Shown here in pieces: positions 1 to 64,000 of a DNA stretch of 64,000 nt (the stretch's first letter is position 1; each line of letters starts with the position of its first letter). The stretch covers positions 62,001 through 126,000 of the forward strand of contig JAFCMP010000553.1 in assembly GCA_017506865.1 (NCBI GenBank), written 5' to 3'. The notes below the pieces were generated by a model, which did not search any database, was not told the origin of the DNA, and worked only from the letters and a program-made list of their open reading frames with translations. Made by a program: the position numbers and the translations under genes. Source of the DNA: Tribonema minus (taxonomy: Eukaryota; Sar; Xanthophyceae; Tribonematales; Tribonemataceae).

Positions 1-1485
1 CCCGCCATCGGTGATGACAAACTTTGCCCAGCCGAGGTCGTAGCGTCTGGTGAGCACACTGCCAGACGTGGTGCCGCCCAGCACCAGACCCTCGCACTTG
101 ATGTCCCAGCTGAGCAGTGATACAGCAGCATTCAGAAACTAATTGAGTACACGTGTAATAGCAACATGATGCTTCGAAGCAGTGAATCGCAGCGGCACAG
201 TGATGCAGCAGCATTCAGAAACGGACTGAGTGTGATAGTGGCACAGTAACTTGAAGCAGTGAATACTAGCTGCACAGTGCAACAGCAGCATTCAGAAGCT
301 GAGTCAGTATGATAGCAACATGATACTTGAAGCAGTACTTGATGACAACAACAGCAATCATGAAAAGGAGTAGATGTGCAAACATTGGGGTCAATATCAG
401 CCCCAAGGCAGGTGAAGCGAGGCTGCAACAGCACGCAGGGGAAATAGGAAGCAGCAGTAGGTGTGTGCTTGGCACAACGGGCAAGCGCCGCCCTGCCTGT
501 GGTGAACTTGTGCTCGTGCAGTGCCGAGCTGACATGGTGGAGATGGCAATGCCCAGCAACAATCCCATACAACTCATGATTCAGGCTGCATGAGAGGTAA
601 TGGCGAGCAGCACAAGTCCTGTGACCTGTAGCAGAGAAAGCTGGTACCTGAAGTAGCCTTTGGACGACCCTGTAAGAGCCGCGATGTGTATGGCCAGCGC
701 GCCCGCCGAGAGCATCACCAGCAGCGGCAGAAAGTACGAGCCCACCTGTCGAAGCAATACACGACAGTGCTCATGATCTGGTACATAACAATGCTATGGG
801 GGTCATTGAAGCAAAGTTGTCACGTGCAAGTCCAGGCCCTTGATTGAATGAGAGGTGCAGAAGCACTCGTGCAAGTGCTCTAAGTATTGCTACACACACT
901 GTGGCACAACTGAATGTACGCAACCCTCACCACCAGCCGAACGATGCGCTAATCTGTGAAAGATACAGTCACTGATGCATTGAGCTTTGTGCTTGGTAGT
1001 AATGCACTTGAGTGCTACGGAGCATCAGCGCACTTCTTGTTCCAAACCACTTTTGACAGCAGACATAATCGAAGATGTGCATGATACTTTCATGCTATGC
1101 ACCTGGCCACTGGGACCAACAGGCAGGCCTGCCATTAAAATTTTGAGTGCATGCTGCTGATTGTTGCTGACAACAACTCAGGTCAGCTTTGAAGCATCAA
1201 GCTTCGCAGCAAGTCCACCTAATGGTGAGGCAAATAAACAAATCAGCTTACCCGCATTTCAAACCCCAGGTAGGCAGCAACCCACGGTGGTGGCGGCTTG
1301 TTGTTGCGATGTCCATGGGAAACCGTAGTCTGCCTCTTTTTCGTAGTCGTAGCCGAGATCGGTGGCCTCACTTTAGGGATCGGTGGCACCGGCGGTTCAC
1401 TCCTGCCCATGGGTATTCTGGGTGCTGCCACAGGCGCAGGCTCCCTCTCCTCCGCTTCGGTTCCGCTCATGGTGTCCTTCAACAT
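1..1485 (-). CDS. unrecognised single-pass membrane protein, 5' part (three exons, cut by window edge)
   Basis: Three exons join in phase on the minus strand. Exon 1 (1485-1252) starts MLKDTMSG, is Pro/charged-rich, and ends WVAAYLGFEMR before donor GTAAGC. Exon 2 (745-648, 98 nt) follows CAG and encodes one hydrophobic helix, SYFLPLLVMLSAGALAIHIA, ending before GTACCA. Exon 3 (109 to the left edge) follows CTCAG and reads WDIKCEGLVLGGTTSG, then RRYDLGWAKFVITDGG. Phases 0-0 and 2-1 agree, so this is a real gene. One membrane segment sits between a Pro-rich N-terminus, probably cytosolic or stromal, and a beta-rich C-terminal part that is cut off. I do not recognise the family. The start is the first ATG of exon 1; a second ATG lies five codons on. 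The gene is divergent from the reductase gene beginning at 1824. Confidence 0.6.
120..345. repeat. intronic minisatellite, about 80-bp period, three copies
   Basis: Inside intron 2 of the left-edge gene the block CAGCAGCATTCAGAA recurs near 123, 205 and 285. Each copy is followed by a similar AACTTGAAGCAGTGAAT-type stretch. The copies are diverged, which indicates an old tandem duplication. No coding potential is evident. Confidence 0.6.
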
Positions 1486-1823
1486 GACGTCGGTCTCTAG
1501 AATGATGTTCCAGCGCTTTCAAGCAGCAAGTGTTGTCAGGTCAGCATCGCTGTCGCGTGCATACAGGCAGCACTCGCACTCCTGCCCAGCACGTAACCGT
1601 CAGATGTTCAACCAGAGGCGAGTCAACTTCTTGAAAGCTCGGCCAGGAAAAGATCGCCAAATTCTTTGCGCAAGCTCTGCACTGTAGCTGCCAGCTGCCA
1701 GCTAGCACGCTTTGTGTGTCATTGGCAATTCCATCTTTAGGGGCGCACAGGTTACATGGCATTGCAAAGGCACTAGGAAATTGCAGAGCGGCCACTGACC
1801 AGCGGTAGCTGCCAGACACTATC
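1486..1823. other. divergent intergenic region
   Basis: This 338-bp gap separates the starts of the left-edge membrane-protein gene (minus) and the monodehydroascorbate reductase gene (plus). It presumably holds both promoters. I see no clear TATA box and no conserved ORF. Confidence 0.4.
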
Positions 1824-4800
1824 ATGAAGGTGCTGATTGTGGGTGGGGGTAATGCAGCGGGCTACGCAGCAAAGGCCTTTGCAGATAGAGGCGCGCTCGG
1901 CAACACCTCCACAGCTCCAGTCCAGCTCACCATCGTCACCGAGGAGGAGTTCCTGCCATATGAGAGGCCTGCTCTCAGCAAAGGAATGCTGCTGAACGCC
2001 AGGCTGGAGCCACCAAGATTCAACACCGCATTGGGGGTGGGTGGGGCTTGCATGGATGCAGCGTGGTACAAAAAGGTGAGATCCTGACAGGCTTCACTGC
2101 ATCCAGAGCCACGTACATGCTGCAGCCTCAAGTTGAGGTTGCGGATACATGTGTTGCGGTATGTACGACATGCGCATGCCAATGGGACGAGCAGCCTCTC
2201 TCAACCGCGGTCGGGGCGTCACTCATATATGTCACAACGGCTTCTCAAAGTTTCAAGGCTGGCACGCATTGACCAGACAATCCAGCGTGCGTCTGCTGCC
2301 ATCATATTATGTACAGCACTGCGCCCATTGCAGCACGACCACCGCGCCATTCTCTTCTGCGGCATTATTTCTTCCACGCACAAACTGTTGATGCGCTGAA
2401 CTGGCTCCACCACTGACACGTGGCGCAGCAACGCGAATCGCCGCGCATTGCGACTGCAAAACACAAAGAGACTGTGTCCACACGGCTCAGTGCTCAGCAA
2501 CCTTCTGCTGCTCGCTGCTGCGCTCGCCTCACACAACATGGCAGCACGGCGTGCGCGTCCTCACGCAGCAGCGCGTCACCAGCCTGCACCTGCACAGCAG
2601 AACTGCCACACTGCAGTGCGTACGACCTGCGGCTGCTGCGGCGGCAGCGGCGGCGCCGCGCTCTACAACATTGCAGTATGACGCGGTGATAGTCGCAACG
2701 GGGTGTGATGCGCTGAGGCTGCCTGTGGTGCCGTGCGGCGCGCCGACGCCACCTGCAGTATGGTAAGTTTCTGTTCTGCCTACATACTCTATACTGTCAT
2801 TTCTTAATCGTTGAAAGACATCTTATGAAGATGTGGCCAGTGGTGCCCCCGGCGCGCCGACGCCACCTGCTTTATGATTCACAAGTAAGCAAGTGTGGTG
2901 CGCGCGTACCCTCCCCTTTCAAGTGAAGTGACACAGAACTTCTGGTAGTGAATGCGTGATTGGTGCCGCGCGGTACCCCGGTGCGTCCTGCAGTTAGTTG
3001 TTGTGATAACATACCTGTACATCTAAGTAGAAGTAGATTGCACCTGTAATTCAAAGACAGGTAGATTGCAAGTGCCCTGTAGGTGATGTGAGTCTGTCAG
3101 CATCTGCAACGAGCAGGGACTTGTCGCAGTGACGGTGTTCGGTGGCACTGCTGCGCTGCACACGCAATCAGCAGTGCCATCGCTCAGTTCAAGGTGCATT
3201 GAAACGGCTGCACAGGCTCTGTAGTGCCCTCGCGTTGGCAGCAGAAGCGATGCTCAAACAACATGTCATTCACACCACGACTTCATTCAGATTTGAATTT
3301 GCACCCCTTTTGCAATGGTCTCAGTGGATGGCCTTGCGTGCGAATCAGTGTTGGCTGAGCCCCCCCCCCCGGTTGGCAGTGCATCACCTGTGCTTTGCAG
3401 CACTCATGTTCCACTCAAGTGAAAACGCTACTCCTGCCGTGTCACTGTCCTCACGCAGCCACATGCGGGCCCCCCTTTGCATGCGCTAGCAAAGCCCCCC
3501 CGCCCCCAAGCACCTTCCTTGTTTTGCCCTGAAAGGCGCCTCACGTGCCTTGGCGCTGCTGCCCGGAGTGTTGTGAAATGGCATATGCGTGGGCATCAGG
3601 GTACTTCGCAGGTGTTTGTTGGTATTGTTCAGTACACTTCAGCAGCTAATGAGGAGTTGACCCCGCATCTAACCTCATCTTTGTCGGAAGCCAAGGCGGA
3701 CCCCAATTACTCCGCTGCAGCGGTCGCCTATGCGGTAACTGAGCAGTGCATCGCTCAACCTCAGCGCTCAACCCCCCCCAGCTCTCGCAGACAGTTTCAA
3801 CTGCCGTAACTGCCGCCATGCCTTGCTGCAGCTACCTGCGCAGCCTGAGCGATGCGCGCGCAAGCCGCGCGTCAGCGCCCGCAGACAGTTTCAACTGCCG
3901 TAACTGCCACTTTGCCTTGCCGCAGCTACCTGCGCAGCCTGAGCGATGCACGCGCGCTGCGCAACCGCGCGTCAGCGCTCGGCCCCTCCGACTCAGTCCT
4001 GATCATCGGCGGCGGCTTTCTGGCGGCGGAGGCTGCAGCAGCGCTCAGCACTGTGTGCTGCGCGGCGGTTACGGTCGCGTTCCCTGAGGGAACGTTACTG
4101 GAGGGCGCCGTTCCGCCGCGCGCGGCCGAGCTTTACACACGCGAGTGAGTTTGACATATGTGTGAGTTTGCGATTTGTGACAGCTTGTTGGACCTCTCTA
4201 GTTGTATGTGCTCGTAATTAGGTTAAGGCGAGGTTTCCGGGATAGTGTCAAGGAAAGCAGGCCTAGGGAGTCTGCATATATTCAATAACTGCAAGGAAGC
4301 AATCCAAGCATTGAGCCATGCCCTGCCAAGCTGGCCAGGGGCGCATCGCGCCATGCCACACTTGAATAATATTACTGATGTTTACTGCATAATGTATCCC
4401 GAGCTCCATAGCCTGCATACTGCATTCACCTTGTGTTTGACATGATTTCCTTCCAGTCTTATAGTCTGAAGACTGCATTCACCTTTTACATGGAACTACT
4501 GAAATATGCATGCATAGATGTTAAAAGCGGAGCCGTGCTACGGCTACTTGGACCAAAGCGCTTGAAGTGCGACCTGTGACAAACGACACGAGAACCACCA
4601 GTGCCTTGTCCACGATGTACGAGCGCCCCATTTTTGAACAACTGGAACTCGATTGAAGCACGTCGGTCGTAATGGTTCATCAATGCACTTTGGCAATCAA
4701 CGTGCGACCTGCAGATACCTACGGCGAGGAGTCACCCTGGTTTCGCGTACCGCGCGTGCAGTGTCCGTCGAAGCGGCCACACACGCCAACAGCAGCAGCG

Positions 4801-6638
4801 CCGCCGCTGCGCGCAGCGGCAGTGCCACCGGCACCTCCCAGCCCAGCGGCAGCGACGGTAGCAGCGACAGTGGCAGCAGCTGCTGCAGCCACAACAGCGA
4901 TGGCGGCAGCGACAGCAGCAGTGCCGCGCATGCTGCGACAGTTAGATTTGCAGATGGCGCGGCGTTGTCAGCATCGCTCGTCGTCATCGCCATCGGCGCG
5001 GCGCCGCGCAGCGCGCTGCTGCACGCGGCTCTGGCGCACTACCGCAGCGGCGGCGGCAGCGGCAGCGGCAGCGGCGGCGGCAGCAGCAGAGGCGGCATCG
5101 CGGTCGATGCGCACTTCCATGTGCACGGGGCGCCACCGGGCGTGTACGCCATTGGCGATGTCGCCGCAATACCGCAGCGCTGTTCCAGCGGCGGCGGCGG
5201 CGGCGGCAGCAGCAGCAGCAGCGGCGGCGGTGGCAGCAGCAGCGGCGGCGGCGGCGGTGGCGGCGGCAGGAGCAGCGGCAGCAGCAGCGGCGGCGGCGGC
5301 GGCGGCGGCGGCAGCAGCAGCGGCGGCAGCGGTGGCAGCAGTGGCAGCGGCAGCAGCAGTAGCGGCGCAGGCAACGGCGTTGGCGGAAGCGGCGGCAAAG
5401 GCTCATTTACGCGGCTGGAGCAAGTGGCTCACGCTCGGGCATCTGCAGCGCACGTGGTGGCAGTGACCCTTGATCGAGCGCTGCCCCCGCCGTATGACTA
5501 CAGCGATTTTGTGTACAGCAAGTGAGTACATTGGTGCCAGAAACAATTGCTGGACTTTAAAGGCTCATCGGCTTGAATTGTTGAGGCTGCATGCTGCACA
5601 TTCCTATGGTCTATAGTGGCACATGGGACTTGGGGTACGCATTCTAAGCATGGCAGTCAGAACCTAGCGCAAATCGCATGCGCAGGGTATGTAATACTTG
5701 TACGTAGATATTGGCATGTGGTCACATACACTATTAGGCTTTACTGACTCCATTGCCAACAATTCTTCAATGCGTACAGTGGCATGTATGCATGTCGTCC
5801 CCCTTTTTCTGCTCATTTGATGCCGACAGTACAGATTTCACCCGCGGATCATGTGTGGGGCAAAGGTACAGTTGTATGTTGTCCGCATTTGCGACGGTGC
5901 CTGCGCCTCACGCCAGGCGATAATGTGCATATGTATGTGTGTGTGAGCTGCCACGCCACTCCTGCTGCTTGGAACGGTTCAGATGAGTTTTGGCATGCTG
6001 GTGACGTACCCAATAAAGCGCTCAAGCGCTTGAGAACTAAAATGATGGCAGTCGAGTGCCCGACACCAACCTCAGCTGACACATTACTGCTTCGAATTTA
6101 AATGTACTGGACGTATCCCTACTCAAGGACTTGATCACAGTTTGCATGCATTTCACACAAGGCCCTGCCGCCTTTCTTCGCCAGGCTTTTCTCTTTCGGG
6201 TGGCGGCGGCTTGGCACACCGAGCGGACAGTCCGTCACCATCGACAGCACCCCCGCCCGCGTGCCGCCGCTGCTGCTGACGCTGTGGCTGTCGCCGGCCA
6301 GTGCCAGTGCTCAGCAGCCGCAGCAGCCGCAGCAGCAGCAGCAGCATCAGCAGCAGCAGCATCAGCAGCCGCAGCAGCAGCAGCAGCAGCAGCACCAACC
6401 GCAGCCGCAGCAGCAGCTGCAGCAGCAGCAGCGCGTCAATGCCGTCTTCCTGGAGTCCGGCGGCGACGACCGCTGGCTGCCGCTGCTGAAGCGTGTGGCG
6501 CGAGCGCGGCCGCACCTGCCGGTGGCGGCGGTGAGACAGCTCAGCGGCGGCGGCGGCGCGGCGACCGTGGAGGATGCGCTGGCGCTGCTCGATGCTGCGA
6601 TGCGGCGGCACGACAGCGGCGCCAGTAGCAAGCTGTGA
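1824..6638 (+). CDS. MDHAR: monodehydroascorbate reductase (FAD/NAD(P)H), five exons
   Basis: The enzyme reduces the monodehydroascorbate radical to ascorbate with NAD(P)H through FAD, in the ascorbate-glutathione cycle. Exons 1824-2075, 2545-2762, 3926-4144, 4715-5521 and 6185-6638 join in phase with GT-AG introns to 650 codons. Exon 1 holds the FAD Rossmann motif (VLIVGGGNAAGYAAKAF) and the family block YERPALSKGML. Exon 2 holds YDAVIVATG. Exon 3 holds the NAD-binding motif SVLIIGGGFLAAEAAAAL. Exon 4 holds the second FAD motif GVYAIGDVAAIPQR. Exon 5 ends with the C-terminal domain (NAVFLESGGDDRWLPLLKRV). Plant enzymes are about 435-490 residues; the excess here is low complexity: Ser/Gly runs in exon 4 and a poly-Gln run in exon 5. 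No transit peptide is evident on exon 1, so a cytosolic form is the simplest reading, unless an upstream exon was missed. Confidence 0.88.
2830..3000 (+). repeat. intronic tandem copies of the 3' edge of MDHAR exon 2
   Basis: The end of exon 2 contains GGCGCGCCGACGCCACCTGC at 2737-2756. The identical 20-mer recurs in the following intron at 2851-2870, preceded again by GTGGTGCC. A more diverged third version (TGGTGCCGCGCGGTACCCC) lies at about 2958-2995. These look like serial tandem duplications of the exon edge with its donor region. Confidence 0.7.
3787..3980 (+). repeat. 94-bp tandem duplication across the acceptor of MDHAR exon 3
   Basis: Two copies start at 3787 and 3881, each beginning GCAGACAGTTTCAACTGCCG. 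Each runs through a pyrimidine stretch, an AG acceptor and the first codons of exon 3 (YLRSLSDAR). Only the second copy continues in frame into the NAD-binding exon; the first lacks the coding continuation but keeps an apparently usable acceptor. Confidence 0.85.
4780..5400 (+). repeat. AGC/GGC trinucleotide low-complexity tract in MDHAR exon 4
   Basis: Two Ser/Gly/Ala blocks (about 4785-4925 and 5040-5395) are imperfect AGC and GGC repeats translated as Ser and Gly runs. They flank the conserved GVYAIGDVA block, so they lie in surface loops of the FAD-binding domain. All other frames and the antisense strand give long spurious Ala, Pro or Arg ORFs here. Confidence 0.85.
6310..6435 (+). repeat. 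CAG-repeat (poly-Gln) tract in MDHAR exon 5
   Basis: About 40 CAG/CAT/CCG codons read QQPQQPQQQQQHQ in the reductase frame, between two family-conserved segments. It is a coding microsatellite inserted in a loop of the C-terminal domain. Confidence 0.8.
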
Positions 6639-8240
6639 GCGGGAGGTGGACGCGCAGCAGAAGGGGCACAGCCACCGCTGTTGATCAAGTTGGCAGTACC
6701 AGCGGCGGCAGTCGCCGATGGTCACACAGCTCAGGGGCACCAGTGCGCTGCGACGTTGTCCACACTCGCGCAGTGGAATTAACCGTGCGGCTTGACCGCG
6801 TTGGCGGTGCCAGCGCGATGTAGGCATGGGGACCGCTTGAGGGTGTAGGCAACACTTGCAACGCTACCATGCATACTGCTCGGTCGGACCCCAACTCCGA
6901 CCCTGACGCAGTGGCTGGGCTGAGGAGAGAAGCAGGAGCACTCATGGGAGTGCCACGGACGCGTTGGCACAATGCCTACTGTTCCAATAAACTGCAACAC
7001 CACGGCAGCGGCGGCGAAGGCTGGCGCCAGTGTGTGCGGCAGCCAGTGGGCCACAGGGGCGCGGTGGCTGCGGTGGTGTCCTCAGCAGCAACGCGCTTAA
7101 GCTAGTGTCATGACGAGCGTTCTGGCCATGCTTCTGCTTGCGCTGGCACAGCGCGGCGGCGGTGGCGGCAGCAAGCCATCTCGCCTACAGGTCGTCCTGC
7201 CAGGCAGCGCTTGGCAGCTGCTGACCCTAACCCTACTTAGCAGCAACTTGGTGTTCCTGCACAGTCGCCTGTGCTCGCCTGTGCTGTGGCACTCTGCAGC
7301 GCCATCGCTTGAGAAAGTTGAGCCAGAGCGCAAAGCGCATGTGCACGTGTACGCCCCGCATGTGAAGCAATGCGGTGTAGGTATTGGCGGTGTCCAGTGG
7401 TGGGGATTTTCGGGCAAGAAAGTGCTGAGCACTGCTGCTGCAGATCAGTGCTCAACTACAGCCGACCAACTGGTCGCCTGAGCAGATGCCCTGCCTACGT
7501 CTGAGCTGCGTATAGATGGCGGAAGTCGTTGCGTGCAGCACATACTTGTGGCTGGGACAGTTACAGTGCGGCTTCACGCAAATATGAGGGTCGTGACAGT
7601 GTACTTACAGTATTCGGCCTACGTACGCCAGAATCAGTGGCGCCAGCAGCAACGGTAACCTCAGATATATGACCTATCTTCACATTCAACTCAGCGTACC
7701 TCATGCCCGCAAGGATTATCAATGCAGATGCAATGTCATACTCCCTTGCTGCTTTCAATTGCAATATCGGCACCATGCAAACAGCACAGTTGACAAAACA
7801 GGTCATGTCATCATCATGGCATGCCGCTAATTGCACCTCACATTGTTCGAACTTCCAATGCAGTGCAATATCATCAGTAGGTTGAACATTGCTCTTGACA
7901 CATGCCCGTATACATGCACGGTACTCAGACACAGACACTGCTACTACCGTACACATCGCCAGCGTTGAAAGCAGCGCGCGCAGCAGCGTAACTCTTGACA
8001 CACATTCAGCTTGACCAACTTCACAACGCGTATTCATGTACTGCAAGCCAGCCCCTTAACCGATGTCGCAATGAAGTAGCCTGCACACACCCCGGTATGT
8101 ATGCGCAGGGCATGCCATGTACTGTCACGACAGGCTACTCACCAGGGCCGCCACTATACTGATGGGATGTGTTGAAAATCCGGCCCTTGCCAAGGCCCCG
8201 ACTGTATTGTAATGAAAAGCAAAGAATGCGTACTCATACC
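6639..8240. other. intergenic region; decayed array spacer with one 161-codon ORF
   Basis: 6639-7500 shows only low-complexity and shadow ORFs. From about 7500 the sequence matches the spacers that follow the other ankyrin genes (near 13.7, 22.8, 26.0 and 28.7 kb). In this copy 8046-7561 (minus) stays open for 161 codons, with Cys-rich text such as DDDMTCFVNCAVC and an N-terminal hydrophobic stretch; the same text is broken by stops in the other spacers. It may be an old exon or a small secreted or membrane protein. I cannot name it. Confidence 0.35.
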
Positions 8241-9545
8241 TCAGCTGCTCTCGCAGGGCTCCGGGCAATCATCGGCACGTGCCCACCTCGCTGTCTCCCA
8301 GTTGTCCCCTTCCTCAGCGTATGATATGGTGTCGTCGCCCCAGGGACACCCATTGGCGTGGGCCCACTGCAGCAGCTCCATGTGACCGAACGCGGCAGCG
8401 CGGTCGCAGACCTCGCTGTCCCATGGGCAGCCATTGGCTCGCGCCCACTGCAGCACGTCTAGGTGCCCGGCCCGCGCGGCACAGTTGCACGTCCACTTGT
8501 CCCATGGGGCCCCGTTAGCACGCGCCCAGAGCAGGATGATACAGATACCTTCCGGTAAATAATATTTACCGGAAGGTATCTATATAGATACCTTCCGGTA
8601 AATATTATTATATAGATACCTTCCGGTAAAAGGTATCTATATCACAGGACGTCAAGATGCCCTCCCTCCGCGGCAAAGCTGCAGGTGTCCTCGTCCCACG
8701 GACACCCGTTGGCGCGCGCCCACTGCAGCATCGCGAGGTGACCGCCGCCTGCCGCATTGCTGCACGTCCCCTCGTCCCAGGAGCAGCCGTTGGAGCGCGC
8801 CCACTGGAGCAAGTGGAGATGTCCGCTGCTCGCGGCATTCCTGCAGATCTTTACGCTCCCGAGGCCCCCATTTTCGCGTCCCCATTGCAGCACCGCGAGG
8901 TGCCCCATGCCTGCGGCCTCGTTGCAGGTCTCATCGTTCCAAGGGCAGCCGTGCGCACGCGCCCACTGCAGCACTGAGAGGTGCCCGCTGCGCGCCGCGG
9001 CTGAGCACGTCACCTCGTTCCAGGGGCACCCGTTTGTGCGCGCCCATTGGAGGACGTCAAGATGGCCGCTCCTCGCAGCGCTTGTGCACGTCTCCGTGTC
9101 CCAGGGGCACCCATTTCCGCGTGCCCATCGCAACACCGCAAGGTGCCCCCCGCCCTCAGCATCGCTGCATATCTCCTTGCGCCAAGGGCAGCCGTGTGCA
9201 GGCGCCCATTGCAGTACCGCAAGGTGCCCGCCACGCGCCGCGGATGAGCATGTGAGGACATCCCAAGGGCACCCGTTGGCGCGCGCCCACTGCACGTGCA
9301 GGTGCCCCCCGCTTGCAGCAATGCCGCATGTCTCCTGGTACCAGCCGCAGCCGACCTGGTGCAGCCACTGCAGCACCTCAAGCTGACCGCCTCGCGCAGC
9401 GGCTAGGCACAGGCTAGCATCCCCACAGTAAGAGCGGCACCGTTCTCGCAGCCACTGCACGAGCTGCAGGGTGTCCCCTCTCGGCAGCGATCTTGGCGTG
9501 CCGCGGCAGCAGTGCTGTCGCGTCGGTGCTGGGTGCTGCATCTGC
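8241..9545 (-). pseudogene. ankyrin-repeat gene A1, 5'-truncated, frameshifted and MITE-disrupted
   Basis: Several 27-residue repeats of the local ankyrin type (QWARANGCPWD, TCS, AAxxGHL) read on the minus strand from about 9480 down. Four lesions are visible. The F-box-like N-terminus and promoter found in A2-A7 are missing; upstream of about 9545 the sequence changes to spacer DNA. An extra C near 9471 (minus GGACACCCTGCAG, against GGACACCTGCAG in the paralogues) shifts the frame. One repeat has lost a Leu codon (GHLHVQWA). A 108-bp hairpin element at 8537-8644 interrupts the sequence and shifts frame again; the ankyrin text resumes at 8530 and stops at 8241 after CPEPCESS. It is no longer a functional gene in the form of its neighbours. 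Confidence 0.85.
8537..8644. mobile_element. 108-bp MITE-like palindromic element with 5-bp target duplication
   Basis: The insert is bounded by CAGGA on both sides (8532-8536 and 8645-8649). Uninterrupted paralogues have a single CAGGA at this place (for example near 14650). Its ends are inverted repeats, TGATACAGATACC and GGTATCTATATCA. Inside, AGATACCTTCCGGTAAAT pairs perfectly with its complement at 8543-8581 (18-bp arms, 3-nt loop), and the same core recurs twice more. It is AT-rich, encodes nothing, and fits a non-autonomous DNA transposon mobilised in trans. Confidence 0.88.
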
Positions 9546-11200
9546 AACGCCCAGCCAGCCATAGATGAAGTAAGTGCATCTCGAATGGCGCTTACTGATG
9601 GCATGTGCAACACGCGCTGCAGAACAGCGGCCAGCGCTGATGCAGCTACTTCAAGGCGATGCGCTGAGTGAGGCTGCACTGGTAAAGCGCGTGAGACGCA
9701 TTTCGGGCAGCAAACGCGCGTGGCTAACGGCCGTCACTCTCGCGCACATCGGACTTGTAATGGCTGTGAGGCTAGCTGCTGAGGCAACCACGCGTTGAGC
9801 AACGCTGATTTACCTGAGCGCTGCTGCAGCACGCATGTCCAGCTCCAGCAGGAACACGAGGACTTCACGCCATACGTTGAAGTGCAGCTCTGGTATTGCA
9901 ACTTCAAGGCTGCGCTCTAAGACCGCTCAAGAGGCTAGTCCATGATCACCTCACTCAAGTTGAACATCGGAAGTTGAAGTCTTGCATGGCGATTTACTAT
10001 TAGCTGGGTTTTCGAACAGACACGGTGAAGAGCCTCTAGCATGCTCACACGCACAGCTTTGGGGGGGGGGGTGCATGGAGACCACCCCCGTTAACCACCG
10101 CGGGGAATTGCAAGGACTCCGAGGGATTGAAGCTCATTGATGAGAATTCTCAAGTTCACTCCATAGTCTGACCAGCGCGTTTCCGCCAAGTGTCGAACTG
10201 GCAGGTTGCTATATATATACACAGTATCACAATAGCCCCCCCCCCCCCCCCCCCCCCCCCGATCATCAAAACTTGAACGCAAAGCGGACCCTGCCAGTGC
10301 TGTGGGGGGTGCAGTATGGAGATCACGGTGACCCCCAGTTAAATCGCCGCAGGCACAGCGCTGCCAGAAGCAGCGTGAATCTACATCTGGAGTACACTCG
10401 AACGCCTGCTCCAACGACACCATCATGGGACCGGGGGGCGGGCACTGCACTCTTCAAGTGGCAGGACAATCTATTCCTTTCAGAAAGCTTGAAATAAATT
10501 CTGCACAGTCAAGAGCTCTGCAAAACACCCCAAGCTGTGAACTCATGGACTCGGCATACCCCCTGGTGCTCAGAAGTTCTTGATGGTATGCACCGTTGCC
10601 AACTGGGTTAGATTTTAATATGATCATTGACAAAAAAGGGGGTCCAAGGCCCCCTTACTAGTAGGCTAGGTGCCAACTTGAAGCTCCTAAGTTCAAGCCC
10701 TATGTAGATCATCACCCCCTCACTGGCAGTTTTTTTAGGTGTATGCAGTTCTTCTCTGCCCCTGCAGCCACAGGAAGCACTAACTACAGTTGTGGCCCCC
10801 ACCACCACCCATCAACAAGCAACATCGGCCTTTCTGTTGCTCCGCTGTGTACCTGCGACGCCGCAGCCATGTCATAACCAAGGTCACCGGTGCATACTAT
10901 GTACAGAAGCACCATCCTAGGAGCTGTAGTACTTAAACCGCAACAATCCCTGCTACCACGACACAACTTCGCCCTCGAAGTTGCTGAAGGCCCTTGCACG
11001 GATTGGAGAAACAGACCAGATCAACATTATTATTATTATTAGCCCATGGGTGAACCCGACGCCCCTAGTGCCGAACCCACGGGTCGCAAAGCTCTCGTTG
11101 ACAAGCTGCTGGCCAGCATCAACAGATGTTCAGTGGTCCAAAGGAAGCGCGACAGACAGGTGTGAACAGACAGATGCCGGGGAGGAAGACCCAAGCTATC
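9546..11200. other. non-coding region with homopolymer tracts
   Basis: 9546-9900 is array-spacer sequence related to 22.0-22.4 and 25.2-25.5 kb. From 9900 to 11200 no reliable gene is seen. The stretch includes a G run at 10061-10071, a TATATATATA stretch near 10210, a run of 25 C at 10236-10260, and (ATT)n near 11025-11040. Confidence 0.5.
10236..10260. repeat. C-homopolymer (25 C)
   Basis: Uninterrupted C25 preceded by TATATATATACACAGTATCA and followed by GATCATC. It lies in non-coding DNA. Confidence 0.9.
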
Positions 11201-11204
11201 GCAA

Positions 11205-13640
11205 ACCCTAGTCCTCATTCGCAGCCAGCGGCACCGCAATAGCGTCAGCTCGATCCGTGGCAGCTGGTGAGCACTGCTGTCAGCACTGCCGTCCACAGCG
11301 TCTGCAGCGTCAATGGCCGGCAGGTCGGTGGTGATGGTGAGAAGTGGCCGCGCTGCTGGTCGAGGCGCACCGGGGCGCGCGGCGTGAGCGCGGTGGCGGC
11401 GGCGGCGGCGGCAACTGCACATGGCCCCTGGTGGTAGTTGGCGCGCTGGAGCTGCAACTGTTACAGTTCCAATGGAGGCAGCAGAGCGCAGTTGGGGAGA
11501 TGTTGTTGGATTGTGTTTGCACACCGTGTGACTGCCTATAGGATATGCAACGCAACGAGCAGAGCCTGGGCTTGCAGCCTGGATGTATGCAAGAATAGCT
11601 GCTGGATGGTTGCAGCGCAAGGTGTGCTGGCATGCAAATGGAAACAATCTCGTGACACAGGGTTTCACATTAGATCATTGATTTTTTCTACTGCATCGCA
11701 ACCATTTCAAGTTGCAAAGCGGGTTCCCTACCTCACAGTGCAACTGATCAAGTCACTAGTTTGACCTCACTGTTCCGCTAGACACCGCAAGCAGTGACGA
11801 CCCAGTCACCCCCACGCCGCGGACAGCGCACCCAGTGCGGCGGCGCGCTGTTGCTGCTGCGGCGCTGCAGCAATATACACGGTGGCCCTGAAGAGCAGGA
11901 CGGCCACCTCCTTGAGTGTTGTGCACACGGTCATGAGGGGGCAAGGGGGGAATTATCGACCTGAGCAACGTCGCTGAAGTGCTAGATGTCCTACAATGCG
12001 TTTGTTGTTGTGATCTGCGATGAGCAGTCTGAGAGAGGCTACGAGGTTGGGCAGGGGGGGGGGCGTTTCACCTTCAAAAATCAGATCTGGTGCAACAGCA
12101 ACAACTGCGGCAGGCTGTGCAACAAAGCACGGCATACAGAGGCTCATACTGCGGTGGGCGTTGCAAGCACCCAATACGAGCCAGAATTTCTACAGCAAGT
12201 GAGCAAAGCACTGCCTGCACTTTCAAGTCAGCATTATCCATCAGAATGTTTCTTGAAGTTTGAGTGACGCACCGGACAGGATTGCGTACTTTGAATCCTT
12301 ACATTGACTTGTGCAATGCATGACCGCTTCGTGGAGCAGCAACCCTTCTGCCTTCTGTATTAACTTTTTACCAGTGCAGCAAAGCAGCCCCCAATGTGGT
12401 GCTCTCCACATTCCTGAGGTAAAAGTTGGCCCACTGAGGTGTTGTGGACAAGAGTGGGGAGGTCAGGGTCCCCATACGCCTGTCAACGAGCTCAACCCTT
12501 GCAGGCCACTGTGTGTTGGTGTATGTACATTGCCTATTGCAATACATATCAAAGCACAACAACGTTGCTCAGCGCTGACCTGATTCTTCAGGGGGAGGCG
12601 CAGGTCCCTGTTGACGCAGCGCAGCAGCACCTCCGTCGCGCTTGCATGGTGCAGTATATCTTTGAGTTGCAGACGCCAAGACGTAAAGTTGAGGACGACC
12701 AGCAGGAGGAACTTCAATGTTGAACGTGGTTGGTTGGGTTCTGCTCGGGCGCCATCCACACACGCGCGCGCGCCTTCAAGGTGTACTCCACGACGATCTT
12801 GTTTACCACCGTGCGCACCTGCGTCGTACATCACACAAATTGAGCCATTGGCAGGTGATGGTGGTCGGTATTGAGGTTGATTATGACATGGTGAGGCTCA
12901 TACCTACCGATACCTAGGGACAAGGTATCTTCACGGCCGCCATCCGCACATGTGCACGTGCCTCATAGGCTGCGACGTCACGTTTCTTGTCCGCCACTAT
13001 GCGCACCTGAAACGCCAGCCAGCCATTGGCAGAGGAAGCACACCGCACATGACACCCGCGTTCAGCACGCGCTCTGATCCTTGCTTGCAGAAAAGCAGCG
13101 GCCAGTTCTGATGTGGCTACTTCGAGGCGATGCGCTGAGCAAGGCTGCACTGGCTGAGCTGTGCGACGCACTTGCGGCCACGACTGCAGCATCATGGCCA
13201 GCAGCCGTGCATTGCACGATGCCCGCGCGTACTACCTTGGGCTTGTAGTGGCTGTGCAGCTACTGTGAGGCAACGCGCTGAGCAATGCTACTGTGCCTGA
13301 GCGCTGCTGCAGCACGCACCTCGTGCCCCAGCAGACGCACCCCGAGGATACTGCACGCCATTCCCAAGAGCAACTTCAAGGCTGCGCACTCAGACTGAGG
13401 CTACTCTGAGGCAGCGTGTCGAGCGAGGCTGCAAGAGATGAGCGTTTGATGTAGTAGACGGATGGCAGCACACGCACTCTTGCCTCAGGCCCCAGCAGGC
13501 GCACACCAATGACGCATCATGCACAAGAGCCCTCAGCACTCGTGCAGCTACTTAAACTCTGATGCGCTGAGAAGTTGCCCCGCCTGTCGCTGAGCTGCGG
13601 ACACCACCCGCGTTGACTGAGTAGAGATAAAGTTTGTTGC
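11205..13640 (-). pseudogene. compressed, broken copy of the 3' half of the 13-exon gene
   Basis: In the same order and orientation as in the intact gene this stretch holds relics of its last exon (11245-11460; LLTITTDLPAIDAADAVDGS, against FLTITADLPAFDAADSAGGS at 32.9 kb), the preceding exon (about 11760-12010), the exon containing HASATEALLRCVDRDL (about 12580-12860, here HHASATEVLLRCVNRDL), and intronic exon-edge copies (12930-13640). Frames are broken throughout and several exons are missing. It is a segmental duplicate adjoining ankyrin gene A2, as the intact gene adjoins A5 and A6. Confidence 0.75.
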
Positions 13641-14357
13641 CTGCAGCGCATGTTTATGGCAGCGTCAGCACACCCAATTGCTGACAAAGGTGCAAGTAGT
13701 CAGCCCAATAATTGCGCCAGAGTACGAGCAGGGCAGCATCAGCTCCCGTAGTTGCGACTTACCTTTACGTCAACTCAGCATACATCATGCCCTCATCAAC
13801 GCACATGCTATGTGACACCGCTCTGCTGCTTTCTGGAGCCATCTTGGCACCACGCACACAGTACAGCTGACAGAACAGGTCATGTCATCATGTCATGCTC
13901 CAACAAGTGTAATCATGATTACTCTCCGCATTGCAGCGCAAAAATATGAGCAGCATCGCACATGACATGCGCCTATATGCACGACACTCCAACACTGCTA
14001 CTCATGTACATATTGCCAGCATTGAACACAGCATCAGCAGCACATATAGCAGCAGCATTGACTCTGACACAACTCATCTCAGACAAGCTGCAAGCGTTAA
14101 TGCATGTTCATTTACTGCAAAGCAAGCGGGTGTGCACTGCCTAGACGGTGAAGCAGCTGACTGCACACACGGGCATAGGTATGTATGTATGTATGCGCAG
14201 GCATCATGTACCCGAGAGAGCATCTACCCTCACTAAGGCTACTCACCAGGGTCGCCGACATTGTGGGCAAAACGTTGAAGTCTTTCCGCTCTCAAGTCCT
14301 CAGCGCCAAAGCCCTGACGATCGTCATAGAAAGCGAAGGGTACGTCATCATCGTGCC
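13640..14357. other. array spacer downstream of A2
   Basis: The sequence is shared with the spacers at 7.5-8.2, 22.7-23.5, 25.9-26.6 and 28.5-29.3 kb, including the conserved CTACTCACCAGG block (minus-strand donor CTGGTGAGTAG) near 14240-14255. A short (TATG)n run lies near 14180. No open gene is seen. Confidence 0.6.
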
Positions 14358-15395
14358 TTAGTCGCTGTCCCCGCCGATGCCTGGGCACCCATTGGCACGT
14401 GCCCAATCCGCTAAGTCAAGATGGCCTTCGTCCTCGGCGAACTCTATTGTGTGCTCACCCCAGGGACACCCGTTGGCGCGCGCCCACTGCAGCACCTCCA
14501 GGTGCCCTCCAAGACCAGCGGAGTTGCATGTATCGCCATCCCAAGGGCAGCCACTGGCGCGCGCCCACTGCAGCACATCTAGGTGCCCGTACTGCGCAGC
14601 TTCGCTGCACGTCTCCTCGTCCCATGGGGCCCCGTTAGCACGCGCCCAGAGCAGGACGTCAAGATAACCGCCCTCCGCTGCGCGGCTGCATGTCGCCACG
14701 CCCCACCGACACCCGTTGGCGTGTGCCCACTGCAGTACCGCAAGGTGCCCTCCTAACGCTGCATAGCTGCATGTCTGCTCGTCCCAGGGGCACCCGTTGG
14801 CGTGCGCCCACTGCAGTACATCTAGATGCCCGCTGTATGCAGCGGATGAGCACGTGCTAGCGTCCCATCGACATCCGTGTGCACGCGCCCACTGCAGCAC
14901 CGCAAGATGCCCCCAGCGTGCAGCATAGCAGCATGTTTCCCGGTTCCAGGGGGTGCCGTCCCGGCGCAGCCACTGCAGCACTTGAAGATGACCGCCTTTC
15001 GCAGCAGCTCTGCACAACTTGGTGCTCTCGGCATTGTCAGGACAGCGCCCTCGCAGCCACTGCACGAGCTGCAGGTGTCCCCTCTCGGCAGCGATTTCCG
15101 CGTGCCATGTTAGTAGTGCTGTCGCGTGGGTGCTGCGGAGCTGAAGTAATGCTGCCATGTCGCCCCTGCGGATGCACGAGGTCTGCGCCATTTCGGCATC
15201 CATGCCGTTCTGCACCGCCCACAGGATGAGGCTGGTGCTGCCGACAGCGTCAGCTGCCACGGTTTGATGCTTCCGTGGTGCTGGGCCATGCTCTAAGATA
15301 TCGTGGAAGGCGTGGCAGGTGTTCCTGCTCATCAGCGTGGGAGGCAGGAAAGCCAGGATATCGGCGGCGACGCTCAGGATCGGGTTGGCTGCCAT
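14358..15395 (-). CDS. F-box-like/ankyrin-repeat protein A2 (intact)
   Basis: The ORF has 345 codons. The start MAANPILSVAADILAFLPP matches the start of five paralogues. Residues about 5-40 resemble a short F-box (LPPTLMSRNTCHAFHDIL), followed by a conserved region (AADAVGSTSLILWAVQNGM, CIRRGDMAALLQLRSTHAT). About eight ankyrin-type repeats then run to the C-terminus. Each repeat is 27 residues, shorter than the canonical 33, with a nearly invariant QWARANGCPWD core and a Cys in both the CPW and TCS motifs. If the N-terminus is a true F-box, the protein could be a substrate adaptor of an SCF-type ubiquitin ligase; that is inference. It ends CPGIGGDSD. Its upstream region is split by the retrotransposon at about 15.48-21.85 kb, so its expression may be altered. 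Confidence 0.85.
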   Translation of the reverse strand: MAANPILSVAADILAFLPPTLMSRNTCHAFHDILEHGPAPRKHQTVAADAVGSTSLILWAVQNGMDAEMAQTSCIRRGDMAALLQLRSTHATALLTWHAEIAAERGHLQLVQWLRGRCPDNAESTKLCRAAAKGGHLQVLQWLRRDGTPWNRETCCYAARWGHLAVLQWARAHGCRWDASTCSSAAYSGHLDVLQWAHANGCPWDEQTCSYAALGGHLAVLQWAHANGCRWGVATCSRAAEGGYLDVLLWARANGAPWDEETCSEAAQYGHLDVLQWARASGCPWDGDTCNSAGLGGHLEVLQWARANGCPWGEHTIEFAEDEGHLDLADWARANGCPGIGGDSD

Positions 15396-15493
15396 GGTCT
15401 ACTTGTGGGTAGAGCGTGGGGTGTTGTTTGAATCAAAAGTTCAAAGTTCAAGTAGATGTTGAACTACGACCAAGCGTGCGTGCGTGTTGAACT

Positions 15494-15531
15494 GTACGTA
15501 TGGACTTGTATTTATAAAGGCCCAAGGGAGG
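15494..15531 (-). promoter_or_regulatory. 38-bp TATA-containing block shared with the Ty3-like element
   Basis: This block reads on the minus strand CCTCCCTTGGGCC, then TTTATAAATACAAG, then TCCATACGTAC. It is identical over 38 bp to 53667-53704. It lies within the inserted retrotransposon, between the ORF stop and the A2 upstream region, and could supply a TATA box to A2. A termination or tail role for the element is equally possible. Confidence 0.55.
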
Positions 15532-15575
15532 CCGGGTTGCCTATGCAATCGAAAAGCTTGCGTCAACGCAGCAGC

Positions 15576-18500
15576 CTAGTCTGCGCTGTGCCCTAGGAGT
15601 TTGGATACCGGCGCCGCAACACAGCCCAGCATTCGCGCTCCACGTGTGTATGCCATGACGCGCTCCGCCAACTCCCGCGCCAGCGATATGCTCAGCTCAA
15701 TGTGGATCTGACGCTTAGCTAACCCGGCCTTGCGTAACACATCTGCCTTCCCCCCCCCTGAGCACAGTGCTGAGTGCATTGCCAACTCCTTAACAAAAAG
15801 GCTTGTCTGCTTGCCCAGCCGTCCGTACGACTCCTGCACGAATGGCACAAAAGCCCAAGATGACGTCAAGGTGCCGGTGTGGTGCTTGACCTTCGCGTCC
15901 TCCCCCACCCCAGCAGCATAGCCGTCCGTGTTCGAGGCATTTGTTTTGCCTGTCAGGTACGAGCTCGCTGTGGGCGCGCGCACACTTGTGTCTAGCACTA
16001 TTCCCTTGTTACGGTATGCACTGCTAAAGTGCAGACACCCTGGGTCAATGACTGTGTCCGCCCGATACCCCGGTACCTTGAAGACGCTAGCGTCCTCATT
16101 GCGGACAATAGAGACATGGTGCTGTCTCAAGATGCGCTGTAGGCACCGCTTTTGGGCAGTGTGTGTCGCGTTGTGCCCCCGTATGTGCTGGCTGGGGCAG
16201 CTGATCGCATGCGTGGAGGTGGGGCTCACGTCACTGCACCGCCATGGGCACACCTCGCCCTGTATGCCCCACCCGTCTATGAAGATCGCAACCATAATCA
16301 TCGTGGCTGCTGCCATACTGGACATGGGCGCCGCACCCGGGCGGTCATTGGCAGCGGGTGGCACGCTCATCCACGCCATTGCCCCGGACGCACGCTGGCT
16401 GCGCAGCTGCGCCAGGACCCGCGCGCTAGCCTGTTGGCGGCGGCGGCTGGTGTCACGCAAGTCACCAATAAGTGTAGCCTGCGTCGGCTTGCCCACGGCA
16501 CCAGCCGAGGCAGCCTCTAGGTCCTCCACCAGGCAGTCCTCGTATTGACGTCGAAGAACATTTGAAAGGCGGGCTTGTAGTCCGTGCGTGAAGTGACCGC
16601 GCCGGCGGCGGGGCACTACCTTTCTGCAGATCTCGTCAGCATAGGCCTCCCAGTCGTCGTCGTCGTCCTCCTGCCCGCCGCTGCAGCTGCTTTCTTCCGC
16701 GCTAGTTTGTGTTTTAGCGGGCGTGGAAGAGGCAGCCGCGGCAGCGGCTTGAGGGCCAGGTACGGTCGCCGCCGCAGCGGCCGCCTCGGCGCCAGGCACA
16801 ATGCCGTGGGTGTGTGGGGCTGGCTCAGTGGTCCCCGTCTCCGTGACGGCAGTTGCGGCGTAGATCGCTTGCACCGCAGTGGGGAGCGTCGACGCTGCGG
16901 CCGTTGTATCCGCTGCCCACCGTAGCAACGATGCTGGGAGCTGCTCGGCCACAGCTGTGCGTGATTTTTCGCCGCCATCAGCTGTCAGCGCTCGCGTAGA
17001 GCGTCGCACGGCCTCGATGATTGGCGGCAGTCCCTGGTCCTCGCGTATTGCGCATGAGTGCTGCGCGAACCAGGTGACTGCGCCGTGTTCGTCAGTGCCG
17101 AGCCTCAGGGCCCCTGCTGCCACAGTGGCATGAATTATTGCAGGCCGCAGTGTTGTGCATGCCTGGGCCGTGTATGCGGCTGGTGCCAGTAGCCCCAAAA
17201 GCGGCATGCCCAGACCGCCTCGTCGCTCCGGCAACCGTGACGCCCGCAGTGGCACTGCGATGTCCGTGAGTTCTGGCGGGCCCAAGCGCGGCAATACCAG
17301 CACGCTGCCACTGCTGGCTACCTCATTGTCACCAGCAGTGCAGGCGGCCAGCAGGTGTGACTTCATGACTGCCGCGGTAGCGCAGCCGTGCAGGTGCAGC
17401 ATGCGTTCAAGCGTCCATGCACAGAACCCGTCAAATGCGTGCAGCCATGTCTCACTCAAAGCCGTGTCAACGACCCGAGCTAAGAAGCCCATGCGCTTCG
17501 TCAGTGACCTGCGCAGAATGAACTGTGCTGCCTGTAGGTGATGCCGCGCCATCCCAGCTAGCTGCCACGACAATCGCCATGTCCCTGCGTCAACAAGATG
17601 CTTGCTCATGGCAGCATGCACATAGGCTGGGTGCCCTACCGGTACCCCGACCGACGTAAAGCCCTGACTGGATTCTGGCATGGTGGCGTCCACAAACGGT
17701 ATGTCAAGGGCGCGCAGGCGTGCTCTGGCCGCTTCATCAAACACTGTGCCGCGCATGGCAATGGCCAGCGACTTGTCTGGTCGAACGCGTAGGCCCCCTG
17801 CCGCAAGCCGACGGATCACCTCTGCCACCCCAGCGGCCGCTGCATCGTCGAAGTAGGCAGCTTGCAGCACGTTGAGGTCATCCAGGAAAGCGCAGTGCGG
17901 GGCTGGCGGTTCCGCTGTGCTGTGGCCGTAGGCCGGCATACTGCCGGGCGTCGCATTCACTCCATCAGGGTAGAAGAGTAGGAATGCCGCTGCCACTGCA
18001 AAGTACAGCGGCCCTAGAGGGTCCCCTTGCTGGCACCCTAGGTGGGAGCAGATAATGCGAGCTTCACCGTTCACCTCCACTCGCATCTCTGGGGCAGTGT
18101 CACCACAGTATACGGACTCAAAGTGCGGGAGCAGCTCCGGACAGAAGAGCATAAGTCCCCGCACAATGGCGGCGCGATCCACACTGTTAAATGCGTTCTC
18201 ACAGTCCAGCTGGATTGTGGTGCCATACAGCTCGTGCCACACGCGCGCGCGCGCTGCCACATGCTCGACGCCAGACCGGTATCCTACGCCAAACTGCGAC
18301 ATGGAGGCCAGCAGCCCCGATATTTTGCCCTTGACACCCCGTGCCGCTGTGGACCCGAGGAGTCTGCGCCAGACACTGGAGCAGGCGATCGGACGCCGCT
18401 TCTGTCCTATGCCTGAGAGGGCCGCGGCGCGGAGAAGCCGTTGCGATTGCTCCGGCAGCAGTTCGGGCTCAACAAGCAGCGTCGTGAACACCTTGGCCAG

Positions 18501-21500
18501 GTGATGGGCGAATGCCGGTTCCATCACATCCGATTCTGAATCACCAGCTAGTCCTGGCGAGGCACTGCCCACGGGGCGGGTGGCTGCTTTCACTGGTGCA
18601 CCAGGCCCAGCGGCCATCAAGAGGTGTTCATAGCGTAGGCCGTCCAGCCCTCCTGCCTTCCCCGCCCCTGCTGCGGACAAGGTCGACAGTATGTCTGTCG
18701 CCTCCACCTCGAGGCGCCGTCCGGCTGCGCTGGCAGCATCCTCAGGCCTATCGCTGCGATCATGCGCCTGACCCGATTCGAAGACGGGACTGCCGCTGCC
18801 AGCGGGCCCGGCGGTCGTTGCCACCCCTGCGCCGTGCAAGCAGTGCCGCCGGGCGTCGCGTACCAGGCCGCGCACTTGCTCCATTGGCGTATCGACTACC
18901 CCGGGCCGGGTGCCAGTTTCAGGGTGCTTTGCTGCCAGCACCTGTGCCGTGACCTCGTCTGCTGGGGCGCATGCTTCACGCGCCTCTAGTCGTGCGGCAG
19001 CCAGGCCTACCCCCCGTCGCTTGCCTGAGAGGGCAGCGCATGCTGTTTGCTGCCTGGAGTCAGCCTCCGTCCAGTCGGCATCGAAGTTCGTTTGTGCCGA
19101 CGCCGTAGCTGCGTTGTTTGGTTTGGGGGCCCGCAGCGCCGCTGCTGCTGACAGCGTCTTTCTCAGTAGCTCCGCAAAGTCGCCAGACAGCAACGCTGCC
19201 AGCCGGGCCGCAGGCGGCATACCGGTTCCCTCCGGTTGCCTACCAAAGGCCATTGCTGCTAGCAGGTGCAGCAGCCTGTAGCCGCGCTGCACTAGAGTCT
19301 GAGAAACCTGATGAGCAAACGCCCCGGCACCATGGTGGAGGCGCACCCGTGCCGCCTCACGTGCACTGTCTGTGGCGTCCGCCAGTAGTCGTGTGGCGTG
19401 CTCCACTAGCCGTGCCCACTGGGTGCACTGCAGCTGAGTGCGGAAGGGGTTGGCAGTCGTGGTGAACCGTAGCAGCAGTAGATCCGCCTCATTGGTCTGG
19501 TCAAGTGCGTGGACGACCGAGGGCGTCGAGAGGTCCCAAGCCAGGGATGCTCGTGACTGGGGCTTTGAGGGCCTGCCACTGGTGGTGGTGGTCGGGGGGG
19601 GCGGTGACGCGGCATCGTCCGGCGGGTCCAAGTCCATGTCCGCCCATCCCACGGCCGTCCCGTGGGGGGGGCTGCTGTCCTGCAGCCTTAGGCTGTTAGA
19701 CTGAGTGCGGCTGCCGGCGCTGCCAGGCGGTGCCGCAGCAGCTGCCGTTCGGCGCCGGCGTTGCGCGCCGGTTGCCGTGGCCGCCGGGCGTTTCTTGCTG
19801 GACTTTGAGTTGGCAGCGCCACTAGCCGGCACCGCCGGTGGCTTTGGAGGTGTCGCTGCGGCAGCCCCCGCCGCCGCGGCCGCGCCGTCGCTACCCGCAC
19901 CCCCGCCCTCGGACTGGCCCGGGGGTACTGCCGGGCGTGCGCGCGTGGGGGCGCTTCCATTCCGTCGACACGTGTGGCATGGCGAGGTCAGCGCGCATTG
20001 CCTCTGCCCCGCGCTGGCTGACATATGGACCAGACCGCAGGCACCTGTGCATGCACTCAGCTTCCTTACCGCCCGTAGGAAGTCTTCTGCCGTGCAACCA
20101 TACATGGTGCTCATCTCCTGCACACGCTTGGCATGGTGTGCCCCAGTGTTGCAGGTACTGCTGCCTGAAGGGGCACGGTCACCGGATGGGTCGTGATCAA
20201 CCTGCTGCCGGATGCCCTTGGCGTATGCTGCCGCCAGATTTTGCTGACAGTGTGATGTGCTCGCCTCAGGGTTCAGCATCGACCTCGTGCAGCTACCACC
20301 GTTGAAGTGGGCCACTACCGGTGCCATGCGGCTCGCAGCTGACAGTTTGCCTCGCTGTTTGCTGTCCTCTTTCTGACCAAGCTGCCAAAATGCCAGTGTG
20401 CATAAAGGACACCTCAGTGGCTCAGGCTGCTGCGGCAACTGTAGCGCAGTACGGGGCTGTGTCCGACTCGGAGCCGTGATGTGGGTGCTGTTAGCTTGAG
20501 TGGTCGCCGATGCTGTCATAGTGGTTGGCAAGGGCGGAGCTGCCGCAGGGGCGACAAGCAGTTCAAAGTGTCCCACATTTGTATATAGCCCAGGCGGCGT
20601 CCACAGCACATCCAGATGGCAGTCAGGCTGAGCTGGAGTTACCGGTGCGAATACCGCTGGCAGCCCCATCAGTTGTGCCAGCACCAGCCCTGTTGATTTT
20701 TGCGTGCTGCCAGTGGCCTGAGGCTCGGCCTGCCACACCGTCACCGAGACCGCGTAGACCGCTGCAACAATGGCCCACACAGACAAACCGAGGGGCCGTC
20801 CCCACACGCCCTCTTCCTGTAGGCGTTGCAGCAGGAGCGTGTGCCCGCTGTCCGCGCTGTCCGTTTCATTTGTGCCGTACTCGATTGCGAGGCAGCGAGC
20901 GCGTGTCCCGTACGTGTCGAATTGTTCACGTGTACACGCAGGTTGGGCTGCTGCATGCGCGGTCAGTTGACGCATCGATGACATGCTGGCCCCTTGTTTG
21001 CCTGCCCCCTGCGTGACGTATGCCACCATCCCGTCCAGCAGTGCCTCTCGCATGGCAATCACCAGTGCTGGGGCCGGCAGTCCGTGCTCAACTGCGACGC
21101 TGCCTATGCCGTGTAGAGCTGTATGAATCAGGCAGTTGCCGTTGCCCACGTTGCTCACGGGGCGAAGCTCCCCACCACGTGCTAGCGTCGCTGTGTTTTC
21201 CCCAAGCGCCTGTTTGTGGAGTGCCTGCAGGCCCGTGTGCCAAGTGGAAAAACCATAGTTGGTGGCTTTTGCCAGCGCGTCTTGCTGCTCCTCCACGGTG
21301 ACTGTATGGCACACGGTTGAGGGTACCCGGGTCGCCACCGTCACGGTGGTGACCTTCGCCGGCCCGGATATTGGTGCTGAGGGGGCAGAGGCACCGCCCC
21401 TCGGCGGTGTGGTGGCTGGTGCCAGGGGTGCACGAGAATTGTCGCACTGGGCCTGTCGCTCCTGCGTCCGCCGTCTGTGTTTACCTCTGCGTCGACTGCG

Positions 21501-21806
21501 CTTTCCACTGGCAACCATAGCCGTGACAGGTGCTGTCTCGGTCATTGTTGCGTGGGTGCTGTTATCACCAGCCTGCGTTACGTCTGACTCACCACGTTTC
21601 CCGGCTGGCTGGCGAGGCGACCTGGCAACGACCGGTTCCCTAAGGGAGAGTTGGTCAAACACCGTTGCCAGGTCATTACCTTCTTCTCGGAGGGAGAGCA
21701 AGCTGAACGTGACCGTCAGGTCATGCATCTGACTCGCCAGCGGTGCGCAGGAAGTCCGGCCCAGCAGGGTCTGTGTTGCTGGCGCGTCGCTGGGCGCCGG
21801 CCGCAT
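15576..21806 (-). CDS. retrotransposon polyprotein: OTU-like protease, reverse transcriptase, putative endonuclease
   Basis: A single uninterrupted ORF is seen. It is open from 21935, but the first roughly 30 residues of that frame come from flanking host DNA, so a start inside the element (ATG at 21806 or 21728) is preferred. An OTU-type cysteine protease lies early: GNGNCLIHTALHGIG with the nucleophile Cys, then His in VGHFELLVAP about 190 residues on. Cys-pair segments follow (RCPLCTLAFW, CHTCRR). The reverse transcriptase is in the middle, with KAGGLDGLRYEHL, LDCENAFNSVDR, GCQQGDPLGP and a catalytic FLDD in place of YADD. The C-terminus has a C-H-H cluster (SCPSQHIRGHN) and the order RADTVID, IVLDTSV, EDAKVKHH, which fits a restriction-like endonuclease of the R2/Dualen kind. 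OTU domains are known in Dualen/RandI elements of green algae; no AP endonuclease or RNase H was recognised. Confidence 0.82.
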   Translation of the reverse strand: MRPAPSDAPATQTLLGRTSCAPLASQMHDLTVTFSLLSLREEGNDLATVFDQLSLREPVVARSPRQPAGKRGESDVTQAGDNSTHATMTETAPVTAMVASGKRSRRRGKHRRRTQERQAQCDNSRAPLAPATTPPRGGASAPSAPISGPAKVTTVTVATRVPSTVCHTVTVEEQQDALAKATNYGFSTWHTGLQALHKQALGENTATLARGGELRPVSNVGNGNCLIHTALHGIGSVAVEHGLPAPALVIAMREALLDGMVAYVTQGAGKQGASMSSMRQLTAHAAAQPACTREQFDTYGTRARCLAIEYGTNETDSADSGHTLLLQRLQEEGVWGRPLGLSVWAIVAAVYAVSVTVWQAEPQATGSTQKSTGLVLAQLMGLPAVFAPVTPAQPDCHLDVLWTPPGLYTNVGHFELLVAPAAAPPLPTTMTASATTQANSTHITAPSRTQPRTALQLPQQPEPLRCPLCTLAFWQLGQKEDSKQRGKLSAASRMAPVVAHFNGGSCTRSMLNPEASTSHCQQNLAAAYAKGIRQQVDHDPSGDRAPSGSSTCNTGAHHAKRVQEMSTMYGCTAEDFLRAVRKLSACTGACGLVHMSASAGQRQCALTSPCHTCRRNGSAPTRARPAVPPGQSEGGGAGSDGAAAAAGAAAATPPKPPAVPASGAANSKSSKKRPAATATGAQRRRRTAAAAAPPGSAGSRTQSNSLRLQDSSPPHGTAVGWADMDLDPPDDAASPPPPTTTTSGRPSKPQSRASLAWDLSTPSVVHALDQTNEADLLLLRFTTTANPFRTQLQCTQWARLVEHATRLLADATDSAREAARVRLHHGAGAFAHQVSQTLVQRGYRLLHLLAAMAFGRQPEGTGMPPAARLAALLSGDFAELLRKTLSAAAALRAPKPNNAATASAQTNFDADWTEADSRQQTACAALSGKRRGVGLAAARLEAREACAPADEVTAQVLAAKHPETGTRPGVVDTPMEQVRGLVRDARRHCLHGAGVATTAGPAGSGSPVFESGQAHDRSDRPEDAASAAGRRLEVEATDILSTLSAAGAGKAGGLDGLRYEHLLMAAGPGAPVKAATRPVGSASPGLAGDSESDVMEPAFAHHLAKVFTTLLVEPELLPEQSQRLLRAAALSGIGQKRRPIACSSVWRRLLGSTAARGVKGKISGLLASMSQFGVGYRSGVEHVAARARVWHELYGTTIQLDCENAFNSVDRAAIVRGLMLFCPELLPHFESVYCGDTAPEMRVEVNGEARIICSHLGCQQGDPLGPLYFAVAAAFLLFYPDGVNATPGSMPAYGHSTAEPPAPHCAFLDDLNVLQAAYFDDAAAAGVAEVIRRLAAGGLRVRPDKSLAIAMRGTVFDEAARARLRALDIPFVDATMPESSQGFTSVGVPVGHPAYVHAAMSKHLVDAGTWRLSWQLAGMARHHLQAAQFILRRSLTKRMGFLARVVDTALSETWLHAFDGFCAWTLERMLHLHGCATAAVMKSHLLAACTAGDNEVASSGSVLVLPRLGPPELTDIAVPLRASRLPERRGGLGMPLLGLLAPAAYTAQACTTLRPAIIHATVAAGALRLGTDEHGAVTWFAQHSCAIREDQGLPPIIEAVRRSTRALTADGGEKSRTAVAEQLPASLLRWAADTTAAASTLPTAVQAIYAATAVTETGTTEPAPHTHGIVPGAEAAAAAATVPGPQAAAAAASSTPAKTQTSAEESSCSGGQEDDDDDWEAYADEICRKVVPRRRRGHFTHGLQARLSNVLRRQYEDCLVEDLEAASAGAVGKPTQATLIGDLRDTSRRRQQASARVLAQLRSQRASGAMAWMSVPPAANDRPGAAPMSSMAAATMIMVAIFIDGWGIQGEVCPWRCSDVSPTSTHAISCPSQHIRGHNATHTAQKRCLQRILRQHHVSIVRNEDASVFKVPGYRADTVIDPGCLHFSSAYRNKGIVLDTSVRAPTASSYLTGKTNASNTDGYAAGVGEDAKVKHHTGTLTSSWAFVPFVQESYGRLGKQTSLFVKELAMHSALCSGGGKADVLRKAGLAKRQIHIELSISLARELAERVMAYTRGARMLGCVAAPVSKLLGHSAD

Positions 21807-21847
21807 ATGCAGTCGGCGTGACGTGCGGCAGGGTTGACTGTACTGCC

Positions 21848-23494
21848 ATTCCCACGAAACTACGAGCAACAAATTGTGGGGGGGGGGGGATGTACCGCGT
21901 TTTATGCAGCACGGCAGCGCCAGTGCAACGCTCACATAACACTTTCTTGCTCACAAACTTTGTTGCGCGCTCATGCCCAAAAAGCTGAGCACTGACCAGC
22001 TTCTTGACCACTGTGCGCATCTGCAACGCCAGCCAGCTATCGATGAAGGAAGCGCATCTCGCACGACACTCACTGATGGCATATGCAATACGCGCTCTGA
22101 TCTCTTCTTGCAGTTGCAGAAAAGCAGCGCCCAGCTATATGCGGCTACTTCAAGGCGATGCGCTGCCAGTGAGTGAGGCTGCACTGGCTGGCTCGGAGCG
22201 CGTGCGACGCATCTGTGGCCGCCACCGCGCATGGCCAGCAGCGGTGCATCACACGACAACTGTGCAGACCGGTGCCCGCAGGCTATGTAATGCCTGTGCG
22301 GTTGCTATGAGGCAACGCGCTGAGCAATGCTACTGTAGCTGAGCGCTGCTACAGCACCTCCAGCCGCGCTTTCAGCAGAGGCACCACAATGACATTGCGC
22401 CGCATGCAGAAGCGCAGCGCTCAGCACTCCGGCACAGCGTACTTCACCTTCACGGCCGCACTCAGACTGGGGCTACTAGTAGTACTCTGAGGCAGAGCTT
22501 TCAGCAAGGCTGCAAGAGCTGTCAGTCAGTGGTGATGTTACAGTAGTAAACGGACAGCAGCACACGAACCTTGGGCTCAGGCCCCAGCAGGCACACCGCA
22601 AGGATGTCGCATATCATGCACAAGAGCAACGCTCAGCACTCGCAAAGCTACTTCAAGTTCTCATGCGCTGAGCAATGCCGCCTGTGCTGACGGACAACCA
22701 AGGTTACGACTGAGTCCAGATGATGGAGTTTGTTGCATGCAGCACATGCTTTGGGGCTAGGGCAGTGCCAGCGCACCTTCACTGGCGCGATGAGAGTATT
22801 CAGGGTACTTACGCCAGAATATCATGATGAGCAGGGCCAGCATCAGCTACCTCCTACTGTACCTAGTGTGACTTACCTATTGCTACAAACTCCGAGTCAG
22901 CAAACGTCGTCAACACGCATGCAAAGTGACATCACTGTGCTGCTTTGTGGAGCAATCTTGGCATCACGCTTACAGTACAGCTGACAAAACAGGTCATGTC
23001 ATCATGTCACGCCGCCATTGATAACTGCTTCTGAAGTATGACTGCTCTAATGCAATGCAAAATCATGAGCAGCAGTGCATGCAAGACACGCCTATACATG
23101 CAGGAAACTCAAACACTGCTACTCATGTTGACATTGCCAGCATTAAACACAGCAACAGCAGCACATATAGTAGCACCATGACTCTTGAACTGACACAACT
23201 TCATGTCGGACAAGCTGCAAGCGCTAGCACATGTTCATTTACTGCAAGCAAGCGAGTGTGCTCTGCCTAGTCGATCAAGCAGCTGACTGCACACGCGGGC
23301 GTCAGTATGTATGCATGTATGCGCAGGCATCATGTACCTGAGAGAGCATGTCCCGTACCCTCACGCAGGCTACTCACCAGGGTCGCCGCTATTGCGGTCA
23401 GAACGTTGATGTCCTTCCGCGCTCAAGTCCTCAGCGCCAACTTGAAACGCCCTCTGACTATCATCATAGAAAGCGAAGGGTGCGTAATTGTGCC
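21848..23494. other. displaced A2 upstream region and array spacer
   Basis: 21848-22000 is the A2 upstream DNA pushed aside by the retrotransposon. 22000-22700 carries degenerate copies of exon edges of the 13-exon gene (the minus-strand TVVDKIV-type exon start, and the MACDILGVRLLG-type exon end near 22355-22420). 22700-23494 is the spacer shared by all ankyrin units, with the conserved donor block near 23365-23380. No intact gene is seen. Confidence 0.6.
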
Positions 23495-23596
23495 TCAGTC
23501 GCTCTCCACGCCGGGCCCCGGGCACCCATTGGCAAGTGCCCAATCCACTAACTCAAGATGGCCTTCGTCCCCGGCGAACTCTATTGTGTGCTCACC

Positions 23597-24937
23597 CTAG
23601 GGACACCCGTTGGCGCGCGCCCACTGCAGCACCTCCAGGTTACCCCCAAGATCAGCAGAGTCGCATGTGTTGCCATCCCAAGGGCAGCCATTGGCGCGCG
23701 CCCACTGCAGCACATCTAGGTGCCCGTACTGCGCAGCCTCGCTGCACGTCTCCTCGTCCCACGGGGCCCCGTTAGTACGCGCCCAAAGCAGGACGTCAAG
23801 ATGACCGCAACGTGCAGCGCCGCTGCACGTCCTCTCGTCCCATGGACACCCGTTGGCGCGCGCCCACTGCAGCACCGCAAGGTGCCCCTTCGAGGCGGAG
23901 AGGCAGCACGTTTCCTCATCCCAGGGGCATCCGTTGGTGCGCGCCCGCTGAAGCACATCAAGATAACCGCTCGACGCCGCGTCCCTGCAGGTGGTCGCGT
24001 CCCAGGGGCACCCGTTTGCATGTGCCCATTGCAGCACATTTAGGTGCCCGCCGAGTGCAGCGTCGCTGCATGTCCTCTCGCCCCAAGGGCAGCTGTGCGC
24101 ACGCGCCCACTGCAGCATATCGAGGCGCCCGGTCCTCGCAGCACAGGAGCATGTATACTCGTTCCAGGGACGACCGTTGGCGTGCGCCCACTGGAGCACC
24201 GCAAGGTGCCCGCTGCGCGCCGCGGATGAGCATGTCCCCTCATTCCAAGGGTACCCGTTTGCACGCGCCCACTGCAGCACCTCCAGCTGCCCGTTTTCCG
24301 CAGCATCTCTGCTTGTATATTTGCCCCATCGGCAGCCGTGAGCACGCGCCCACTGCAGTACCACAAGGTGCCCGTTTTTGGCAGCGGATGAGCACGTGCC
24401 CTCATTCCAGGGGCACCCGTTGGTGCGCGCCCACTGCAGCACCCTAAGATGCCCGGCCGCCGCGGCAACCATGGGTATTCGCTCATCCCAGGGGCAGCCG
24501 GCCCCGCGCAGCCACTGCAGCACTTGAAGATGACCGCCTTTCGCAGCAGCTCTGCACAACCGTGTGCCCTCGTCATCATTACGACAGCGCTCTCGCGGCC
24601 ACTGCACGAGCTGCTGGTGTCCCCTCTCGGCAGCGATTTCTGCGTGCCATGTTTGTAATGCTGTCGCGTGGGTGCTGCGCAGCTGAAGTAATGCTTTCAT
24701 ATCGCCCCTGCGGATGCAAGAGGTCTGCGCCGAGGCGGCTTTCATGCCGTTCTGTACCGCCCACAGGATCAGGCTGGTGCTGCCGACAGCATCCGCCGCC
24801 ACTGTCCGGTGCTTGCTGGGAGCCGGGCCATGCTCCAAAAAATCGTGGAAGGCGCGGCAGGTGCTCCTGAGCATGAGCGACGGAGGCAAGAAAGCCAGGA
24901 TATCGGCGGCGACGCTCAGGATCGGGTTGTCTGCCAT
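23597..24937 (-). CDS. F-box-like/ankyrin-repeat protein A3, late premature stop
   Basis: The ORF has 446 codons starting MADNPILSVAADILAFLPP. It has an F-box-like N-terminus, the conserved CIRRGDMKALLQLRSTHAT region and about 11 Cys-rich 27-residue repeats. Paralogues read CPWGEHTIEF at the last repeat; here the Trp codon TGG is TAG (23597-23599), so the ORF ends ANGCP. The downstream text stays in frame as GEHTIEFA and on to CPGPGVESD, stopping at 23495. The stop is therefore a recent single-base change removing about 34 C-terminal residues. The protein may still fold, since ankyrin stacks tolerate loss of terminal repeats. Confidence 0.82.
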   Translation of the reverse strand: MADNPILSVAADILAFLPPSLMLRSTCRAFHDFLEHGPAPSKHRTVAADAVGSTSLILWAVQNGMKAASAQTSCIRRGDMKALLQLRSTHATALQTWHAEIAAERGHQQLVQWPRERCRNDDEGTRLCRAAAKGGHLQVLQWLRGAGCPWDERIPMVAAAAGHLRVLQWARTNGCPWNEGTCSSAAKNGHLVVLQWARAHGCRWGKYTSRDAAENGQLEVLQWARANGYPWNEGTCSSAARSGHLAVLQWAHANGRPWNEYTCSCAARTGRLDMLQWARAHSCPWGERTCSDAALGGHLNVLQWAHANGCPWDATTCRDAASSGYLDVLQRARTNGCPWDEETCCLSASKGHLAVLQWARANGCPWDERTCSGAARCGHLDVLLWARTNGAPWDEETCSEAAQYGHLDVLQWARANGCPWDGNTCDSADLGGNLEVLQWARANGCP

Positions 24938-26620
24938 GGTCTACTGCGGGTAGAGCGTGAGTGAACGTTAGGGATGTCAAAGTTCAAAAGTAGATGGTGA
25001 ACTACAAGTGAAGTGCGAGTTGAACTATTTTCAAAATATTGCCATTCGACCACGAAACGAGGAGCAGAGTAGGGGAGGGGAGGGGACATACCGCATTTAT
25101 GCAGCATGGCACGCCAATGCAACGCTCACACAACACTTTGTTGTATGCTCAACACAACTTCAAAAAAAGCTGAGCACTGAGCAGATTCTTGACCACTGTG
25201 CGCATCTGCAACGCCAGCCAGCCATTGATGAAGAAAGCGCATCTTGCATGACACTCACTGATGACATATCCAGCACGCGCTCTGATCTCTTCTTGCAGAA
25301 AAGCAGTGCCCAGCTATATATGCGGCTACTTCATGGCGATGCGCTGAGTGAGGCTGCACTGGCTGGCTCGGAGCGCGTGCGATGCACTTGTGGCCGCCAC
25401 CCTGCATGGCCAGCAGCCGTGCATTACACGACAATTGTGCAGACCGGTAAACGCAGGCTGCATAATGCCTGTGGGCTGCTATGAGGCAACGTGCTGAGCA
25501 ATGCTGCTGTGTCTGAGCGCTGCACACACCTCCAGCCGCTCCAGCAGGCGCACCCCAATGACGTTGTGTTGCATGCACAACAGCGCTCAGCACTCTGGCG
25601 CAGCAACTTCAAGGCGACGCTTTCAGAACTTTGTTGAACCTACTGACTCAGAGGGTATTCTGAGGCAGCATGCTGCAATAGCTGAGCGTTAATGTAGCAC
25701 ACGCACCTCGGGCTCACTGGCAGGCCCCAGCAGGCACACCCCAGGGATGCTGCGCGCCATGCACAACAGCAGCGCTCAGCACTTGCCAACAGTGTGCATC
25801 TACCTCAAGTTCTGATGCTGAGAAGTTGCTCCACCTGTCAGTGAACCTGACTCACTCGGAGCTGTGGAGATTAACAGTGATCACTGAATACAGACAGTGG
25901 ATGCAGCGCATACATTGCGGCTGGGGCAGTGCCAACGCGCCTTAACTGTCAAATATGAGAGTATTTGGGTGCTTGCGCCATAATGAGTAGGGCCAGCATC
26001 AGCTATTGGTGACCTCCTGGTGTATGTCTGTCTTACCTGTTGCTTCAACCTAGCAGACATCATCAACACACATGCAATGTGACATCGCTGTGCGGCGTGT
26101 TAGCAAGTGCGACACCACACTAACACTACAGCCGGTGAAACAGGTCATACCATCATCTCGTGCTGCCAATTGTAACTATGATTGCTCTACATGATGCAAT
26201 GCACAACCAGGAGCAGCATCGCACTTGCCACATGCCCATACCCATGCACAACACTCATGACCGCTATACCGTACTGTACGCATTGCGAGCATTAAAAGCA
26301 GCATCAGCAGCACATGCAGCAGCAGCATGACTCTGACACAACTTCATCTCGCACAAGCTGCAAGCGCTAAGACACATGCATTTACTGCATGCAAGCGAGT
26401 GTGCACTGCCTAGTTGGTGAAGCAGCTAACAACACACATGGCGTATGTGTGTATGTCTAGGCAAGTATGCCATACCTGAGACAGCATGTACTCTCACAAT
26501 CATAGCTACTCACCAGCGCCGCCGCTCTGCTAATGGGACCTGTAAAAGCCTCCTGGCTCATGTCCTTATCAGCAAAGTCCCCAATATCATCATGGAAAGC
26601 GAAGGATGCGTCATTGTGCC
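24938..26620. other. array spacer between A4 and A3
   Basis: 24950-25020 resembles the upstream block of A2 and A4 (GTCAAAGTTCAAAAGTAGAT and TGAACTAC). 25130-25850 contains degenerate exon-edge copies of the 13-exon gene (CAGCAGGCGCACCCCAATGACG near 25540 corresponds to the VRLLG-type exon end). 25860-26620 is the common spacer with the donor block near 26505. No gene is recognised. Confidence 0.55.
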
Positions 26621-27565
26621 TCAGTTGGGCTCTGGGCACCCATTGGCACGTGCCCAATCCGCCACTTCCTGATGGCCTTCATCCTCGGCGATTTTCATAG
26701 TGTGCTCACCCCAGGGACACCCGTTGGCGCGCGCCCACTGCAGCACCTCCAGGTGACCCCCAAGACCAGCAGTGTCGCATGTATCGCCATCCCAAGGGCA
26801 GCCGTTGGCGCGCGCCCATTGCAGCGCATCTAGGTGCCCGCCCTGTGCGGCATCGTAGCACGTCTCCTCATCCCATGGGGCCCCGTTAGCACGTGCCCAC
26901 TGCAGAACCGCAAGGTGCCCTTTTGCTGCGGCGTACCTGCACGTGTCTCTATCCCAGGAGCAACCGTTGGCGCGCGCCCACTGCAGCACCGCAAGGTGCC
27001 CGCCTTCCGCAGCACGCATGCACGTGCACGCGTTCCAGGGACAACCGTTGGCGCGCGCCCACTGCAGCACCGCAAGATGCCCGCCTGCCGCTGCAGCACT
27101 GGGTATGTCCTGGTACCAGGCGCAGCCCTCCCGGCGCAGCCACTGCAGCACCTCAAGGTGACCGCCTTTTGCAGCAGCCCTGCACAAGAATATACCCCCG
27201 TACTCGTGGCGGCAACGTTCTCGCAGCCACTGCACTAGCTGCAGATGTCCCCTCTCGGCAGCGATTGTGATGTGCCGTGGCAGCAATTTTGTCGCATGGG
27301 AGCAGCGGAGCTGAAGCAGTGCTGCCATATCGCCCCTGCGGATGCACGAGGTCTGCGCCGAGGCACCGTCCATGCCGTTCAGCATCGCCCACAGGATGAG
27401 GCTGGTGCTGCCGACAGCGTCCGCTGCCACGGTTTGATGCTTCCGTGGTGCCGGGCCATGCTCTAAGATATCGTGGAAGGCGTGGCAGGTGCTCCTGCTC
27501 ATCAGCGTGGGAGGCAGAAAAGCCAGGATATCGGCGGCGACGCTCAGGATCGGGTTGGCTGCCAT
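26621..27565 (-). CDS. F-box-like/ankyrin-repeat protein A4 (intact)
   Basis: The ORF has 314 codons. The start MAANPILSVAADILAFLPP and the conserved AADAVGSTSLILWAM and CIRRGDMAALLQLR blocks match A2 closely. About seven 27-residue repeats follow, and the protein ends WARANGCPEPN. There are no stops or frameshifts relative to its paralogues. The upstream block (27600-27675: TTCAAAGTTCAAGTAGATG, GAACTACGACCAAGCG, then CCATTCCCACGAAAC) is the uninterrupted form of the A2 upstream region. Function beyond protein binding is not shown by the sequence. Confidence 0.85.
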   Translation of the reverse strand: MAANPILSVAADILAFLPPTLMSRSTCHAFHDILEHGPAPRKHQTVAADAVGSTSLILWAMLNGMDGASAQTSCIRRGDMAALLQLRCSHATKLLPRHITIAAERGHLQLVQWLRERCRHEYGGIFLCRAAAKGGHLEVLQWLRREGCAWYQDIPSAAAAGGHLAVLQWARANGCPWNACTCMRAAEGGHLAVLQWARANGCSWDRDTCRYAAAKGHLAVLQWARANGAPWDEETCYDAAQGGHLDALQWARANGCPWDGDTCDTAGLGGHLEVLQWARANGCPWGEHTMKIAEDEGHQEVADWARANGCPEPN

Positions 27566-29306
27566 GGTCTACTTGTGGGTAGAGCGTGTCGTGTTGATGG
27601 GGTTGATGGGATTTCAAAGTTCAAAGTTCAAGTAGATGTTGAACTACGACCAAGCGAGTTGGCCATTCCCACGAAACTAATGTACGAGCAACAAAAAGTG
27701 TGTGCGTGGGGGGGACGTACCGCATTGATGCAGCACGGCAGCGCCAGTGCAACGCTCACAAAACACTTTCTTGTTCAAAACTTTGTTGCGCGCTGAAGCC
27801 CAATTAGCTGAGCACTGACCAGCTTCTTGACCGCTGTGCGCATCTGCAACGCCAGCCAGCTATCGATGAAGGAAGCTCATCTCGCACGACACTCACTGAT
27901 GGCATGTGCAACACGCGCTCTGATCCCTTCTTGCAGAAAAGCGGCGGCCAGCTCTGATGCGGTTACTTAAAGGCGATGCGCTGCCAGTGAGTGAGGCTGC
28001 ACTGGCTGGCTCGGAGCGCGTGCGACGCACATGTGGCGGCAACCGCGCATGGCCAGCGGCCGTGCATTGCACAACACTTGCCAAGTCCGCATAGCATGGG
28101 CTCATGCGCCTGTGTGGCTGCTATGAGGCAACGCGCTGAGCAATGCTGCTGTACCTGAGTGCTGCTGCGCAGCACGCACCTCCAGCCGCTCCAGCATTCG
28201 CACCCCAATGACGTCGCACCGCATGTTGAATCACAGCGCTCAGTACTCTGGCGCGGCGTACTTACCCTTCAAGGCTGCGCACTCAGGCTGAGGCTATGAG
28301 TAGTACTCTGAGGCAGAGCGTTCAGCAAGACTGCCAGAGCTGACCGTTGATATAGTAGTCTAAGACAGACAACAGTACACGCACATCAGACCCCAGCAGA
28401 CCAACCCAAAGATGCCGTGCGCCCTGCACAAGAGCAGCGCTCAGCACTCGTGCAGCTACTTCAAGTCTCATGCGCTGAGCAGTTGCCCTGCCTGTGTCTG
28501 AGCTGCGGAGACGACCAACTTGCATTGAGTACCGATTGGTGGTGGAGTTTGTGGCATGCAGCGCATAATTTGCAGCTGGTGCAGTGCCAGCGCACCTTTG
28601 CTGGCAAAGTTGAAGAGTATGGGGGTATCTGCTCCAGAATGAGTAGGGCCAGCATCAGCTATAGTTACCTGCCTACTGTGTGTGTGACTTACCTTTTACT
28701 TCAACTCAGCAAACACTGGGGCTAGCTCATCAACACACATGCAATGTGACATCGCTGTGCGGCCATGTTGAGCAATTGTGACACAAACGGTACAGCTGGG
28801 AAACAGGTCAATGACATGTCATCGATTCGTGCCGCCAATTGTAACTATGATTGATCTCCATGATGCAATGCGAAACCACGAGCAGCATTGCACTTGACAC
28901 ATGCCCATACCCATGCCTAAAACTCCAATACCGCCATACTGACAGTGTACGCATTGCGAGCATTGAAAGCGGCATCAGCAGCACATACAGCAACAGCATG
29001 ACTCTGACACAACTTCATCTCGCACAAGCTGCAAGCGCCAACACATGTCCATTTACTACATGCAAGCTAGCGTGCACTGCCTAGTCTATGAAGCAGCTAA
29101 CTGCACACACAGGCACAGGTATGTATGTATGCGCAGGCATCATGTACCTGAGAGAGCATGTACCGTACCCTCACGCAGGCTACTCACCAGGCCACACCTG
29201 AGATGGCATGTATTCTCACCAGGGCCGCCGCTATCCTGATCGCTCACGTCCTCCTCGGCAAAGCCCCAGCTATCATCATGGACAACGATGGATACGTCAT
29301 GGTGGC
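27566..29306. other. array spacer between A5 and A4
   Basis: 27600-27700 is the A4 upstream block. 27800-28480 carries degenerate exon-edge copies of the 13-exon gene (for example CCAGCCGCTCCAGC near 28180). 28500-29306 is the common spacer, with donor blocks GGTGAGTAG (minus) near 29180. A hydrophobic fragment MLALLILEQ (minus, about 28650) recurs in diverged form in sibling spacers. No gene is supported. Confidence 0.5.
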
Positions 29307-30977
29307 TCAGTTGAGCTCTGGGAACCCATTGGCACGTGCCCAATCCGCTATATCCTGATGGCCTTCTTCCTCGGCAAACTCTATAGTGTGCTCACCCCAG
29401 GGACACCCGTTGGCGCGCGTCCACTGCAGCACCTCCAGGTGACCCCCCCTGGCAGCGGACTCGCATGTACGGCTGTCCCAAGGGCAGCCATTGGCGCGCG
29501 CCCACTGCAGCACCTCTAGATGCCCTCCCTCCGCAGCGTAGCTGCATGTACGCTCGTCCCATGCGGCCCCGTTGGCACGTGCCCAACGCAGGATGTGAAG
29601 ATACTCGTCTTCCGCTGCACGGAAGCATGTGTCCACATCCCAGGGGCACCTGTTGGCGCGCGCCCACTGCAGCACCTCCAGGCGCCCCCACCCCGCAGCA
29701 CAGCTGCACGTTTTCTCGTCCCAGGGGCACCCGTTGGTGCGCACCCACTGCAGTACATCTAAGTGCCCCCCCTCCGCAGCGGATGAGCATGTGCTCTCAT
29801 TCCAGGAAAACCCGTTGGCGCGCGCCCACCGCAGTACCGCATGGTGCCCGCCGCCAGCTGCGGATGCGCATGTGGACGCATCCCAGGAACAGCCGTTAGC
29901 ATGTGCCCACTGCAGCACCGCAAGATGCCCCCTGCCCGCAGCGGCCGAGCAGGTCTCCGTGTCCCAGGGGCAGCCGTTGGCGCGTGCCCACTGAAGCACA
30001 TCAAGACGCCCGATCCCCGCAGCGGCCGAGCAGGTTTCCGTGTCCCAGGGGCAGCCATTGGCGAGCGCCCACTGCAGCACATGTAGGTGCCCCCCTTCCA
30101 CAGCATAGCTGCATGTTTTGTTATCCCAGGGACACCCGTTGGCGTGTGCCCACTGCAGAACGGCAAGGTGCCCCCCGCGCGCAGCATTGCTGCATGTCAA
30201 CGCGTCCCAGGGACACCCGTGTGCACGCGCCCACTGCAGTACTGCAAGGTGCCCGCCGCTCGCCGCGGACGAGCATGTGTACTCATCCCAGGGACACGCA
30301 TTGCCGCGTGCCCACTGCAGAACTGCAAGGTGCCCTTTTGCTGCGGCGTACATGCACGTGTAAGTATCCCAGGGGCAACCGTTGGCGCGCGCCCACTGCA
30401 GTACCGCAAGGTGACCGCCGCTAGCCGAATGTGCGCATGTGCACCCGTTCCAGGGACAACCGTTGGCACGCGCCCACTGCAGCACCGCAAGATGCCCGCC
30501 TTGCGCGGCACTTAAGGTCGTGATGCCGTCCCACGCGCAGCCGTCGTGGCGAAGCCACTGCAGGACCTCGAGCTGACCGCCTTCCGCAGCAGCTTCGCAC
30601 CACATAATCTCATTTTGATAGCGGCAATGCTGTCGCAGCCACTGCACCATCTGCAGATGTCCCCTCTCGGCAGCGATCTTGGCGTGCCGCGGCAGCAGTT
30701 CTGTCGCGTGGGTGCTGCGGAGCTGCAGCAATGCTGCCATATCGCCCCTGCCGATGCACGAGGTCTGCGCCATTTCAGCAGCCATGCCGTCCTGCACTGC
30801 CCACTGAATCAGGCTGGTGCTGCCGACAGCATCGGCCGCCACGGTCTGGTGCTTTCGTGGGGCCGGACCGTGCTCCAAGATATCGTGGAAGGTGCGGCAG
30901 GTGCTCTGGCCATGAGCGTCGGAGGCAAGAAACCCAGGACATCGGGGGCGACGCTCAGGATCGGATTGGCGGCCATG
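29307..30977 (-). CDS. F-box-like/ankyrin-repeat protein A5, longest copy, N-terminal frameshift
   Basis: This copy has about 15 Cys-rich 27-residue ankyrin repeats, the longest in the window. The family start MAANPILS is present at 30977 and reads through VAPDVLGFLPPTLMAR. One base is then missing relative to the paralogues (ATGGCCAGAGC, where siblings have an extra base), so the conserved STCRTFHDILEHG continues in another frame. The long frame can instead begin at an upstream ATG at 30995 (MSEVINHGRQSDPERRP), which replaces the first F-box helix by unrelated residues. Either the F-box part is lost and the repeat protein is still made, or the gene is a young pseudogene. It ends WARANGFPELN. 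Confidence 0.75.
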   Translation of the reverse strand, partial: HGRQSDPERRPRCPGFLASDAHGQSTCRTFHDILEHGPAPRKHQTVAADAVGSTSLIQWAVQDGMAAEMAQTSCIGRGDMAALLQLRSTHATELLPRHAKIAAERGHLQMVQWLRQHCRYQNEIMWCEAAAEGGQLEVLQWLRHDGCAWDGITTLSAAQGGHLAVLQWARANGCPWNGCTCAHSASGGHLAVLQWARANGCPWDTYTCMYAAAKGHLAVLQWARGNACPWDEYTCSSAASGGHLAVLQWARAHGCPWDALTCSNAARGGHLAVLQWAHANGCPWDNKTCSYAVEGGHLHVLQWALANGCPWDTETCSAAAGIGRLDVLQWARANGCPWDTETCSAAAGRGHLAVLQWAHANGCSWDASTCASAAGGGHHAVLRWARANGFSWNESTCSSAAEGGHLDVLQWVRTNGCPWDEKTCSCAAGWGRLEVLQWARANRCPWDVDTCFRAAEDEYLHILRWARANGAAWDERTCSYAAEGGHLEVLQWARANGCPWDSRTCESAARGGHLEVLQWTRANGCPWGEHTIEFAEEEGHQDIADWARANGFPELN

Positions 30978-30995
30978 ATTGATTACCTCACTCAA

Positions 30996-32310
30996 AGTGA
31001 AATCTAGAGAACTGTGGGGACCGCGCGCGCCCCTATTGCTGTCTGTCCTGCGTCCGTCCTTCTTTAATATAAAACACCAAGTTCAAGAGGAAGTACAGCT
31101 AATAATAACGGGTTTTGCGAACACACACACCACGTGTCAGTCAGTCAGTCAGTCTTGTCCGTCAGTCAGTCAGTGGTCAGTCAGTGTCAGTCTGTGTCTG
31201 TCATCCTCATGTCTTCCATCCAAACTTAATCAATATTATTCCAATAGCGCAAACGTGACAACAACTGCAGCTGCAATATGAGTCCCGGCACTGAAGCTTC
31301 AGTGCTCAAGCAGCTGGCCAGCACCACTTGGTGCAAGCAATCAGCAGGTGTTCAGTGCTCAAAAGTAAGTACGGCAGACGCAAACAGACAGATGTCAGGG
31401 AGGAAGACTCATCACAAACATTAGTTTACATTTACAACCAGTGGGTCTGCAGAAAGCGCCAGCTCACCGTCAACAGCTACAGAGAGAAGGCCACTGGCAG
31501 CCATCATCATTCACTGCATCAATGCACAAACCAACGCTGAGTCTCACAAAACATGTCCCATGTGCACGTCACCTATTTCTGATGTTGAATCTCCGCCAGC
31601 AAAGGCTACACAAGTGCTGTTCAATGACATGGAACGTGCAACTATCTGGTCCTACTTGTGAGTCAGGGCTCATTCTGTGCATGCCCCGAGCTGCCAGCCT
31701 CCGCCAGCGCTGCAAGAGCGGCCCATCTGCCAGCCCTGCAAGAGGCCTCGTGGTGCTATCTGTGTACGTGGCCGGACAACCATGGCTCGCTGACCTTTAC
31801 CAAACTCAAGCCCACTGCATGAAGAGCTAGTACACAGTTGGCTGGATTGTCTTGCAGGTGCACCCGATGTTGAGCACTGCTGGTTGATGTGGGAGCGCTG
31901 CCGCCGCAGTTCTGTCCCAGTCACAGCACTGTGTACAACTGTGTAGTAATGCTCCTTTTGGCAGCGCTGCTGATGCTCCTTTGCTGCCAGGGCGCAGCAG
32001 CAGAAGAAGTGGCAAAGGGGCACATAGTATACTGCCGTTGCCACCCTCTTGAACACCCGCCGCTCCACCCAGATGAGAAGCAACCCCAGAATATGGGCAA
32101 TTGTCTCAACGCGAACACCCCAAAGCTTCATGTAGTCAGGGACCCCCATGACACCCTACCAAGTGGAGGCCGAAGATCCCTGCAGCGGCCGCACGAAGGC
32201 GATACGCGGCAATTGCCCCAGGGCACCGCCCAAGTTGAACGGACTACTAGGGCTGCGAGTCACTCAATGCTCAATTACAGCGAGGGCTAGGGCTGGTGCT
32301 AGAGCTAGGT
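30996..32310. other. intergenic region between A5 and the 13-exon gene
   Basis: The region holds a GTCA microsatellite (31137-31190) and an AT-richer stretch (31040-31260). No ORF has recognisable content. Confidence 0.5.
31137..31190. repeat. (GTCA)n microsatellite
   Basis: Runs of GTCAGTCAGTCA are interrupted by TTGTCC and GG. It lies about 160 bp upstream of the A5 start. Confidence 0.85.
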
Positions 32311-32952
32311 CTAGAGCGAGACGACACCATCCTCATCCTCTTCGTCCGCGCACGCAAAGTCGCGCATCAGCGCGGCGTGTGCGACCTTCGCCTGCGCCGC
32401 GATCGCGCGCGCCTCGCGCTCTTCCTCATCGAAGCAGTGCTCTAGACTGTCACCGCTGCCGCCGCTGCTCTCGCGCCCTTCCGCAGGCATCGGCGGCGCG
32501 ACGAAGGCGCTCGCGCGGCGGCCGCGCACCGCAGCCGCACGCGCGCGTGACAGCGCCGCGCTGCCGCTGCCAAGCGACGCCACGCTGCCGCCGCCGCCGC
32601 CGCCGACGCTGCACGGTGAGCCGTGGCCTGACCCCCCTGGTGACCCCCCCAGCCTCTCCACGAGGTTTAGGGGGTCGTCCAAGAGCAGCAGCGAGGCGGC
32701 GGAGCCGACAGAGTGGGGCGTCCCTGAGGCATCCAAGTTGAGGTTTGAGTTGAAGTTTGAATGGACGTCGTCGCCAACCTCCACAAGCGCGGGCACCTCA
32801 CCGCCGGACCGTGGCAGCGCGTGAGCACTGCTGTCAGTGCTGCCGCCGGCAGAGTCTGCGGCGTCGAAGGCCGGCAGGTCGGCGGTGATGGTGAGGAAGC
32901 GGCCGCGCTGCTCGTAGTGGCGTACGGGGGCGCGCGGCGTGAGCGCAGTATT

Positions 32953-32983
<31 letters not shown>

Positions 32984-35900
32984 GCGGCGGCCGCGCGAGG
33001 CCCCTGGTGGTAGTTGGAACCGCCGGCGCTGCGGCAGGATGGAGGCAGCAAGCGCAGTTGAAGATGTGTTGCTGGATGATGTTCATGAAGCGAGGTATGC
33101 TGGCATGCAAATGGAAATGTTTTTGTAACCAGTACCGTACATGATGGCGATTAAGACCCCCACATGGTTTAGGGTAGGGGATGGTGATTAAGGGAGGGGT
33201 TAAAGGCCATGTCATAGGCGCTGGGCAGCAAACAAACGCTAAGACGGGGGGCACATGGAATAAGACCCCCCCCCCATGTGTAAACATGCACACTGTGCCC
33301 ATCATGCCTCACTCAAACCGAGTGAGAGGCCCGTAGACCATGTTTCATACGAAAGCAAGCTGAGTTTCATTGTGTACCTCAAGTCCAGGCACCTTATACA
33401 CCCACAATCTGATCTGGTAGCTGTAGCTCAACCCGAGGTTCTACTTCAAGTAACCATTGAAGTTCAGAGTTCAGAAGTTTTTTTGTGGGTGTGTGCGGTC
33501 TGTCGCATAGCGAGAGGCATCATGGCGGTGGCACTGCTACTGCTCGCGATATGCGCGGGCAAACCGCAGAAGAACATTCACGCACTCCGTGTGCGACAGC
33601 GTGCACAGACCGAATAGTTCTATCAATTTTCTGCCACAACGTGAATCTAGCCATCGTCTGGCGTCAAGCTTGGTGCGTTGCGTGTTTGGACCCCGGCTTA
33701 ATGCCCATGATCTAGCATCTCGTCGTGCCGGAGACGCTAAGCCGGCGGGTACATAGTATAAGACGGGCTTCCCTAGCATTATGCGACGCATTCGGCCCTA
33801 AAAGTGCTAGACGGGGGGGTCTTAATCGCCATCATATACGGTATGTGCTTTCTTACATTCGCTGTCTACTGGTGCTCTGCAACCAATCCAAGATGCAAAG
33901 CAGGAGCTGTACCCTTGTTGCGCAGATGATCAAGTCACTAGTGTCACTAGTGCACTGGTTCAACCTCAGTGTTGCGCTCTGAACCACAAGCGGTTACACC
34001 CCACTCACCCCCATGTTGCGGCCAGCGCGGGCGGTGCAGCGGCGCGCTGCTGCAGCTGTGGCGCCCCAGCTAAGTATGCTGCAGCCCTGAAGGGCAAGAA
34101 GGCGATCACCTCCTTAAGCGTTGTGCACACGGTCATGAGCGGGCAGGGGGGGCCATCGTCGCCCTCCGCAACATCGCTGAAGTGGTAGATGTCATACGCG
34201 TTCGTCGTCGTGACCTGCGATAAGCAGAGAGGCGGGGGAGGCGGGGGGGGGGGGGGGAGGGGGCATGCTGCGTTCATCAGATCTGGCTTAGAAATTCCAA
34301 AAGAAAACTGCAGCAGCAGCTCAGGCACTTCTGGTGACACCGCTCTCAATCTAACTTTTCAACCCACCAACCGCAGCTGGTTGAGCATTGTGCACACAGT
34401 CACCAGAGGGCAGGAGGGGGGGTGTTGCAGGGGGTCTTGCCGGACTAGTAGACGTTTTGTGCGATCATCACTGCAGCCTGCCGGTGGGACAGCAACAGCA
34501 GGCCTGAGCTCACGTCATCGGCAATGCTCAGCAGCGTGGAGTTCAAGTATGCAGGTATGGCGCATGTCATCGGCAGTACTCAGCAGTGAGGTGACGAGTC
34601 ACCACACGAGTCAAGACTCATCCAGACTCACTCACCGTGAGCGTGAGGCCGCTGGCGGCGAGGCGTATCGGCGGCGGCGCGATGCGCGTGGCCTTGATAA
34701 GCACACCCTCGCCGCCAAACAGGTCCTGCACGATGAAGAACGAGTCGCCGCCGCTTGCGGTGCGGCTAGCCGCATGCAGCGCGCGCCACACGCAGCGCCC
34801 GACGTACGCCCTCTCTGCAAGCCCCTCGACGTTGAACCCCCCTGTCTGAGCAGTGCTGATGCTGCTGCTGTTTGCAGCGTTGGTGCCGATCAGCGGGGAA
34901 CCGGGAACGGATGTTGCACGCGCGCGGTGTGTCGACTCGGGCTCGCTCTCGGAGCTCGAGTCGCACTCTGAGTCGGAGGCGATCTGGCACAACTGCAGCA
35001 GCAAAAACAGAAAAGGCGGGCGAGGTGTTTGACTATGTGCGAAAGCTCAAGCCCTGGCCTAGAATGCTCACAATGGCATGGAATACGGAGAAAGTATGTG
35101 TGCGAAGACCCCTCTACTGATTCCTGCAGTATGGGTGCCTGCACGTTGCAATGTCAGGGCTAGATGTAGCAGGTGTGGCCACAGTGCAGAGACAAAGGGC
35201 CAGCATTGCAGTAGAAGAAGCACGCTTCAGCTGCACCACAAGCTCAGTGTCCAGCTCGTGGCACCACGCAGCAGCCGCAATACACCCACTGTGTCACGAA
35301 AGGTTGATGCTTCACATGCAGCGAACATTGCTTCAGGCGTAACGCATAAGGCAGCAATGAGGCATGCCCCAGCGCGTCTCACCTGCACTACATGCATGCC
35401 CCTATCCGAGGGCCGCCGCGGACCCCTCGGCGAAGCGGGCCGCCGCCGCGGCGAGTCCAGTTCTGCGGGAACGTGCATGGAACCGTCCCCGCCCTCAGGA
35501 ACGGTGCTCATGCCCGGCGGGGCGCGCGACAGGGGGGTCGTGACGGCCAGGCTGGGGGGGTTTCGGGGGGCTGCGGGGCCCCCTGCTGCGTCGGTAAGCG
35601 CTGCTGTGACGATGCTGCGGAGCGCTTCCACGCACTGCGCGGGCGACATGTCGTCGCCGTTCACGACAAAACTGCAGGCAGGGGTGGGGGGCGGAAGAGG
35701 GGCCGGGGGGGGCATAAAGGGTGAGTGTAATAGAGCATCTTTAGCGCCAATTGTTGAGGTGCAGCGCTGCTGTCCAAAGCGCTTGTTGCTGTGAAGCGCT
35801 GCCATGCACTGTGCGGGCGACATGTCGTCACCGGTTGTGACAACCTGACATCGACGTCATGAATTGACGCATGTTGCCAGACTTGGCAGTCAAGTCTCAA

Positions 35901-38900
35901 TTATTGGCTCTCTCAATGATGCCGTGAGAGACAACCGCAGCTCCACATCACACTCAACATCTTCCTCCTCCTCACATGACCCAGATGTCAACATAAACAT
36001 CATCATTTCATGTGCATTCGTAAACTGCCCATCTCCTCATTCACCTCCGTGTTGTCCATTTGCTGCCCCAGATCATATGCGGTGTTGTCAGCGTCCTCCT
36101 CACATAATTCCACCTACCCAGGCTGAAAACCGGCATCATGATCTTGTGAGCAAGTACTTCGAGGTTATTGATTTTGAAAAAAAAAAAAAACTTTCATTAT
36201 GAATGTGAATCCCTCACCGCTCCCGATTGACATCCTTCAATGTCTGCCCTACGCTGAAGTCGGCAAAATGTGGTCGTGTCCACCAATAATTCAAACGATG
36301 TCTTCCCTAATTGAAAGCACTTCCAATAAAAAAATTATGAACAATATTTGCGATATGTCACAATGGCATTGACTGATAGTAACGCACCGGTCTCTGTTGA
36401 TGTCTTTCATCATCGACACGACATCAAACTCGGTATCGTGCTCCTCACCGTCGAGCGCATTGACGGGCAGCTCAATGCATTGACGGGCAGCTCAATGTAC
36501 TTTATCTCCTTAAGATGGAAGTACTTTGAATTACTTGACTTGTGAATGATTTTCCAAGAGTGTGACGGCACGCACTAACAGTAACGCACCGCTCACTGTT
36601 GATGTCTTTCATGGTCTGCCCTATGCGGAGCGGAAGTCAGTGTCCCACTTTTGCCGCCGAGTGTACCTATGAACTCATTCTGAGTGAAAAGCATGATGAA
36701 CGTGAATCGTAACCCACCGCTCTCTGTTGATGTCTTTCATCGTTTGCCCCACATCAAACTCGGAGTCGTCCTCCTCATCGTCAAGTGCATTGACGGGCAG
36801 CTCAATGTCGGTCAGCAGCGGCCGCAGCGACTGGAACACCAGGAGGAAGTGCTCAGCGCTCTGGTACACCTGCACACACATAGAGAGAGAGCGGGATGCA
36901 CGACAGGGCAGCGTGCTGTGTGAGCATTATGTTTTGTTGTCGTGGTGCTCTTCCTTGAAGACCTTTTCACATGGCAGAGTTGAAAAACGGAATGCGAACA
37001 AGTAGAAAGTCCAAGGACAGTCGCATAAGGCGAGAAAGCACTCAGCACTCTGGTGCACCTGCACACAGAGGGGGGGCGGGGGGGGGGGGGGGGGGGGGGG
37101 CAGATGTTAAGCAGCAGCACGTGGAGTTCTGCGCAGAGGCAGCAGCGGAGTGCAGAACTTCATTATTGGCTGCTGATTCGCACAGACCGGCAACGTCACG
37201 CACGCAGCCGCAGCAGAATTCTGGCGCGTAGGCAGGTCACCTGCACAGCGGCGGGGGAAGAGAGAAGGTCCTCGGAGAGGGTGCACCGCAAAAATAAAAT
37301 TGCATTTGAAGTACTTCTTGAAGTACTTTGTTCTTGTTAATAAACCAAAGCATGTGCACATACATGTGTATACCTACATCGGATCACGTTGCAAAATGAG
37401 CGTATTGTGTTTCTGCCAATAGATCATGAAGCACAAGTAACAGCGTTGAGTGCTGACCTGACTTTTGAGCCGGAAGCGCAGGTCCCTGTCGACGCAGCGC
37501 AGCAGCGCCTCCGTCGCGCCATGAGCGAGAAGTAAGAAAAAGTACTTTGTTCTTGCGTAAACAGAAACAAAGCACGTGCACGCATGTACCTGCATCGGAT
37601 TATGTTACAAGATAAGCGTATCGGGTATCTGTCAATACATCATGAAGTACGGCTTGTACACGTTACTATGTGAAAAACAAAACGGCGTTGAGCGCTGACC
37701 TGGTTCTTGAGCCGGAAGCGCAGGTCCCTGTCGACGCAGCGCAGCAGCGCCTCCGTCGCGCTCGCGTGGTACAGTATCTGCGCGTTACAATTTAGCATAA
37801 TCAACTTGTTTTAAAACAAATGAAAAGTACAAAAGTGACGCTGCCGAGCGCTGACCTGGTTCTTGAGCCGGAAGCGCAGGTCCCTGTCGACGCAGCGCAG
37901 CAGCGCCTCCGTCGCGCTCGCATGGTACAGAATCTCCGCGTTCTGCCGCAGCCACGACGCAAACTCCAGGACGAGTGGCCGCAGGAAGGTGGCGGCGTTT
38001 TGCGCGGGCGCCATCCACACGCGCGCGCGCGCCTCGTAGTCTGCGACGATCTTGTCCACTACCGTGCGCACCTGCATCCGATGAGTCATAGGTTGCGCAA
38101 AAGTGAAGTGAGGTGATGGCGGTGGTATTGAGGTGTAGTGTATGGGTGAGCTTCATACCTAGACTACATATACCTAAGAGCCAGGATTTGAGCGTTCTGT
38201 GCAGGCGCCGTCCACACGCGCGCGCGCGCGCTTCATAATCTGCGACGATCTTGTCCACCACCGTGCGCACCTGCGACGTAGGTCGCGCGAATGCAAAGGC
38301 AGGCGATGGTGGTGCCAGTGGGTGTTGAGCTTCATCATAGTGAGGTGCCTACGTATACCTAGGTACTAGAGAGGGCAGGGGCGTATTGTGTGGGCGCCTT
38401 CCACACATGCGTGCGCGCGCCTCGTAGTCTGCAGCCTGTCCACAACCGTGCGCACCTGCAGTGCCAGCCAGCCGTTGGTGGCGGGCTTGAATGAGGCAGG
38501 AGTGGTCGGTTTTGGAGTAGAGTGTGAGGTGAGCCTAGCATACCTGCCTACACGTCGAATTAAGGGTGTGTGTGCACTTGCAGTTGGAGACAATTCAAAG
38601 CCACCACGACAAGCACCGGCAGCGCCAACCACCCGCCGCCTAACCGTTAGTTTTGTCAGCAGATGGAAAGCGGCGCCATCCACACATGCGTCCCACGACG
38701 TAGCCTGCAATGATCTTGCCAGCAGCCGTGCCTCATAGGTCATGCAGATGTGAAATAGGGTGCGGGTGGTGTGCGTCAGACACACTGCAAGGTGAGCCTT
38801 GCAGACCTACTTGCGCCTGATATAAGAGTTAGACGTCCTGCGCAGGCGCCGTGCACACGTGCGCACGCGCCTCAATATCAGCAACGAACTTGTTTCTTCC

Positions 38901-41900
38901 TTTCCTTAGGCTCAGAGCTCACCATAAGGTCACTTTCAGGCAAAATGTTGAGCAAGGCTGCAACTGCTGAGCAGTGCTGTAGTCGCAGACCAGCCCTCAG
39001 AACTTAGTCCCTTTACTTCAACAAGGCGCGCTGAGCAAGGCTGCAGCAGCCTGTAACTGAGCGCTGCCACGTCAAGGCGACGCGCTGAGCGATGTGGCAG
39101 CAGCAGCAGCAGCTGAGCACTGCGGCAGCAACTTGAAGGCTGCGCTCTCGGATCCCTGTGTGTGCGGCTGCTATGAGGCAACGCGTTGAGCGATGCTGCT
39201 GTACCTGAACGCTGCTGCAGCACGCGCCTCCAGCCGCCCAGCAGGCGCACCCCGAGGGTGTCGCAGGCCATGCAGAACAGCAGCGCTCAGCACTCTGGTG
39301 CGGCAACTTCCAAGTCTGCGCTCTCAGATCCCTTATGAGGCTAGAGCTTTCAGTAAGGCCGCAAGAGCTGAGCGTTCAAGCCGTAGACGGATTTGTCCGA
39401 TTTTGTCAAGAGCACACGCACCGCGGGCCCGGCAGGCGCACCTCGAGGATGTCGCGCGCCATGCAAAAAGGCAGCGCTCAGCACTCGTGCAGCTACTTCA
39501 AGTTCTGATGCGCTGAGCAGTTGTTGAACGAGGCCGCAACTGTGCTGTGGTCGCAGACGACCAGCGCTCAGCACCTAGCTCCCTTACTTCAATATGGCGC
39601 GCTGAGCAAGGCTGCCGAGCGCTGTACTTCAAGGCGAGGCGCGGAGCGATGTGGCAGCAGCAGCAGCAGCTGAGCACTGCAGCAGCACGCACCTCAGGCC
39701 CCAGCAGGCGCACCCCGAGGATGTCGCAGGCCATGCAGAAGAGCAGCGGCGGCAGCAGCGCGCGCGCGGGGCGCTGAAGGGGTAGGTATTCCCCCGCGCA
39801 CGCTGTCCACGCGCGTAGCAGGCCCTCGCAGCGCAGGGGGTCCACGAGAAGGTCGTTGCCGTCGGGGCCCTGGCCGGAGTGAGCGACGGTTACGGCAAAG
39901 ATTTCAGGAGGTCTGGTGCATTGTACACTAGCCAGTCATTTGAAAAGTGTGTGCTTTGAGATACATATGCTCGTGACAGGCCCTCGTAGCGCAGCGGATC
40001 CACAAGCAGGTTGTTGCCGTCGGGGCCCTGGCCGGAGAGAGAAAACGATGCACGGCAAACAAGATCAGAAGGGCCCACGAACAGGTCGTTGCCCTCCGGA
40101 GAGAGCGGCGATGTAGGACAAAGGTTCAAAAGGGCTGGTGCTTTGTACACTTGCCAATGCTTTCAAGAAGTGTATGCCTCGAAATTTACATGGTCGTAAC
40201 AGGCCCTCGCAGCGCAGCGGTTCTGCACACAGGTCGTTGCCGTCAGGGCCCTGGCCGGAGAGAGCGACACTAATATCGTCACGATATAGGGCAAAGATTC
40301 AAAAGGGCTGGTGCTTCGTACACTAGTCTAGCCAATTCTTTGAAAAAGTGCATGCTTCGAAATTTATACGCGCACAGCAGGCCCTTGCAGCGCAGCGTGT
40401 CTACGAGCAAATTGTTGCCTTTTGGACGCTGGCAGGAGAACTGATACTTCAAAGTATGCAAGTATCATACTTAGTATGATGCTTGAAGTTGCTACAGCTG
40501 GTTCTGATTCATAGTCATTTATGAAGTTACCATCGCCAGCTCTACAAAGGTGAGCAAGTCAGAGCAGCAGGTCAAATAGTGCCATAAGGAGACAAGTTGC
40601 AGTTGCAGTTGTTGAAGGCAGCACTTTTCCAGCAGGCCATGTATTAAGGTGGTAGCCTTAGAAGTATACGCGGTTGTTGATCTCGCAGCCTCACCTTTGC
40701 TAGCTCCTGGAATGTCTTCACAAAGTACCCCAGCCTGAAGTTCAGTTCTTCGGTGGCCATCTGCGGCTGCGGCGCGCCGGGGACACGCCCCCCCGCCACC
40801 CCCCTGGGGCTGATGATACCCTGATCATCGCAGCGAGCAAGGGGGTCACGGGGGATCATGTGAGGCGTCATACTCTAAACCCTAGTTGTGACCTGGTCCT
40901 CACCCTACGTGAGGAGTCGCACGCCATAGCCAAACCACCCAAGTAAAACTAGTCAGTACCTTGATCCTTTTGCGTCAAGAGGCTTATTGTGGCCTGCGGC
41001 GCTCTAAGCAATGAAGTCGTCAGAGGGCGTGGGGGGCGGGGCAGCCCATGAACATTGCAAAGGTGCGGCTGGACCTGCGGCTAGGGGGCACCTCACCACC
41101 GGCACCGTCGTTGTAATATACTTCAACTTCGAAGTTTACCAATATACTACTGTTCTTTGAGGTATGTATAGTATGCGTGTATAGGCCGGTGGCGTACTCA
41201 CCATAGGTACCCGGGGCACCGAGTGCGGCAAGCTAGATAGCAGCGGCGTAGCATATACCGATGCCAGCACTACATCAATTGCTGCGCTCATGCCCTCTGT
41301 ATCAAACGCTGACCACCGAACTTATGCCAACACCCATGGTGCTTCCTGTCAGGTCACTGCCGCACGTTGTGCCAATGTACATGCCAACATACATGCACCT
41401 CGCCTGTACCGTCCGGCGCCACGTGCGCGCCACGCCATTACGTGCCAGTACGTTGATTTCCTCTTGAAGCTATTGCTCCCGATCGTTTGGCGGCTTTTTC
41501 GCACCCAGGACTGGACTCAACAAAGGTACTAACTTCAAAATATGACTTAGCTACATACATACGCCTAAAACGACTCAAGAAATGCGCTCTATGTCATGTG
41601 CTCATACCTGCGTGCATGCACCCTACCTGTACCGTCTGGCGCCACGTCTGCGCTGCGTCATGACGCATGCCACCACACATTGAGTCCTCTTGTAGCAATC
41701 GCTCTTGATGATCATTTCGGCTTTTTGCGCCCAGAATGTGACTACAAGTACATGGGCAACTACTTCAAAACATGATCCCACCTTTGTGCGAGAATCCCAC
41801 CCAGAACATGATTAAAGACATGCACTATGTATGATCATACCTACATGCATGCACCCCACCTGTATCGGCTGCCGCCACGTCCGCGCTGCGTCACAATGCG

Positions 41901-44900
41901 TGCCAAGGCATTGACTCAAGTCGTATCAATAGGACAGTTCTTGAAAATTTGGGCTTTGTTGCGCCCAGAATGCGTCTAGAAAAGGTACTACTTCAAACTA
42001 CAATCATACCAACATACACGCACCCTACTTGTACCGTCTGCCGCCACATACGCGCTGCGTCAAAACGCGCGCCAACACATTGACTCCTCTTGCAGCGCTC
42101 TCGATCATTTCGGCTTTTTTGCGCCCAGAACGCGACTCAGATTGACATTCCCACTTCAAATGTGATCATACCTACATGCTTCAAAGTACACGATGAACCC
42201 CACCTGTACCGTCTGGTGCCACGTGCGCGCTGCGTCATAACGCGCGCCAACAATTGACTCCTCTGGACCGCGACTAGAGTAAGTACTACTTCAAAATATG
42301 ATCATACCTACATGCATGCACCCCCCTTACCTGCACCGTCTGGCGCCACGTGCGCGCCGGCATGGCGAGCGCCAACACACTGGCTCCTCTTGTAGCAACT
42401 GCTCTCGATCATTTCGGCTTTTTGCGCCCAGAACGCGACTCAAATTGAACAATTCTCACTTCAAATGTGAGCATACCTACATACCTCATGTATCATCATA
42501 CCTACATATATGCGCCATACCTGTACTGTCTGGCGCCACGTGCGCGCCGGCATCGCAAGCGCCGTGCCGCGCAGGAACGTCTCCAGCTTGATCTGGTGCA
42601 GCATGCGCAGCCGCGGCCTGCCACCACTGAGCGCAGGCGCCGCCGCCGCGCCGCCCTGCGCCAGCTCAAACTGCGCAATGCGCTCGAGTATCTGCAGTGG
42701 CCGAGGGGAGCGAGGGGCGCCGTAAACAAGCGGTGATAAGCGGATTGGCAAGCAGTGATAAGGCACACGGCCTGCCTCCGCCCAGCGCAGGCGCCGCCGC
42801 GGCGCCACCTTGTGCCAGCTCAAACTGCGCGATACACTCCAGCATCTGCGGAGGCCGAGGTGAATGAGAGGCAATCAACGACCTTTCTTTGCGGATTGAC
42901 AAACGGTAATAAGCAGGTTGGCAAGCAGTGATAAGGCCCGCGGCCTGCCGCCGCCGCATAGCGCAGGTGCTGCCGCCGCGCCGCTGCTGCCCTGCGCCAG
43001 CTCAAACTGCGCGACACGCTCCAGTATCTGCCGGTGGCCAAAGTGAGCGAGGGTCACCGTCAACAACCTATCTCTGTAATTGGCAAGCAGTGATAAGGCA
43101 CGCGGCGTGCCGCCGCCCAGCGCAGGCACAGGTGCTGCTGCTCAAACTGCGCAATACGCTCCAGTATCTGCAGTGGCCGAGGTGAGCGAGGGGAACCGTC
43201 CTGTGCAGTTTGACAAGTGGTACTGGCTGACGCGATGCGGTCCGCGCCAGCTCAAACTGCGCAATGAGATAAAGTATCTGCGCAGCGGGCGCGATTGAGG
43301 GGCACCGTTCACAACCTTTCCATGCACTTTCACAAGCAATGTTGGGGGGTGGAGAGTGGGCACGCGACTGGCCTGCGCCGGGTGAAAGTACGCAATGCCC
43401 TTTGTATGTAAGCGCTAAATGTGACCCTGACCATAACCCTAAGTAGTGATAAATGGACCTACATGCGGGCGAGCCCAATCAGCGACGCCGTAAGGACTGA
43501 GCCATGCACGACACGCAGCTGACGCGGACAACAGACAAAACGATCATTGGCTGATGCCAAGGGCCGGCGACGCAACCCCATTCGGGCCTGACACCAAGTT
43601 GACGTTGTGGTGAAGCACCTCAGACTCTACTTGCAGTTGTGGGCGGCTACCTGCTGTGAGCACAACTTGCACTTTTGACAAAGCACCTACTGTGATGTGA
43701 AGTTGAACTTGTGGTGAAGACGCACCTGCCGCAGTACCAGGTTGCAGTTCTCCTCGTGCGTGGCGGTGGTATTGAGGTTTGTCTGGTACAGCCGCAGTGC
43801 GTACGCATCACTCGTTTCGCCGGGCAGTCTGCTCCAATCTGTGACACGACGCGGTACATGTTGAAGTTCAACTTGATGTCGCATAGCTACGGTACCAGTA
43901 TAAGCCGCAGACAACATCACTTGTGGTGATGACGCGCAAATTGGAGCAAACTGTAATGAGTCCTTGCAGCGCGAGTACAGTTGCATGCTACACGACATGA
44001 GTACACCTTGTGTACATATGAAGTACGGTACATACACTGTACACCTTGGGTACACATGCCACAAGAGGCCATCAGAGTGTTGCACGAAACACCTTCGCAA
44101 ACACCAATGCATACACATATCGGAGCTTTTGCGGCACTGTCTGCAGTCGTGGCATCCGAATCAGCACCTCTCGCAACTCGTGCGCGCAGAACAGCCTCAA
44201 ATCTCACTCAGCCAGATCAGTCTGTTGAAACTGTAAAAACACCACTGGGCTCCACGCACGGCAGCTGCACCTGTGCCTGCCTATGCTGAGGGTAGAGCCC
44301 CCTCCCCCGGATTCTGTCGCGTACAAAGCGAAACTTTCGACCCAGTCCACAGTGGGCAACGATGCTACATCCTGTCAGCACCGCCTGCCAGACATGACCG
44401 CCGCACCGGGCTAGCATCTAAACTAAACTCTTGCGCCAGACACGTTGCGCCAGTGTGTTGCGCCAGTTGCGCCAGCTGCCCCGGCAAGTGACTCGTGGCG
44501 CAACTGGCGATACTCGCACGTTTACTCACGAGTATTACTCACTACTCGCGAGTTTACTCGCGAGTCTTGCCTAGGGTTGGTGCTTTAACTAGGGTTAGCC
44601 ATGCCCCTAACCCTAACCCTAGTCCTTATGTAAGCTGTATGGGCCTTGATAGTGACTGAAGAAGCACTAGAAGCCTTAATAGAGTTGCGCCAGTTGCGCC
44701 ATGGCTAAACTAGTTTAGCCGGGGCTCGAAACCCAAAGTCAGTTGCGCCAAGGCCGTCTGAGTTTAGACGCTAGCCCTGCCGCCGCAGCTGCTGCTGCAA
44801 CTGCTGGCACGCCACTGCAGCCTGATACTTCAAGTGCGCTCTCTACTGACCCATCTCTCACCCGAACCCTAACTTCAACCCTCTTTACCTGCAATGAAAA

Positions 44901-47001
44901 CTTCCTCGCCCTCCTCATCGCTCCCTTCCACACCTCCGCCGCTGCTGCCATAGTCGCTGGCGCCCACGCCGCCGCTGCCGCCGCCGCTGCCGCCGCCGCC
45001 GCCGCCATTCTGGCGATCTGGAGTCGACACGGCCTTCGTCTGCGGCTTCTTTATTAGGCCGATGTGGTCGCTCTCGCAGAACAGAGGGCCCTGGGCGTGG
45101 GGCGTCACCACTTCAACTGCGCTCGGCAGGGCCGACTCCACTTCCGCGCCGAGGTCCTGAGGGCGACGGCAGCAGCGATCGGCAGCGATCAACACATGGT
45201 CAGCGTAGCGCGTGGGGCAGTAACATGTGGCTTTGCTGTTTCCACAAGAAACCTGCGATTTGATTGTGAGGGCCTTCTGGTGCAATTGGCATCATGTTGA
45301 AGTTAGTGTTGAGGTTGGCGTTGGGGTCATGCGCGGCTGAAGTCGTCGCAATATAGACTTCTGTAGTCTAAAGACGCTCTGGCAGCGGCATACTCTGGTA
45401 GTGTACAGAAGAAAATGCCCGTTTCTTGGTGGCAGGAGTCTGTTGCCAGAGTCACCGCACGTCAGGTCACATTATTTGCATTCTGTACAGCAGCAGCCAC
45501 TGCAACCGCAACTGCGTGCAGCATTTCTGAGTCCTTCAGGTTGGTCATACTACGCCCGGCAACAGAGTCTGTCGTGAAAGTATGCAGTTGATGCAGCGTT
45601 CCGCTCAATCTGACACAGTTTGCAACATCAACACAAGTTCTCCTGAAAAGTAGAAGTTATGTGAAGGAAGATTTGTGTACATCAGCATTAGTGCTCAGCA
45701 AACTTGAGCTGCTGAAACCACACGCCGTCAAATGGCGCGCCTGACTCATTCGCGTGCTGCTGCGAGAATGCAACAGCGCCGGCTCTCGACTCGTAGCCCT
45801 CGTGAAGTTTGGACTGAAGCTTTGGGAGCAAAGGGCACTAAGTGAGCCACCGTCCCACAAAATTTACCTGTAGAAGCGCTGCGTTGGACCCACCTGCATT
45901 GAAGCTCTACGAGACACGCTGCTGTGGCCGGTTTACGGTGTACATCCCGAGCCCGCCTGACATTGTCTTTCAGAGATCGGAGCGCTGTGGCCAAGCACGC
46001 ATCGCGCTGCTCGCAACGCCCGCTGCTGTCGCTCAGCTCGCGGCCTGTCCCCAGACCGCAAGCTGACCCTGGCGCTCATATGGACAGTCCATAAAACACA
46101 GAAAAAAAATCACACTGCAACTCCCATGCGCGCGGCGACGCACCTCCAGACGGGGCGGCGGCGTGCGCGACCGCCGCCGCGGCGCCCCCCCTTCCCCCTG
46201 CTCCCCCTCCTGCCCCCTGGAACCCCCCTCGCCGCCCTGCCGCAGCGCCGCCGTCGCCTGCTCCACCGGCGGAGGCGCCGCCTTCTGCAGCCTGAGCCCC
46301 ACGGGCCCCTCTCCGGGGTGCGACAAGTGCCTAGGCCGGTCCGGACTCGGTGGCTCCGTCGCCGCCGCGTCCTTGGCCTGCCTCTGCTGCATGGCTGCGC
46401 GGAACTCGGAACGGGAGGGGGGGGAGGGCAGGTCGAAGGCTTTCCCCCCTGCGGTGGCATCAGACGACTCCAGCTCGTCGTCGTCGCTGAGGCAGGGGGT
46501 CCGGCCGTGACCGCAGCTGCCGCTGCCCAGAGTAGATGCGAGGTCCCCCGTGGAGCTCTTGAGGGCTGCCTCCGCCATGGCCCTCAGCCTGGCCCTGCGC
46601 TTCTTCTCCAGCTCCCGCTTGTAGCGCTCTGGGGTCATGCTGGTTGCCCCTGCCTCGTCTGCGGACTGCACTCGCCTGTGAAGGCCGGCGGTCGTGTGGG
46701 GCCTCTGGTGCTGTGATTTTTTGGCCTGCTCGGGTGTTGCATGCCGAGGAGCAGGCGTGACCTCCGCTGCAGCAGCTCCAGCAGCGGCAGCCGTGCTTAC
46801 AGCTGCTTTCACCCAACCCAGCCAGCCTCCTGCGGCCTGTGCTGCTGCCGGTGGCTCCGCTTTGTTCGCTGTTCCTGTTCCTGCAGCTGCCTGTGCTGCT
46901 GCAGGTGCTGCTGCGGCTGCCACTGCTGGCTCAACGTTGCCAAATGCTGCTGATCGAGCAGCTCCCACGCTGCTCGCTCTTGCCGCGGCCTCTGTAGCCA
47001 T
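32311..47001 (-). CDS. 13-exon gene for an uncharacterised, largely helical protein (about 1290 residues)
   Basis: Exons on the minus strand, 5' to 3': 47001-46144, 46036-45894, 45235-44889, 43838-43726, 42691-42521, 40820-40695, 39869-39693, 38071-37856, 36869-36718, 35671-35383, 34992-34636, 34214-34009, 33028-32311. Codon phases agree at all twelve junctions and the total is a multiple of three. The first acceptor (GCGAG) is weak, so the exon 1-2 join is the least certain. Exon 1 is Ala/Pro-rich with a basic helix (ERYKRELEKKRRARLRAM). The middle is helical: DWSRLPGETSDAYALRLYQT, ILERIAQFELAQ, MATEELNFRLGYFVKTFQEL, MACDILGVRLLGPE, VRTVVDKIVADYEARARVW, and QSAEHFLLVFQSLRPLLTDI followed by the acidic LDDEEDDSEFD. 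The C-terminal third has YVGRCVWRALHAASR, FFIVQDLFGGEGVLI and a tail ending EDEDGVVSL. No signal peptide, membrane segment or enzyme motif is seen. I do not recognise the family; a scaffold or trafficking role would be a guess. Its introns are full of exon-edge copies. Confidence 0.72.
34380..34425 (-). repeat. intronic copy of an internal piece of exon 12
   Basis: GAGCATTGTGCACACAGTCA followed by a GGGCAGGAGGGGG-like run repeats exon 12 text at about 34115-34155 (CGTTGTGCACACGGTCATGA then GGGCAGGGGGG). It is one of many local exon-derived copies in this gene. Confidence 0.6.
35785..35850 (-). repeat. intronic copy of the 5' edge of exon 10
   Basis: The minus strand reads GACATGTCGCCCGCACAGTGCATGGC-like text encoding DDMSPAQCMAALHS. 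It duplicates the start of exon 10 (DDMSPAQCVEALRS at about 35655) about 150 bp upstream. Confidence 0.75.
36200..36660 (-). repeat. three intronic copies of the 3' edge of exon 9
   Basis: The exon 9 end (IELPVNALDDEE, then MKDINRER) is echoed at about 36215-36260, 36385-36500 and 36580-36640. The plus-strand landmark TGTTGATGTCTTTCAT recurs in the genuine exon edge (about 36725) and in two copies, and the first copy has TTGACATCCTTCAAT. The middle copy itself contains a doubled GCATTGACGGGCAGCTCAAT. Confidence 0.85.
37071..37100. repeat. G-homopolymer run (23 G) in intron 8
   Basis: GGGGGGC is followed by 23 consecutive G at 37078-37100, next to a GCACACAGAG copy of the exon 9 acceptor context. 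Such runs are prone to sequencing and replication slippage. Confidence 0.8.
37440..37790 (-). repeat. two intronic copies of the 3' edge of exon 8 with its donor
   Basis: The genuine edge at 37856 reads (plus) GCTGACCTGGTTCTTGAGCC then GGAAGCGCAGGTCCCTGTCG. The same text, including the donor dinucleotide, recurs at about 37455-37525 and 37695-37775. Each copy is accompanied by a related AT-rich intron stretch with ATCATGAAG and AAGCGTAT-like words, so the repeat unit spans both intron and exon. Confidence 0.9.
38195..38895 (-). repeat. intronic copies of the 5' edge of exon 8
   Basis: The genuine start of exon 8 (plus CTTGTCCACTACCGTGCGCA then CCTGCAT at about 38050-38077) is repeated at about 38215-38280 and 38405-38460, and in more decayed form near 38690-38745 and 38840-38895. 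The first two keep the CACCTG acceptor junction. Confidence 0.85.
39190..39480 (-). repeat. intronic copies of the 3' edge of exon 7
   Basis: The exon 7 end, encoding MACDILGVRLLG (plus CAGCAGGCGCACCCCGAGGA at about 39702-39722), recurs at about 39238-39275 and 39428-39470, each followed by CATGCA. Related pieces reappear in every ankyrin-array spacer. Confidence 0.85.
39970..40450 (-). repeat. three intronic copies of the 5' edge of exon 7 with its acceptor
   Basis: The genuine edge encodes GPDGNDLLVDPLRCEGL (39820-39869). Copies lie at about 39980-40035, 40200-40255 and 40378-40440, with a partial one at 40065-40110. Copies 1 and 2 keep the acceptor text CCCTGGCCGGAG, and the intron flank CAAAGATTCAAAAGGGCTGG recurs with them, giving a unit of roughly 180-220 bp. 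Confidence 0.9.
41385..42380 (-). repeat. six intronic copies of the 3' edge of exon 5 with its donor
   Basis: The genuine edge (42521-42560) reads, plus strand, CTGTACTGTCTGGCGCCACG, encoding ARTWRQTVQ. Copies lie at about 41402, 41630, 41865, 42028, 42205 and 42333. Each keeps the donor-exon junction (AC before CTG, in one case ACTTG) and is accompanied by CATGCATGCACC or TTTCGGCTTTTTGCGCCCAG intron words. Confidence 0.9.
42800..43300 (-). repeat. four intronic copies of the 5' edge of exon 5 with its acceptor
   Basis: The genuine edge (about 42660-42700) reads, plus strand, CAGCTCAAACTGCGCAATGC then CTCGAGTATCTGCAG. Copies lie at about 42818-42858, 42998-43032, 43138-43175 and 43248-43285. 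All keep GCTCAAACTGCGC, and at least three keep the TATCTGC or CATCTGC acceptor junction. Confidence 0.9.
44420..44760. repeat. TTGCGCCAG repeats, ACTCGCGAGT palindromes and short CCCTAA run
   Basis: TTGCGCCAG-like words occur at least six times (44431-44480, 44690-44750). Between them lie tandem near-palindromes built on ACTCGCGAGT (44520-44570) and CCCTAACCCTAACCCTAG near 44608-44626. The region is intronic in the 13-exon gene. Confidence 0.65.
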
Positions 47002-47911
47002 AATGCAAATGGCTCCGATGAGTTCAAAAGGTTGAATTGAAGTTCGGGCGTTACGGTTTCGAACCGAAAGTGTGAAGTTGAAGTTTTCGTGCGAGACTAC
47101 AGGCGAAATTAGGTGGCATTGCCTTAATGCATGGCTGTGAGCATGGTGCAGGTGCATGTTGTAGTAAGACGCGTTAGAAACAGTTCGTACGCGCTGCATG
47201 AAAGACACAAGCGCAGATGCATGCTGAAAGCCATATGGCATGGTGAATATGGTCTTCTCATGGCACCAACGGCATGCAAGCAAGCCAACACTGCATATAC
47301 GTGCTGAGGTTCACATGAAGAATGCTGCAACAATACCAATGTTTGACTGGAAATGTTGATGAAGCATGTTGTTCATTGCATGCACCAATGCGAAATGCAT
47401 TGCATGCCACTTGCACCTAGGTACTAGTAGTGACTGCCACGCAATTGTGCGCCCAGGTGTTGTCGATGCAACGCAACGCATCGACAACACCTGGGCGCAC
47501 ACAATGCATACCTATGTACTAGTCAGAAGCAGCCCAGCACTAGCCTACGCCGCCTGCCACGTCCATCACCATGCGCCACTTTCAACAAAACACTCTGGCG
47601 CCGTTACAGGACCATACAAAACGCGCAGTGCAATAGCATCGCAAGCAGCACCAGAAGCATGAACCTTCACCGATCTCTGTCTTGGAGGCAGCTGCAAGCA
47701 TTCAGTTCATTCATTGCCTGCAAGCAAGAATATGAAGCCCTATAGTCTTTGACACAGGCGAGCGCACAGAAAGGCAGGTGTGCTGACAACAGCACCTACT
47801 GTCACAACAGCTACACACCAAAGCTGCAACAGCACCTGTCCTCACAATGGCTACTCACCAGACCCCTGCTATCATGGTCAGAGCTGTCAAGTCCCCTGAT
47901 CGTCAGAGCCC
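47002..47911. other. intergenic region upstream of the 13-exon gene
   Basis: It holds the presumed promoter side of the 13-exon gene (47002 upward) and a strong hairpin at 47446-47501. From about 47700 it grades into the A6 3' spacer with the CTACTCACCAG donor block at 47850-47860. No coding gene is seen. Confidence 0.5.
47446..47501. repeat. perfect 24-bp inverted repeat with 8-nt loop
   Basis: The arm TGTGCGCCCAGGTGTTGTCG continues with ATGC, followed by the loop AACGCAAC and then the exact complement of the 24-bp arm. Beyond the arms, ACTAGT- and CCTAGGTA-like words pair imperfectly for another roughly 25 nt on each side. It could be a small RNA precursor, a MITE remnant or a cruciform-prone site. 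Confidence 0.85.
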
Positions 47912-49025
47912 TCAAGTCTCCTCATCGCTTGGGTCCTCATCGCTGAAGTCGCCACTACCGCCATGAGAGGCGTACGAGTCATCATCAGATGTCTCACCCT
48001 CTTAGGGCTCGGGGCACCCATTGGCACGCGCCCACTTCACCACGCGCTGCTCTCCTGCTCGCTTGGCACGCACTATGGTGTCACTGTCCCAGGGACACCC
48101 ATTGGCACGGGCCCACCGCAGCACTCTCAGGTGGCCGCATTCGGCAGCGAAGCTACACGTTACCTCGTCCCAGGAGCAGTCATTGGCGCACGCCCACTGC
48201 AGCACCTTCAGGCGCCCCCCTGCCGCAGCATAGCTGCATGTGGACGCATCCCAGGAACAGCCGTTGGCGCGTGCCCACTGCAGGACATCTAGGTACCCGC
48301 CGTGTGCAGCCTGTGCGCACGTCCACTCGTTCCAGGGACACCCGTTGGCGCGTGCCCACTGAAGCACATTAAGACGCCCACTACTCGCAGCATAGCCGCA
48401 TGTTTTCTTATCCCAGGGGCACCCGTTGGCGCGCGCCCACTGCAGCACCGCAAGGTGCCCGCCGCCAGCCGCGCTTGAGCATGTGTACATGCTCCAGGGA
48501 CAACCGTTGGCGCGCGCCCACTGCAGCACCGCAAGATGCCCGCCTGCCGCTGCAGCCTCGGGTGTGTCCGGGTCCCAGTTGCTGCCGACCTGGCGCAGCC
48601 ACTGCAGCACTGCAAGCTGACCGCCTTTCGCAGCAGCTGCGCACAGTTTGGTTCTCTCGTAAACGTTGTGGCGACGTTCTCAGAGCCACTGCACCAGCTG
48701 CAGATGTCCCCTCTCGGCAGCGATTTCGGTGTGCCGTGTTCGTAATGCTTGTCGCGTGGGTGCTGCGGAGCTGAAGCAATGCTTCCAGATCGCCCCTGCG
48801 GATGCACGAGGTCTGCGCCATTTCGGCATCCATGCCGTTCTGCACCGCCCACTGAATCAGGCTGGTGCTGCCGACAGCATCCGCCGCCACGGTCTGGTGC
48901 TTCCTTGGTGCTGGACCACGCTCTAAGACATCGTGAAAGGCGTGGCAGGTGCTCCGGCTCATCAGCGTGGGAGGCAGGAAAGCCAGGATATCGGCGGCGA
49001 CGCTCAGAATCGGGTTGTCCGCCAT
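47912..49025 (-). pseudogene. F-box-like/ankyrin-repeat gene A6, three lesions
   Basis: It starts MADNPILSVAADILAFLPP at 49025 and follows the family through CIRRGDLEALLQLRSTHAT. It then shifts frame (SITNTAHRN) in a segment that differs from all siblings. The ankyrin frame resumes, but the Arg codon of QWLREH is TGA (CTCTGA for CTGCGA, near 48688). Several repeats later CPEP is followed by TAA (48002-48004). Beyond this stop the same frame continues as ETSDDDSYASHGGSG then DFSDEDPSDEET to 47912, matching the C-terminal acidic tail of A7. So the stop is premature and the tail is ancestral. Confidence 0.85.
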
Positions 49026-50893
49026 AGCGCCCACGAAAGATTCTTTACGCTTTCAAACCGTTTTACGAAATATAAAGTTCAACAGTGGGGTGAACTTCAA
49101 CTAATCGTCATCGTTGGTGGGCCCGCACTCCTGCAGATCATGCGAGCTATGCGTGCGAACATCACTCATGTGTGATGAGCATCGATCAGATGACGAAGTC
49201 AGCGAACACACGCGATAGCAGTTGTTGCAAACCTTCGCACCGCCAAGATCGCATTGCATAGATGCCTGCTTTTGCGTTGAAGGAGCAGCCGGAATTGACG
49301 AGGGTGACAGAATCAATAACAGACGCTGCCAGTGGGACCGGTGGAACGACCCCGGGGTTGGATAGCCAGAATTTTCAAGGTTAGGTTTGGGCTCTGTACA
49401 CCTAGGCTGATGACACTGTAGGGCATAGGCCTATCTTGTCATCGATGTGCACTTGCCTGCGCCTTCACGCGGGTCTGTGTGTGCAAACCATGGCTGGTGG
49501 CATGATAGGCTACTCCACAGTGCACACAATGCTTGTTTCGATCAAACTTAAATGGGTTATTTTCTTGTTTTGAAAAAGATGCTACATATATAGATGTATG
49601 CTTCACTTGGCGCAGCAATATGTATGATATCAGCGATTTGGCAAGTGCTACAGCTTGTTGCGGTCTAGACTGTACCAGATTTTATTGCGTACAAGCGGGA
49701 ACCACTTGCAATTGAAAGTGCGCACAGCAAGTTCATTTTACGCTCAGTCTGGCAACCCCTGCTTGCGCATTGAATAAGGCATATTGGAGCCAATTACCGT
49801 AGCACCAGATCGGTTGGTTGCATGCATGCGCCCACACTTCTGCCGTTGCCACATGCACCATAGAGACTGTGATAGTGATGCTGTGTCGCTGATGGAGCAA
49901 ATGGTCAACCAACTGGTGGCGACTTCATGCTAGAGTATCAGCAATTGCAATCAATCAATGGCAGTTTTGCAATTAGTCAATGGCAGTACACTTCATGTGC
50001 AAAAGCACTTGCACCTGTGGGGGCTATGCAGGTTTAGCCAACTTCCAGAAACCTATCCTAAACAATTAACCACTGCTGCTGCATGTACTGGGTAAAGTCA
50101 ACGTTTCTCTTGAACGTCATTTTGCCGGACGCTGCAACCATAGTGTTTGACGTTGTGCAATCATGCAGAAGGCGGTACGAGGGACTGCATTACAACTACC
50201 AGCTTCTGCACTCCATATACACTGGCGCATATGTAGGCTCCTCAATGTCTACACAAGTTGAAAGCCATCATCAACACGCTCAAATCACCTCTCGCTAGCC
50301 GTAGGACACCCCATAATGACATCGGGGATTCCATGTTTTCCAGCAATGCTCATACAAGCAAGCAAATGGTATGCGCTCAATGTGGTGGTTTGGTGCACAA
50401 AACTCCTACGGCCGCAATCAGTAGCACTGGCAGCAAGGTCAAGACATGCACCAATGCGCGTGGAGGATGCATGTTGCACTGTAACGACAAACGTGATGCA
50501 AAATCGCAGCAGCACCACGCTCAGCTGACGCAGCCTACTTTAACTGCATCTGGTTTCACAGCAATCAACGCTGTTACCATATGCGCACCCTCAGTACAGT
50601 GGCATCAGAAGCAGCACCAGCACAAGCAGAAGCGGCAACAGCTGAGCGGAAGCAGACACAGCAGAACTCAACACAATTTGGCTGGAAGTTCTGCAAGCAC
50701 CGATGTGTCGCATTTATTGACTGCGAAGAGATGCACATTGTCAAGCCCTACGCCACGAATGAAGCAGTCTGGCAATCACACAGACGCACACGCTGATATA
50801 CCATGCCACATCTACGGCAGTAACGCCAGCATCTGCTACTCACCAGAGCCCTCGCTATCCTGCCAGTGGTTGGAGCAGCTCTCAATGCCCTCC
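49026..50893. other. intergenic region between A7 and A6
   Basis: 49030-49100 has an AAGTTCAAC-containing upstream block related to that of A2 and A4. 49100-50850 is AT-richer with scattered short ORFs of no recognisable content. The conserved 3' donor block of A7 lies near 50835-50850. Confidence 0.5.
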
Positions 50894-51952
50894 CTAATCG
50901 CTCAGGTCCTCATCGCTGAAGTCCTGCTCGTCACCATCAGACGCGTAAGAGCCGTCATCGGACGTCTCGTACTCCTCGCTAGACCTGTAAAAGTTCCCAT
51001 ACATGGAGCCCGTGGGCTCGGGGCATCCATTGGCACGCGCCCAGTCCACTGCATGCTGCTTCCCGCTGTCCTCGGCAAAGAGAATGGTTTTACCGTCCCA
51101 GGGACAGCCGTTGGCACGGGCCCACTGCAAGATCGGCAGATGACCGCCGAGCGCAGCTTGGCTGCACGTCTGCTCGTCCCAGGGGCGCCCATTGGCGCGC
51201 GCCCACTGCAGCACCTCCAGGTGCCCCCACCCCGGAGCATAGCTGCATGTTTTCTCATTCCATGGGCAACCGTTGGCGCGCGCCCGCTGCAGCACTTGAA
51301 GGTGCCCTTTTCTTGCAGCCTGTGCGCACGTCCACTCGTTCCAGGGACACCCGTTGGCACGCGCCCGCTGTAGGATGTGCAGGTGCCCGCTTGCCACAGC
51401 GAATGAGCACGTGTACGCGTCCCAGGGGCAGCCATTGGCGTGCGCCCACTGTAACACATCAAGGCACCCGTTCCTCGCAGCTTCGCTGCACGTTTTCACA
51501 TCCCAGGGGCAGCCGACCTGGCGCAGCCACCGCAGCACTGCGAGCTGCCCGCCTTTCGCAGCAGCTACGCACAATTCAGTTCCCTTGTAAGCGTGGCGGC
51601 AACGTTCTCGCAGCCACTGCACCAGCTGCAGATGTCCTCTCTCGGCAGCGATTTGGATGTGCCAAGGCAGCAATTCTGTCGCATGGGTGCTGCGGAGCTG
51701 AAGCAGTGCTGCCATATCGCCCCTGCGGATGCACGAATTCTGCGCCACAGCAGGATCCATGCCGTTCTGCACTGCCCACAGGACCAGGCTAGTGCTGCTG
51801 ACGGCATCCGCCGCCACGGTCAGATGCTTTCGTGGTGCCGGGCCATGATCTAAGATATCGTGGAAGGCGTGGCAGGTGCTTCTGGTCATCAGCGTGGGAG
51901 GCAGGAAGCCCAGGATATGCGGGGTGACGCTCAGGATCGGGTTGGCTGCCAT
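50894..51952 (-). CDS. F-box-like/ankyrin-repeat protein A7 with acidic tail (intact)
   Basis: The ORF has 352 codons starting MAANPILSVTPHILGFLPP. The F-box-like segment (LMTRSTCHAFHDILDHG) is followed by CIRRGDMAALLQLRSTHAT and about eight 27-residue Cys-rich repeats. Unlike A2-A5, the frame runs on past WARANGCPEP into an acidic Ser/Asp/Glu tail (SSEEYETSDDGSYASDGDEQ, then DFSDEDLSD). The same tail is preserved behind a stop codon in A6, so A7 probably shows the ancestral full-length form. Acidic Ser-rich tails often carry phosphorylation sites, but none is proven here. Confidence 0.87.
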   Translation of the reverse strand: MAANPILSVTPHILGFLPPTLMTRSTCHAFHDILDHGPAPRKHLTVAADAVSSTSLVLWAVQNGMDPAVAQNSCIRRGDMAALLQLRSTHATELLPWHIQIAAERGHLQLVQWLRERCRHAYKGTELCVAAAKGGQLAVLRWLRQVGCPWDVKTCSEAARNGCLDVLQWAHANGCPWDAYTCSFAVASGHLHILQRARANGCPWNEWTCAQAARKGHLQVLQRARANGCPWNEKTCSYAPGWGHLEVLQWARANGRPWDEQTCSQAALGGHLPILQWARANGCPWDGKTILFAEDSGKQHAVDWARANGCPEPTGSMYGNFYRSSEEYETSDDGSYASDGDEQDFSDEDLSD

Positions 51953-53640
51953 GATGTTCCCACGTCACTCAAGCGAGGTCTCGACAAGAGTATGTAGATT
52001 GGCGATGTCCGGAGAGCCGGGCGTGTTTGTGTGTTCTGGAAACTGCAACTTGAACTTATATGCGCTAAATAGATAGGTTCTCGAAAGCAGAGCTCGCCCA
52101 CATGAAGAAAGAGAGTTAACGCTCTAGATCTGGTAGCTTGCCATTTCCACCATCTGGGCTTTCGCGCCCCAATTGAGTCAGCTTTCTAACCAAAAAAAGT
52201 GCATATGTGGCGTTTTGTGTGATTCCTCGTACAGTGCAAGTCCGGGGGCGTGGTAATCATGTAGGTATGAGTACTCGTCCTGCACAAATAATTGCTCCAG
52301 AAAACAGTCAGCATTCCATGCATTGATGAAAGCCTTGACTCTTCTGCAGTCTTGTCAAAGCAAACTGATCAAATTGCCAAATTGTGTTTGGCAAGGCATT
52401 GCTTGAAGCACAGAAATTTTGAAAGGTCAGACTGAGCTGCAATAGAATGGTGCAGCGAAACCAGCGACTGCAAGTTCAAGACGCATTTTCCCACGCTTGA
52501 CATCCAGAACCTCATGCCTCTGTTGGACATTTGACAAGCGAACGGGCATCTCCTCTAGGCAGCACGTTAAGAGCACACAGTAGCTGTGCTCATTGCAATA
52601 TGTCATGACGAACGCATGTGTTGCAGGCATGCCCACCGCTCTGCAAGAGCCGACAATGTATCATTTTGGTTGCGCACTGATGATTGGTTGAGCAGCCGTC
52701 AGGGAGAGCAAGAAGACGTTGGAATAAGCCAGACAGTGGCTACTATACTATGCACCAGTCTACCCCTAGCATCCTAACTACTATTGAGGCGAAGCTATGC
52801 AGAGGCGCCCGTCGGCGCCGCAATCCACGCCGAACGGCATGCGGAGAGTCACCCCCCGCAGTTCCTCCAGCCCCTCCCCCGCGAGCGACGCCAGCGGCAA
52901 ACCCTCGCAAATCGCATCACCGCCGCTGCCGCACGTGCTTGCTGCAGTGCATATATATATATGAATACATGAGGAACGCCTGCGTGCCTAGCCATTGCCG
53001 CCGCTGCTGTACACGTCACGCTGGGCACCGCCCAATCTGTGTGCTGCACTCGCAGTGCAGACGCCTAATGGCTATCGGCATGACTCCGCAATGGCTGCGC
53101 ATACACAGGCACGGGCACCCGACAAAGCTCAGTAATGTGGCGCCAAGTCATTCGCTGGTAACAGAGTGGTGCTATTCTCAAGCGTGGTGGTAGCAAGCAG
53201 CAGGTAGAGATCCAAGGGTGATCAAGTCCCAGAAAGCCCAACCCTCTATTTGCCCCCACAGCTACAGCCCCATGCTGCAGCCCTCTCCAAGCTACACTAC
53301 TGTCAATGCAATCCCAATGCACAGCGAATCCGCTATGCCGCAATCTACTACCTTGCAAGCTGCCGCTACAGCTCCCCCAAGGCTCTGAACCAAGCATTCA
53401 AAGCAAAGCATTTTGCAGTTTCAGAACCTTTCAGAACTGGCCACAGAACTGGCCGAGAATCTTCAGGAACTATCCCTGCTGTCTAGCAATTTCCTGTGTG
53501 CAACTTGAAAGCTCAATCCTAACAGTCGCCCCCACTACAACGGTGCTCGTCCCGAGCACCAATGTTGTAGTACACAGTGCAATGCACAAAGCCGCCCCCC
53601 ACAGTAACCCCCCCCCACTGATCAATTGAACTTAGGCCAA
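51953..53640. other. intergenic region between the Ty3-like element and A7
   Basis: No gene is recognised. It contains a short TATATATATATA stretch near 52948-52962 and a C/A-rich segment near 52850-52920. Part of it may belong to the 3' terminal repeat of the retroelement, but no second copy exists in the window to define it. Confidence 0.4.
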
Positions 53641-53666
53641 TTGCCTCCTGTGACCTGTGCAGCAGA

Positions 53667-53704
53667 GTACGTATGGACTTGTATTTATAAAGGCCCAAGG
53701 GAGG
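53667..53704 (-). promoter_or_regulatory. 38-bp TATA-containing block at the 3' side of the Ty3-like element
   Basis: Identical to 15494-15531. A TATAAATA box about 100 bp past the last ORF is what the U3 part of a 3' LTR would contain, so this supports an LTR near 53.6-53.8 kb. The second LTR needed to prove it is outside the window. Confidence 0.5.
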
Positions 53705-53804
53705 AGTACTATGCATTCGCAGGCTAATGCGCAGAAGCAAAGGTGTGACAAACAACTGCGCCTCGCCGTCTGCCTGTCACAACTGCTATGACCCCCCCCT
53801 CTGT

Positions 53805-54866
53805 TCAGGCGGCCCCGCCTGCCTGAATCTTCTTGAGAGCATTGATCCTGTCGTTCGTGCTGAACAAGAACCACGCATCCTTGCTCGCATCAATCGCTAA
53901 CGTGTAGTTGTTAAGCAAGAGCGGCACTTCGCGCGCCCGCGGCTCGCCAAAGAAATACATTCGAGTAGTGCCGCGCTTCGTGCGCCGGCTTGGCTTCCCC
54001 CCGCGGTCGCCTGCGAGGGCACAAACGCCCCTGCGTATGATGCCTTCGCACCACTGGAGACGCTCGCCATCCTTGTTGTCCGGAAAGTGCCACCGCATAA
54101 GGACGCGCACCCCGATCATCTCTGTGCTGCGCATCATCTCGAAAGATGGGCAGTCTCTGAGTTGCAATACCCCCGCTGGTAGTCTATACCTACCCCCAGC
54201 TAAGGTGACAAGTGGGCCGCCCTCATGCGTACGCTCGCGCGCCTGCCTGATGCGCCCTTGCACCACCCTGGTGCCAGCATCATCAATATCGACCCCCGCT
54301 ACAGTTGCTGTATGCCAGTACTCCGCCGTTGCATGCTCGCATGCATCTAACATATTGGCATCCTCCCAGCTATTTGCAATGTGGTCGCCTTCCCACCGCA
54401 CCAGGTACTGTAGTGAGCCTGGCCGGCCTTTGCGATCCCGTAGGACTCTATGCCCCACTACCGCCTCTACCCCATGTCGATCAGATGCCCATGTGACATC
54501 ATCTGCTGTGAGCGAAGCCGGTGCTGGCGCCGCGAGTGGATTGCGACTGAGGAGGTACCAGGCGTATCCGCCTGGTAATCCTTGCGGCTTACATTTGCTA
54601 CCACCTGGATCACGACACCGCTTTGTGCGCCACGTGGACACACGCGTTGGCCCGCCCGCCCCGTCAATGAGCATTACACTATATTGCACCAGCTCCTTTC
54701 CCGCATAGATAGGCCCCACTGCTAGAACCTTGTAGGGCCCCGCCCAAGTCCAGCAGCTTCTTGCTGAGAACTGCTTTCCACCCCTCGCCAAACAGCTCCC
54801 GCGATTCCGCCTTGTGTGTTGATGGTGGGGAGTAAACCCACACCAAATTTCCCCGTTCCGCCTCAT
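53805..54866 (-). CDS. integrase C-terminal part with chromodomain
   Basis: This frame carries the end of the integrase (AGPYKVLAVGPIYAGKELVQ) and a chromodomain (VGHRVLRDRKGRPGSLQYLV, then RWEGDHIANSWEDANML), with the aromatic positions expected for a methyl-lysine cage. Chromodomains guide chromoviral integration toward marked chromatin. The first roughly 43 residues of the ORF are out of frame. The join with the upstream integrase ORF lies near 54745, where minus-strand GACTTGGGCGGGG seems to have lost one T from a Leu-Trp pair. So this is a fragment of one protein split by a single-base deletion. It ends at 53805, KKIQAGGAA. Confidence 0.82.
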   Translation of the reverse strand: MRRNGEIWCGFTPHHQHTRRNRGSCLARGGKQFSARSCWTWAGPYKVLAVGPIYAGKELVQYSVMLIDGAGGPTRVSTWRTKRCRDPGGSKCKPQGLPGGYAWYLLSRNPLAAPAPASLTADDVTWASDRHGVEAVVGHRVLRDRKGRPGSLQYLVRWEGDHIANSWEDANMLDACEHATAEYWHTATVAGVDIDDAGTRVVQGRIRQARERTHEGGPLVTLAGGRYRLPAGVLQLRDCPSFEMMRSTEMIGVRVLMRWHFPDNKDGERLQWCEGIIRRGVCALAGDRGGKPSRRTKRGTTRMYFFGEPRAREVPLLLNNYTLAIDASKDAWFLFSTNDRINALKKIQAGGAA

Positions 54867-57093
54867 TGCGCAAGTTGAACGTGTCGGCTAGCTTGGCGTT
54901 GTTGCGCACAATGCGCTCACGCTTCAGCTCTGAGCGCCAGGACACCAGCTCGAACGCAGCTCGCTGCCGCGCTTGCATATCATGTACTATGGCCCTTGCG
55001 CTGAGACTGGCAGGCTCTGAACCCCTGAGCATCGCCTCCAAAACCGTGTGTAGAGCCACCTTAGGCTCCCGCCCCATCACCAACATGAATGGTGAAAATC
55101 CCGTGGACTGATTGACATGAGAGTTGTGCGCAAAAGCAACGTGCTTAAGCCACTTGTCCCAGTCGCTATGTGACTCGCTGACCGCCATTGCCAGCATCTG
55201 TGCCAGCGTGCGCATGAAGCGCTCCACCCTGCCGTTGCACTGTGGGTGGTACGCGGTCGTGTAGAGTTTCCTGATGCCCATCGCGCGGTACACCTCCCGC
55301 GCTACATCCGCCGTGTACTGGCTGCCTCTGTCACTGAGCAGACTGTGGGGCATGCCGTATAGAGTGCTGAACTCGTTTACCAGTAGCTCCGCTGCCGTGA
55401 CTGCCGTGTTTTCCCCAGCCCTGCCAGTGACCGCGTACAATGACACGTGGCCTGTAAGTAGGCAGATGAATACGTGTATGTACATATACCCCTCCTTGGA
55501 TAACGGCAATGGGCCGAAGATGTCTGTTGAGACCGTGTAAAAGGCATGCGGCGGCAGCTCCCTGTAGATGGTGGGCATGCTGCTGCGCTTGCCGCCCTTG
55601 CGTGCTTGACATGGCAGGCAGTGCTCTGCCCAGAATGTGGCATCGCCTGACCAGCCCGGCCACCAGCCATGTCTCTGCACTAACTCCATTGTGCGCCGAA
55701 CCCCCTGGTGTCCCGCCCACACCTCACCATGTAGGCAATGCAGAACTTGATTCCGCAGCGCCTTTAGTATCACCAAAATGGGTGAACCAGCGCCCCCAAG
55801 CATGCTCATGTCATTGTGACATAGCAGCTTTGCGCCCCCAGCCCACTCCATGCTGCAAGCTGCGCGGTGCTGTTTCACCTGCGACTGCAGTGCTTTGTCA
55901 ATTGGCAGCTGCTGCGCGTCCGCCAAATGCGCCATCATGGCTGCGCAAAATGCGTCCGCGTCTTGTGCTGCCCGCCAATCCGCCGTAGACATGTCGCCAA
56001 GCGGCTGTGCCTTCGGGCCTTCTAGTATATCCGCCTCCGTGGCGACTTGCGCAGCGCCTGAGCACTGCGCCGCCGCGCTGTTGGTGCCGCTGAGCTGCGC
56101 TGCACCGAAGTACCGCGCTGCCGAGCCGCCAGTCGTGCTGCTGGGATGCGCTGCGCCAGGGCGCTGCGCGGCCGCGCCGTCGGTGTCGCCAAGCTGCGCG
56201 GCGCCGGAGCGCTGCGCTGCTGCGTCGTTGCTGCTGGGTCTGTCGCTGGCCGGCGCTGCGCCGGAGCGCCGCGCTGCCGTGTCCGGAATGTTGTCAAGCG
56301 GCACTGCGCCTGAGCGCTGCGCCGCCAAACTGCCATGGGTGCCGCTGGCTTGCGCAGCGCCGAAGCGCCGCGCCGCCGCGTTGTGAGTGCTGTCAAGCGG
56401 CACTGCGCCTGAGCGCTGCGCCGCCGAACTGCCAATGGTGCCACTGGCTTGCGCAGCGCCGGAGCGCCGCGCTGCCGCGTCGTGAATGCTGTCAAGCGGC
56501 ACTGCGCCTGAGCGCTGCGCCGCCAAACTGCCAATGGTGCCGCTGGCTTGCGCAGCGCCGGAGCGCCGCGCTGCCGCGTCGTGAATGCTGTCAAGCGGCA
56601 CTGCGCCTGAGCGCTGCGCCGCCGAACTGCCAATGGTGCCGCTGGCTTGCGCAGCGCCGAAGCGCCCCGCCGCCGCGTCACCTACTGCCTTGAGCTTGGC
56701 TACAGCAGCCATACCCGCCTCTTGTCCCCCCCCTGCCGCTGCGGAATGCGCTGTAGCTGTCATGGCCGCGGGAGCCTCAGCCCCCCGTGCTGTATCATAC
56801 CACCTCACCCGTTTAGTCACAGCGGCAGCGGTGCTGCTCGCTGCTGCAGTATAAGGGTGTGCCGCTGTGGCAGTCGTTGACTTGGCTGCTGCTGCTGCGC
56901 TGAGCGCTGCTGCGGCAGTGTTGACTGTTTGCTTGGCGGCCACGGCGGGTGCAGCACTTTTATGCCGCGCCGCCGCTGCCGCACCCTGCACACCGCCACC
57001 AAGTGCGCCCTCACTCGCACCCGCCACTCCCCCCAGCGCTAGTGCCAGGCTGGCTGGTGCCGCATAAGCACCGCCGCGAGTCACCACATGCAT
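54679..57093 (-). CDS. integrase with Ala-rich repeat N-terminus
   Basis: The first half (to about residue 365) is Ala/Ser-rich and includes four 33-residue repeats of the AAQRSGAVPLDS and ARRSGAAQASG type. The integrase follows: an HHCC zinc finger (HCLHGEVWAGH and CLPCQARK), then the DDE core with STDIFGPLPLSKEG, LLSDRGSQYTAD and CNGRVERFMRTL, and GNLVWVYSPPSTHKAES at the end. It overlaps the RNase H frame by 13 bases in a different frame, in the relation expected of a -1 shift. After LLDLGG the text leaves the family because of a base loss; the rest of the protein is in the next frame downstream. Confidence 0.87.
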   Translation of the reverse strand: MHVVTRGGAYAAPASLALALGGVAGASEGALGGGVQGAAAAARHKSAAPAVAAKQTVNTAAAALSAAAAAKSTTATAAHPYTAAASSTAAAVTKRVRWYDTARGAEAPAAMTATAHSAAAGGGQEAGMAAVAKLKAVGDAAAGRFGAAQASGTIGSSAAQRSGAVPLDSIHDAAARRSGAAQASGTIGSLAAQRSGAVPLDSIHDAAARRSGAAQASGTIGSSAAQRSGAVPLDSTHNAAARRFGAAQASGTHGSLAAQRSGAVPLDNIPDTAARRSGAAPASDRPSSNDAAAQRSGAAQLGDTDGAAAQRPGAAHPSSTTGGSAARYFGAAQLSGTNSAAAQCSGAAQVATEADILEGPKAQPLGDMSTADWRAAQDADAFCAAMMAHLADAQQLPIDKALQSQVKQHRAACSMEWAGGAKLLCHNDMSMLGGAGSPILVILKALRNQVLHCLHGEVWAGHQGVRRTMELVQRHGWWPGWSGDATFWAEHCLPCQARKGGKRSSMPTIYRELPPHAFYTVSTDIFGPLPLSKEGYMYIHVFICLLTGHVSLYAVTGRAGENTAVTAAELLVNEFSTLYGMPHSLLSDRGSQYTADVAREVYRAMGIRKLYTTAYHPQCNGRVERFMRTLAQMLAMAVSESHSDWDKWLKHVAFAHNSHVNQSTGFSPFMLVMGREPKVALHTVLEAMLRGSEPASLSARAIVHDMQARQRAAFELVSWRSELKRERIVRNNAKLADTFNLRNEAERGNLVWVYSPPSTHKAESRELFGEGWKAVLSKKLLDLGGALQGSSSGAYLCGKGAGAI
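56280..56680 (-). repeat. 99-bp coding tandem repeat in the integrase N-terminus, four copies
   Basis: The landmark (A/C)CTGCCA(A/T)(T)GG(T)GCC occurs near 56331, 56431, 56530 and 56629. The encoded text AAQRSGAVPLDS and RSGAAQASGTIGS shares the RxGAAQ and AAQRxGAVPL pattern with the repeat in the protease-methyltransferase ORF. Confidence 0.88.
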
Positions 57094-58037
57094 GTGGGTA
57101 ACTCCGGGGCGCTCTGCGCCGCCGATGCGCTTGTTGAATCGCGACCAGTCCCCCAGTCGGATGCCGCTGAGCCATGCGCGCCAACATTGCCGTCGCCGTC
57201 GTCGCTGTCAAGTTCCATGCACGTGTGTATCTTAGTGCACAGATCTTCCAACATGCGTGCCGCCAGTCGGCACATGGCATCGTGTCGTTGTGGGTCCGCG
57301 CTGACTCTGACAGTGTATGCCTCCAGCAGCTCATCTGCAGCCTCCTCGGCCGCATCTGCTGCTGTAGAGGGCATAGGGTTCCGGCTGAACCCATCTGCAT
57401 TGCCGTTGCGCTCCCCTGCTTTGTACCTGATGGTGTGTGGGAAAGCCCCTAGGAATGCAAACCAGCGCGCAAGTCGCGCTGTCTTGTCCTTGCAGCTCTC
57501 CAGCCACAACAGTGCTCTGTGATCTGTGTCGATGACGAAGGGGGTGCCCCACAAGATGTGTCTGAACTTCTTGACGCCGAACACTACCGCCCCCGCCTCC
57601 AAATCTGTGGTTGTCCAGTTCTTCTGATGCTTGAGCGTTGCCCGGCTGGCGAACGCTATGGGATGCTTGACCCCGCGCACATCTGACTGCGACACTACTG
57701 CGCCAAACCCGAGCTTGGACGCGTCTGTTGCTAGGATGCAAGGACGTTCGCCGCTGGCTGCGGCCACATGATCAGGGTAGACCATAAGTGCATGAAGTGA
57801 AAGTGCCATGCTGACCTCCTCGATGGCGGCCAACTCAGCAGCGCTCATCACAAACGGCACGTCTTTTGACATGAGCGCCGTCAGCGGCGCTATCACCTCC
57901 GCCATGTTCTTCACAAACCGCCGATAGTAGTTGGCCAGCCCTAGCCAGCTCCGAAGAGCCGACAAGTCCTCGGGTATGGGCATGTCCAACAATGCTGAAA
58001 CCTTTTCTGGATCAGGCCGAATGCCGTTGGTCTCCAC
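57081..58037 (-). CDS. RNase H part of the Ty3-like pol
   Basis: The ORF starts with the RT connection (IRPDPEKVSALLDMPIPEDL, then LRSWLGLANYYRRFVKNMA). The Ty3-type RNase H follows, with Asp in ILATDASKLGFGAVV, Glu in TTTDLEAGAVVFG and Asp in VIDTDHRALLWL, ending near ADGFSRNP. It is in the same frame as the reverse transcriptase ORF just upstream and separated from it only by an in-frame TGA followed by TRIKFLG. The two are therefore one protein interrupted by a nonsense codon. Confidence 0.88.
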   Translation of the reverse strand: METNGIRPDPEKVSALLDMPIPEDLSALRSWLGLANYYRRFVKNMAEVIAPLTALMSKDVPFVMSAAELAAIEEVSMALSLHALMVYPDHVAAASGERPCILATDASKLGFGAVVSQSDVRGVKHPIAFASRATLKHQKNWTTTDLEAGAVVFGVKKFRHILWGTPFVIDTDHRALLWLESCKDKTARLARWFAFLGAFPHTIRYKAGERNGNADGFSRNPMPSTAADAAEEAADELLEAYTVRVSADPQRHDAMCRLAARMLEDLCTKIHTCMELDSDDGDGNVGAHGSAASDWGTGRDSTSASAAQSAPELPTCMW

Positions 58038-58064
58038 TATGTGACCCAGGAATTTGATGCGTGT

Positions 58065-59036
58065 TCATCCAATGTGCATCTTTGCCGGAGCCAGCTTGAT
58101 GCCGTGCTTGCGCATTCTCTCCATTAGCGCTTGGAGGTCTGCTATGTGGGTGTCGACGTCCGGGGAGTGCACCATGACGTCATCAATGAACGACTGCACT
58201 CTGTCTAGCCCCTGTAGCACTATCTCCATGAGCCGCGTGAAGTGCCCAGGAGCGCCAGCTGCGCCCTGCGGGCACCTTGTCCACTCGTATAAGCCGAAGG
58301 ACGTTGCCATGGCGGTCAGCGGAATTGTTGACTGATCGATTGCCGACACAAAGAAGGCTCCGCTGATGTCTATGCCCAGAAATTTCTGGGCGCCGCCTAG
58401 CGCGTTGAAGATGTCCTCAATCATGGGGATCGGGACCTTTGGGATGATGCTCATTGCGTTGAGCCGCCTGTAGTTGACCGTTATGCGCGCCGCGCCGTCA
58501 GGTTTCATCACCCCGACAACCAGTGAGCTCCATTCTGACTGTGACGGTCTGATGATGCCCGCCGCGAGCAGCTTGTCCACCTCAACCCGGATGAGCGCTG
58601 TCATCTGTGGGCTGTAACGGTATGGCTGATCTGCTACGGGGTGAGTGCCGTCTCGTAGTACTATGCGAAATGGGAGGGTTTTGCAGTACCCTAGGCCCCA
58701 CTTGTCCTTGCTGAAGTCTGCTGCGTAGTGCTGCAGTGAGATGATTAGGCGGGCGACCTGATCTGCCGTCCAGCCCTCGATCTCCACATTGACCTTGAGC
58801 AGGTGTGGCAGCAGCACCCGCCGTGCATGCTCCAAGACCTCCTGCACCGCAGGATCCCTGCTCACCGCCTCCCCCAGAGGAGCTTCTAACTTTTCTGCAG
58901 GCGGCGCTTGGCCAAACAGGCCTAACGACCACCCACAGTGCAATAGTGTTGCTGCCTGAGCAGCGTCCCCCGTGACCTCTACCCCTAGGGCTGCCGCAGC
59001 GGTAGCTATCATCGCGATGCAAGCTTGTTTCCGCAC
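58065..59036 (-). CDS. reverse transcriptase of the Ty3-like element
   Basis: Reverse transcriptase motifs are in order: LLAAGIIRPSQSEWSSLVVG, ARITVNYRRLNAMSI, FLGIDISGAFF (first catalytic Asp), CPQGAAGAPGHFTRLM, and VQSFIDDVMVHS (catalytic pair as FIDD). The frame is open upstream to about 59250, beyond this ATG, through basic text (ATNGKRKRTEAEAEAA). It therefore overlaps the preceding ORF (stop at 59141) by about 110 bases and is probably reached by a frame shift rather than its own start. It ends KMHIG at a TGA; translation beyond the stop continues into RNase H. Confidence 0.9.
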   Translation of the reverse strand: MRKQACIAMIATAAAALGVEVTGDAAQAATLLHCGWSLGLFGQAPPAEKLEAPLGEAVSRDPAVQEVLEHARRVLLPHLLKVNVEIEGWTADQVARLIISLQHYAADFSKDKWGLGYCKTLPFRIVLRDGTHPVADQPYRYSPQMTALIRVEVDKLLAAGIIRPSQSEWSSLVVGVMKPDGAARITVNYRRLNAMSIIPKVPIPMIEDIFNALGGAQKFLGIDISGAFFVSAIDQSTIPLTAMATSFGLYEWTRCPQGAAGAPGHFTRLMEIVLQGLDRVQSFIDDVMVHSPDVDTHIADLQALMERMRKHGIKLAPAKMHIG

Positions 59037-59140
59037 CGCCGGCGTGAGTACTGGCGCCAGCTTGGCGCGCAGCCGTCGCCGGAGCGTCGCGCGCGCAGCC
59101 TCTGCCTCCGCCTCCGTGCGCTTGCGCTTGCCGTTTGTTG

Positions 59141-59590
59141 CTATATCTGGTTGATGCGTTGAGTTGCGGTTGCCCCTGCTGCTGACTCGTCGAGCGCTCG
59201 AAGCTCTTTCTGCCAGAGCTTGAGGCAGTTGAAGTTGAAGTTGAGCTCATCTGCCCCTTCGCCGCCAACAGTTGTGGCTGCGCGCGCTTTGTGAGCTGCA
59301 CGCATCCGCCCAATGTCTGCTAGAGCTAACCGCTCCAGCCGTTCGGCTGTATCTGCAGCCGTGCCGTTCATGTTGAACCCTCGGCGCTGTTGAATGTGCG
59401 CTCTGAATTCTGCTACTGGCTCCACTGTGCCTGCAGCAGCGTTGTTGCCGGCAGCTCGCTCGGCGATGTAGCGTTGCTGCTGTGTCAAGAGCAAAGTGCC
59501 CCAGCAAGTGCTGTAAGCTGCCGCCCACTTAGGGCAGTGCTCAGCTAGGGCTGCTAATGCGAGGTTCACATCCACCGCCGCCTCCACCAC
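59141..59590 (-). CDS. linker segment downstream of the methyltransferase
   Basis: These 149 codons are in the same frame as the protease-methyltransferase ORF and separated from it by one TAA (RE, stop, QQSPAVVEAA), so this is probably part of that polyprotein. It has helical text (LALAALAEHCPKWAAAYSTC, AAHKARAATTVGG) and a short Asn-rich NFNFN run. No domain is recognised. It ends at 59141 inside the overlap with the reverse transcriptase frame. Confidence 0.6.
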   Translation of the reverse strand: MVEAAVDVNLALAALAEHCPKWAAAYSTCWGTLLLTQQQRYIAERAAGNNAAAGTVEPVAEFRAHIQQRRGFNMNGTAADTAERLERLALADIGRMRAAHKARAATTVGGEGADELNFNFNCLKLWQKELRALDESAAGATATQRINQI

Positions 59591-59605
59591 CGCTGGCGAC
59601 TGCTG

Positions 59606-62572
59606 TTACTCGCGTGCTGCAGCAACGCGTCGCACCTGCACCGCCTGCAGTTGCGCGTCCTGCGCATCTAGCTCTGCCGCTATGTCAGCGTGTGAGGTTG
59701 ATGCCGTTGAGCCTCTGCGCTGCTGCTGCGACCCCACCAGGTGCAGTGCGCCCGCTCTGAACAGAGCTTCCCAGACGTAGTGAGCCATGCGCGGCGGTAC
59801 CGCATTTGCCAGCATTTGCATATTGGCTTTGCGATCGCCGCGCTGTGGCTCTGGCCAGTTGTACGTAGAGAACGTGCTGACCGCCAGTAACTCCCCCCAT
59901 GTGAGATGCGTTGCCGCCGCCACCTCATCTGGGTCCTCTGTTGCGTTTGCAGGGTTGTGTCGTAAGGAGCCGGTTGTGCTGTCTGACCCTGCGTGCGGTT
60001 GCCGCCATACTGATCCTCTCAGCGTGGGGCATGGCTGCGTTGTATCTAAAATCTCTGGCGCTTTGGTGTTGCGCGCGCAAACACGAAAATATGGGCGGTC
60101 ATGCGCGCTGATGGCGTCAGCAACGCTCTGATATCCCTCCACCCCTTTTTCCGCAGCAAGAAGTGCTCTCAGCCGCTCGTGCACCCCCCGCCAATCCGCT
60201 TTGTCATCACGCGCAAGCTCGCCGCCACCCAGGCGGCCACGCGTGAACATGATGAATACACGGCGCCGCTTAGTAGGCAGGCCGCAGTCGTTGCCACTGA
60301 TGACGTTGTGGCTGTGGTCAAACCCTAAGCCCTGAGCTAGGTCTAGAGTCTGCTGGAACTCGGGTGTGCTCAGGAATCCCACCACGTTCTCCAATAGCAC
60401 CATGCGCACTGTGCTGACCGCCGCTGAGACCTGCAGCATGCTGATGATGCACTGTAAGCCCTTCTGAGAGCATCGTTTGCCTGACATGCTGAAGTCAGTG
60501 CATGGGGGTCCACCGCTGGACACTTCAACCCCAAGTCGGCGTGCCTCCGCTATGATGTGCAGTTGAGCGCTGCGGTCGTTGATGTTAGCAGGCATTACTG
60601 TAGTGCCGCAGTGGTTGCTGGCAAACAGTTTGCACGCCCGCTCGCTGATGTCTGACGCCAGCACTGTGTGCACAAACGGTTTTGCGCCCTCGCTGAGCCC
60701 CCCTGCACCACAAAAGAGTTCCATGGCTTTGGGCTTGCGGAGGTTGCTGAGCAGTGGACTGCCGAACTCGTCGCAGCTGCGCTCAGAAATTGGCGTGTCC
60801 TCCATCGCGAGCGCACGGCCAATGGACTGGCCGGGCCGCAAATCAATGTCCCCGCCCAGTGAACGTAGCACCACTGGCACCGCCCCCGTAGGCGAAAGCC
60901 CCGCTGTGATGCGGTCCGCCTGTAGACCACCATGGTCCACGCGAACCTCCACTGACATGTCTTTCACTGTGCCAGGATCGCCTGGTTGAACTGGTGTTTT
61001 GCCATCTTCATGGCATGTGCGTAGTGAGACCCATCTGTCTCGGTCGCCGTTAACATGCGCGGTGCGTGCAACTACTGCGCGCCAGCGCTCCGTCGGGTCG
61101 CCGCCGTCCCTCACGCGCAGCACTGGCACAGTCGAGCCGCCGTCGCACTGTGCCTGCCACGTTTTGGGCCCCGGTAGAAACTCTATGTCGATGATGCCGG
61201 GCTTGTCGCCGAGCCGTTGGTTGATGTTATGTAAGCCAATCACATCCCCCCCAAGCAGCATGGATGCCCCAAGATTGGGCACCACTAGGAAGATCCATGC
61301 CAGCTTCACTGGTGTGCGGCCCACCGCCACAAACGTGATGTGAAGTAGCACCGCCTTACGCACCTTTGTGCGCTGCCTTGATGTGTCGAACCCCGCTAAT
61401 ATGCGCGGGTGCTCCATTTCGAAGACTGCATCTGCGTGAATGGCGCGCTGATGCAGGAGCCGCTTGATCTGCGCCTCATCAATGCACGACGCTCCACACC
61501 CTGAGTCGTACGACCCATCCTTAATCTGTACAGGTGGCTCTATACCACCGCGCCGCCTGTCCACCGAACAGTTGAACAGCATTTTGATACCGCCGTGGCA
61601 TGTGAGGTGCCCCGGCTGCAGTCCACGTTGCTGCCACTGTGATGAGCCGATGCGCTGCTCGCGCATGCTCTGCATTTCTGCCACGTGCAGGCAGTTGAAG
61701 TTGCGCTCAGCGTCCGTTAACAGGTCGTCCCTGCTGTAGTCGCTGTTGCGCGCTGTGGTAACTGAAAACTGATTGGCATCCGCCACCGGTGGTAACCGTT
61801 CTGGTTCCTCAGGGGTGTAGTCCTTCCAGAAGTCAACACGCGCCGCCCGCGTAACTTCCCCGCCAGCCTCACAGTCTGAGTCGCCATAATCGCTGTCGCT
61901 CTCATCCCCGCCATCGACATCTGTCATAGTTGTGTCGTCGGTGATGTAGCCCTTTGCTGCGTACTCTCCCCCCCCTAAGCAAGGAGAAGTGCACTCCTGT
62001 GCAGCTGTGTCTGAACGCCGCAAGTTCAAGTTCAAGTCCGGGCATCCAGCCGCTGTATTCACCGCAACATGTGCCGGAGCGCACTGCTGCGCTGCTGAGC
62101 CGCCGAGAGTGCCGTTGGGCTGCGCTGCGCCTGAGCGCTGCGCTGCCGCCGCATCATTGCTGCTGCTAAGCGGCGCTGCGCCGTGGCGCCGCGCTGCTGA
62201 GCCGCCGATGTTGTCACGAGGCTGCGCGGCGCCGAAGCGCTGCTCTGCCGCGTCGTTGCTGCTGCCAAGCGGCACTGCGCCGAAGCGCTGCGCCGCTGAG
62301 CTGCCGATGTTGTCACGAGGCTGCGCGGCGCCGAAGCGCTGCGCTGCCGCGTCGCTGTTGCTGCCAGGCGGCACTGCGCCGAAGCGCTGCGCCGTTGAGC
62401 CGCCGATGTTGTCACGAGGCTGCGCTGCGCCGAAACGCTGCGCTGCCGCGTCGCTGTTACTGCCAAGCGGCACTGCGCCGAAGCGCTGCGCCGCTGAGCC
62501 GCCGATGTTGTCACGAGGCTGCGCTGCGCCGAAGCGCTGCGCTGCCGCGTCGCTGTTGCTGCCAAGTGGCAC
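59606..62572 (-). CDS. protease plus C5-cytosine DNA methyltransferase polyprotein segment
   Basis: 988 codons. Residues 1-150 are 33-residue repeats (GAVPLGSNSDAAAQ, RFGAAQPRDNIGG). Around residue 354, DGSYDSGCGASCIDE fits a retropepsin active site. From about 615 to 940 a C5-methyltransferase is complete by motif: I MELFCGAGGLSEG, IV GGPPCTDFSMSGKR with the catalytic Cys, VI LLENVVGF, VIII LPTKRRRVFIM, then a target-recognition region, IX-like TLRGSVW, and X NMQMLANAVPPRMAHYV. Such enzymes transfer a methyl group from S-adenosylmethionine to cytosine C5 in DNA. Retrotransposons carrying methyltransferases are known from dinoflagellates and charophyte algae; this looks like a comparable capture. 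The enzyme is followed by an in-frame TAA, so in this copy it is the last intact domain of its ORF. Confidence 0.88.
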   Translation of the reverse strand: MPLGSNSDAAAQRFGAAQPRDNIGGSAAQRFGAVPLGSNSDAAAQRFGAAQPRDNIGGSTAQRFGAVPPGSNSDAAAQRFGAAQPRDNIGSSAAQRFGAVPLGSSNDAAEQRFGAAQPRDNIGGSAARRHGAAPLSSSNDAAAAQRSGAAQPNGTLGGSAAQQCAPAHVAVNTAAGCPDLNLNLRRSDTAAQECTSPCLGGGEYAAKGYITDDTTMTDVDGGDESDSDYGDSDCEAGGEVTRAARVDFWKDYTPEEPERLPPVADANQFSVTTARNSDYSRDDLLTDAERNFNCLHVAEMQSMREQRIGSSQWQQRGLQPGHLTCHGGIKMLFNCSVDRRRGGIEPPVQIKDGSYDSGCGASCIDEAQIKRLLHQRAIHADAVFEMEHPRILAGFDTSRQRTKVRKAVLLHITFVAVGRTPVKLAWIFLVVPNLGASMLLGGDVIGLHNINQRLGDKPGIIDIEFLPGPKTWQAQCDGGSTVPVLRVRDGGDPTERWRAVVARTAHVNGDRDRWVSLRTCHEDGKTPVQPGDPGTVKDMSVEVRVDHGGLQADRITAGLSPTGAVPVVLRSLGGDIDLRPGQSIGRALAMEDTPISERSCDEFGSPLLSNLRKPKAMELFCGAGGLSEGAKPFVHTVLASDISERACKLFASNHCGTTVMPANINDRSAQLHIIAEARRLGVEVSSGGPPCTDFSMSGKRCSQKGLQCIISMLQVSAAVSTVRMVLLENVVGFLSTPEFQQTLDLAQGLGFDHSHNVISGNDCGLPTKRRRVFIMFTRGRLGGGELARDDKADWRGVHERLRALLAAEKGVEGYQSVADAISAHDRPYFRVCARNTKAPEILDTTQPCPTLRGSVWRQPHAGSDSTTGSLRHNPANATEDPDEVAAATHLTWGELLAVSTFSTYNWPEPQRGDRKANMQMLANAVPPRMAHYVWEALFRAGALHLVGSQQQRRGSTASTSHADIAAELDAQDAQLQAVQVRRVAAARE

Positions 62573-62920
62573 TGCGCCGAAGCGCTGCGCCGCTGAGCCG
62601 CCGATGTTGTCACGAGGCTGCGCTGCGCCGAAGCGCTACGCTGCCGCGTCATTGCTGTTGCCAAGCGGCGCTGCGCCGAAGCGCTGCGCCGCTGAGCCGC
62701 CGATGTTGTCACGAGGCTGCGCTGCGCCGAAGCGCTACGCTGCCGCGTCATTGCTGTTGCCAAGCGGCGCTGCGCCGAAGCGCTGCGCCGTTGAGCCGCC
62801 GATGTTGTCACGAGGCTGCGCGGCGCCTAAGCGCTGCGCTGCCGCGTCGTTGCTGCTGCCAAGCGGCACTGCACCGAAGCGCTGCGCCGCTGAGCAGCCG
62901 ATAGTGCTCAGCTCCATGTT
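62100..62920 (-). repeat. 99-bp (33-residue) coding tandem repeat, about eight copies
   Basis: The plus-strand landmark CCGATGTTGTCACGAGGCTG recurs at about 62204, 62303, 62402, 62501, 62600, 62700 and 62800, a constant 99-bp step that preserves frame. A related 99-bp repeat (CCAATGGTGCC landmark at about 56431, 56530 and 56629) lies in the integrase ORF of the same element. Confidence 0.9.
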
Positions 62921-63385
62921 GAACTTCGCTGGTGCAGGCGCAACGCGGGTAGCACTGCAACCCACACCCGTGCCTGATGCCGTGCCCGCGGCCGCCCCCG
63001 CGGTGCCACGACATCGCACATCCCGTTGCGATGGAGGGGGCGGGGACGTGGTGCCAATAGCACAATCGTCCACACCCGTGCTTGACGCAGTGCTGCTAGC
63101 CCCTGCCGCAACACCACGCCGCACATTACTCCTGGGTGCAGTGCCAGCAGCCCCCGTGGCCGCCGCGCTACCACACCCCTCGTCTGGTGCAGTGTCGGCA
63201 GCCGCGGCAGCGGCTACTGAGTCACTGCACTCTGCGCCTGTCAGTGAGTTCTGTCCTGATGTGACGCTTGTGTTGGCATGCATGCGCGGTGCAGCTGTGC
63301 TGCACTCTACGCTCATCATTGCACCAGATGCTGTCAAGGTGCCTGCATCATGCAGTTCATTCATGATGCCTGTGTGGTGCTGCAT
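62735..63385 (-). CDS. N-terminal Ala/Ser-rich segment of the same polyprotein
   Basis: 216 codons in the same frame as the methyltransferase ORF. It is separated from that ORF by repeat text containing two TAG codons, each at the Gln position of the repeat (AAAQRF; CAG changed to TAG near 62638 and 62737). The segment starts MQHHTGIMNELHDAG, is low complexity and ends in the first of the 33-residue repeats. Function is unknown; it may be gag-derived. Confidence 0.55.
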   Translation of the reverse strand: MQHHTGIMNELHDAGTLTASGAMMSVECSTAAPRMHANTSVTSGQNSLTGAECSDSVAAAAAADTAPDEGCGSAAATGAAGTAPRSNVRRGVAAGASSTASSTGVDDCAIGTTSPPPPSQRDVRCRGTAGAAAGTASGTGVGCSATRVAPAPAKFNMELSTIGCSAAQRFGAVPLGSSNDAAAQRLGAAQPRDNIGGSTAQRFGAAPLGNSNDAAA

Positions 63386-63398
63386 GGTGTGAGGTGCA

Positions 63399-63677
63399 TT
63401 ATGCTTTGTTCAAGTTGTTAAAGTTGAAGTTCACACTCTGCAACACCGAGTTCTGCGTGTCTGCTCTAGTTGGTAACAGTTTTAGTTGCTCAGCGGCCGT
63501 GAGGGCTTCTGTGCTACTTAGCTGCTGCGTTGTTGACGGTGGCACAATGTTCCGCTCGTCTGCGTTGGTTGTTAACAGATTGAGTTGCGCAACGGCTTGT
63601 GAAGTCGCTACACTATCTACCTGCTGCGTTGATGTCGTTGGCATTGGGTTAGGCGCTGCTGCATCAGTTATGGCCAC
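63399..63677 (-). CDS. small Gln/Thr-rich ORF of the Ty3-like element
   Basis: 92 codons beginning MAITDAAAPNPMPTTSTQQV, with two similar stretches (SVATSQAVAQLNLL and TEALTAAEQLKLLPT) that look like an internal duplication of about 45 residues. It ends with an Asn-rich NFNFNNLNK run. It lies between a probable gag-like ORF and the repeat region, in another frame from both. It may be a gag remnant; no domain is recognised. Confidence 0.4.
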   Translation of the reverse strand: MAITDAAAPNPMPTTSTQQVDSVATSQAVAQLNLLTTNADERNIVPPSTTQQLSSTEALTAAEQLKLLPTRADTQNSVLQSVNFNFNNLNKA

Positions 63678-63688
63678 CTGCGCGGCTT

Positions 63689-64000
63689 TTACTTCAACAC
63701 TGCCTTGTCGTACACGCCCCCTGCTGCGCTGCGCCCTCTGCGCCGGCGCAGGTGGTTGTGTGCCAATACCTTCCCGATCTGCTTCCCCAGGGTCGGGACA
63801 ATCCCCTGGGTGGCACCCCTATGGGTCCATCGTTCGAAGTTTCTTATTAATCCAAGCTGTGACATGGCGCGGCCTAGTGTTTTGTCCATTGCATTCCACT
63901 CTTGCTTCAACTTCTGAGTGTTGTTAAAGTGGACGAGATTCTTAGCGCCTTGGCCCCCCTTACTCCTGGACGTGTCATTGTTGGTGGCATTGTATGCTTT
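63689..64000 (-). CDS. gag-like ORF fragment, open to the window edge
   Basis: The minus frame is open from the last base of the window to 63689: YNATNNDTSRSKGG, LVHFNNTQKLKQEWNAMDKT, MSQLGLIRNFERWTHRG, then a basic tail (HNHLRRRRGRSAAGG). Basic, helical text at the 5' side of a Ty3-like element suggests gag, but no CCHC knuckle is seen. The start lies outside the window. Confidence 0.45.
   Translation of the reverse strand, partial: KAYNATNNDTSRSKGGQGAKNLVHFNNTQKLKQEWNAMDKTLGRAMSQLGLIRNFERWTHRGATQGIVPTLGKQIGKVLAHNHLRRRRGRSAAGGVYDKAVLK

Follow-up and report, generated by a model that had tools for sequence, protein, structure and literature searches.

The window, that is, the whole stretch of 64,000 nucleotides of Tribonema minus DNA analysed here, contains a minus-strand gene running from 47001 to 32311. 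The gene has 12 exons (the initial annotation had counted 13) and 1216 codons, and a single open frame extends across its 11 introns. Homologues of the 1216-aa protein were found in brown algae and in Chrysoparadoxa (PX-clade ochrophytes), and comparison with one of them set the acceptor of exon 5 at 40820. No Pfam match was found for the gene (the search was made with a 1196-aa model, before exon 5 was extended by 60 bp upstream), no Rfam match was found within its region, and a scan of viral contigs revealed no relatives of it. In addition, a search of its own genome for a paralogue useful for dating gave weak matches only (C550:74568, C550:465320, and C54:161124).

Copies of exon edges in the introns

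Each exon edge (45 bp of exon and 10 bp of intron) was locally aligned to its own intron, and a copy was accepted only if its score exceeded the best of 200 shuffled queries. Finally, we found 25 intronic copies at 9 of the 22 internal exon edges (Table 1), and a self-BLAST of the window agreed with this list. When this gene was scored by the more stringent rule of the genome counts, which demanded E 1e-6 and an alignment reaching 12 bp or more to either side of the edge, 6 of its 22 edges had copies. The initial annotation had reported such copies in many introns, and our list is close to it: the acceptor edge of exon 8 was added, the acceptor edge of exon 6 had four copies instead of three, and a case placed at exon 12 was not recovered as an edge copy. 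No copies were found at the acceptor of exon 5. Duplication at nearly every junction, as had also been claimed, does not describe a gene with copies at 9 of 22 edges, nor the very uneven occurrence among genes.

Table 1. Positions in the window of the gene, its relevant exons, and the copies of exon edges
Feature	Positions	Strand	Remarks
Gene, 12 exons, 1216-aa protein	32311..47001	-	open frame and homologues
Exon 4 (exon 5 of the initial annotation)	42521..42691	-	source of both large arrays
Acceptor-side array, exon 4	42802..43281	-	4 copies: 42802-42855, 42986-43038, 43140-43177, 43244-43281
Donor-side array, exon 4	41403..42373	-	6 copies: 42325-42373, 42202-42230, 42020-42055, 41850-41886, 41617-41653, 41403-41431
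Exon 5	40695..40820	-	without edge copies; acceptor 40820 (not 40760)
Exon 6 (exon 7 of the initial annotation)	39693..39869	-	
Acceptor-side copies, exon 6	39983..40438	-	4 copies: 39983-40037, 40071-40099, 40206-40260, 40384-40438
Donor-side copies, exon 6	39218..39465	-	2 copies: 39218-39274, 39415-39465
Exon 7 (exon 8 of the initial annotation)	37856..38071	-	
Acceptor-side copies, exon 7	38226..38460	-	2 copies: 38226-38274, 38415-38460
Donor-side copies, exon 7	37448..37744	-	2 copies: 37690-37744, 37448-37502
Exon 8 (exon 9 of the initial annotation)	36718..36869	-	
Acceptor-side copy, exon 8	37032..37067	-	1 copy; absent from the earlier list
Donor-side copies, exon 8	36215..36621	-	3 copies: 36581-36621, 36379-36432, 36215-36252 (marginal)
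Exon 9 (exon 10 of the initial annotation)	35383..35671	-	
Acceptor-side copy, exon 9	35802..35833	-	1 copy

In the acceptor array of exon 4, the first three copies have a common junction, at which the exon piece runs into GCCTTATCACTGCTTGCCAA. In the donor array, a common intron sequence is joined to the terminal ~40 bp of the exon, and copies 1 to 6 are also alike upstream of their exon piece, in a sequence absent from exon 4. Because most of the intronic copies have a common novel junction, located within the exon, each of the two inspected arrays goes back to one founding duplication, which was later amplified as a unit. Thus, the multiple copies behind the idea of serial boundary duplication are real, but in these arrays they are not separate founding events.

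Among the smaller groups, one donor copy of exon 7 (37690-37744) lies within a 97-bp stretch that is 97% identical to the exon end, whereas its intron flank is ~70% identical. This stretch was predicted as an exon by our gene finder at one setting. The third donor copy of exon 8 (36215-36252) barely beats the null (score 26 vs. 24).

Occurrence in other genes and position of the arrays

The genome of 158 Mb was sampled at kinesin, chaperonin, and random loci. Outside the window gene, exon edges were taken from our own gene finder, which was partly trained on the very loci counted and was re-tuned after its first setting gave dozens of false exons. The gene finder also called decoy copies exons, and 10 predicted exons were dropped (3 + 7). 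It should be noted as a warning that gene predictors will take decoy copies for exons. Kinesin loci overlapping with 10-kb loci (L015, L017, L022, and L026) and overlapping short loci (L018, L019, L028, L030, L032, and L033) were dropped as well.

In ten kinesin genes, 31 of 160 edges had copies, with at least one such edge in every gene, and in 20 shorter, non-overlapping kinesin loci, 12 of 71 edges had them. One of the ten genes, L034, was picked after a repeated match had been noticed, and it had copies at 2 of 19 edges. Five random loci had copies at 5 of 61 edges, two of these five copy-bearing edges being within coding ankyrin repeats; without the ankyrin locus L046, the count was 3 of 53. 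The repeat of L046 is a coding ankyrin-type one (mismatches of 34, 21, and 26% at codon positions 1, 2, and 3). In two chaperonin genes (L049 and L053) taken together, 10 of 28 edges had copies, and in the remaining three none of 41, although this set was not blind, the repeated matches on C5 and C135 being known before these were chosen as L049 and L053. Furthermore, evidence free of the gene finder came from contig C51, where positions 52-88 of PF00118 were matched three times consecutively. From these counts, edge copies are common but uneven among genes: every one of the ten kinesin genes has some, and three of the five chaperonin genes have none. The copying of exon edges into introns is thus confirmed in several genes.

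Introns with an edge-crossing array had a median of 1030 bp (n = 38), compared with 587 bp (n = 70) in those without (p 0.0003), and the non-repeat bases were 566 and 538, respectively. Introns with arrays are therefore longer by about their own repeat content. The initial annotation had proposed a genome-wide way of lengthening introns; the recurrence in other genes and the extra intron length agree with it, but the effect is uneven and three chaperonin genes have none.

Duplication also occurs away from exon edges, as 23 of 77 arrays were purely intronic, yet edges are over-represented. It is quite conceivable, though we lean somewhat against it, that these are ordinary intronic tandem repeats produced by uniform duplication, whose edge copies are noticed only because conservation of the exon prolongs the time over which they can be recognised. 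Besides the purely intronic arrays, this reading can point to codon positions 1 and 2, which diverge 2-3 times less than introns and therefore bias detection to edges, and to the random loci, where 5 of 11 arrays lay at edges against 2.7 expected (P 0.1, not significant). However, the excess persisted in a masked test, in which exons were removed to equalise detection (E 1e-4, chaperonins left out, all five random loci in): arrays touched intron ends in 28 of 80 cases vs. 17.3-19.2 expected (P 0.003-0.014), about 1.5 times the geometric expectation. In addition, of the 32 arrays whose non-coding identity reached 85% or more, 22 crossed an edge (10.6 expected). The P value of the masked excess was 0.0001-0.0014 without four of the five random loci, so that the weaker excess with all five makes uniform duplication more likely and a hot-spot reading less so. 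In the latter, which we put forward only tentatively and think rather unlikely, boundaries in this lineage would be hot spots for duplications of about nucleosome length, tied to transcription, chromatin, or splicing, and their duplication would be a main route of intron growth. If this were true, the survival of copies would show the spliceosome choosing the exon-attached site among near-equal neighbours.

Divergence and geometry of the copies

Across 62 edges, the mismatch to the true exon was 7.7, 6.6, and 16.5% at codon positions 1, 2, and 3, and that in the intron part was 19.4%. Third positions had 2.3 times the mismatch of first and second positions (95% interval 1.85-2.84), and a ratio of about 2 is expected when the copy is neutral and the exon can vary only at its third positions. 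The divergence fits one-sided constraint, with constrained exons and nearly neutral copies. The divergence of the intron part was 2.7 times that of codon positions 1 and 2 (95% interval 2.2-3.3), where strict neutrality gives 2; since this is slightly above that factor, the copies may be under weak constraint. Decay with distance, as suggested initially, was not seen (Spearman rho of identity vs. distance 0.13, p 0.17, 119 copies).

The copies could also be alternative exon ends or alternative exons under selection, which we consider improbable. Such a function would accord with the divergence ratio slightly above 2, with the 97% identity of the exon 7 donor copy, and with the splice sites: AG is kept in 45 of 56 acceptor copies and GT in 35 of 48 donor copies, and the mean scores of intact copies are near those of real sites (donors 5.4 vs. 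5.8, acceptors 5.0 vs. 5.4). The arrays of decoy splice sites described in the initial annotation are supported in so far as many copies have an intact-looking GT or AG. However, this retention is about what neutrality predicts (0.81-0.86 at 7-10% decay per site) and, if anything, lower, and 22 of 104 copies have net frame-shifting gaps. Moreover, six junctions of the window gene are flanked by copies (residues 413, 470, 512, 571, 643, and 694), and in 33 of 41 homologue-junction pairs there is no gap within 6 residues of them; in the remaining 8, 1-7 residues are inserted or missing. The splice sites in the copies are probably unused, and the copies would be silent in splicing, as judged from sequence. 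Duplicated or mutually exclusive whole exons were rejected on the same frame-shifting gaps and on size, the exon part having a median of 46 bp vs. 172 bp for exons.

Units are mostly 80-200 bp long, with a median period of 137 bp. Local repeats in 41 loci (271,008 bases) were direct in 301 cases and inverted in 11, six of the latter being palindromes. In end-to-end alignments, the intron part of the unit was homologous to the matching intron segment (z at least 3) in 46 of 64 nearest pairs, and therefore the units stand head to tail; in the other 18, clear homology was lacking. The copies are thus direct, head-to-tail tandem duplications of genomic DNA spanning exon and intron, as the initial annotation had recognised. 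Retro-copies were rejected because their copied segment would be intron-free, whereas here homology continues into the intron. An assembly artefact was ruled out, as the copies are typically 10-30% diverged.

Templated insertion in end joining, or template switching, would instead copy nearby sequence into breaks. In BLAST, the copies of 29 of 34 nearest pairs with an identity of 86% or higher were separated by an unaligned gap, as such insertion would leave, but the spaced, non-tandem arrangement suggested by these spacers gave way to mostly tandem units when the introns were aligned end to end. In addition, the inverted copies expected of template switching are nearly absent. Thus, we give this process little credence. 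Dispersed elements such as Introners or MITEs would likewise repeat units within introns, but they are extremely improbable, as the units include part of their own neighbouring exon and the one array searched, the 1-kb donor array of exon 4, matched nothing in the genome beyond its own locus when searched with very common words skipped.

Proposed origin and known systems

The best explanation, and in our view a likely one, is that frequent short head-to-tail duplications are silent when they cross an exon edge and are then amplified and decay nearly neutrally. Duplications of mostly 80-200 bp would arise often in the genes of this alga, presumably from a break-repair or replication event. Wholly within an exon, such a duplication would in most cases be harmful to the protein. 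Across an exon edge, it would be silent if the spliceosome, presumably by exon definition, stays with the splice site joined to the rest of the exon, and the added copy, including its exon piece and splice site, would end up intronic. Once two tandem copies exist, the unit could be amplified by unequal exchange or slippage. The copies would decay almost neutrally while selection maintains the true exon edge, and introns would therefore gain one unit per event together with decoy splice sites. Such duplication would be a measurable source of intron growth without a transposable element. Furthermore, dozens of natural experiments with near-equal splice sites in competition could be used to test exon definition in the alga.

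Earlier work has reportedly dealt, by its title, with frequent intragenic duplication and with introns arising out of tandem arrays. Serial boundary duplication at nearly every junction was not recognised as described in the initial annotation, which did know of intron gain by single segmental duplication; a single boundary-crossing event is known from the RdRp gene of potato, where, in the passages available, a tandem duplication created a new intron (PMC4974935). As in the alga, the duplication is head-to-tail and takes in an intron-exon boundary, and a little of the former exon has turned intronic. In contrast to that account, existing introns appear lengthened in the alga, often by several copies and at many edges of the sampled loci. 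The AGGT model, in which an exonic segment supplies both splice sites, also differs, as the units here combine exonic with intronic sequence and carry a single splice site, that of the edge. In Drosophila, introns were gained through duplicated exonic sequence with a proto-splice site (PMC2891723). There too, duplicated exonic sequence becomes intronic, but the passages available concern a few cases at novel intron positions and describe no arrays of copied boundaries.

The repair of DNA breaks can leave small tandem duplications (PMC8355091), a known route to head-to-tail duplications like those in the alga, and a model is cited there in which the breaks come from nearby single-strand breaks on opposing strands; in the passages available the duplications are studied as a repair outcome, with no link to exon edges. 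Introner elements (PMC9860276) likewise shape introns strongly on a genome-wide scale. However, Introners are copied into many genes, while each unit of the alga belongs to its own exon, and the one array tested was not a near-identical sequence in the introns of many unrelated genes. Each step proposed here is a known type of mutation, and it is the frequency that is unexpected.

Exon-edge copies in the window gene and in other genes

The window gene belongs to a genome of 158.18 Mb in 554 contigs, and its 12 joined exons form a single open frame. The start of exon 5, placed by a homologue, is 60 bp upstream of that in the first model, and the corrected protein has 1216 residues; the earlier model of 1196 residues had no Pfam match. 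The search gave seven homologues, and organism names were attached to four (Chrysoparadoxa australica, Pylaiella littoralis, Scytosiphon promiscuus, and Ectocarpus siliculosus). Chrysoparadoxa is a member of the PX clade of Ochrophyta, and the organism is accordingly taken to belong to this clade.

Copies were sought by aligning each exon edge of this gene to its own intron, and those scoring above the best of 200 shuffled queries were accepted. We found 25 copies at 9 of the 22 edges, close to the list in the initial annotation, which had reported copies of exon edges in the introns of a 13-exon gene, and self-BLAST of the window agreed with this result. Two large arrays (tandem series of copies) flank exon 4, with six copies on the donor side and four on the acceptor side. 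In addition, identity in the donor copy of exon 7 is 97% for the exon part and only about 70% for the intron flank, which may reflect gene conversion or use of the copy as an alternative exon end.

To estimate the occurrence of edge copies in other genes, we sampled 30 short kinesin-motor loci and ten 10-kb kinesin stretches, located by a genome search for kinesin motor exons, five random 10-kb stretches, and five chaperonin genes. Exon edges were predicted by a purpose-written gene finder, for which the window gene and kinesin cores served as the first training set. With this set it recovered 12/12 exons of the first window-gene model at costs of 14-20, mostly with one extra prediction; after retraining on the loci, 11/12 were exact among 13 predictions. 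Of 39 kinesin matches in the ten 10-kb stretches, 36 were at least 70% covered by one cleaned predicted exon. An edge was counted when BLAST (E 1e-6, within 2.5-3 kb) gave a match that spanned at least 12 bp on each side of it and led to a copy outside exons; overlapping loci were removed. By this rule, copies were present at 6/22 edges of the window gene, 31/160 edges of ten kinesin genes (at least one in every gene), 12/71 edges of 20 short kinesin loci, 5/61 edges of five random loci, and 10/69 edges of five chaperonin genes. Two of the five edges of the random loci come from L046, which codes for an ankyrin-type repeat, and should be excluded from the count. Furthermore, all 10 chaperonin edges lie in two genes picked after the Pfam table had shown repeats there, and the other three chaperonin genes had copies at 0/41 edges. 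Without the window gene, these two chaperonins, and L046, the summed counts are 46/325 edges. Thus, edge copies are common but uneven among genes. Independently of the gene finder, the PF00118 table showed one domain stretch matched two to three times in succession on contigs C51, C5, and C135.

Origin and evolution of the copies

Local repeats within 2.5-3 kb were direct in 301 cases vs 11 inverted, 6 of the latter being palindromes (271,008 bases). The array period was 80-200 bp in 62/77 arrays (median 137, without chaperonins). In 46/64 nearest pairs, the intron segment after the exon piece was homologous over the entire unit; therefore, the copies are head to tail. Copies of the exon 4 donor array have a common upstream sequence absent from the exon itself. 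On the acceptor side, three of the four copies have a common exon-internal junction. Thus, in these two arrays, the only ones inspected, a single founding event was followed by amplification of the unit.

Under random placement of units of observed length in introns shortened by their repeats, 28 of 77 arrays were predicted to cross an exon edge, and 54 did (without chaperonins). Part of this excess is a detection effect, because a conserved exon keeps its copy visible. With exons removed, 28/80 arrays reached an intron end vs 17.3-19.2 expected at E 1e-4 (P = 0.003 and 0.014 at two detection limits), and 25/67 vs 14.4-16.0 at E 1e-6. Therefore, a moderate excess of about 1.5-fold persists. 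In the random loci alone, with exons unmasked, the edge excess was not significant.

For a neutral copy of an exon whose first two codon positions cannot change while the third is unconstrained, divergence at position 3 and across the intron part is expected to be about double that at the first two positions. Over 62 edges, each used once with copies averaged and L046 left out, divergence was 7.7, 6.6, and 16.5% at positions 1, 2, and 3, and 19.4% in the intron part. The position-3 ratio of 2.3 (95% interval 1.85-2.84) fits neutral copies. The intron-part ratio was 2.7 (2.2-3.3); because it is slightly above 2, there may be weak constraint on the copies or faster intron change. Net frame-shifting gaps occurred in 22/104 copies. 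Splice dinucleotides were intact in 45/56 (AG) and 35/48 (GT) copies. Retention at this level does not exceed that expected from neutral decay, so as a class the decoys show no sign of being maintained. Ten of the 13 changed donors, which are not independent (three are from one array), read GC, perhaps by mutational bias or selection against decoys. Decay of copies with distance, also proposed in the initial annotation, did not hold, as identity and distance were not correlated (rho 0.13, p = 0.17, 119 copies).

Other features of the introns and the window

TTAGGG-type telomere-like repeats were observed in introns of the sampled loci L034-L043 and L047 and of the window gene. TAGGGTTA occurred 42 times in 73 kb of intron vs 0.84 expected by base composition, and was absent from 24.7 kb of exons. 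TTGAAGT/ACTTCAA words were present in both orientations in the same introns, in intergenic DNA of the window, and in random loci. Their density per kb was 1.52 in introns and 0.16 in exons, compared with 0.48 in the non-gene part of the window and 1.02 in four random loci.

In the window, adjoining ORFs with integrase, reverse transcriptase, and C5 cytosine DNA methyltransferase (PF00145, E 1.7e-21) domains look like an LTR retrotransposon with a methyltransferase. An open frame of 2124 codons matches reverse transcriptase only weakly (29.0 bits vs the cut-off of 29.6) and is perhaps LINE-like. A cluster of related open frames has ankyrin-like repeats of type HLAVLQWARANGCPWDEETC (one was scanned against Pfam).

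Positions of features in the window
Feature	Position	Strand
Window gene	47001 to 32311	-
Exon 4	42521-42691	-
Exon 7 donor copy	37690-37786 vs 37846-37942	
Telomere-like repeats (example)	44580-44640	
LTR retrotransposon-like ORFs	54679-62635	-
Perhaps LINE-like open frame	15576-21950	-
Ankyrin-like open frame	8642-9733	-
Ankyrin-like open frame	14358-15398	-
Ankyrin-like open frame	23597-24940	-
Ankyrin-like open frame	26621-27568	-
Ankyrin-like open frame	29307-31082	-
Ankyrin-like open frame	48002-49052	-
Ankyrin-like open frame	50894-51964	-

Intron length, mechanism, and known duplications

Median intron length, taken over the window gene and the ten kinesin and five random loci, was 1030 bp with a boundary-crossing array (n = 38) vs 587 bp without (n = 70; p = 0.0003). 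The non-repeat parts were similar (566 vs 538 bp), and local repeats made up 20% of intron bases.

Staggered-break repair or replication slippage would fit the duplication step. PMC8355091 credits Pol alpha-primase action at break ends with small tandem duplications, and it cites a model based on single-strand breaks close together on opposite strands. For the step to be silent, the exon-attached splice site would have to win over its copies, and intact splice-site copies score nearly as high as the exon-attached sites. The median exon length of 172 bp and the GC content of 71% in exons and 56% in introns would agree with exon definition.

By titles and abstract openings, in literature mostly outside subscription papers, we recognised no report that describes arrays of exon edges as widespread in a genome. 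A single duplication crossing an exon-intron boundary has already been published (PMC4974935).
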